From an uncultured Lachnospiraceae bacterium (lineage in GTDB: Bacteria > Bacillota > Clostridia > Lachnospirales > Lachnospiraceae): a DNA stretch of 32,861 bases. Positions 1 to 32,861 of the stretch are shown here, piece by piece. The stretch is from NCBI GenBank assembly GCA_946414825.1, contig CAMKQB010000023.1, positions 1 to 32,861 of the forward strand, read 5' to 3'. The notes beneath the pieces are model-generated. The model saw only the letters and a program-made list of their open reading frames with translations. It made no database searches and was not told where the DNA came from. The first letter of the stretch is position 1. Every line of letters starts with the position of its first letter. A program made the translations under genes and the position numbers.

Positions 1-285
1 CCAACTAGCTAATCAGACGCGGGTCCATCTCACACCACCGGAGTTTTTCACACTGCACCATGCGGTGCTGTGCGCTTATGCGGTATTATCAGTCGTTTCC
101 AACTGCTATCCCCCAGTATGAGGCAGGTTACCCACGCGTTACTCACCCGTCCGCCACTAAGTGATTCAAATGAGTCAATCAGGTGCAAGCACCGTCAATC
201 CTCGGGAGAACCACTCCGTTCGACTTGCATGTGTTAAGCACGCCGCCAGCGTTTATCCTGAGCCAGGATCAAACTCTCAAAAAAA
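1..285 (-). rRNA. rrs: 16S ribosomal RNA, 5' part (gene continues beyond the left edge)
   Basis: The reverse complement carries the universal 16S 5' signature: AGAGTTTGATCCTGGCTCAG lies at 277-258, followed by GCTGGCGGCGTGC and CACATGCAAGTCGAACG, then the V1/V2 variable helices and the conserved GTGAGTAACGCGTGGGTAACCTGCC. The mature 5' end is placed about eight bases upstream of the primer site by analogy with E. coli, so 285 is approximate. Only about the first 285 nt are in the window. The sequence is of clostridial (Lachnospiraceae-like) type. The gene is read leftward out of the window and has its own promoter at 522-550. Confidence 0.97.
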
Positions 286-521
286 GTTTGTGTTGATTTC
301 TCAACGATCCTTGTCATGTTAAAACGTTAGCTTTACCATTCCAAAATTTACTGTTCTTATTTGGATTCGTTCAATTCCGAATATTCATTATTTAAAAGAA
401 TTTTCGGGGTTGTCATCATTATTCTGTTGTTAAAGTTCGTTTTGTTTGCTCACTAGATGAGCAAACAAAAACCATCGCGTTGCTTGTCTCGTAATTATGT
501 CCCTCATGCGACAGCTTGTTT
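286..521 (-). other. rRNA operon leader (pre-16S 5' spacer) with a strong hairpin
   Basis: About 235 nt separate the promoter from the 16S 5' end and no credible gene lies here. It holds an almost perfect 13-bp inverted repeat with a 5-nt loop (440-452 and 458-470; arms pair as TTTTGTTTGCTCA with TGAGCAAACAAAA). In the transcript this forms a strong stem-loop without a following U-tract, so a processing or antitermination leader structure is more likely than a terminator. No clear boxA was recognised. Confidence 0.6.
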
Positions 522-550
522 ATAATACTACTTTGAAATATCAAAGTCAA
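522..550 (-). promoter_or_regulatory. rRNA operon promoter (sigma-A type)
   Basis: Minus strand: -35 TTGACT (550-545), a 17-nt spacer, -10 TATTAT (527-522). The spacer contains the palindrome CTTTGA-tatt-TCAAAG (531-546). The heptamer TATCAAA occurs on the plus strand at 539-545 and 551-557, and inverted at 582-588. Position and quality fit a strong rRNA promoter just upstream of the leader. Confidence 0.75.
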
Positions 551-617
551 TATCAAATTTGTCATTTTTTTTATAAATTTCTTTGATAATTTTGTGAAGT
601 ATTTTTTAGAGCCCATT

Positions 618-3287
618 TTACTTCGTTACAAAGGATAGTCCGAAAGCCCCCGGCCCACAACTTATAGCAACCACAGGGCAACTTTGCTGGAAGTAAACTC
701 TTTCAAACTTAACCCTCTTCTCTATCTCATCTCTGATCCAATCAAGTTCCTTTTTGCTAAGTCCTACGTAGTTTATGAAAATAGCAGTATTTTCTACTTT
801 AACCCCCTTTAAGCATTTATCTATATAAAGCCTCCATGCTCTTTCCTTAGTTCCGAAGGCAAAACCAACTGTAGAGATTTTACCTTCCTTCATAAATGTA
901 ACCGGTCTCAGCATCAGAGCCTTCATTATATTTGCTCTTCCTTCACTAGCCTGCTTAGCACGGACCATATAGTCCATGTTGTCAATCATGAAGCTTGCTC
1001 TTATTCTATTGTTTAGCTTGTCCAGTCTTGTCATTATCTCATCAACTGACATTCCAGCCTCTGCCATACGACTTGCAAAGATAGCCATGAGTCCCTGGCT
1101 GCATGACAAAAGTCCACTATCAAATACAGTAACATTTTCAAAGGAGTTGGCAGCTTCAGTTGATATCCCATAGGAGGTACCTTCCAGCTGAGCTGATACA
1201 GATAAATGAATAATGTTATTAGCATTTACCAGTTGCTCTGCAAAGAATGTCTCATAGTCTTCTACACTCGGAGGAATAGGGGAAGCAACATTTGTCTCGT
1301 CCTCCATATATTTTAGAAGTCCGGCAGTATCGATCTCTGTCCCCTCTCTGAAGGTCCCTTCATTTGTTTTAACCTTGTGATTTAAAACTGTAATGTTGTA
1401 CTTGTCCTGTAGAAGCTGTGGAAGATCTGCTGTACTTTCTGTTGTTATCGCTATTCTTCTCTTTCTATGTTTATCATTTATCCAGGCACTATCTGCTTCA
1501 AGCTCGATACCCTCGCTGTCCATTACCTTAACAAGAGCTCTAGGGAGCTGTCTAAAGACTTCGTTCTCGAGATCATTTCCAGATACAGGCTTAACAAGAT
1601 ATCCATTAAATCCTGCTAATGCGTAAAGCGTCCTGTTTTCCTCTCCTGCATTTGCAGTAAGGATAACAATATTCGTTTCTTTGTTCAGTCCACCAGACTG
1701 TTCTCTAATTGCATGGAAGCATTCTATTCCATCCATCTCTGGCATCAAATGATCCATAAAGATAAGATTGTACTTTACTTCAAGAGTTTTCTTAAGCGCC
1801 TCCGCTCCACTCTTAACTGTATCTATCTGAATCTTAGTATCTCTAAGAAGCTTAGTTACTACCAAGAGGTTTGATTCATTATCATCAACAACGAGAATCC
1901 TCGCTTCTGGAGCCTCGAACTTCTGCTTGTAATTAGTTCTATGAGCCAGCTTATGCTTCTTCTCATAGTTGTATTCGCCAAGCTCTTTATCTGAAACAAT
2001 CTTCTGAGGGATTTCTACTATAAATGTAGAACCCTTGGTATATACACTGTTAACTGAAACCTTTCCACCCATCAGGTCGACAAACTGTTTAACAATAGAC
2101 AGACCCAGTCCGGTTCCTTCAATATGTTTATTGCTGGATTCATCAACTCTCTTAAACGCAGTAAATAGGTATGGTATATCTTCTTTCTTAACTCCCATAC
2201 CGGTATCTTCTACCGTGTATATCATGTTGCATATTCCATCCCCTGGCTTCTCACACTCTACAGATAGAACGACTGATCCTTCTTTTGTATATTTGATTGC
2301 ATTATTCAGGAGGTTGATCAGAACCTGTTTGATTCTTACCTCATCACCTTTTAGCTCCTCCGGAATGTCAGGTGCCACATTTATTCTAAAGTCCAGATTC
2401 TTTTCCTGAGCACGTATCCATATCATTCCAACCAGGTCTGACAGCATATTGCTGGTATGATAGTTTTCCAGGAGAATCTTCATATCCCCAGACTGGAACT
2501 TGGACATATCAAGGATGTCGTTAATAGTATTCAGGAGCATTTTACCAGCCGCACGAATATTAACCGCATCCTCAGCTATCTCATCACTGATGTCCTCGCG
2601 CAGGATCATTTCATTAAGTCCGATGATTGTATTGATAGGCGTACGAATCTCATGACTCATACTGGAGAAGAACTTATTCTGTGATGCAACCAGTCCCTCG
2701 ATTTCCTGCTTCTGTTTCTCAGCAACAGCATTTTGCAGCTCGAAAAAATCTATCTGAGTCTTCATTATAGTAGCCACCGCGCCACTAACTAGTATTAATG
2801 TTACAAATGCTATAAGGTATGGCTGAAGCCCTTCGAATTTTAAAACAACATCCGGATAATAATAGGAAATGAGATAGCAAAGAATAGCTACCATTTCCTG
2901 AAAAAGAACGAATATCCACTTAAGGTTTTTGTTACTCATCATATTGTAAATAAAGAGTATGTTGAATATAAACCAAAGCGGAGCATCTCCAAGTATTCCA
3001 CCAGAAGTGAAAAACATAATTGGGAAAAATGAAAACAAAAGGAAGAAAGACAGGATATTAGCTCCGGCATCAATCTTACCAATCTTAAAGGAGATAAATC
3101 CAACTAAGACAACAATAATAAAACTAGCCAGAAAGAGCCAGGTATTGAGTGTTATTCCAACTATTAGAAATCGAGAAATAAGCGAACCCAGTAGGATTCC
3201 ATCGGTAACAAGCATGTTAAATGCAAATCCCCTTTTTCGCATATCTATTTCTTCATTTACAAAATAGCTTTTCAGCTTTTCAAACAT
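618..3287 (-). CDS. Membrane hybrid histidine kinase/response regulator with C-terminal DegV domain
   Basis: 889 aa. Residues about 24-175 form roughly six membrane segments. A short coiled coil leads to HisKA with the phospho-acceptor motif SHEIRTP (His212), then HATPase_c with the N box LINLLNNAIKYT and the glycine boxes DTGMG and GTGLGLSI (about 310-430). A receiver domain follows (about 462-585) with VVDDNESN, phospho-acceptor Asp512 in MDHLMPEMDG and Lys566. Residues 611 to the end match a full DegV fold: TTESTADLP (615-623), the SPIPPS segment, the ligand-loop equivalent LSVSAQLEGTSYG (695-707), FDSGLLS, and the terminal CGPGAFGLSF. DegV proteins bind fatty acids; in the FakA/FakB system FakB presents them for phosphorylation. 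The usual GGR of the YLKKGGR segment is replaced here by SEGR-like sequence. It is last of three signalling genes, 5 nt after the upstream stop, with AGGAG upstream of its ATG. The kinase-DegV fusion is unusual; the ligand is unknown. Confidence 0.92.
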   Translation of the reverse strand: MFEKLKSYFVNEEIDMRKRGFAFNMLVTDGILLGSLISRFLIVGITLNTWLFLASFIIVVLVGFISFKIGKIDAGANILSFFLLFSFFPIMFFTSGGILGDAPLWFIFNILFIYNMMSNKNLKWIFVLFQEMVAILCYLISYYYPDVVLKFEGLQPYLIAFVTLILVSGAVATIMKTQIDFFELQNAVAEKQKQEIEGLVASQNKFFSSMSHEIRTPINTIIGLNEMILREDISDEIAEDAVNIRAAGKMLLNTINDILDMSKFQSGDMKILLENYHTSNMLSDLVGMIWIRAQEKNLDFRINVAPDIPEELKGDEVRIKQVLINLLNNAIKYTKEGSVVLSVECEKPGDGICNMIYTVEDTGMGVKKEDIPYLFTAFKRVDESSNKHIEGTGLGLSIVKQFVDLMGGKVSVNSVYTKGSTFIVEIPQKIVSDKELGEYNYEKKHKLAHRTNYKQKFEAPEARILVVDDNESNLLVVTKLLRDTKIQIDTVKSGAEALKKTLEVKYNLIFMDHLMPEMDGIECFHAIREQSGGLNKETNIVILTANAGEENRTLYALAGFNGYLVKPVSGNDLENEVFRQLPRALVKVMDSEGIELEADSAWINDKHRKRRIAITTESTADLPQLLQDKYNITVLNHKVKTNEGTFREGTEIDTAGLLKYMEDETNVASPIPPSVEDYETFFAEQLVNANNIIHLSVSAQLEGTSYGISTEAANSFENVTVFDSGLLSCSQGLMAIFASRMAEAGMSVDEIMTRLDKLNNRIRASFMIDNMDYMVRAKQASEGRANIMKALMLRPVTFMKEGKISTVGFAFGTKERAWRLYIDKCLKGVKVENTAIFINYVGLSKKELDWIRDEIEKRVKFERVYFQQSCPVVAISCGPGAFGLSFVTK

Positions 3288-3292
3288 ATATC

Positions 3293-6013
3293 CTACTCCT
3301 CTGTTTCGGGACCAAACTCCATTACTTCATCATCTCCCGATGGGGAGAACTCCATAACCTCATCATCATTTGAATCAGCGAACTCTAACACTTCATCTCC
3401 TGATGCTTCGAATTCAAATACTTCTTCATCATCTGATGGTCCAAACTCCATAACCTCTTCATCACTCTCTGATTCTTGAGAGCTATCCTCTTCGGGATGG
3501 GGCTTTCCATACGCTTCAAGGATACCGTCGCTTATCTTCTTGTATTCAGCTAGTACCCTTGAATGATTTTCATCTATATATCTTGTATCAAACTCGTGAG
3601 CCGCATTTTCAAGCTTCATAGCATCCTCTGACAGGTCTCCCGCTCCAACCATCTTGGAAGTACTCTTAGCCGCATGGATTATTATCTCGTAATTCTTCAT
3701 GTCTCTATCATTGTAGAAGGCTCTGAGTTTCTTTCTTTTATCACTAGCTTCCTCTGCGAACTGGATAACGAGCTCATCATAAAGGTCTGTATCTCCACCG
3801 CAGTACACAAGTCCCGCATCCATATCCACGCCAAGTCTTGCCAGTTTATCCTTCACGCTGCTTGGAGGTTCTTCATTATTCTCATCAGCATCATTTTCAT
3901 TTACAACTATATTCTTTTCATCAGATTCTTTTTCCGAAGAACTAAATAATTCTTCCTCAGGCACAAAGGAAATCATGTCTGCAGGAATAACTCTCTTCAT
4001 GGTTCTTTCGAGTTCTTCTATTTCAATCGGCTTACTAACAAATCCATCAAACCCTTCCGAGATAAACATCTGCTTAGCTGAACTCATGGCATTTGCAGTA
4101 AGGGCAACTATAGGGATATCGTGATTCATTCCCTTTACGTCTGCTCGAATCTTCTTCATAGCTTCAACGCCGTCCATACCGGCCATCATATGGTCCATGA
4201 AAATAATGTCATACGCATGGTCTCGGCACATTTCTATAGACTCCGCTCCAGAGGTGGCTGTGCTGACTTCCATTCCGTACTGTTTTAAGATGCCCTTTGC
4301 AACCACCAGATTCATAGGTTCATCATCCACAACCAGAGCGTGAACACCCTCCAGTCGAATAGCAGAATTACTGGTGTCCCTATCGACTATGCTGCTATTA
4401 AGAGAAGCCACAAATGGAAATACATAGAATGGTTTCTTTATTATTCTAATCTTGGTTCCATCAGAAATATCAAAATCAGAATCGGATACTATCATTACAA
4501 CAACTTTCTTTGCAAACTCATCTATAACACTCTGGTCCTTCATATATTCATCCTCCCCAACAAGGAGATGTGTCAGTTCAACTGTCTCTGAGAGTTTCTT
4601 CAGATTATCTACATTTTCAACTCTGTGCAGTTCTAGTCCTAGTCCATCACTAAGTGACACTGATTGATAAATGAAATATTCTCTGACCATAGGATTCTTT
4701 AATCCAAAGGTGTTGAGATAAGCTCCTACCTTAACACTCTTCACATCATTTACAGATGCGCATGGGTCATCTTCTACAACCTTCTGTGGAAGGCTTACTC
4801 TAACTGTAGTTCCTTCATCCTTCTTGCTGGTGATAGTCATAAAGCCACCAAGCAGTGATACGAAACCAGCTACAATTGATAGACCAAGCCCAAGACCACT
4901 TCCAGTACGAGTTCTACCCGAATCTGTCTGATAGAATCTCTCGTATACCTTCTCAAGCTCCTCTTCCGTCATACCAATACCTGTATCGGAAACCTCTATA
5001 CAGAGATTAACGCCATAGGACTGCCTCTCAGAATGAAGCTTAAGATATACACCGCCCTCAGTAGTGTACTTAATTCCATTTGATACAAGAGCCTTAATGA
5101 TCTTCTTGAGTTTAGTAATATCTGTATTCATTACCGCAGGAATAGTTGGATCGATATCTATTATTAGCTCTACTCCGTCCTTCTTCATCTCACGAAAATC
5201 ATTCATCAGATCGTTCATCGCGGAGGACAGCATATAGTCTTCAAGATTGCTGACTATATTACCTCTATCTATTTCAGAGAAGTCCAGTATATCTCCTATC
5301 TGTTCTGATACTCTTCTACCAGCCTGTCGAACAGCCTCTAGATTTTTCTTATTATCTTCATCTTTTTCCTTATCTATGCAAATGCCAGTCAGACCGATAA
5401 TTGCATTTACAGGAGTTCTAATTTCGTGAGAAACATTTGCCAGAAAATCATTTAGGCGGTTGGTGGATTCGGTCAGCTTATCAATCTCAACCTGAGATGC
5501 AGCCTCAACCTCTTCCCATTTATTGATAATAGTTTTAAGGAAATATGCAAGCATAGTGATTACAGAATAATGCATAATTATTCTGCATATTAAAAGGATG
5601 TCGAACTTACCTCCATCCATAGCATATTTTGCAAGATCATATGTCATAGATATGTAGTAGGTTATCTGACACAGAGTAATCAGTGGCTTAATCTCTGTCA
5701 TGATGAAGAGCATCATGATTGCGGCCATAACAATAGCAAGATCATAGGTACTTGTCATATGCACACCATAGATGAAATAATTTATCATCATGATGAATGC
5801 AATCACCCATAATCTCTGATTACTGGTAAATATTGATTTAATATGTATACCCCAGCATATACCAACAAAAGCGCCTATTACAAAAAGCACCCATTTATCC
5901 CATCCAAGGAGAAATGTAATAACTACATGCATTATTGCGAAAATGGTATAGCCCAAAAGCAGAACTAGATTACCAGTTCTGAACATATCATTTTTCTCTT
6001 TATTTGCCCCCAT
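3293..6013 (-). CDS. Membrane hybrid histidine kinase with receiver, Hpt domain and acidic repeat tail
   Basis: 906 aa. About five or six membrane segments occupy residues 12-165. HisKA has SHEIRTP with His196; HATPase_c carries NGIKYT, DTGIGM and GSGLGLGLSI (to about 410). Residues about 425-540 read like a worn receiver: the strand pattern and the ending IRIIKKPF remain, but no acidic pocket is clear. A complete receiver follows (555-675) with VVDDEPMN, phospho-acceptor Asp607 and Lys661. An Hpt domain follows with HAAKSTSKMVGA, His780 being the likely phospho-acceptor. The order HK-REC*-REC-Hpt is BarA-like and would support a His-Asp-His-Asp relay. The C-terminal 50 residues are five imperfect copies of an acidic unit around EVMEF (about 853-901). 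It lies between the GGDEF gene (15 nt upstream) and the DegV-fusion kinase, so the three are probably co-transcribed. Confidence 0.93.
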   Translation of the reverse strand: MGANKEKNDMFRTGNLVLLLGYTIFAIMHVVITFLLGWDKWVLFVIGAFVGICWGIHIKSIFTSNQRLWVIAFIMMINYFIYGVHMTSTYDLAIVMAAIMMLFIMTEIKPLITLCQITYYISMTYDLAKYAMDGGKFDILLICRIIMHYSVITMLAYFLKTIINKWEEVEAASQVEIDKLTESTNRLNDFLANVSHEIRTPVNAIIGLTGICIDKEKDEDNKKNLEAVRQAGRRVSEQIGDILDFSEIDRGNIVSNLEDYMLSSAMNDLMNDFREMKKDGVELIIDIDPTIPAVMNTDITKLKKIIKALVSNGIKYTTEGGVYLKLHSERQSYGVNLCIEVSDTGIGMTEEELEKVYERFYQTDSGRTRTGSGLGLGLSIVAGFVSLLGGFMTITSKKDEGTTVRVSLPQKVVEDDPCASVNDVKSVKVGAYLNTFGLKNPMVREYFIYQSVSLSDGLGLELHRVENVDNLKKLSETVELTHLLVGEDEYMKDQSVIDEFAKKVVVMIVSDSDFDISDGTKIRIIKKPFYVFPFVASLNSSIVDRDTSNSAIRLEGVHALVVDDEPMNLVVAKGILKQYGMEVSTATSGAESIEMCRDHAYDIIFMDHMMAGMDGVEAMKKIRADVKGMNHDIPIVALTANAMSSAKQMFISEGFDGFVSKPIEIEELERTMKRVIPADMISFVPEEELFSSSEKESDEKNIVVNENDADENNEEPPSSVKDKLARLGVDMDAGLVYCGGDTDLYDELVIQFAEEASDKRKKLRAFYNDRDMKNYEIIIHAAKSTSKMVGAGDLSEDAMKLENAAHEFDTRYIDENHSRVLAEYKKISDGILEAYGKPHPEEDSSQESESDEEVMEFGPSDDEEVFEFEASGDEVLEFADSNDDEVMEFSPSGDDEVMEFGPETEE

Positions 6014-6028
6014 TAAGTCCCCCGTTAT

Positions 6029-7807
6029 TTAAGCTCTGTCACTTTTGACTGGCTTATGATATTTCTTTCTAAGTGTCACGAGCTCAAGTATACGATTCAC
6101 TCTGACCTTCAGAAGCTCTGGTGTAAAAGGTTTCCATATGAAGTCCAGCGCTCCCTTTTCCATTCCTTCTATTTCAAGTCCTTCATTTTCTCCTCCTGTC
6201 AGGAGAATAATAGGTATGGTCGCAAGATCTCCACCCAATTCCTTCAGCTTATCCATAACCTCTAAGCCGCTCATTCCTTCCATTTTAATATCTAGAAGTA
6301 TGAGGTCAGGAACCTTTTCAGCTATACTTATTTCCTTAAGGAATTCCTCACCGGAAGAATATGTATGAACTGTAAGTCCTCTATGGATAAGGACACCACT
6401 AGCGACATCAAGATTCACGTCATCGTCATCAACAACAGCTATTTCAGCTTCGCTGTCCTCGAATCCAATTCCAGGATTATTTCTTACGTACTCAAAGTCA
6501 TACTCTATATCGAGTCTAGGATTATCACCTTCATCCCAGGTTTTAATTATTCCCTCAGACACTACAGAGACAAACTTCTCTCTGATATCCGTAAGAAGAA
6601 CAAAATACTGGTTGTATCGGCTTCTGGTTAGCATATCGGATTTTCTGAGTGACTCTCTGATATGATTTCCAAATTCATCGCAGGCATCCTGATAAACCTC
6701 ATTGGACATGCTTTCCGGCTTACTAAGTGTAAAGAGAACCTTACTACAATTGATATTGTTTCGAATAAAATATCGAGTAGCAAATCTGAACACATGTGAA
6801 AATGCTTCCATATCGAGCTGGAGAGCTACATTTGTGATATTTCTCTCTCCAAGTATGTCAGATATACTTTTGATATCCATAACGGAGTCCGTTTCCTCAT
6901 CACTAATAAGATCAGATGAGTATAAGGAATATCCGTGCTTACCATTCTTCTTAACGATATAGAGACATTTATCCGCAAGCTTAAGGAGCGAAGTATAATC
7001 ATTTCCATGCTTAGGAACTGCAATCGCGCCAATCGAAGTACCGAGAGGAATATTCATATCCTCTCCCATAAGTTCCTTTGCTTTACTGACAAGCTGCTCA
7101 TTAAGCCGCTTTGTGATAGACGCAACCTCTTCCTCTTCCTGAACACCTAAGCAAAACGCCGCAAATTCATCTCCTCCAAGTCTTCCAATCTTGCTGCCTT
7201 GAGGAACTGTTTCCTTTATAAGATTCGCAAATGTTATAAGTACCTTGTCTCCCATCTCATGGCCGTATAGGTCATTTACCAGCTTGAAGGAATCCAGGTC
7301 GATCATCATTAAGCAACCTGTACTCTTGGTACACATTTTTGAAAATTCAACACTTGTCGCACCCTTGTTCAGAAGTCCTGTCAGTTTATCTGTAGTAGCT
7401 TCACTTTTCAGACTCTGCATCTCCGTCTGCATCGAGATAACATTATCTATTCGACGAAGTAAAACCTCCGGATTAAATGGCTTACGGATGTAGTCAGATA
7501 CTCCCATCTCAAAACCCTTTGTCTCGCTTCCTGAATTCTCGTCTGCTGTAAGGAATATAACTGGAGTCTCTGAACGGTCATGCTCCTTCTCGTATTCTCT
7601 CAAACGTTTAAGTGTCTCAAATCCATCCATTTCCGGCATCTTGATATCCAGAAGTATAAGATCTGGCGCACCATTTTCCGATATATAATCAATAAGAGCC
7701 CTGCCTGATTTAAGCGCAGTGACCCTCATATTATTCTTACTAAGTATATTTCCCGCCATCTTAAGATTAGATGTATCATCATCTACAACCATTATCCATT
7801 TTGCCAT
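6029..7807 (-). CDS. Double-receiver diguanylate cyclase (REC-GGDEF-degenerate GGDEF-REC)
   Basis: 592 aa from the ATG at 7807. An in-frame ATG 15 nt upstream (7822) is possible, but the Shine-Dalgarno GGAGGAG lies inside that extension, 6 nt before the second ATG, so 7807 is preferred. Receiver 1 (about 4-120) has VVDDD and phospho-acceptor Asp54 in LILLDIKMPEMDG, with Lys109. A canonical GGDEF domain has intact RLGGDEFA (211-215); no RxxD inhibitory site is visible just before it. Residues about 315-435 keep the GGDEF fold pattern with the signature decayed to RSRYNQYFVLL. A second receiver (about 456-580) has VVDDDDVN, Asp506 in LILLDIKMEGMSG and a WKPF motif. The predicted reaction is 2 GTP to c-di-GMP in the cytoplasm, gated by phosphorylation. 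As first gene of the signalling operon it is the probable phosphorelay output for the two kinases behind it. Confidence 0.93.
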   Translation of the reverse strand: MAKWIMVVDDDTSNLKMAGNILSKNNMRVTALKSGRALIDYISENGAPDLILLDIKMPEMDGFETLKRLREYEKEHDRSETPVIFLTADENSGSETKGFEMGVSDYIRKPFNPEVLLRRIDNVISMQTEMQSLKSEATTDKLTGLLNKGATSVEFSKMCTKSTGCLMMIDLDSFKLVNDLYGHEMGDKVLITFANLIKETVPQGSKIGRLGGDEFAAFCLGVQEEEEVASITKRLNEQLVSKAKELMGEDMNIPLGTSIGAIAVPKHGNDYTSLLKLADKCLYIVKKNGKHGYSLYSSDLISDEETDSVMDIKSISDILGERNITNVALQLDMEAFSHVFRFATRYFIRNNINCSKVLFTLSKPESMSNEVYQDACDEFGNHIRESLRKSDMLTRSRYNQYFVLLTDIREKFVSVVSEGIIKTWDEGDNPRLDIEYDFEYVRNNPGIGFEDSEAEIAVVDDDDVNLDVASGVLIHRGLTVHTYSSGEEFLKEISIAEKVPDLILLDIKMEGMSGLEVMDKLKELGGDLATIPIILLTGGENEGLEIEGMEKGALDFIWKPFTPELLKVRVNRILELVTLRKKYHKPVKSDRA

Positions 7808-7857
7808 ATATAACTCCTCCATGGACTATTTTTAAACGAATAAAACACATATACCGA

Positions 7858-7863
7858 ATTATA
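7858..7863 (-). promoter_or_regulatory. -10 element of the signalling operon
   Basis: Minus-strand TATAAT sits about 50 nt upstream of the preferred start codon and just downstream of the preceding gene's terminator. The -35 region is AT-rich and weak (TGTTGT at 17-nt spacing), so only the -10 is called. This is the only visible candidate promoter for the three-gene operon. Confidence 0.5.
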
Positions 7864-7902
7864 CCATAAACTTAACAAAAACAACAGAAAATCAAAATGT
7901 GC

Positions 7903-7940
7903 AAAAAAAATGAGCCATAGTGATATACACTACGGCTCAT
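7903..7940 (-). terminator. Rho-independent terminator of the zinc-ribbon gene
   Basis: Read on the minus strand, a 13-bp stem (ATGAGCCGTAGTG with CACTATGGCTCAT, one non-Watson-Crick pair, 5-nt loop TATAT) is followed by a run of eight T. It lies 25 nt after the stop codon at 7966, so it should separate the zinc-ribbon gene from the signalling operon. Confidence 0.9.
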
Positions 7941-7965
7941 AAAATAAGTCTATACTTTTCTATTA

Positions 7966-8772
7966 CTAATCCATACTACCAAGTATTGCAGCACCTGTTG
8001 CTACAGAAATAAGGAGTATAATTAACCAAATAACAAATACAATAAGTATCATTAACAGCTGTGCCCTACAGTAATTCTTCAGGTTCTTAGTAGAGCTTCC
8101 GCCGAAGCCCCATACAAACAGAAGAATGATTCCTACAATAGGAATACCGAACAGAAAACTATATCCAATATATCCCCAAGGAGTTATAAGCTTCTCCTGA
8201 CTGTCACTCGACATCTGATTAATAACTGTAACTCCACCCTGTGGCTGAGCATAATTATTCATCTGATCATATGCTGGCTGTTGCTGAGCATATACCTGCT
8301 GAGGTGCTGGTGCAGCAACTGGTGTTGGTGCAACTGGCTGAGCAACCGGAGTCTCTGGAACTGCTGGCTGTACTGGTGCCGGAGCAGGTGCCGGTGCTTC
8401 CTGCTGTGGTTTGTCTCCAACTGGAACAACACTTGAATCTGATAAAATAGATGAACCTGTAACAGGTGCAGGCGTAACCACCATTCCTTCTGGTACCTGT
8501 GGCTGATGCTGTCTAATCTCTGGCTCTGCTGGCGCAGCTTCTGGCTGTACATCTGCGAAGCCCTCTGTTTTAGGTACATCCTCCATTGTAAGTGGACCAG
8601 ACATATCTGCAGTAAGTACTGTTGTATCACTTTCAGCATCATCAGGTGCTTCAGCAATAGGAATATCCATCATAGGTGTACCACTACTCTTGAACGCTCT
8701 GAGATCTGCACCACAGTTGGGACAGAAATCAGCTCCATCAGGCACATTTGCGCCACATTTATTACAAAACAT
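7966..8772 (-). CDS. Zinc-ribbon protein with Pro/Ala/Gln-rich linker and two membrane helices
   Basis: 268 aa. The N terminus is a short zinc ribbon with Cys3, Cys6, Cys17 and Cys20 (CNKCG and CPNCG). Residues about 30-190 are low-complexity, rich in Pro, Ala, Val and Gln, with repeated PVAP-like units, and probably disordered. The C-terminal 75 residues hold two hydrophobic segments (YIGYSFLFGIPIVGIILLFVW and LLMILIVFVIWLIILLISVA) separated by a basic stretch, so the protein should be anchored with the ribbon in the cytoplasm. Zinc-ribbon membrane proteins of this build are common in Clostridia and mostly uncharacterised; no enzymatic motif is present. It is a single-gene unit with a good Shine-Dalgarno (GGGAGG at 8784-8779), its own promoter and its own terminator. 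Confidence 0.85.
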   Translation of the reverse strand: MFCNKCGANVPDGADFCPNCGADLRAFKSSGTPMMDIPIAEAPDDAESDTTVLTADMSGPLTMEDVPKTEGFADVQPEAAPAEPEIRQHQPQVPEGMVVTPAPVTGSSILSDSSVVPVGDKPQQEAPAPAPAPVQPAVPETPVAQPVAPTPVAAPAPQQVYAQQQPAYDQMNNYAQPQGGVTVINQMSSDSQEKLITPWGYIGYSFLFGIPIVGIILLFVWGFGGSSTKNLKNYCRAQLLMILIVFVIWLIILLISVATGAAILGSMD

Positions 8773-8806
8773 AACAAACCTCCCACAACATTAAAATAAT
8801 ATATTT

Positions 8807-8835
8807 ATTATAAGTCTTATCCTTAAATAATACAA
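8807..8835 (-). promoter_or_regulatory. Promoter of the zinc-ribbon gene
   Basis: Minus strand: -35 TTGTAT (8835-8830), a 17-nt spacer, and a consensus -10 TATAAT (8812-8807). Transcription would start near 8800, giving a leader of about 28 nt. The -35 lies only about 10 nt past the prfA stop and no terminator is evident between, so read-through from prfA is also possible. Confidence 0.7.
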
Positions 8836-8845
8836 GGCTTTAGTA

Positions 8846-9922
8846 TTACTCCTCGCCTTCCATCTTGGCAAGCTTTGCAGCCTGATCAGCTGCCGTAAGA
8901 GCATCTATAAACTCATCAAGATCCCCATTCAAGGTTTCATTTAATCTATATGATGTAAGCTTAATTCTGTGGTCTGTTACACGGCTCTGAGGGAAGTTAT
9001 AGGTACGAACCTTCTCTGAACGGTCGCCGGAACCTATCTGACTTCTTCTTGCCTCTGACTCGGCATCATGAGCCTTCTGCATTTCCAGATCATAGAGCTT
9101 AGTTCTCAGCAGCGCAAATGCCTTTGCCTTGTTCTGAATCTGTGACTTCTCTGTCTGGCTGTAAATAACTATACCTGTAGGATAGTGGGTCAGACGTACT
9201 GCGGAGTCAGTAGTATTAACACACTGTCCACCATTTCCGGAAGCACGCATAACGTCGATACGAATATCCTTTTCATTTATCTCTACATCAACCTCTTCTG
9301 CCTCTGGCATGATAGCTACGGAAGCTGCTGATGTGTGGATACGTCCACCTGATTCAGTCTCCGGCACACGCTGAACTCTGTGCACTCCACTCTCATACTT
9401 AAGCTTGGAATATGCTCCCTTACCTTTTATAAGGAAGTTTACATCCTTGATACCGCCGATACCTGTATCATCAATTGAAATGAGCTCAGTCTGCCATCTT
9501 TTCTTCTCTGCATAATGGCTGTACATACGATACAGCTCTCCTGCAAAAAGTGCAGCTTCGTCACCACCAACACCGGCACGGATTTCAACTACTACGTTCT
9601 TATCATCATTTGCATCCTTTGGAAGAAGGAGGATTTTAAGCTCCTGCTCGCATCTTTCGATAGCCTTCTTAGCTTCAGCAAGCTCTTCCTTTGCCATTTC
9701 CTTCATTTCTTCATCTGACTCTTCGTCAAGGATCATCAGGCTGTCTTCTTCATCCTGCTTAGCTTTCTTATATTCCTTATACTTTTCTACGATAGGAGTC
9801 AGATCACTCTGCTCCTTCATAAGCTTTCTAAATCTTTCCTGGTCATTTACTACATCAGGATTTGAGAGCTCCTGCATTATTTCTTCCAGTTTGGTAACCA
9901 GTTCTTCTAACTTGTCAAACAT
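8846..9922 (-). CDS. prfA: Peptide chain release factor 1
   Basis: 358 aa, the normal RF1 length. It recognises UAA and UAG stop codons in the ribosomal A site and triggers peptidyl-tRNA hydrolysis. Visible signatures are the codon-recognition tripeptide P-E-T (187-189) within [16 protein letters not shown], and the catalytic GGQ (231-233) in [17 protein letters not shown]. Shine-Dalgarno GGAGG precedes the ATG. It is the last gene of rpmE - yqhQ-like - prmC - prfA; prmC, immediately upstream, methylates the Gln of this GGQ. The 59-nt gap to prmC carries a short palindromic repeat. Confidence 0.98.
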
Positions 9923-9945
9923 TTTATTCCTCCGTTATATTATAA

Positions 9946-9971
9946 GATTCTTCGCTGCGCTCAGAATGACA
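9946..9971. repeat. Short imperfect palindrome between prmC and prfA
   Basis: On the minus strand the spacer reads TGTCATTCTGAG, then CGCAGCGAAGAATC. ATTCT at one side pairs with AGAAT at the other around a GC-rich middle. I recall closely similar sequences (TGTCATTCTGAGCG...CGAAGAATCT) as scattered intergenic repeats in many unrelated bacterial genomes. That is memory, not a search result. Confidence 0.5.
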
Positions 9972-9981
9972 TTGTTTTTAA

Positions 9982-10857
9982 TTATAGTTGCGCAGATATC
10001 ACTCTATCCAGCCCGCTCATGTCCTGTTCCTTACGAATATTGATAAAACCGTTTTCTTTCAGGATATCTGCCACATCCATATATTGATCGTAGCCTATCT
10101 CAAGAGCTATGCTTCCATTCTGATTCAGGAACTCTGGCGCGCGACTAATAATTCTTCTATAGAAAGCCAGCCCATCCATTGAGCCATCCAGAGCAAGCCT
10201 TGGCTCATAGTCCCTGACATCCTTGATCAGATTATTTATATCCTTTGTCCTTATGTAAGGAGGATTGCTGATGATCAGATCAAAGGTCTCTGCAGGATTT
10301 CCGTTTTCATCCTCAAAGGCTTCGTATAGATCACTCTTTACTATCCTCACATCTGCCTCCAGCTTCTCGGCATTTTCTGCCGCAAGCGCTAGCGCATCAT
10401 CGGAAATGTCGGACAGTGTTATATCATCTATATATCCCATTTCCACTCGTTCCTTACCGTATGCGATTCCGATACAACCAGTACCTGTGCACATATCCAG
10501 AACCTTCATTGGTCTGTCCGTAGATATTCCAGCAGCATGGATAACAAGTATCTCTGAATCATATCTAGGGATGAGAACATTTTCACGGCACAGATATTCA
10601 TCTTCCATAAAGTAAGTATATCCCGTTATATATTGAAGAGGATAATGGGTTGCGCGCTTCTTAATCATCTTCATATAACGCATCTTAGTGAACTCATCCA
10701 GTTCATCAGTAAGTCGAGTATATATATTTGTCAGACTGTCCTTCAGAATAAACATCATCAGATGTCTGGCTTCAGCCTGGTTATTCTCTATCCCGGCATC
10801 GCCAAGAATCTTAGTGCCTTTTCCGATAACACGTCCTATCTGATTCTCTTCATTCAT
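9982..10857 (-). CDS. prmC: Release factor glutamine methyltransferase
   Basis: 291 aa. It transfers a methyl group from S-adenosylmethionine to the side-chain amide of the GGQ glutamine in RF1 and RF2. The N-terminal helical domain carries PLQYITG (73-79) and LIPRYDSE. The Rossmann-like domain has SAM motif VLDMCTGTGCIGI (119-131), and the substrate-amide motif NPPY is at 198-201, as in all PrmC/HemK proteins. Length is typical. The family's usual LIPRPDTE is altered slightly to LIPRYDSE. An AAGGAG lies about 10 nt before the ATG. Its place directly before prfA, its substrate gene, is the standard bacterial arrangement. Confidence 0.96.
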   Translation of the reverse strand: MNEENQIGRVIGKGTKILGDAGIENNQAEARHLMMFILKDSLTNIYTRLTDELDEFTKMRYMKMIKKRATHYPLQYITGYTYFMEDEYLCRENVLIPRYDSEILVIHAAGISTDRPMKVLDMCTGTGCIGIAYGKERVEMGYIDDITLSDISDDALALAAENAEKLEADVRIVKSDLYEAFEDENGNPAETFDLIISNPPYIRTKDINNLIKDVRDYEPRLALDGSMDGLAFYRRIISRAPEFLNQNGSIALEIGYDQYMDVADILKENGFINIRKEQDMSGLDRVISAQL

Positions 10858-10907
10858 ATACTACTAATTCTCCTTGATCTACCTAATCAATAGCCTCATT
10901 TACAGGA

Positions 10908-11834
10908 TCATTCAAAAGAATCATTTCTTACACATTCAACATATTCATGCCAGTCGATTACTCCTTCGACTGACTTAATAGCAACTTCTATCATATCGTC
11001 GTCTGGTTCTCTGGTAGTAAGCCGCTGAACCCATAGACCTGGAGCACTCAGTATGTTGGAGCATACATTTGTATGTCTTCCTGCGTATCTGATTACCTCA
11101 TAGGATATTCCGGCAATCACCGGAATCAAAAGGATTCTCGAAACCAGTCTGATCCACATCACATCTGTCTGCACAAACATGAAGACGAAAATGCTTATTA
11201 TCATTACAATAAATACAAAGCTGGTTCCACATCTCTTATGAAATCTAGTTGCCGATCTAACATTTTCAACTGTAAGATCCTTACCAGCCTCCATACAGTT
11301 TATGGTCTTATGCTCCGCTCCATGATACATGAAGGTTCTCTTTATATCCTCCATATGTGCGATTGCAGCCACATATCCTAAGAAAATAAAAAGTCTGAGT
11401 AGTCCCTCTGCTATATTTACGATGATATCCTTATCAGTAAGCTTATAAAGGAAATTCGCGAGAAATGCCGGAAGAAGCATAAAAACTCCGATGGCTATTA
11501 TTAAAGAAAAAATAAGCGTGCCGATAAGGTAGCCTGAGTTGCCAGACTCTTTCTTAGTATCTTCTTTTGTTTTTACTTCAGCCTCGTCCTCTTCAAAATA
11601 TTCAGAAGAATCCATAAGTGTTTTCATTCCTATATAAAGAGACTCTATGAAGTTCACCACTCCTCGAACAATGGGAATACTCAGCCCCTTATGCTTCTCT
11701 CCCATTGATTTATATGGAGTAACTTTAACATCTATTTCTTTATTTGGTTTTCTAACTGCCAGTGCGTAGGAGGAAGGTCCCTTCATCATTACGCCTTCCA
11801 GAACAGCCTGTCCACCAATATTAACTCTTTTCAT
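10908..11834 (-). CDS. yqhQ: DUF1385 (YqhQ-like) membrane protein
   Basis: 308 aa. The N terminus NIGGQAVLEGVMMKGP is the family hallmark, followed by the conserved IVRGVVNFIESLYIGMKTL and, after the first membrane segments, YHGAEHKTINCMEAGKDLTVENV. The C-terminal part has RHTNVCSNILSAPGLWVQRLTTREPDDDMIEVAI. Three to five hydrophobic segments lie between about 100 and 245. YqhQ-type proteins are often annotated as metal-dependent enzymes, but to my knowledge the reaction is not established; the conserved His, Glu and Cys residues would fit a metal site. An AGAGG Shine-Dalgarno precedes the ATG. It sits between rpmE and prmC, a common clostridial order. Confidence 0.9.
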   Translation of the reverse strand: MKRVNIGGQAVLEGVMMKGPSSYALAVRKPNKEIDVKVTPYKSMGEKHKGLSIPIVRGVVNFIESLYIGMKTLMDSSEYFEEDEAEVKTKEDTKKESGNSGYLIGTLIFSLIIAIGVFMLLPAFLANFLYKLTDKDIIVNIAEGLLRLFIFLGYVAAIAHMEDIKRTFMYHGAEHKTINCMEAGKDLTVENVRSATRFHKRCGTSFVFIVMIISIFVFMFVQTDVMWIRLVSRILLIPVIAGISYEVIRYAGRHTNVCSNILSAPGLWVQRLTTREPDDDMIEVAIKSVEGVIDWHEYVECVRNDSFE

Positions 11835-11878
11835 CTATTACCTCTAGCTTAGCTCATCACTCTTCTTCAGTGATATTT

Positions 11879-11972
11879 AAAAGGACGATTCTTATTCTCA
11901 CCTTTTCAAAACCCTACTAGTCAATGTAGAAATCTTAAAAAGGTGACAATAAGAACCGTCCCCATTGTCACC
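11879..11972. repeat. REP/MITE-like palindromic element
   Basis: An imperfect inverted repeat of about 27 nt (left arm 11879-11906, right arm 11937-11963) encloses a 30-nt loop. The right arm contains GGTGACAATAAGAACCGTCC. A second, nested perfect repeat shares the right arm: GGTGACAAT (11942-11950) with ATTGTCACC (11964-11972). Two mutually exclusive hairpins are therefore possible. From memory, GGGGACGGTTCT...GTCACC-type palindromes in Firmicutes are linked to REP-associated (Y1/transposase_17) transposases. No transposase is encoded here. It lies between rpmE and the yqhQ-like gene. Confidence 0.65.
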
Positions 11973-11986
11973 TAATATTTAAGTAT

Positions 11987-12196
11987 CTAGTTATCAGCCT
12001 TTACGCCATACTTCTTGTTGAACTTATCTATACGTCCGCGAGCCTTAACAGCCTTCTGCTGACCTGTATAGAAAGAATGGCACTTTGAGCAGATTTCAAC
12101 GTGGATATCTTCCTTAGTTGAGCCTGTTACGAACTCATTTCCACAGTTGCATACAACCTTAGCCTGATAATAATCTGGATGTATTCCCTCTCTCAT
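11987..12196 (-). CDS. rpmE: 50S ribosomal protein L31 (zinc-binding type)
   Basis: 69 aa. The start [10 protein letters not shown] and the sequence CNCGNEF...[14 protein letters not shown] are diagnostic of L31. Four cysteines (Cys16, Cys18, Cys36, Cys39) make this the zinc-binding C+ form rather than the zinc-independent paralogue used in zinc starvation. The C terminus, [14 protein letters not shown], is typical. AAGGAG lies 7 nt before the ATG. It heads the translation block and has a promoter at 12286-12314 with an 80-nt leader in which a short stem is possible (GTAAGTA with TACTTAT). An L31 autoregulatory leader is conceivable but not demonstrated. Confidence 0.97.
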
Positions 12197-12285
12197 AATA
12201 ATTCTCCTTTTCTATGTAACGTATAAGTAACTCTATACAAGATTCCTAAAACCTTATACCTCGATTACTTACCAGCAACGTTCCC

Positions 12286-12314
12286 ATATTATCACAGGGT
12301 TTTATATAAAGCAA
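12286..12314 (-). promoter_or_regulatory. Promoter of the rpmE - yqhQ - prmC - prfA block
   Basis: Minus strand: -35 TTGCTT (12314-12309), a 17-nt spacer, -10 TAATAT (12291-12286). An overlapping extended -10 reading, TGTGATAAT, is also present. The predicted leader is about 80 nt. Confidence 0.6.
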
Positions 12315-12321
12315 GCATTAA

Positions 12322-12548
12322 TTTTTATTCGCTACATCTACTGTGTAGATTTTTTTGCAGTACTCTAACCGGCTATTCGGAAAATTCGCACTTCGTGCTC
12401 TTACGTCTGCTGCGCAGACATTTTCCTCATGCCGCTTAGACTCCTGCTTCGCAGGAGCTTCAAGATATAGAGGAGATGATTTAGCTTGCAAGCAAATCAT
12501 CTCCTCTATATCTTAATACTGCAAATAGTAGTTTTTATCCGCTACATC
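12322..12548 (-). other. Structured palindrome nest: candidate branched RNA or mobile palindromic repeat
   Basis: This fills most of the 345-nt gap between cls and rpmE and contains no credible gene. Nested pairings (plus coordinates): outer stem 12354-12362 with 12517-12525 (9 bp); stem 12364-12373 with 12431-12440 (9 pairs, one C-C mismatch); stem 12379-12385 with 12420-12426 (7 bp), enclosing hairpins 12388-12398 and 12405-12419; hairpin 12441-12457 (7 bp); long hairpin 12462-12514 with a perfect 21-bp stem capped by palindromic GCTTGCAAGC. A further hairpin lies at 12336-12350 beside a T-run. Read on the minus strand the short hairpins have GNA triloops (GAA, GCA, GAA), favouring an RNA of that sense. 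A 17-nt direct repeat with one mismatch (TTTTTATTCGCTACATC at 12322-12338 and 12532-12548) brackets it; the right copy overlaps the last codons of cls. Confidence 0.7.
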
Positions 12549-14134
12549 AGCGGAGCAACCAGCTTCACTACTCCACCTGCGAGTTTATAGAACAGTTTCT
12601 CGTTCTTAACGTCCTCCAACTGAATATTGTAACATCCTTTGAGAGTTTCCTGGAAGTCGCCCTCTATATCTTCTATTACCCTGCACCTATACATATATGT
12701 GGCGCATTCAAAATGATGATATAAGCTTCTATAGTCCAGATTAATGCTTCCCACAACAGCCTTCTCATCATCGCAAATAAAGACCTTTGCATGCACAAAG
12801 CCTGGTGTGTATTCGTATATATTGACGCCCGATTCTATAAGTGACTTATAGTGGGACTTTGCCAGGGCAAATGCCATCTTCTTGTCCGGTATGCCCGGCA
12901 GAATTATGTCAACCTCAACGCCTCGCCGCGCAGCGAATTTTATGGCGTTCTTCAGCTCATCATCAAGTATCAGATACGGTGTCATTATATGAACATACTT
13001 TCTGGCACGATTCAAAATGTCTATATATATATTCTCGCCAACCTTCTCTTCATCTAAAGGTATATCACTATACGGCATTACATAGCCCGGCTCATCCGCA
13101 TACTTATCAGCATCCGTGCTGACTTTTAAGTATCTGTCATAATCAACATCCTGATCATTTGCCGACCACATTTGCAGGAACATCAGGGTGTACGCTCTTA
13201 CAGCATCTCCCCTTACCATCACTGCAGTATCCTTCCAAAGGCCAAATCGTTTGATCTTATTAATGTATTCATCCGCAAGGTTTACTCCACCATTAAATGC
13301 CACCTTGCCATCTATAACCAGAACCTTGCGGTGGTCTCTATAATTATAGTAGGTGGACACGAAAGGGTGAATCTCCGAGAAGGTCTTTGCCTTTATTCCC
13401 AGCAGGCTAAGTCTTTTCATATAGTCATGGGGCAGCAGCTGCATCTCGCACATGCCATCATACATAACTCTGACTTCAACGCCCTGTTCCACCTTCTCCT
13501 TGAGAAGCTTCAGAATCCTTCCCCACATATATCCTTCATCTATTATGAAATATTCCATGAAGATGAAATCCTGAGCCTTTTCCAGTTCCTCCATTATGGC
13601 AGCAAAATTATCCTGCCCCCACGGAAAGTAGGTAATCTCAGTATTCTTAAAAACCGGAAAGCACCCTGTATTGTTAATGTACCTGTTCAGCTCCAGAAGT
13701 CCGGAGTTATCCTCCCTAAGCTCCCTGATTATACCCTTATCCTGGCTGATGGCATTCTTAGTACTGCCAATAACCCTCAGCATAGCCCTCTTAAGCTGTC
13801 TATGTCCCAGTTCCACCTGAGTAAATGCAAGGAACACTGCTCCAGGGATCGGGAAAATACCTATTATAATCATCCAGGTCAGCTTAGCTGACGAGTCCAT
13901 GTCACAGTTATACAAATAAAAAACCATGATTACAGTAAACACGGACATTATAACCGTGTAATACGGTACGTACGTACTGAACCATGAGAATATCGCTACA
14001 ATTATTATTATTTGAATCAGTAGAAGAAGAATGATTCCCGCAAGACGACTAAATATCAGACGCAGTAATCCCTTTTTCCTATATCTTATAAGGCGGATCT
14101 CATTTTTATCTTTGCTGTAATTAACAACCTGCAT
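12542..14134 (-). CDS. cls: Cardiolipin synthase (phospholipase D family)
   Basis: 530 aa. It condenses two phosphatidylglycerol molecules to cardiolipin plus glycerol at the membrane. Two N-terminal membrane segments lie at about 30-55 and 58-75, with a third at about 85-105. Both HKD catalytic motifs (HxKx4D) are intact: His268/Lys270/Asp275 in HRKVLVIDG, followed by NGGVNLADEY, and His448/Lys450/Asp455 in HAKVFICDD, followed by GSINLDYRSLYHHFE. Length is normal. AGGGG lies 6 nt before the ATG. It follows mntP by 48 nt with no terminator between, so co-transcription is likely. The structured element at 12322-12548 starts at its stop codon. Confidence 0.95.
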   Translation of the reverse strand: MQVVNYSKDKNEIRLIRYRKKGLLRLIFSRLAGIILLLLIQIIIIVAIFSWFSTYVPYYTVIMSVFTVIMVFYLYNCDMDSSAKLTWMIIIGIFPIPGAVFLAFTQVELGHRQLKRAMLRVIGSTKNAISQDKGIIRELREDNSGLLELNRYINNTGCFPVFKNTEITYFPWGQDNFAAIMEELEKAQDFIFMEYFIIDEGYMWGRILKLLKEKVEQGVEVRVMYDGMCEMQLLPHDYMKRLSLLGIKAKTFSEIHPFVSTYYNYRDHRKVLVIDGKVAFNGGVNLADEYINKIKRFGLWKDTAVMVRGDAVRAYTLMFLQMWSANDQDVDYDRYLKVSTDADKYADEPGYVMPYSDIPLDEEKVGENIYIDILNRARKYVHIMTPYLILDDELKNAIKFAARRGVEVDIILPGIPDKKMAFALAKSHYKSLIESGVNIYEYTPGFVHAKVFICDDEKAVVGSINLDYRSLYHHFECATYMYRCRVIEDIEGDFQETLKGCYNIQLEDVKNEKLFYKLAGGVVKLVAPLM

Positions 14135-14182
14135 TGTATTCCCCTGAATTATAATTATATATACTGGTTTTACTTCGTCCTA

Positions 14183-14755
14183 TTATATAATCAAATGAAT
14201 AGCTATACCTACTAATATCATCCCACCCAGAAATGACGCCTTACCGGCCAGCTTCACTCCGAAGTATCTGCCAATCCTAAGTCCTAACAAACATATAAAA
14301 AATGTCACTATCAGGATTATCATAGCACACATAATCGCCTTTACAATAGAATAATCCGAAATGGTAAATCCTACCGAAAGCGCATCTATAGATGTTGCTA
14401 TTCCCTGAACAAAGAGCTCTCTCTTTCGAAGCAGTCCTGTTTCATCACTTGAACCATTCCACTCCATCACTCCATTCAGGATCATTTTGCCACCAATAAA
14501 AATAAGCAGAACAAATCCCACCCATGGAACAAACATTTGCAGAATCGAAAATATCTCAATAATGGTATGAACCATAAACCACCCTATTAGTGGCATCAAA
14601 AACTGAAAGCCAGCAAAAACTGAAGCTATCATGATCCTTTTTCTAGTTTTCATATTTGGTTCATTCAAGCCATTTGCCATTGATACAGAAAAAGCATCCA
14701 TAGCAAGTGCCACACCTAGTAAAACGGAGGACACCAAAAACTCTATGATAATCAT
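14183..14755 (-). CDS. mntP: Manganese efflux pump MntP-like (DUF204)
   Basis: 190 aa with about six membrane helices. The first helix carries GVALAMDAFSVSMANGL and the fourth ATSIDALSVGFTI, the paired Asp-bearing repeats of MntP. The charged pairs and the ending GGMILVGIAIHL also fit. It should export Mn2+ across the cytoplasmic membrane. The Shine-Dalgarno AGGAG is about 12 nt from the ATG, slightly long. No yybP-ykoY manganese riboswitch could be recognised in the 84-nt upstream gap, which mainly holds the trpS terminator, so manganese control is not evident here. Confidence 0.92.
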   Translation of the reverse strand: MIIIEFLVSSVLLGVALAMDAFSVSMANGLNEPNMKTRKRIMIASVFAGFQFLMPLIGWFMVHTIIEIFSILQMFVPWVGFVLLIFIGGKMILNGVMEWNGSSDETGLLRKRELFVQGIATSIDALSVGFTISDYSIVKAIMCAMIILIVTFFICLLGLRIGRYFGVKLAGKASFLGGMILVGIAIHLII

Positions 14756-14794
14756 ATTCGAAATAAACTCCTGGTGAAAAAATTAAATAAATAC

Positions 14795-14828
14795 AAAAAA
14801 GGGATAAAACTCTTTCGAACTTCATCCC
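14795..14828 (-). terminator. Probable terminator after trpS
   Basis: Minus strand: GGGATGAA pairs imperfectly with TTTTATCCC around a loop, followed by six T (14800-14795). The stem is short and begins only a few nucleotides after the trpS stop, so termination may be partial and allow read-through to mntP. Confidence 0.6.
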
Positions 14829-14839
14829 CGTTCATCTGA

Positions 14840-15874
14840 TTATGGTAAAATAAGGCCAATTTTTTTCTTAACCTTTGTAAGTGTTTTGTTGGATATATAG
14901 GTTGCTCTTTCAGCTCCCTTCTTATAACACTCCTCAAGATAAGCCTTATCCTTCAGAAGTCTGTTAAATTCATCACGAACAGGAGCAAGCCCATCCGCAA
15001 CGACCGTACCAACAGCCTTCTTGAAGTCGCCATATCCTTTTCCGGAAAATTCCTTCTCGATATCCTCCATTGACTTTCCCGTGAATACAGAATAAATAGT
15101 CATCAGATTGTTGATACCATCCTTACCCTCTCTAAAGGCAACCTCAGTCTCACTATCTGTAACCGCTCTCTTAAATCTGGCCATGATAACATCCGGAGTA
15201 TCCAGAATAGATATAGTCGCATTTGGATTTGGATCTGACTTCGACATCTTCTTTGTAGGCTCCTGAAGGGACATTATCTTCGCGCCACTCTTTGGAATAT
15301 ATGGTTCTGGAACTCTGAACACTTCGCCGTATAGATTGTTAAATCTATTAACTATAGTTCTGGTCAGCTCTATATGCTGTTTCTGGTCAGCTCCTGTTGG
15401 AACATAATCCGGCTGATACAGGAGAATATCTGCAGCCATAAGTGCAGGATAATCGAAAAGACCAGCATTTACATTATCAGAATGCTGTGCTGACTTATCT
15501 TTAAACTGTGTCATTCTTGAGAGCTCGCCAAACTGTGTGTAGCATGAAAGAATCCATCCAAGCTCTGCATGTGTATGAACATGGCTTTGAATGAATGCCA
15601 GACTCTTCTCAGGATCTATTCCGCAAGCAAGGAGAAGAGCGAAGGCTTCCTTAGAATGTTTTCTCAATTCAGCAGGATCCTGACGGATAGTCAGACTATG
15701 AAGATCTGCAATAAAGTATGCGCAATCGTAATCCTCCTGAAGCTGCTTCCAATTTCTAACAGCTCCTATATAATTGCCTAGAGTGAAAACTCCTGTAGGC
15801 TGAATGCCGCTCAGGAGAACCTTCTTTCTCTCAGGCTTCTTCTCTTCATTTACATTTGTTTCTAGTGTACTCAT
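14840..15874 (-). CDS. trpS: Tryptophan--tRNA ligase
   Basis: 344 aa, class Ic aminoacyl-tRNA synthetase charging tRNA-Trp in the cytoplasm. Signatures are SGIQPTGVFTLGNYIGAV (HIGH-equivalent region), the substrate segment FNNLYGEVF, and PTKKMSKSDPNP (KMSKS loop). Length is normal. The 7-nt gap to the upstream epimerase gene implies co-transcription. There is no leader between the two genes, so no T-box controls trpS locally. The pairing with a disaccharide epimerase has no obvious functional reason. Confidence 0.97.
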   Translation of the reverse strand: MSTLETNVNEEKKPERKKVLLSGIQPTGVFTLGNYIGAVRNWKQLQEDYDCAYFIADLHSLTIRQDPAELRKHSKEAFALLLACGIDPEKSLAFIQSHVHTHAELGWILSCYTQFGELSRMTQFKDKSAQHSDNVNAGLFDYPALMAADILLYQPDYVPTGADQKQHIELTRTIVNRFNNLYGEVFRVPEPYIPKSGAKIMSLQEPTKKMSKSDPNPNATISILDTPDVIMARFKRAVTDSETEVAFREGKDGINNLMTIYSVFTGKSMEDIEKEFSGKGYGDFKKAVGTVVADGLAPVRDEFNRLLKDKAYLEECYKKGAERATYISNKTLTKVKKKIGLILP

Positions 15875-15881
15875 AATATAT

Positions 15882-17111
15882 CTACCTTTCCATCATTTCG
15901 ATAAACATTCTACCATTATGATAAGGACATTTCCACTCATCTGCCATAGGCTTTGTTTCTATAGGCTCGTTATCAGGTCTCACCTCGGAGAACCATTCGG
16001 AGCCCGGTCTTCTATCTATCACGTGCTCCTTTACATATTCCCATATAGATAGGACAGCCTCCAGATATTTCTCGTTGGAGGAATCTTTATTATATCCATT
16101 CATAAATCCAATCATGGATTCACACTGAACCCACCATATTCTTGTCTCAAGAACCTTTCCGTTTTCGGATTCGGCCGGAATACCGTTCGGATTAAATGTA
16201 ATATCGTATATATTCCTTGTAAGTGTATCTGTAAGTTCAGATACATCAACATTCTTTAGGGTATTTGCTTTGGAAATCACATCCGCAGTCCTGTCCATAA
16301 GCCACGCCGCCTCAATGTCATGCCCATAGCTGTACAGGTCTATTAGACTGTTATAATCTTTATCAAAGAATACTTCAAGTCTTCCCTTTTCCGGATTATA
16401 TATTTTCTCATTAATAATATCGAGAGCCTTAATGATACTTACCAGAACTTCACTATTCTTATCTTCATCTACACGGAATAGCTCAGTGTAGGCCTCCATT
16501 ATATGAAGAAGTGTATTCATAGTACGAGTAGCCATTACGCCATTTTCAGAAAGCTTCTCATTTGATTCCAAATCGAAATTACGTTTAAAGGCTTCTAAAT
16601 ATCCGTCCTCATCTCTGAACTTCTCCTCTACCAGATGAAATAGCTCAGTAGCAAGTTCAAAGGCTTCTCTATTACCAGTAGCCTCGTAATAGGAAGAAAG
16701 CGCGTAGATAGCAAAAGCTTGATTGTATGTATGCTTCGTTGTATCAGCAGGCTTTCCGTCATAGGTAACAGACCAGTAAACACCGCCCATTTCTTTATCC
16801 AGAAATGCTTCCACAAGAAATCTATATGCATGATCTGCTATTTCAAGCCAGCGGGACTTAAGCACATCATCGACCTCTACTGTTCCCCATTTTCCGGTTT
16901 CTATACGTGTATAAAGATTTGAAAACAGCCAAAGAATTCTACTGTTAAGTATACAACCTTTATCCGCTTTTTTATCAAGGCTCAGATTGAAATCAACAAG
17001 CCCGTAGAAACCACCATTTTCCTCATCCTTTAGATTCATCCAAAATGGCAGCATATGACCGATAAACTCTTCTCTTAGTTCCTGTTTAAATACATTTATT
17101 TTTTCCACCAT
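15882..17111 (-). CDS. ce: Cellobiose 2-epimerase (AGE family)
   Basis: 409 aa from the ATG at 17111. A GTG 27 nt upstream is in frame, but the Shine-Dalgarno AGAGGTG lies inside that extension just before the ATG. The sequence follows characterised cellobiose 2-epimerases: FWMNLKDEENGGFYGLVDFN, KKADKGCILNSRILWLFSNLY, MNTLLHIMEAYTEL, YGHDIEAAWLM, WWVQCESMIGF and WKCPYHNGRMF. These supply the histidines and the Arg/Glu/Trp residues of the (alpha/alpha)6-barrel active site. It would convert cellobiose and related beta-1,4 disaccharides to the 2-epimer, for example 4-O-glucosyl-mannose, in the cytoplasm. In mannan-using bacteria this feeds a mannosylglucose phosphorylase. Broader AGE activity cannot be excluded. 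It is divergent from a sugar-sensor-like GGDEF gene. Confidence 0.88.
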   Translation of the reverse strand: MVEKINVFKQELREEFIGHMLPFWMNLKDEENGGFYGLVDFNLSLDKKADKGCILNSRILWLFSNLYTRIETGKWGTVEVDDVLKSRWLEIADHAYRFLVEAFLDKEMGGVYWSVTYDGKPADTTKHTYNQAFAIYALSSYYEATGNREAFELATELFHLVEEKFRDEDGYLEAFKRNFDLESNEKLSENGVMATRTMNTLLHIMEAYTELFRVDEDKNSEVLVSIIKALDIINEKIYNPEKGRLEVFFDKDYNSLIDLYSYGHDIEAAWLMDRTADVISKANTLKNVDVSELTDTLTRNIYDITFNPNGIPAESENGKVLETRIWWVQCESMIGFMNGYNKDSSNEKYLEAVLSIWEYVKEHVIDRRPGSEWFSEVRPDNEPIETKPMADEWKCPYHNGRMFIEMMER

Positions 17112-17157
17112 AGTCACACCTCTAACAAGTGAAATCACGAAAAATTAATACTAACCA

Positions 17158-17186
17158 ATTTTGACAGAGAACAGCTCATTTGTCAA
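17158..17186 (-). promoter_or_regulatory. Promoter of the epimerase-trpS unit
   Basis: Minus strand: consensus -35 TTGACA (17186-17181), 17-nt spacer, -10 CAAAAT (17163-17158). TTGACA also occurs on the plus strand at 17161-17166, so this 26-nt segment (17161-17186) has symmetric ends and could double as an operator. Confidence 0.55.
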
Positions 17187-17231
17187 TGAACATAAAAGAC
17201 TTTTTCTACCATCCTGAAGAGAAACGAATTA

Positions 17232-17260
17232 TTGATACAGAACCCTTTAAGTGATATACT
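17232..17260 (+). promoter_or_regulatory. Promoter of the sensor/GGDEF gene
   Basis: Plus strand: -35 TTGATA (17232-17237), 17-nt spacer, -10 TATACT (17255-17260). Transcription should begin near 17267, leaving a 30-nt leader. The TTG of the -35 could be mistaken for a start codon of the downstream gene. Confidence 0.75.
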
Positions 17261-17297
17261 ATTTGCTGGGGATGGGGTTAAAACAGGAGCGTTACTT

Positions 17298-19211
17298 ATG
17301 GAAACAGATAAAAAGATAGTTGTACTATGCACTTCAAGAATATACGAGCCTCAAATACATGGTTTCATCGTAAGACTAAATGAACTACTTACCTCCAGAG
17401 GCTACAATTTATTCGTTTTTTCAATCAATTCAGATATCTACTGGGAAGAGGATCGTCAGGCTACAGAAAAGTATGTCTTCGACCTTATTCCGTACGACTT
17501 TGTTCAGTGCATTATTATAATGGACGAAAAGATCAAGAGTCATAAGATTGCCAATAAAATAATTGCCAAATCAAATGAGAAGAATATTCCTGTCGTAATC
17601 GCTGATGGACATTACGACAACACTTCTACTATCAACTTCGACTATGAACAGGGCTTTGAACTGGTAGTTCGTCACGTAATTGAATATCACCACGTTAAAA
17701 AACCACATATGATGGCGGGACAGCCAGATAATGAATTCTCTAATAGGAGAATCGACGTTTTCAAGAAGGTGCTTGCCGATAATGGAATACCTTACGACGA
17801 TAGCATGATAAGCTTCGGTTATTTCTGGGCAGATCCATGTCGTAAAGCTACTGAAGAGATACTAAGTAGAGATGAGCTTCCGGAAGCAATCATTTGCGCA
17901 AATGATGTAATGGCAATCACGGTCTCAGAGATGCTATCTGAGTCAGGATATAAGGTTCCTGACGACGTAATAGTTACCGGATTTGATGGATACGACGGAA
18001 TATACTTTACATCTCCTAAGATCACTACTGCTTCCTGCGATATCATTTTACTTGCTGAAGCAACCGCTGAGGAAGCCTTTCAGGTAATGGAAAATCACAA
18101 GGAGCAGCACCATAAAATAGTTCCTGAATTCATATCTAACGAATCCTGTGGATGTCATGAATACACTGCTCATACAAAGCTACTTAGGGATTGGTTTAGA
18201 GAGAGCTTCTCGAGACATAATGATGATAACCGCGTACTTCAGCAGATAACTTCATCCATGCAGACAAGTACGACTCCCGGAGAAATGGTTCAAAATATGG
18301 AAAGCTACAAAACAGAGAATGTTCTATGTGCAATCGACAGGAACTGTTTTGATGTAGATAATAACTATTTTACAGACGAGGCTCATGATAATCCAACCAA
18401 GGATTTCATTATAATATATGATTCCGACTACACCGAGAATTACAAAAAAGATACATTTGCTATTCCAGAGCCACAGCCTGGATTTACCGAGGATGTTCTG
18501 ACGCCTGCTATAAGAGACCGAATGTTTGAGCTTCTGGAGAGTGGGTACCCACTCATCTTCAACTCTCTCGACTTCATGAACAGGCCCTTTGGATTTATCT
18601 GTTACCACTTTAATGATTATCTGATATCGAACTACTCAAATATAGTTAATGCAACAAATGCTATCAGTATAGGAGTCGGTGGATACGTTAATATCCAGTA
18701 TCAGAGAACGCTTCTTGAGAGAATGGACGAAATGTACCGTCACGATTCACTTACCGGTCTCTTCAACAGAATAGGCTTCCTGAATATATTCAAACGAACC
18801 ATCAAGAAGCCTGAACACCGCGACAAACCTATTACTGTTATCATGTCCGACCTCGATGGTCTGAAATATATAAATGATAGATTTGGTCATGCAGACGGCG
18901 ACAATGCAATCTATAGAGTTTCAAATGCACTCCAGACATCAGTTCCCGAATCAAGCCTTTCAGCTAGATTCGGTGGCGACGAAGTCTTCTCAGTAATATT
19001 TGGAGAATGCGATCCCGACCAGATCATAAAAAAGATAAACAAAAACCTTGAAGAATACAATATAGACTCAGGTAAAGCATACGACATCTCAACCAGCTGC
19101 GGTTATATAACCCTGACACTAGACGACACCTTCGATCTGACACAGGCAATCAAGGATGCTGATGAAAAGATGTATGCAGTTAAAAATAGTAAGACTTATC
19201 CGAGGGGATAA
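17298..19211 (+). CDS. Cytoplasmic LacI-type ligand-binding domain fused to GGDEF (putative diguanylate cyclase)
   Basis: 637 aa from the ATG at 17298, which has AGGAG 8 nt upstream; the longer frame from TTG 17232 starts in the promoter -35 and is rejected. Residues about 5-290 form a LacI/GalR-type periplasmic-binding-protein fold (ICANDVMAITVSEML, PDDVIVTGFDGYDG, then CGCH), but there is no N-terminal helix-turn-helix, signal peptide or membrane segment. Residues about 300-470 form an unassigned middle region, possibly GAF-like. The C terminus (about 478-630) is a GGDEF domain: HDSLTGLFNR, SDLDGLKYINDRFGHADGD and ARFGGDEVF, with Val replacing the final Phe. It probably makes c-di-GMP in response to a small ligand. 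Being divergent from cellobiose 2-epimerase suggests a beta-glucan or mannan sugar, which is inference. Confidence 0.9.
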   Translation: METDKKIVVLCTSRIYEPQIHGFIVRLNELLTSRGYNLFVFSINSDIYWEEDRQATEKYVFDLIPYDFVQCIIIMDEKIKSHKIANKIIAKSNEKNIPVVIADGHYDNTSTINFDYEQGFELVVRHVIEYHHVKKPHMMAGQPDNEFSNRRIDVFKKVLADNGIPYDDSMISFGYFWADPCRKATEEILSRDELPEAIICANDVMAITVSEMLSESGYKVPDDVIVTGFDGYDGIYFTSPKITTASCDIILLAEATAEEAFQVMENHKEQHHKIVPEFISNESCGCHEYTAHTKLLRDWFRESFSRHNDDNRVLQQITSSMQTSTTPGEMVQNMESYKTENVLCAIDRNCFDVDNNYFTDEAHDNPTKDFIIIYDSDYTENYKKDTFAIPEPQPGFTEDVLTPAIRDRMFELLESGYPLIFNSLDFMNRPFGFICYHFNDYLISNYSNIVNATNAISIGVGGYVNIQYQRTLLERMDEMYRHDSLTGLFNRIGFLNIFKRTIKKPEHRDKPITVIMSDLDGLKYINDRFGHADGDNAIYRVSNALQTSVPESSLSARFGGDEVFSVIFGECDPDQIIKKINKNLEEYNIDSGKAYDISTSCGYITLTLDDTFDLTQAIKDADEKMYAVKNSKTYPRG

Positions 19212-19247
19212 AAAAATGTCATGGGTTATTCCCATGACATTTTTATT
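19212..19247. terminator. Bidirectional terminator overlapping the YfhO-like stop codon
   Basis: An 10-bp stem, ATGTCATGGG with CCCATGACAT, has a 5-nt loop and is flanked by A-run and T-run sequence on the two sides, so it can end transcripts from both converging genes. The stop codon of the minus-strand gene (19228-19226) sits in the loop and its last four sense codons (Met-Ser-Trp-Glu) form one arm. Confidence 0.88.
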
Positions 19248-22200
19248 TCATGCTTACCGGCTGGAATATCAAGTGTAACTCCACCCATGCTGTCACTATA
19301 TGGCACTTCTACTCCGTCAATATACACTGTCCATCCCTTGTAGGCTGGAACTGGAATCATCAGTTCAGCTGCTTCTTTTGAATCATAATGACCTACCAAA
19401 GTATCATCTTCTAAACTGTAGTCTGATAAGGAATGATTCTTAACATATTCCGAAAGTAAAGCTAGTGCACTCTCATCAAGTACGGCTACTTTGATATCTT
19501 CCTTATTAAACCCATCTGGGATTTCGATTTGAGCATATATAAAGCTCCCTTTACCTTTCGAATATCCCGCATACTTTACTTCCCTATTTGTCGCCACATA
19601 TATATCACCCTTTATATCATCAGCTATAATAGCATCCAGCTGCGTGAAGCTATATTCATTCAGCGGTGCCGTATTATAATCCAAATCAATTATAGTATAT
19701 AAATCCTTTCCTACAAGAGCCTGACACAGTTCATTTTGCGCTTCTATGGCAGTAATCTTTCCGCCCTTCTTACCATATAGTTTTCCTCCATATGTTTCTC
19801 CAGCATCCTTCGGCAGAATAATACCTGCTGACGCCGCATAAGGATCTCTATATAAATATATATTTTCAGATTTCTCTACACGCTCATAGTAATAAGGAAC
19901 TTTACTAACATCACCACTACCCTCTGCCAGGAAATAATGAACATTAAGGAAAAGGTTCGCTAGCGGATTTCCCACTGCATAGTTGATATTATTATTCTGT
20001 GTTTCCACATTATAAGTTCTCGAAACCTTTGCCTGTTCCTGTTGAAAGGTAGATGTGAAAGCGCTAACGGAATTAGTATTAACCATTTTCGCTGTATTGA
20101 AGTTGTCTGTATTGAGAACCTCTGTTCTAAGCAGAGCATCTGACTTCAAATTATATTTTTCCGACAAATCTCTCATCACAATCACACCATCAGGAGAGAT
20201 AAAAGTTGAATCATCATTCGCTCCTACAGTATGAACCCCAGATACAACAAGCTCTATCATTAGAATAATTAATAGCGCGCGGGTACATTTATACTTATTA
20301 CCTTCCCTGTTACCATAGAAAATCGTTACAAGGTAAGCAATAATGAAGAGAGCTGACAGTATAAGCTTGTTTGTCTCAAAATTATTATTAATAATTAGCA
20401 CAAAAAGTGTAATACCTGCCATAGAAGCAAATGCTATAACAGCCTTAGTCTTATATATTTCTTTGTAATTAATAATCACATCATAGAATAGTGTAACCAC
20501 TAGGAATATATAGAATATTGAGAATCTGTTAGGCACAAGATTCTGGAAATGGAAGCCGTGTAGCGCAAAATTCAGAAGCTGATTTCCAAAAGCAAAATAA
20601 ATGATAAATATCAGCGCTACTCTCTTGATTCTTTTCTTAAGCGGAATACCGCTGATTGCCATATATACCGGAATAATCAAAAACGGAAGCAGTCCCACAT
20701 AAGCATTAGCCTGTGTCCAGTCACTAGTAACTAGAATCACAGGGTATTTAATATCTATATCGTTTATATTTTTCAGTAAACTCTGAGTGAATATCTTCAG
20801 TGTATTAGATGCATTTCCATCCGCCTCATTGTAACCAGTATTCATAACGGTCTGATAATACGGAATAAGCTTGAATAAGGACACTCCTGCAGCAGCAATA
20901 GAACACAGCGCGAATCTCACACCCTTTCTAAGAAAGTCCTTTCCATCTTCGAAATCCAGCGTAAAGAAATAAAGTAGAAGTAATTCACACATGATAAATG
21001 CATAATATGGATTAACAAACATGCAAAGCGCCAGAAGAATTATGTAAACTATCTTCTTGTTTAGGTACACTAGTCTCTCCATCACTAGAAGCATAATTGG
21101 AAGCACTGTAGCATATACCATAAACTCACAGAAATGGTAATATACTAGAATATATGACGATAGGCTATAAGCCATCGATATAGGCACAAGCTTCAGCGCA
21201 GTCTTCTCCATATTCTTGGCATTTGGTCTATGTATCAAATAAAAAATAATCGCCGGACCAACTGTAAGGAACTCAAGCAAATATACCAGATTATATAGAA
21301 CGAGACTGTTATTTACATTTGATAATAAAAGTATCAATCTATATGGAAATACAAAAGTTGCCAGACTCGAGAGAAAGGTAGTGCCACCACTGCCCATTCC
21401 TAGTGTGAAATCAAGCACAGGCATAGTACCATCTCTCAAATCCCAGATTTCCTTTACAAGACCAGGGTATGATATAAGATACCCATCTGATCTAACAAAG
21501 GAATCTTCTCCAAAAGGAACCATATTATACGCTATTACCACTATTAGATATAGCAAAAGATTGATAATTATAGAGAAATAATACACTCTTCTTTCAGTCA
21601 GCCAGTCCACTATACTATCACTTAGTTTATTGGTCTTCTCATCATCATCTATATTCTTATCTTTCTTTTCAGCTTTCTTTCTACGTTTGAAAACGAATAA
21701 ACCTACAAACATAAGTAACGCTATTAAGGAAACAACAGTTCCGTGTAGAAATGCCACTGGCGAGTACTTATATTCATCCCCTTCTTTAAAGTTTTCGATA
21801 TAAGAAACTTCATCCTCAAAGAACTTGAAGCTTTGAATTCTTTCAGCATCTCCTTTAGGAACAAAGCAACGAGACAAATCATTAGGAATCAGAAGAATAC
21901 TGTCATCCTTTGTGTTCAACTCATCTCCAATAGACTCAATTTTAAGAGAATAATAATCACGAGTTATGTCAACCTTGATATCGTTAAGCTTATTATCAAA
22001 TTCATCATACTTGTCCCTATCCAGGTAAGCAGATTCTCGACCGTTAAGTATCCTTTTCAGCTTGTTATTCGGGCAGACACATTTTATCTCATACCGCTCT
22101 TCTGGATATAACTTTCCCAGCTCATATACACCCTCAAGACTAGTATAATAATCCCCCTCTTGATTGAAGGATAGATACACTATCATTTTGTCTCCATTAG

Positions 22201-23533
22201 TTGGATCTGTTGGATCTGGAATGATACTGAGATTATCCTCAGCGAAAACAAATATATCCTCAATTCCAGTCATCTCCTTAACCAAAGAATTCATTTTCTC
22301 ATAAGGATACTCTGTTCTAAGTCTACTCTTTAATACACTAGATGGAACAACATAAGCAGTAGGTGCGTATATATCTATAAGTCTTTCAGTCACAGGAGTA
22401 CCATAAGACTTTACATTATCATAATAATCATATTCCGAACTTTTCAGAACAATATCAGTAGATAGAACTTTTATATCTAATTTATTATATCTATCCTCGC
22501 TGAAGATAGATGCCAAAAATACAGTAGCTACAGCTATAACAGATACTCCTATTAAGATAAACTTCTTATTATTTTTCTTTTTTGTATCTGTTCTCCTCTC
22601 GCAATTCTTACTGTTAAGTAAAAATGAAACAAAATATATAAATAAGAATGCAAGAATAAAGCTAAACATCTTATATCTATCATTTGTGAAAAGGAACTGC
22701 ATGATATTCAGACTATACTCCTTATGGAAGAAGGAACTAGAAATATTATTAAGAACGAAAGGCATAGCAAGTCCAATTGCGATCAGGTCTGAAATCAGCT
22801 TTGGAATAAGCATTCTAATAAACAGCTTAAAATCTTTAAAACTTAGAACCAGCATGTAAAAACACATAAATATAAATATCGGAATTGCAATTTGAATGCT
22901 ACAAATAGTAGCAACCGCTAGAGTAATAATATATAGAAACGATTTGCCATTTTGCAGTAATTTCCTAAGCCCAAGAATTACTAAAGGAAATAATGCAACT
23001 GAGATGGCATTTATAGAGTTGATTTTAGAATCAGGAATAATAAAAGAAACGGAATAAAGCGTGGATAAGATAATATAAATAGCTTTATTTATATCTCTTG
23101 AAGTTTTTTCACTTGAATCATTTCCAGAAGCTGCAGTAGTTGTATATGTAATACTGAACATCATATATGAAAAGAGTCCAGCCAAACCAGCTTCAAAGAT
23201 AAATAGAATACTAGAAAAAGTAGATAGACTCGATTTTGGAAGAAGTAAATAGATAAAAACTAGTGGATTAGCAAAATAATATGTAATAACAGTCGAGAAG
23301 TCATATCCCACGCCACTCCTAGTACTAAAATAAAAGAATCGTCCTTGTCTAGCGCTGATCCAGAACTCATATAAAAATTCTTTAAGTTCTTCTGTACCAC
23401 TATATAAGAAGATATCATATCCTCCGAATGGAGGAATCTTTTTAATAGCACAAAAAAAAGTAATTAATATTACTGGAATAAAAAATGCTAATAAGTATTC
23501 ATTAATTTTTAATCCACTCAGCTTTTTCAACAC
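19226..23533 (-). CDS. Giant double YfhO-like membrane protein
   Basis: 1435 aa, against roughly 850-900 for ordinary YfhO. The first half has an N-terminal block of membrane helices (about 10-345), an extracellular stretch (about 345-595), another helix (about 597-615) and a charged linker. The second half (about 650-1435) restarts with a similar pattern. PPFGGYD plus RQGRFFYFSTRSGVGYDFS (34-80) resembles VPFGEDS plus RDGTMPVLDFTLGMGSGGT (672-718), each leading to a 'YFANPLVFIYLLLP' or 'FVFPYRLILLL' helix. The C terminus (VPAYKGWTVYIDGVEV...IPAGKHEIKMSW) is the typical YfhO end. YfhO proteins are polytopic GT-C-like proteins; in Bacillus one is implicated in lipoteichoic acid glycosylation. 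The start is GTG (23533) with AGGAG 6 nt upstream. It lies directly after the major pilin gene; a role in surface glycosylation is inference. Confidence 0.85.
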   Translation of the reverse strand: MLKKLSGLKINEYLLAFFIPVILITFFCAIKKIPPFGGYDIFLYSGTEELKEFLYEFWISARQGRFFYFSTRSGVGYDFSTVITYYFANPLVFIYLLLPKSSLSTFSSILFIFEAGLAGLFSYMMFSITYTTTAASGNDSSEKTSRDINKAIYIILSTLYSVSFIIPDSKINSINAISVALFPLVILGLRKLLQNGKSFLYIITLAVATICSIQIAIPIFIFMCFYMLVLSFKDFKLFIRMLIPKLISDLIAIGLAMPFVLNNISSSFFHKEYSLNIMQFLFTNDRYKMFSFILAFLFIYFVSFLLNSKNCERRTDTKKKNNKKFILIGVSVIAVATVFLASIFSEDRYNKLDIKVLSTDIVLKSSEYDYYDNVKSYGTPVTERLIDIYAPTAYVVPSSVLKSRLRTEYPYEKMNSLVKEMTGIEDIFVFAEDNLSIIPDPTDPTNGDKMIVYLSFNQEGDYYTSLEGVYELGKLYPEERYEIKCVCPNNKLKRILNGRESAYLDRDKYDEFDNKLNDIKVDITRDYYSLKIESIGDELNTKDDSILLIPNDLSRCFVPKGDAERIQSFKFFEDEVSYIENFKEGDEYKYSPVAFLHGTVVSLIALLMFVGLFVFKRRKKAEKKDKNIDDDEKTNKLSDSIVDWLTERRVYYFSIIINLLLYLIVVIAYNMVPFGEDSFVRSDGYLISYPGLVKEIWDLRDGTMPVLDFTLGMGSGGTTFLSSLATFVFPYRLILLLSNVNNSLVLYNLVYLLEFLTVGPAIIFYLIHRPNAKNMEKTALKLVPISMAYSLSSYILVYYHFCEFMVYATVLPIMLLVMERLVYLNKKIVYIILLALCMFVNPYYAFIMCELLLLYFFTLDFEDGKDFLRKGVRFALCSIAAAGVSLFKLIPYYQTVMNTGYNEADGNASNTLKIFTQSLLKNINDIDIKYPVILVTSDWTQANAYVGLLPFLIIPVYMAISGIPLKKRIKRVALIFIIYFAFGNQLLNFALHGFHFQNLVPNRFSIFYIFLVVTLFYDVIINYKEIYKTKAVIAFASMAGITLFVLIINNNFETNKLILSALFIIAYLVTIFYGNREGNKYKCTRALLIILMIELVVSGVHTVGANDDSTFISPDGVIVMRDLSEKYNLKSDALLRTEVLNTDNFNTAKMVNTNSVSAFTSTFQQEQAKVSRTYNVETQNNNINYAVGNPLANLFLNVHYFLAEGSGDVSKVPYYYERVEKSENIYLYRDPYAASAGIILPKDAGETYGGKLYGKKGGKITAIEAQNELCQALVGKDLYTIIDLDYNTAPLNEYSFTQLDAIIADDIKGDIYVATNREVKYAGYSKGKGSFIYAQIEIPDGFNKEDIKVAVLDESALALLSEYVKNHSLSDYSLEDDTLVGHYDSKEAAELMIPVPAYKGWTVYIDGVEVPYSDSMGGVTLDIPAGKHEIKMSWE

Positions 23534-23613
23534 AACACTCTCCTGATACTGACTGACTATTTAGCCTCCTCTATAATACCACATATACTAAATAGAATAA
23601 AACTATTGAGCAC

Positions 23614-23645
23614 AAAAAAAGCACGGTGACTAGCACCGTGCTTTT
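23614..23645 (-). terminator. Terminator after the major pilin gene
   Basis: The perfect 8-bp stem GCACGGTG/CACCGTGC (23621-23628 and 23634-23641) has a 5-nt loop and seven T on the minus-strand side. It lies 22 nt past the pilin stop, so it should uncouple pilin from the YfhO-like gene. Confidence 0.92.
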
Positions 23646-23667
23646 AGTATTCATTAGTCAAATATTT

Positions 23668-24150
23668 TTACTGAACAGCTGTACCTGTAAAGCTTGAAGG
23701 AGCAGTCTTTCCTGTAGCTTTTCCATCAACAGAAGTAATTACCCAATCAGAACCATCGAATGAACACACAACTTCTTTTCCATTCTGTGAAGTAAATGTC
23801 AAACCAGAAACTCCACTAACAGTAAACGCTGCATGACTAGCATTTGTACCTGAAGTTGACTTAACTCCACAATAAACTGTACCAGCTGCTGAAACATTAG
23901 TAGGTGAAACAATTGCATTAACGTATGTAAGATCTGGAGCCTTAGGAGCTGTCTCACCCTTAGCATACTGCTCTGTTTCATATGCCTGATATGCTGTTAG
24001 TATTGAATGAGCTTCCTCAGCATACTGACCTTCTCTAGCCTTATCGATGTATCCAAGAAGCGCTGGAACAAGGATTGCAGCTAAGATAGCTAAAATAACA
24101 AGTACCACGATAAGTTCTACAAGTGTAAAACCTTTATTATTCTTCTTCAT
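23668..24150 (-). CDS. Major type IV pilin (type IV prepilin)
   Basis: 160 aa. The N terminus MKKNNKG|FTLVELIVVLVILAIL is a textbook class III signal: short basic leader, cleavage after Gly7, Phe at mature +1 and Glu at mature +5 (Glu12), followed by the hydrophobic helix and AREGQYAEEAHSILTAYQAYETE. The globular part is small, Thr/Ser/Val/Gly-rich and contains two cysteines (Cys94 and Cys129) that could form a disulfide. It has its own promoter, a long leader with a stem-loop, AAGGAGG before the ATG and a strong terminator, as expected for a highly expressed subunit. It would be assembled by the upstream PilB/PilC/PilMN/PilO system. Confidence 0.95.
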   Translation of the reverse strand: MKKNNKGFTLVELIVVLVILAILAAILVPALLGYIDKAREGQYAEEAHSILTAYQAYETEQYAKGETAPKAPDLTYVNAIVSPTNVSAAGTVYCGVKSTSGTNASHAAFTVSGVSGLTFTSQNGKEVVCSFDGSDWVITSVDGKATGKTAPSSFTGTAVQ

Positions 24151-24182
24151 AAGTCAAATCCTCCTTAATATAAATTCTTCAT

Positions 24183-24209
24183 TTGTTTGATCTTCGATCT
24201 ATCAAACAA
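24183..24209 (-). other. Stem-loop in the pilin mRNA leader
   Basis: TTGTTTGAT (24183-24191) pairs perfectly with ATCAAACAA (24201-24209) around a 9-nt loop, near the 5' end of the predicted pilin leader (transcription start near 24227). There is no U-tract. An mRNA-stabilising role is plausible for an abundant structural protein but not shown. Confidence 0.5.
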
Positions 24210-24233
24210 CTCTCTCATGAATAAGTTAACTTG

Positions 24234-24262
24234 ATTTTAACAAGCGAATTCTCATTTTGCAA
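24234..24262 (-). promoter_or_regulatory. Promoter of the major pilin gene
   Basis: Minus strand: -35 TTGCAA (24262-24257), 17-nt spacer, -10 TAAAAT (24239-24234). The leader would be about 75 nt. It lies in the 366-nt gap after pilB, which otherwise holds only the weak hairpin at 24440-24469 and unassigned AT-rich sequence. Confidence 0.6.
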
Positions 24263-24439
24263 GCACTTATGTAAACCACCCCGTTAAATCCACTAAACGC
24301 ACAATAATTCACAAACTAATTTGTGCAACCTGTATAATCCGCACCCCTTCTTCTACGAATTCATTCAATTTTGGTCATAATCTTTTAAATTCATCCACGA
24401 GCAAGAGTTATTTTATTAATATAATTGTAACAATTTCAG

Positions 24440-24469
24440 TGAAAATAGCTTCGAAAAACGGCTATTTCA
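24440..24469 (-). terminator. Weak hairpin downstream of pilB (possible terminator or processing site)
   Basis: TGAAATAGC/GCTATTTCA pairing of 9 bp with one bulged base, about 48 nt past the pilB stop. It is not followed by a convincing T-run, so termination would be inefficient. Confidence 0.3.
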
Positions 24470-24516
24470 CACACTTTTCACAGTTCTCACACCTTCTATT
24501 CACAAAAATCGAGGAT

Positions 24517-26202
24517 TTAGTCGTAATATGCAACCTTGACAAGTTCTTCAACTGTTGTAAGGCCCTGTTCAATCAGTTCCATACAGCTCTCTTTCAGGGT
24601 AAGCATACCCAGTTCCTGGCGAGCATATGTCTTGATATCTTCCGCAGATTCATCGTCTGATATCATCTTACGAACCTTTTTATCTATAGGCAATATCTCA
24701 TGGATAGATATACGACCTCTATAACCGGTTCCATTACATTTCTTGCATCCGACCTTGTGCATTACTCTAGGAAGAGGCTTTCCAACTATTCTTTGTTCTT
24801 CTGCAGTCATCTCTCCCCAGGTTCCACAATCCGGACAAACCTTACGTACAAGTCTCTGAGCTATGATACCAACAAGTGAGTTGGCCAGCATATATGGCTC
24901 GATACCCATATCTATAAGTCGTGTAACTGATGATGCAGCATCATTAGTATGAAGTGTAGAAAGAACCAGGTGACCAGTTATAGCTGCTCTAACTGATATG
25001 GACGCAGTTTCAGCATCACGGGTCTCACCCAGCATGATAATATCCGGATCCTGACGAAGCAGTGCCCTAAGTCCTACTTCGAAGGTAAGACCAGCGGTAT
25101 TATTAACCTGCATCTGATTCAGCTTTGGCAGGTTTTTCTCTACCGGATCCTCTATAGTTGATATATTCACCGCTCTCTGAGACAGCTCAGAAAGTATCAT
25201 ATACAAAGTGGTAGACTTACCAGAACCTGTAGGTCCTGTTACATATACTATACCGTTAGGTGACTGGAGCATCTGGCTGACTATCTGATAATTACGATCA
25301 TTCATACCAAAAGTTCCACTATGATCAATTGTAGCCGCAGATGCTAGAAGTCTAAGAACCGCCTTCTCACCAAATACAGTAGGAATAACGGATACTCTGA
25401 CATTTATAGGTGTACCCTCTACATTAGTCTTAAAGTGACCATCTTGAGGAATACGACGTTCAGCGATATCCAGATCACCAATAATCTTTACACGAGCTAT
25501 TAGAGAATTGTGGATATTCTTAGGTAATGTCATGAAGTCTACTATTACACCATCCATACGCATACGAACTGATGTATGTTTCTCAAAAGGCTCTATATGA
25601 ATATCTGAAACATTTGAGTTATAAGCACGTACAACAAGAGAATTCAGCAAATTGATAATAGGTGTATCATCATCAGCATCTTCTACATTTACTTCGATGA
25701 TATCATCTTCAGCTAGACTTGACTTAGCAGCTTTATCAGCAGCCTTCTTCGCTGATACTTCTGAATAATAATACTGAATAGCATTATCAAGAGGCTGCTT
25801 CTCTGTCAGTTCTATCTTAAGATCGGCACCTGTTACCTGTCGTATATCTTCCAAACCATAGAAGTTAAGAGGATCATTTGTCAGAAGATAAAGTACTCCA
25901 TCCTCTATTCTATACGCCATCATTCCATACTTTTCAGCAAGTGGCTGTGGTATAGTTTCAACCGCATTTATATCAACAGCCAGGTCGGCTATATTTACCA
26001 CATCATACTGAAGTCTTCGACCAAGTGCTTCCAGCATCTGTTTTTCAGTAATGATATTCATCTCTATCAGAGCGCCACCAAGTCGAACACCTTCATGTGT
26101 CTTGGTATACTCAAGAGCTGCTCCTATATCATCGTCCGTAACATAACCGAATTCCTTCAGGACATCTCCTATACGTATGTTCTTGTTAGACCTCATCTCC
26201 AT
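24517..26202 (-). CDS. pilB: Type IV pilus assembly ATPase PilB (GspE family)
   Basis: 561 aa cytoplasmic hexameric ATPase powering pilin polymerisation. The N-terminal MshEN/T2SSE_N-type region (about 1-150; RIGDVLKEFGYVTDDDI, then RLGGALIEM) can bind c-di-GMP in some homologues. The catalytic core has Walker A GPTGSGKS (323-330), Asp box STIEDPVE, Walker B PDIIMLGETRD (386-396) and His box TGHLVLSTLHTN (409-420). A zinc-binding Cys tetrad is formed by CPDC (456-459) and CKKC (486-489). Length is normal. It lies 14 nt after the PilO-like gene. No PilT retraction ATPase is in the window. Confidence 0.96.
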   Translation of the reverse strand: MEMRSNKNIRIGDVLKEFGYVTDDDIGAALEYTKTHEGVRLGGALIEMNIITEKQMLEALGRRLQYDVVNIADLAVDINAVETIPQPLAEKYGMMAYRIEDGVLYLLTNDPLNFYGLEDIRQVTGADLKIELTEKQPLDNAIQYYYSEVSAKKAADKAAKSSLAEDDIIEVNVEDADDDTPIINLLNSLVVRAYNSNVSDIHIEPFEKHTSVRMRMDGVIVDFMTLPKNIHNSLIARVKIIGDLDIAERRIPQDGHFKTNVEGTPINVRVSVIPTVFGEKAVLRLLASAATIDHSGTFGMNDRNYQIVSQMLQSPNGIVYVTGPTGSGKSTTLYMILSELSQRAVNISTIEDPVEKNLPKLNQMQVNNTAGLTFEVGLRALLRQDPDIIMLGETRDAETASISVRAAITGHLVLSTLHTNDAASSVTRLIDMGIEPYMLANSLVGIIAQRLVRKVCPDCGTWGEMTAEEQRIVGKPLPRVMHKVGCKKCNGTGYRGRISIHEILPIDKKVRKMISDDESAEDIKTYARQELGMLTLKESCMELIEQGLTTVEELVKVAYYD

Positions 26203-26216
26203 AAGCTAGTTTCCTC

Positions 26217-27134
26217 TTATTCTTCCCCTGTTTCTGTTTCTTCTGTTTCTGTACCTTCTACCGCTTCACCATCTGTATTAACATCTGTTGTGTCGCACAT
26301 ATATATTTCCAGTTTTACTGTTAATGATTTCTTTGTTTTGAGACTCTCTACTGCCGCATCTTCTTCAGCAGTTACACCTTCAGAACTATCAGTAACAGCA
26401 TCTGTTATTTCCTCTGAGGTTGTTCCTCTGATAAGATTTCTATATTCCCCCCATGAATACCCAACCATAAGGATTCTCTTATCACTATTTATGATGTCGT
26501 CAATAAAGTTCTCAAGATCATCTAGATCGCCACCAACCGTCATAGTCACTGGAACAGCATAGATATCTGTATTTGGTCTGTAGCCTCCCTCTTCTTCACC
26601 GAAAACTTCAGCATTTATCTCTTCTGCACTCTTCGTAGGCGCGGCTGAAACTCCTGCCCCACCTAGTGATGGATCGTTTACATCTGATTCAGCAGAAGTT
26701 GCCGCCTCAGTATCCTGATAAGCCGCCATTTGTTGAAGCTGAATATTATATAACTGTGAATTCTTGTAAGCCATTCTCTCTGATGGAGTAGTTGGAACCT
26801 TAAAACTTAGATCATAGATATCTAGATTATTACTTGTGGCCATCTCAGTCATCATTTTATCGACTTCTGAACTACTAAGTATCTGGAAGAATTCGTCCTT
26901 CTTATCAGCTATTCGAGACTCATAATCATCAGCTTGTATCTGAATAGTGCCAACATTTAAAAGTTTTAATTCATTTATCTTCTTTATATTTTCTTCCTTA
27001 ACGATCTTATCAGAAATGCTATTATAAGCCTTAATCTGAGGAAGTATCCCCCAGTATCCTATAGCAACAATTATTACTCCTATAAGCATACCTACGAGGA
27101 GCTTCTTATCACGTTCTGTCATAGTTGATTTCAT
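26217..27134 (-). CDS. PilO-like type IV pilus alignment protein
   Basis: 305 aa. A short basic N terminus is followed by one membrane helix (LLVGMLIGVIIVAIGYWGI, about 12-31), a coiled-coil segment (about 35-85) and an extracytoplasmic ferredoxin-like region (IYDLSF..., then IYAVPVTMTVGGDLDDLENFIDDI). That is the PilO/GspM layout. The body has a Ser/Ala-rich insertion (about 142-185) and the C-terminal tail is strongly Glu/Thr-rich. It follows the PilM-PilN fusion and precedes pilB, as expected for the inner-membrane PilMNO complex. Sequence similarity to classical PilO is weak, so the assignment rests on topology and order. Confidence 0.75.
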   Translation of the reverse strand: MKSTMTERDKKLLVGMLIGVIIVAIGYWGILPQIKAYNSISDKIVKEENIKKINELKLLNVGTIQIQADDYESRIADKKDEFFQILSSSEVDKMMTEMATSNNLDIYDLSFKVPTTPSERMAYKNSQLYNIQLQQMAAYQDTEAATSAESDVNDPSLGGAGVSAAPTKSAEEINAEVFGEEEGGYRPNTDIYAVPVTMTVGGDLDDLENFIDDIINSDKRILMVGYSWGEYRNLIRGTTSEEITDAVTDSSEGVTAEEDAAVESLKTKKSLTVKLEIYMCDTTDVNTDGEAVEGTETEETETGEE

Positions 27135-27149
27135 ATCTGCTCCCCCTTC

Positions 27150-28619
27150 CTATTTATCTCTTCCAACTGATTCCGCAAGTGTACAAATAACATGTATGTC
27201 ATATAGTTTGTCCGTCTCACTATAGGTATAACCTGTATGATCGACATTCATGAATATATCTTCTTCAAGTAGCTTATCGATATACTTGTATATATCATTT
27301 ACATCATCCGCCTTAGCCGAAAATGTAACTCTACCCTCTTCTGCATCAAAGCTTAGAATCTCTATCTTCGCATAACCTCTAGCAGTTTCTTCTATGGTAG
27401 CTATAACATCATCATTACAAACCGGATAAGAATCAATCGTTTCGACAACTGTATTAATAGAGTTATACTTCGCAAGCATTGTATCTCGTTTTTCAACAGC
27501 TGCATCGTATTCAGCACTCTGCATTAAAACGGTCGGACTATTGTTATAACTCTTCGCTTCATCGTATTTTGATTGTTGTATAAGTCTAAAGGTAATCGCT
27601 ATACCAAGTCCTACAAGCATAACAGCAAGTGTAGCAATAACTGATATAACATACTTCTTTATCTGCGGATCCATTTTTTCTTCCGCATCATCCTTCACAC
27701 TAAAGTGTGTTAGGAAGTTGCTCTCAGGCCCTTGGTCAAACAAACCACTGACAGCATAAAGTGCTGTCTGAGACTCATGAAGAAGCTTAGGATTCGTGCT
27801 AAGACCAGTATTTACAAGTTCTACATTTGTATCAACTCCATGGTCACGAACAACCATGTTATAGGCATTTAAGTTGCTATTATCTGTTCCTGCCACAAAG
27901 ATTCTCTCGACATGAGACTGAATCTTTTCAGCATTCATAAACTGTTCCAGCTGATTCAGTGATCTAGCCAAGTCATCCAAATATTCCGGTGTACCAGGTT
28001 CATTGAAACAACGAACCGAATTGTAGTAACTAAATGTTCCATCTACGAAGAGAACATTTGAAACAAGATTTCCATTTATTACTTGAAGGATAAAAGTTTT
28101 AGCGAATTTTGTAAGTGTATCTTGAGCGTATCCGATTATACTTCCCTCACCAGAGATTATACCCTTTAGGGAGATTCCCATAGCAGCAAAAACCTGCATG
28201 AACTCACGAAGCTGTTCCTTAGGCGCCATCTCAGCATAGAGAAGCTTCACCTTCGTTTTCTTGCTCATACCGATTGATGTATATGCAAGCGTATTCTCTT
28301 CATCCTCACGCTGCATATCTGCAAATTCTCTCTTAATGAAATCAACCGTCTTCTTACCATTTAGGTTTGGTACCTCAATCTTCTTGCCGGCTATCTTGTT
28401 ACTATTAACAACAAGATATACATCCTTCTTAGGAATATTGTTAGCCTCCCAGAATCTCTTAATGTGAGCTTCGAGAGCCTCGGCATCCATGATGATACCA
28501 TTAATAATGCTACCCTCGGGAGCCATGGTTGTGAAGACCTGCTTCAGAGCGCCCTTCTTACTCCTGGTACCAACGGCAATCTGCACTATTTGGTTAGATA
28601 AATAAACACTTACACTCAT
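27150..28619 (-). CDS. PilM-PilN fusion protein
   Basis: 489 aa. Residues about 1-300 look like a PilM actin-like domain: VSVYLSNQIVQIAVG at the first strand, DVYLVVNSNKIAGKKIEVPN, and SGEGSIIGYAQ, FILQVINGNL and IFVAGT later. One membrane helix follows at 321-347, then a periplasmic-type coiled coil and a small PilN-like ferredoxin fold (VTFSAKADDVNDIYKYIDKLLEE...). In most species pilM and pilN are separate genes; here the cytoplasmic ring protein and its membrane partner are one chain, as in GspL of type II secretion. It lies 14 nt downstream of pilC and before the PilO-like gene, filling both slots. The ATP-binding residues cannot be confirmed by eye. Confidence 0.8.
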   Translation of the reverse strand: MSVSVYLSNQIVQIAVGTRSKKGALKQVFTTMAPEGSIINGIIMDAEALEAHIKRFWEANNIPKKDVYLVVNSNKIAGKKIEVPNLNGKKTVDFIKREFADMQREDEENTLAYTSIGMSKKTKVKLLYAEMAPKEQLREFMQVFAAMGISLKGIISGEGSIIGYAQDTLTKFAKTFILQVINGNLVSNVLFVDGTFSYYNSVRCFNEPGTPEYLDDLARSLNQLEQFMNAEKIQSHVERIFVAGTDNSNLNAYNMVVRDHGVDTNVELVNTGLSTNPKLLHESQTALYAVSGLFDQGPESNFLTHFSVKDDAEEKMDPQIKKYVISVIATLAVMLVGLGIAITFRLIQQSKYDEAKSYNNSPTVLMQSAEYDAAVEKRDTMLAKYNSINTVVETIDSYPVCNDDVIATIEETARGYAKIEILSFDAEEGRVTFSAKADDVNDIYKYIDKLLEEDIFMNVDHTGYTYSETDKLYDIHVICTLAESVGRDK

Positions 28620-28633
28620 ACTTTTACCCTTTT

Positions 28634-29842
28634 CTATTTGTTTTGATTTGCTATCGACTGATAAGATCCATAAATAGGCTGGATAACTGCTATCATTATG
28701 AATCCAACTATCGCCGCCATAACAACTATCATAATAGGTTCAACCATTGCTACTAGCTTCTCAATAGCTATCTCACTATCGTAGTCCATCTGATCCGCTA
28801 TAGATACAAGCATGTGATCTAGAGCACCTGTCTCCTCGCCTACCGAAACAGAAGAGGAAAGTTTCTTTACAAACCCATCTATATCAGCAAGTCCCTCAGA
28901 TAGAGGTTTACCAGAACGAATATCTGCTATCATGTCATCAAATTGACTTTCTATATAAGTATTTCCAATCGTAGTTTTAGCTATCTGTAAACATGTAACG
29001 ATAGGAATACCTGCTGCATACATACTTGCAAGAGTTCTTGAAAATCTTGCAGTATAAATAATTTTTCTAAGTCCACCAATCTTTGGCATATGGATTTCCA
29101 TCTTATCAACCATCAGTTTTACCGGTGGCATAGATAGGAGAATCTTAATTGCCATATATAGGATAATAGCGGCAAATATAAGAATGTACCACTTATGAGA
29201 AACAAAATCACTTATAGCCATCAGGATTCTTGTAGCTACAGGAAGTGAATCCATCTGAGCAAATAGCGAATCGAACTGTGGAAGAACGAATCCCATAAGA
29301 ATGAATACAACTATTACAATCAGAACTCCAAGAATCTTAGGATATGTGGTAGAACTCTTAATTTTCTGCTGGAGTCTATATTCCTTGCTATAGTACTCTG
29401 CCATATTGCTTGCAGTTTGGTCCATATTTCCACCAGTCTCTGCACTTCGTATCATATTTACGAAGAGTGCTGGAAAAACTCCGCCCTGCTCTTCCATTGC
29501 ATCTGAAAGAGTCATACCCGAACGAACCTGTCTCAGAATATCTGCATAGATTTTTCTCTCTGATTCCGCAATAGATTCATCTTCAGAAATTATCCTAAGC
29601 GCACGAACAAGAGTAACACCAGCTCCAAGAAGCTTACCGAGATTTCTGGCAAAGTCTGATACTCTGTCATACTTAAGTTTCTTGTGAATGGTTTTACCCT
29701 TCTGTACCTCTTTGGAATCAATCAGAAGCATTCCATCATTTTTTAGTTTTCCGTGGAGCTCAGCCTCGTCATTTGCTTTCATTTCTCCGGTAATTATTCT
29801 ACCGTCTGAATTCTGAGCTCTGTACCTATAGCTTACTGCCAT
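28634..29842 (-). CDS. pilC: Type IV pilus platform protein PilC (GspF family)
   Basis: 402 aa polytopic membrane protein. The N terminus YRYRAQNSDGRIITGEMKANDEAEL is the usual PilC start. Two T2SSF domains are seen: FARNLGKLLGAGVTLVRALRIISED with MIRSAETGGNMD, and FSRTLASMYAAGIPIVTCLQIA with VSVGEETGALDHML. Membrane helices lie at about 170-190, 215-235 and 370-395. It forms the inner platform that PilB turns to extract pilins. Length is normal. It is separated by 86 nt from the truncated prepilin-peptidase-like gene upstream and by 14 nt from the PilM-PilN gene downstream. Confidence 0.95.
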   Translation of the reverse strand: MAVSYRYRAQNSDGRIITGEMKANDEAELHGKLKNDGMLLIDSKEVQKGKTIHKKLKYDRVSDFARNLGKLLGAGVTLVRALRIISEDESIAESERKIYADILRQVRSGMTLSDAMEEQGGVFPALFVNMIRSAETGGNMDQTASNMAEYYSKEYRLQQKIKSSTTYPKILGVLIVIVVFILMGFVLPQFDSLFAQMDSLPVATRILMAISDFVSHKWYILIFAAIILYMAIKILLSMPPVKLMVDKMEIHMPKIGGLRKIIYTARFSRTLASMYAAGIPIVTCLQIAKTTIGNTYIESQFDDMIADIRSGKPLSEGLADIDGFVKKLSSSVSVGEETGALDHMLVSIADQMDYDSEIAIEKLVAMVEPIMIVVMAAIVGFIMIAVIQPIYGSYQSIANQNK

Positions 29843-29928
29843 ATCCTAACTCCATTCCCACATTTAAAATAGATATTATAGGCCATTATCATTTTAATCC
29901 CTATAATAAATTATGTCAACCATTGCTG

Positions 29929-30345
29929 TTATTTCTGTTTTAACTTGTCATATATTATATAAACCACGGTGACAAGCACTACCGATATCAAAAAGACAAG
30001 TGCCGCCATCGGCTTAATTCCAAATACTAATGTTGAGACAACTGCAGAAATGCCACCAAGAGATTCTACTATCGTATATCTCGCCGATATTTTCTCTCCG
30101 CAATATCTACATTTTCCTTTAAGACTGATCCATGAAATAATAGGTATCAAATCTTTGGTTGCCAGCTCATGATGACAACTCGTACACATCGATTTTCCAA
30201 GAGTGAACTGAATCTTTCTTGGAAGCCTGTAAATAATTACATTTAAAAACGAAAATATACTGGCACCAATAGCAAAAAATATAAGCTCGATCAAAACTCT
30301 TGCAGCTATTATAGTCACTTCAAGTATTATATATTCCCTACTCAT
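29929..30345 (-). CDS. Truncated prepilin peptidase-like protein (N-terminal Cys domain only)
   Basis: 138 aa from the ATG at 30345, which overlaps the upstream stop by 8 nt and has GGAG 8 nt before it; a longer in-frame start at 30372 is less likely. SFLNVIIYRLPR, two CxxC pairs (Cys54/57 and Cys79/82), DLIPIISW and CRYCGEKISARYTIVE are the hallmark of the PilD N-terminal methylase domain (PF06750). Two further helices follow, then the chain ends at IIYDKLKQK. Asp133 sits where the first catalytic Asp of A24 peptidases would be, but the second (GxGD) half is absent. Full enzymes have about 220-290 residues. The following 86 nt do not encode the missing part. It cannot be a complete peptidase. 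Confidence 0.85.
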   Translation of the reverse strand: MSREYIILEVTIIAARVLIELIFFAIGASIFSFLNVIIYRLPRKIQFTLGKSMCTSCHHELATKDLIPIISWISLKGKCRYCGEKISARYTIVESLGGISAVVSTLVFGIKPMAALVFLISVVLVTVVYIIYDKLKQK

Positions 30346-30793
30346 CGTCTGTCTCCGATAACGAATAAACATTTAGTATGTAATCTACATCCCAATGAAC
30401 CAAATCACCTTGCTTTGTGTAGTAGACTACATATTTTCCACGACGGAAGGTCATACCTGTTAAGTCGTGCTTAGTTGTATTATAAGCAGTAATGGTGTAG
30501 CTTCCTTCAGTCGTATAGATAGTTTCAGCCATTTCTTTTACACCATCAGCTATTCCATTTTTCTTAGTTGGATCATATATGGTTTTGCCCTTGCCATACA
30601 TCTCGATATCAGCAGAACGAAGTGCCATCTGGACATTCTTGGCATCACGAAGAGCGGCCCTTGCATCCCTCTTGATTTTAACAAATGCAAATAAAGCCAC
30701 ACATAGAAGAAGTATTCCAATAACTATCAGAATAATCTTAAGATATTTACCTACATTTAACCTTGTCTCTACCTGTCCCATATAGTTCCCCAC
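30338..30793 (-). CDS. Small pilin-like membrane protein of the pilus operon, function unknown
   Basis: 151 aa from a GTG at 30793, or 147 aa from an ATG at 30781 (GGGG 6 nt before it); both are possible. One membrane helix (about 19-42) is followed by DARAALRDAKNVQMALRSADIEMYG, which resembles the amphipathic part of a pilin N-terminal helix, then a small beta-rich domain with several Tyr. There is no G|FxxxE prepilin site, so the helix is probably an uncleaved anchor. It lies between minor pilins and the truncated peptidase, with translational coupling to the latter. It may be an assembly accessory or an atypical minor pilin. Confidence 0.7.
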   Translation of the reverse strand: MGNYMGQVETRLNVGKYLKIILIVIGILLLCVALFAFVKIKRDARAALRDAKNVQMALRSADIEMYGKGKTIYDPTKKNGIADGVKEMAETIYTTEGSYTITAYNTTKHDLTGMTFRRGKYVVYYTKQGDLVHWDVDYILNVYSLSETDDE

Positions 30794-30805
30794 TTTTCCC
30801 CTATT

Positions 30806-31498
30806 TTACGGATTCTCTGGCGTTGCCGGCGCCGGTGCTTTATAGTTGTACATCCTTACAAATCTGTAGGACTTGTAATCACCGTAGCGCTCACTATGAA
30901 GCTTAAGCAGAATTACAACAACATCATTTCCATAACCCGTAGTGTCGTTTATTCCATAACTATTAGCAAGAGCCTGATTTGTTCCATCATTCAGGCTTCC
31001 GCCTCTTATAAACTTTAACTCGGATACTTGATATCCGTTATATACATTCTTATCAAACTTCCATGTATTAGAATTGATAGTTCCTTCTTCATTAGTAAAT
31101 CCAAAATACTCTATTTTGAAAACCTTTTCCGACGAATCCTTATCAAGTGTATCTACAAACAACATAACTTTAGTATTGGTTTTGTCATATAAAGTGATGT
31201 TAGAACCAGATGTTTTATCAGCTGCACCTTCTGTCTTACCCTCTCCAAAAAGGATGACATCACCATCCAGCTTAGCGCCCTCTATCTCTGACTGAGCCTT
31301 CTCCATAATAATGTCTGAAACCTGTTTACCGTATGTTTCTCCCTTTACCTGATAATACAGAGAAGCTATATGGGTAATAATAGAAAATGCAGCAACAAGA
31401 AAAATAGCAAGCAAAACAAAGCATACGAGCATCTCAACAAGCGTCGTACCTTTGTTATTCATAAGCGATATTCTCTTATGATTTCTACATTTAGCCAT
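30806..31498 (-). CDS. Minor type IV pilin (prepilin-like)
   Basis: 230 aa from the ATG at 31498, which has GGAG 6 nt before it inside an alternative 4-codon extension (ATG at 31510). The prepilin signal is MNNKG|TTLVEMLVCFVLLAIF, with a longer basic leader of 17 residues, Gly17 cleavage and Glu at mature +5. The C-terminal domain (about 160 residues) is beta-rich with KVMLFVDTL, YFGFTNEEGT and a final RFVRMYNYKAP, ending in a Pro/Ala tail. The start codon is 1 nt past the stop of the previous gene, implying coupling. By size and position it may correspond to a PilW/GspJ-like minor pilin. Confidence 0.87.
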   Translation of the reverse strand: MAKCRNHKRISLMNNKGTTLVEMLVCFVLLAIFLVAAFSIITHIASLYYQVKGETYGKQVSDIIMEKAQSEIEGAKLDGDVILFGEGKTEGAADKTSGSNITLYDKTNTKVMLFVDTLDKDSSEKVFKIEYFGFTNEEGTINSNTWKFDKNVYNGYQVSELKFIRGGSLNDGTNQALANSYGINDTTGYGNDVVVILLKLHSERYGDYKSYRFVRMYNYKAPAPATPENP

Positions 31499-31499
31499 T

Positions 31500-32015
31500 C
31501 TAATCTCCATTAACTACAATTCTATGATAAAACTGCACTGCTTTAGGTATAATTATTGTATTTTTTCCATGTTCAAAATCACCTAATAAGCTGTGATTTG
31601 ACACTAAACTATTAGCATGAATGTCTGTAAGCCTTAGTCTATATGAATCGCCCTGATAATCAGATGCTTTTCCAGTCACAAGATTTTCCTTTGAAGTCTC
31701 ATCTGATAAAGTCAGATAGAAAAGAGGGCCATTATTTTCCACCGCATCTGTTCTAGGCGTGACTTTGATAGTGCCAACTGTTTTACTAGTCGTCAGCGTA
31801 CCATCAGTTTTTATTTCAGATTTATACATATCCTGATTAAAATCATCAAGAACCTTGCTGGTATCAGCAGCCTTCATCCTTAGCTGGCCGCAGAAAGCAA
31901 TCATCTGGAAAATAAGCGCCAGAATAATAGTAAGGATAAAAAAGGCAACTATCGTTTCAAACATTGTATTACCCTTATTATCAGGATATTTAATTTTATC
32001 CTTGAACTTAACCAT
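31500..32015 (-). CDS. Minor type IV pilin (prepilin-like)
   Basis: 171 aa from the ATG at 32015, preceded by AAAGGTG; a GTG three codons upstream (32024) overlaps that site and is less likely. The N terminus has DNKG|NTMFETIVAFFILTIILALIF: Gly15, Asn at +1 and Glu at +5 of the mature form, so it should be processed. The remaining 130 residues are small, polar and beta-rich, ending YHRIVVNGD. It fits a GspI/PilV-type minor pilin by size and place between the PilX/GspK-like and larger minor pilins. Confidence 0.83.
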   Translation of the reverse strand: MVKFKDKIKYPDNKGNTMFETIVAFFILTIILALIFQMIAFCGQLRMKAADTSKVLDDFNQDMYKSEIKTDGTLTTSKTVGTIKVTPRTDAVENNGPLFYLTLSDETSKENLVTGKASDYQGDSYRLRLTDIHANSLVSNHSLLGDFEHGKNTIIIPKAVQFYHRIVVNGD

Positions 32016-32030
32016 CTGTATCACCTTTAC

Positions 32031-32819
32031 TTATTCTCTAGACTTGAAATCCAAACTCCACATCTCAGTTAATATAATAGGCTTATCAGTGTAATTTGGA
32101 GTTACGTTTGAATTGCTCGGATCTGTTGTTTCGAGCTTCATTGGATTATATATATAATCATTTGTGTCCGGATACTTAGCAACCGCCATATTAGCGATAG
32201 CATTACCCTCTTCACTTGTAGATTCGATAGTACTAATCTTGACCTCATAAGTGTTTATTACTGTATATGTTTGACTTCCACTTTCTGCTATTATTTCGAT
32301 ATGAATCTCCGCTCCAGATCTATCTGAGCCCAACTCTTCGAAATTCTTAGTCTTGAGTTTTTCCTTAATAGCATCATCATCCTTAGGGGTCCAATAAATG
32401 CAAAGCTTCATCGAACCAGGAAAACCTTCAACCGCATCATAATTACCATTAGTCTTAAGATCAAAATATCTAAATGCCTCGTCACGACCATGTCCAGCTG
32501 TATCTGGATCATAGTAAGGCCATGTCTTTGTCCCCTGTAGAGCATTGCATCTTAGATATTTATATAACGCACTATATTTATACGCATCAGGATTATCAAG
32601 TTCATCTTCAAGCGCCACGCTGAGGCTGTTAGCAGCCTCAGAACACCTAACGCTTGATACCTTTTTATTCTGCGAAGCATATAAAGTATACGAAACTAAA
32701 AGCAGCGAAAAGGTAAACACTAAAATAATACCAATGATTACTATCGCCAGCATCATTGCTGCACCACGATTCTTCTCGCGAGAAACCTTATTCGATTTTC
32801 CAAAAATCAAATATGTCAT
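32031..32819 (-). CDS. PilX/GspK-like minor pilin
   Basis: 262 aa. A basic leader ends NRG|AAMMLAIVIIGIILVFTFSLLLVSY. This is the PilX/GspK pattern, with Ala at +1 and no Glu at +5 (Leu24 occupies it), which is characteristic of the subunit thought to sit at the pilus tip and start assembly. The body is polar, with 'CSEAANSLSVALEDELDN' helix and a domain holding two more cysteines. AAGG lies upstream of the ATG. It is the first complete gene of the pilus operon within the window; the promoter must lie beyond the right edge. Confidence 0.78.
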   Translation of the reverse strand: MTYLIFGKSNKVSREKNRGAAMMLAIVIIGIILVFTFSLLLVSYTLYASQNKKVSSVRCSEAANSLSVALEDELDNPDAYKYSALYKYLRCNALQGTKTWPYYDPDTAGHGRDEAFRYFDLKTNGNYDAVEGFPGSMKLCIYWTPKDDDAIKEKLKTKNFEELGSDRSGAEIHIEIIAESGSQTYTVINTYEVKISTIESTSEEGNAIANMAVAKYPDTNDYIYNPMKLETTDPSNSNVTPNYTDKPIILTEMWSLDFKSRE

Positions 32820-32829
32820 TTCTTAACCT

Positions 32830-32861
32830 TTATTCTGAAATATAATCTGTTGCGACAGTTG
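32830..32861 (-). CDS. C-terminal end of an upstream gene (partial)
   Basis: Reading leftward from the window edge, one frame gives TVATDYISE and a stop at 32832-32830, 10 nt before the next ATG. The spacing suits the end of another pilus-operon gene, but ten codons are too few to identify it or to prove it is coding. Confidence 0.35.
   Translation of the reverse strand, partial: TVATDYISE

Follow-up and report, generated by a model that had tools for sequence, protein, structure and literature searches.

According to the available portions of two papers on Xanthomonas, RpfC (sensor-HK-REC-Hpt; HK, histidine kinase; REC, receiver) and RpfG (REC-HD-GYP) form a pair that passes a fatty-acid signal to c-di-GMP (PMC3749722; PMC5391125), and RpfC senses DSF through a 22-residue N-terminal region (PMC5391125). 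The window analyzed here, the whole stretch of 32,861 nucleotides of contig CAMKQB010000023.1 from an uncultured Lachnospiraceae bacterium (assembly GCA_946414825.1), carries an operon of two hybrid histidine kinases, one of which ends in a DegV domain. The likeness to RpfC/RpfG is seen in several related loci, where an HK-REC-Hpt gene adjoins a REC-HD-GYP gene (L137, L138, L140, L144, L146, and L157). The window itself differs in having REC-GGDEF-REC without HD-GYP. Where RpfC, as far as those portions describe it, uses the 22-residue region, the DegV module has a DegV domain of 280 residues, and it includes one kinase more. On paper, the DegV module would work like RpfC/RpfG with an unrelated receptor, a likeness drawn from architecture.

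DegV proteins are known as fatty-acid carriers. The DegV domain of the window shares with the FakB/DegV family (PF02645) a predicted fold that matches over the whole length (TM 0.80 to 0.87 for the top solved DegV and FakB1 structures in Foldseek) and hydrophobic residues at four of the five tunnel positions tested, but its clade is fused to or encoded with kinases, and the R173, R205, H270, and W180 positions are mostly changed. The HisKA-HATPase-REC core resembles that of hybrid kinases of the BarA/TorS/LuxQ type, which were the top NCBIfam matches, but the scores were far below the curated cut-offs, and in the window protein DegV follows the receiver. DhaQ is an EDD-fold co-activator, a relative of a kinase subunit that is used in regulation, and its ligand and partner differ from those of the DegV module; in Foldseek, DhaQ (PDB 2iu4) was a weak structural match to the DegV model (TM 0.54).

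No description of a kinase-fused DegV protein was found in the open-licence PubMed Central literature on DegV/Fak with kinases or c-di-GMP, among the matches listed. DegV appears only as separate genes in the available portions of the papers on CREST (PMC3146951) and FpsR (PMC12688256). An earlier, sequence-only reading of this DNA knew of no described system of this type and named a large characterized family with this architecture as a counter-argument; the family is indeed large, and its characterization did not appear among the same matches.

The hybrid kinase of the window

ORF analysis gave a single uninterrupted frame of 889 aa with zero internal stops for the hybrid kinase gene (Table 1), in agreement with the earlier claim of an unbroken frame from kinase to DegV. 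The landmarks named from the sequence (His212, Asp512, and DegV at residues 611 to 889) also agreed with Pfam. The Pfam search of the C terminus that the sequence-only reading had proposed matched PF02645 at residues 611 to 888 over nearly the whole profile (positions 1 to 279 of 280) with an E value of 1.4e-41 and a score of 143 bits, where the cut-off is 27, and the NCBIfam model TIGR00762 scored 155.7 with the window protein (cut-off 99.7).

Table 1. Features of the DegV operon, with positions in the window
Feature	Positions	Strand	Basis and remarks
Hybrid histidine kinase HisKA-HATPase-REC-DegV, 889 aa	618..3287	minus	ORF and Pfam
Membrane part at the N terminus (residues 1-180) with six predicted helices	2748..3287	minus	Likely anchor; unconserved
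HisKA/DHp, residues 203-267, phospho-acceptor His212 at 2652-2654	2487..2681	minus	Pfam; His212 invariant in 41 sequences
HATPase_c, residues 314-429 (N329, D361-G363-G365, G391-G395)	2001..2348	minus	Pfam; invariant in 41 sequences
Receiver, residues 464-577, Asp512 (1752-1754), D468, D469, K566	1557..1898	minus	Pfam; invariant in 41 sequences
Linker between receiver and DegV, residues 578-610, probably flexible	1458..1556	minus	39% pairwise identity (578-608); pLDDT <50 at 590-607
DegV/EDD domain, residues 611-888	624..1457	minus	Pfam, predicted fold, Foldseek, residue tables
FakB1 T62, R173, R205, H270, corresponding to window P670, Q779, F811, S876			
Partner hybrid kinase HisKA-HATPase-REC-Hpt, 906 aa	3293..6013	minus	Pfam; Hpt 22.6 bits, just below the cut-off of 24.6
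Partner-kinase Hpt domain (residues 747-807) with HAAK motif	3593..3775	minus	Pfam and local profile
REC-GGDEF-REC protein of 597 aa with its GGDEF motif at residue 216; probable relay output	6029..7822	minus	Pfam and motif

In an alignment of 41 full-length sequences, the H box, the N and G boxes, and the receiver Asp and Lys were intact, with H212, N329, D361, G363, G365, G391 to G395, D512, and K566 invariant. The mean pairwise identity was 22% in the membrane part, 86% in DHp, 78% in HATPase, 70% in REC, 39% in the linker, and 54% in DegV. Invariant columns numbered 26 of 278 in DegV and 0 of 180 in the membrane part, where no Pfam family scored above its cut-off. By these values, the DegV domain is more conserved than the membrane part and hence the better candidate for the signal input. 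By its sequence, the membrane part seems to be an anchor; sensing by this part is not favored, because it has no invariant column and no Pfam family above cut-off. The predicted model of the full-length protein had a pTM of 0.39, so the mutual placement of the domains is not to be read from it.

Distribution, architectures, and descent of the family

At the genus level, 37 of 61 genomes carried a match to the DegV clade. All 39 matches scored at least 219 bits, and the next-best match in these genomes reached only 60 bits. The frames were 890 to 973 aa long for 34 of the matches and shorter (220 to 823 aa) for the other five. An alignment of 25 DegV domains from the genus served as the query for a scan of GTDB contigs, which returned 374 stretches, 358 of them confirmed relatives; the best 80 of these 358 make up the GTDB locus set. 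The three nearest relatives were 90 to 93% identical to the window protein across 889 residues. The records of the GTDB members are titled Lachnospiraceae, Eubacterium, Ruminococcaceae, Saccharofermentans, and others, and many came from rumen or other ruminant gut samples. Three of them (Lachnospiraceae bacterium G41, Ruminococcaceae bacterium YAD3003, and AB4001) carry no MAG label and could be isolates.

With local profiles, the order HisKA-HATPase-REC-DegV was found in 76 of the best 80 GTDB loci. Among the remaining four, contig ends truncate L044 and L072, and L077 and L083 look split, with a HisKA piece in the preceding ORF. This result bears on the explanation that the kinase-DegV gene is an artefact of assembly or fusion, or that the DegV match arose by chance, the probability of which we regard as negligible. 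In its favor, the assembly consists of 100 contigs, of which the window is one, and a 16S rRNA gene lies at the end of the window, 333 bases beyond the kinase gene. Against it stand the E value of the DegV hit and the recurrence of the same architecture in those 76 loci, three of which (L070, L081, and L098) come from records not marked as MAGs. A frameshift or assembly artefact is rejected on the basis of the unbroken ORF and the identical domain order in the relatives.

In the own family, sampled at about one genome per genus, 106 of 299 genomes had some match at E ≤ 1e-40. Judged by score, frame length, and neighborhood, a member of the signalling clade was present in 51 of the 299, at 66 places with the window included. 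In a class sample of 391 genomes (E ≤ 1e-40), frames of at least 700 aa were confined to the own family and a single further one, f45, with three genomes. A phylum sample of 398 genomes gave five with a match at E ≤ 1e-58, with frames of 724 to 1145 aa in the own family and of 286 and 301 aa in the two from other families; the thresholds used for the class and the phylum exclude weaker matches.

A second set of 71 loci (L115 to L185) was assembled from the family- and class-sample matches, and 66 were left after five unlinked stand-alone DegVs (L126, L128, L182, L184, and L185) had been set aside. It overlaps the GTDB set in part (the contigs of L115 and L037 are equally long, as are those of L127 and L081), so the two sets are not independent. 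The architecture was HisKA-HATPase-REC-DegV in 46 of the 66 loci, and 10 others had an extra C-terminal Hpt. The rest comprised two HATPase-DegV proteins (L134 and L179), two shortened ones (L145 and L178), four DegVs alone, one DegV-Hpt, and one N-terminal DegV. Three of the DegVs alone (L180, L181, and L183) lie directly next to an HK-REC-Hpt gene, leaving no space for the first kinase, and the fourth (L148) looks like a split kinase-DegV gene. The DegV-Hpt fusion (L160) adjoins an HK-REC gene. In L152, DegV is N-terminal of the kinase; no further N-terminal DegV was found beyond this locus, whose genus is represented by one genome. The search for further loci like L181 in its genus gave one of four genomes, L181 itself. 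The size of the family, like the conservation of the operon described below, is a finding that goes beyond the sequence-only reading.

The descent of the DegV domains was followed in two trees. The first, with 112 rows, did not place the hybrids in one group (3 changes were needed with the hybrid label), and in it L131 paired with SA_L193, a stand-alone row that is very long. The kinase-linked stand-alone DegVs L180, L181, and L183 were positioned between the unlinked and the fused DegVs (branches 91/99 and 93/100). For the second tree, four long rows (SA_L193, SA_L186, SA_L192, and L125) were dropped, and L148, L180, L181, and L183 were counted with the hybrids; 82 signalling DegV rows then split from 26 unlinked or PDB DegVs at 100/100. 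The branching, which has moderate support, suggests that association with the kinase may have come first and fusion later. As judged from sequence, this is a real, widespread signalling module with a repurposed fatty-acid-carrier domain, undescribed as far as the literature search shows.

Fold and residues of the DegV domain

The AF2 model of the DegV domain had a mean pLDDT of 92.9. Its best Foldseek match was 2dt8 (E 1.8e-25, TM 0.86), and FakB1 (5uto) matched with a TM of 0.85. Residues were compared between 128 fused relatives and 28 unlinked or PDB DegVs as references, with the outlier SA_L193 left out and FakB1 numbering placed via the alignment of PDB 6mh9.

In the available portions of one paper, the carboxylate network of FakB consists of Thr62, Ser95, Ser171, and His270 (PMC8892158). 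This network is absent from the window DegV, which has Pro, Gly, Ala, and Ser at the four positions (the 95 column is uncertain, being G703 or the preceding Glu), and its residues are largely changed across the 128 fused relatives. At position 270, 106 of the fused domains had Asn and 17 had Ser; 23 of the 28 references had His. Ser or Thr was kept at position 62 in 48 and Ser at position 95 in 27 of the 128; Ser171 was uncommon among the references as well (2 of 28). All of the 16 linked variants had Ser or Thr at 62, Ser95, and Asn270. With these changes, the domain may be unable to hold a free fatty acid, and another acyl ligand, or none, is possible.

Arg173 of FakB is needed for phosphorylation and Arg205 for docking to FakA and the membrane, according to the available portions of PMC9136124. 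Neither is present in the window, which has Gln779 and Phe811 instead. Position 173 was Gln in 82 and Arg in 26 of the 128 fused domains and Arg in all 28 references; position 205 was hydrophobic in 88% of the fused domains and Arg or Lys in 26 of the 28 references. The altered GGR segment seen in the sequence-only reading is thus a trait of the clade: of 129 fused domains, 83, that of the window among them, have Gln at the Arg173 position, and 26 have Arg. The Trp position 180 was hydrophobic in 14% of the fused domains versus 89% of the references, and the Leu position 184 in 49% versus 100%. V181 of the membrane-inserting helix changed in the other direction (98% hydrophobic versus 57%), which counts against a simple loss of membrane contact. 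A role of DegV as a partner of FakA is not favored, because R173, R205, and related residues are changed.

The tunnel positions 121, 162, 191, and 271 were hydrophobic in 100, 99, 88, and 88% of the 128 fused domains; the window residue at 191 is Thr797. Position 158, Ala in FakB1, was Thr or Ser in 111 of 128, indicating that this spot is more polar. New conserved positions were also found, with Phe in place of FakB1 R205 and Trp in place of I211 (97 of 129). The residue shifts together indicate that most residues tied to the carrier and kinase-substrate roles were lost in the clade, whereas a pocket that is largely hydrophobic was retained, with a changed head end.

The new conserved positions could form a docking face, and DegV stays beside the partner kinase whatever its fusion. 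With the changed carboxylate positions, these observations would agree with a DegV domain that is a ligand-free scaffold holding the two kinases or the Hpt together. However, four of the five tested tunnel positions remain hydrophobic, the confidently predicted fold can be matched from end to end to DegV structures with bound ligand, and a complete 280-residue binding fold exceeds what docking needs. A scaffold role without ligand is possible, and we consider it rather unlikely.

Operon, Hpt placement, and the candidate role of DegV

The three genes of the window operon follow each other on the minus strand in the order REC-GGDEF-REC, partner kinase, and hybrid kinase, with gaps of 15 and 5 bases. 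The usual order in the family was the same, [REC-GGDEF-REC, often with HD-GYP] - [kinase-REC-Hpt] - [kinase-REC-DegV], and the DegV gene usually ended the operon. Among the best 80 of the 358 relatives, the -1 gene was HisKA-HATPase-REC-Hpt in 70, with a contig edge or a fragment in the other 10, and the -2 protein had GGDEF and/or HD-GYP in 60. The -2 types in these loci were REC-GGDEF-REC-HD-GYP (32), REC-GGDEF-REC (20), REC-GGDEF (5), REC-HD-GYP (2), HD-GYP (1), and other or nothing (20). The gap to the partner gene lay within -22 to +25 nt in 81 of 87 cases. When the neighbors of 101 loci were clustered, the second-kinase cluster was present in 92, the output cluster in 67, and the next cluster in 22.

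Near the 66 loci of the second set, the output genes were GGDEF with HD-GYP in 4, REC with GGDEF in 9, REC with HD-GYP in 13, and REC only in 18, with none or a contig edge in 22. A REC protein with GGDEF and/or HD-GYP was therefore present in 26 of the 66, indicating that a c-di-GMP end point is common and not universal. The genome that contains the window also has, elsewhere, a FakA-like gene and a stand-alone DegV, and with these the carrier role can be served.

Hpt placement was tallied in the 56 of the 66 loci that had a readable -1 kinase, this kinase being lacking or incomplete in the other 10. The local Hpt profile was built from five of these sequences, and the Hpt His was aligned in 148 of the 148 stretches it found. 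An Hpt was present on the partner only in 42 loci, on the DegV protein only in 10, on both in none, and on neither in 4. The 10 comprised nine HK-REC-DegV-Hpt proteins and the DegV-Hpt of L160, with partners without Hpt; in L120 and L122, where DegV-Hpt is present, full Pfam scans showed no Hpt in the 676- and 686-aa partners. Three of the four loci with neither (L152, L158, and L163) had a separate Hpt-bearing protein nearby, and in L148, a split gene, the Hpt partner was at -2. A divergent Hpt that went undetected is possible in the 802-aa (L158) and 812-aa (L163) partners. In the GTDB set, the Hpt was on the partner for 70 of 76 complete genes, and six had no readable partner (best 80 of 358). 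In 5 of the 56 loci (L116, L120, L122, L142, and L166), an extra gene with an Hpt lay no more than four genes from the pair, indicating that one Hpt is true of the pair and not of the entire neighborhood; two GTDB loci (L048 and L052) also had another such gene close by. Nine of the ten HK-REC-DegV-Hpt proteins form one clade, so the counts are not independent by descent. The pattern of placement nevertheless suggests a single relay common to both kinases.

From the domain order, the operon, the maximum of one Hpt per kinase pair, the clade, the residue changes, and the predicted fold, we infer a mechanism that includes ligand binding, a direction of signalling, phosphotransfer, and an effect on c-di-GMP. 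On balance, we lean toward a reading in which the three genes form one phosphorelay and the DegV domain is the candidate ligand-sensing input of a two-kinase relay that often ends in c-di-GMP. The HK-REC-DegV and HK-REC-Hpt proteins, both membrane-anchored, would share one Hpt, which would hand the phosphate to the REC protein; in the window this is REC-GGDEF-REC, and c-di-GMP would change. The DegV domain, derived from the family of fatty-acid carriers, would now stand outside the fatty-acid-kinase pathway. Its pocket would most likely take an acyl-type ligand on the cytoplasmic side, and the loaded state may regulate the kinases.

Domains C-terminal to a receiver are often outputs, and this counts against the input reading. 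Phosphorylation of the receiver might open or close the lipid pocket of DegV, so that the kinase controls the uptake, storage, or delivery of fatty acids. DegV is indeed C-terminal to an intact receiver in the 76 of 80 (best 80 of 358) and 46 of 66 loci given above, plus the 10 with Hpt after DegV, and the spacing from the receiver Asp to DegV is about 90 residues in nearly all GTDB loci. However, the residues for FakA catalysis and docking (R173 and R205) and part of the membrane-unloading helix (W180 and L184) are changed in most members, and the linker varies in sequence and is modeled with low confidence. Other placements of DegV occur as well, namely N-terminal (L152), stand-alone (L180, L181, and L183), or on Hpt (L160), and a dedicated output gene is often nearby. 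Such free placement, together with the frequent separate output gene and the changed FakA-related residues, fits an input better than an output, and we judge the output explanation improbable. The sequence-only reading had left the choice between a sensor input and a phosphorylation-switched output; the comparison favors the input, for which a fatty acid is one candidate ligand. Two weak points of the input reading are that an N-terminal DegV is known from one locus only (L152) and that Arg173 is kept in 26 of 128 fused domains.

Tentatively, and as something possible rather than probable, the input reading may be extended to a widespread, undescribed class of acyl-lipid receptors in gut and rumen Lachnospiraceae and their relatives. 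The carrier would have been recruited as a stand-alone protein beside a kinase-REC-Hpt protein and then fused to a second kinase, and it would report a cytoplasmic or membrane acyl signal to c-di-GMP via a two-kinase, one-Hpt relay, as a Firmicute counterpart of DSF/Rpf with an unrelated receptor.

Across many genera of the gut and rumen, one DegV clade has been taken into histidine-kinase phosphorelays, and most of its carrier-specific residues have changed. To our knowledge, few signals are known for these bacteria. If DegV is a lipid receptor, it would link their lipid or fatty-acid state to c-di-GMP.

HATPase-DegV variants in relatives

At two relatives' loci of the family- and class-wide set, L134 and L179, the encoded proteins join HATPase to DegV without a recognisable HisKA or REC domain. 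The N-terminal part of the L134 protein looks similar to that of the second kinase, the HisKA-HATPase-REC-Hpt protein encoded beside the DegV-kinase gene. These HATPase-DegV proteins are probably a degenerate variant.

Features at L134 and in the window
Feature	Location	Strand	Basis
HATPase-DegV protein	L134:5790-8375	+	
16S rRNA gene, 5' part	window 1-284	-	
Periplasmic-binding-protein domain + GGDEF domain protein, 659 aa	window 17232-19211	+	
1435-aa protein, YfhO membrane-protein match	window 19226-23533	-	
Type IV pilus-like cluster	window 23668-32819		domain matches

Surroundings of the DegV-kinase operon

The contig ends inside a 16S rRNA gene located downstream of the DegV-kinase gene. 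The YfhO match covers residues 654-1298 of the 1435-aa protein.

GGDEF proteins and the pilus-like cluster

The 659-aa protein is a second GGDEF protein in the window. Residues 131-300 of the operon GGDEF protein (window 6029-7822, -) contain no RxxD, the inhibitory-site motif. The pilus-like cluster encodes pilin-like N_methyl proteins, T2SSF, a prepilin peptidase N-domain and a T2SSE ATPase carrying MshEN, a domain that binds c-di-GMP; its PilM match is weak. This cluster is a possible candidate for a c-di-GMP target close to the DegV-kinase operon.
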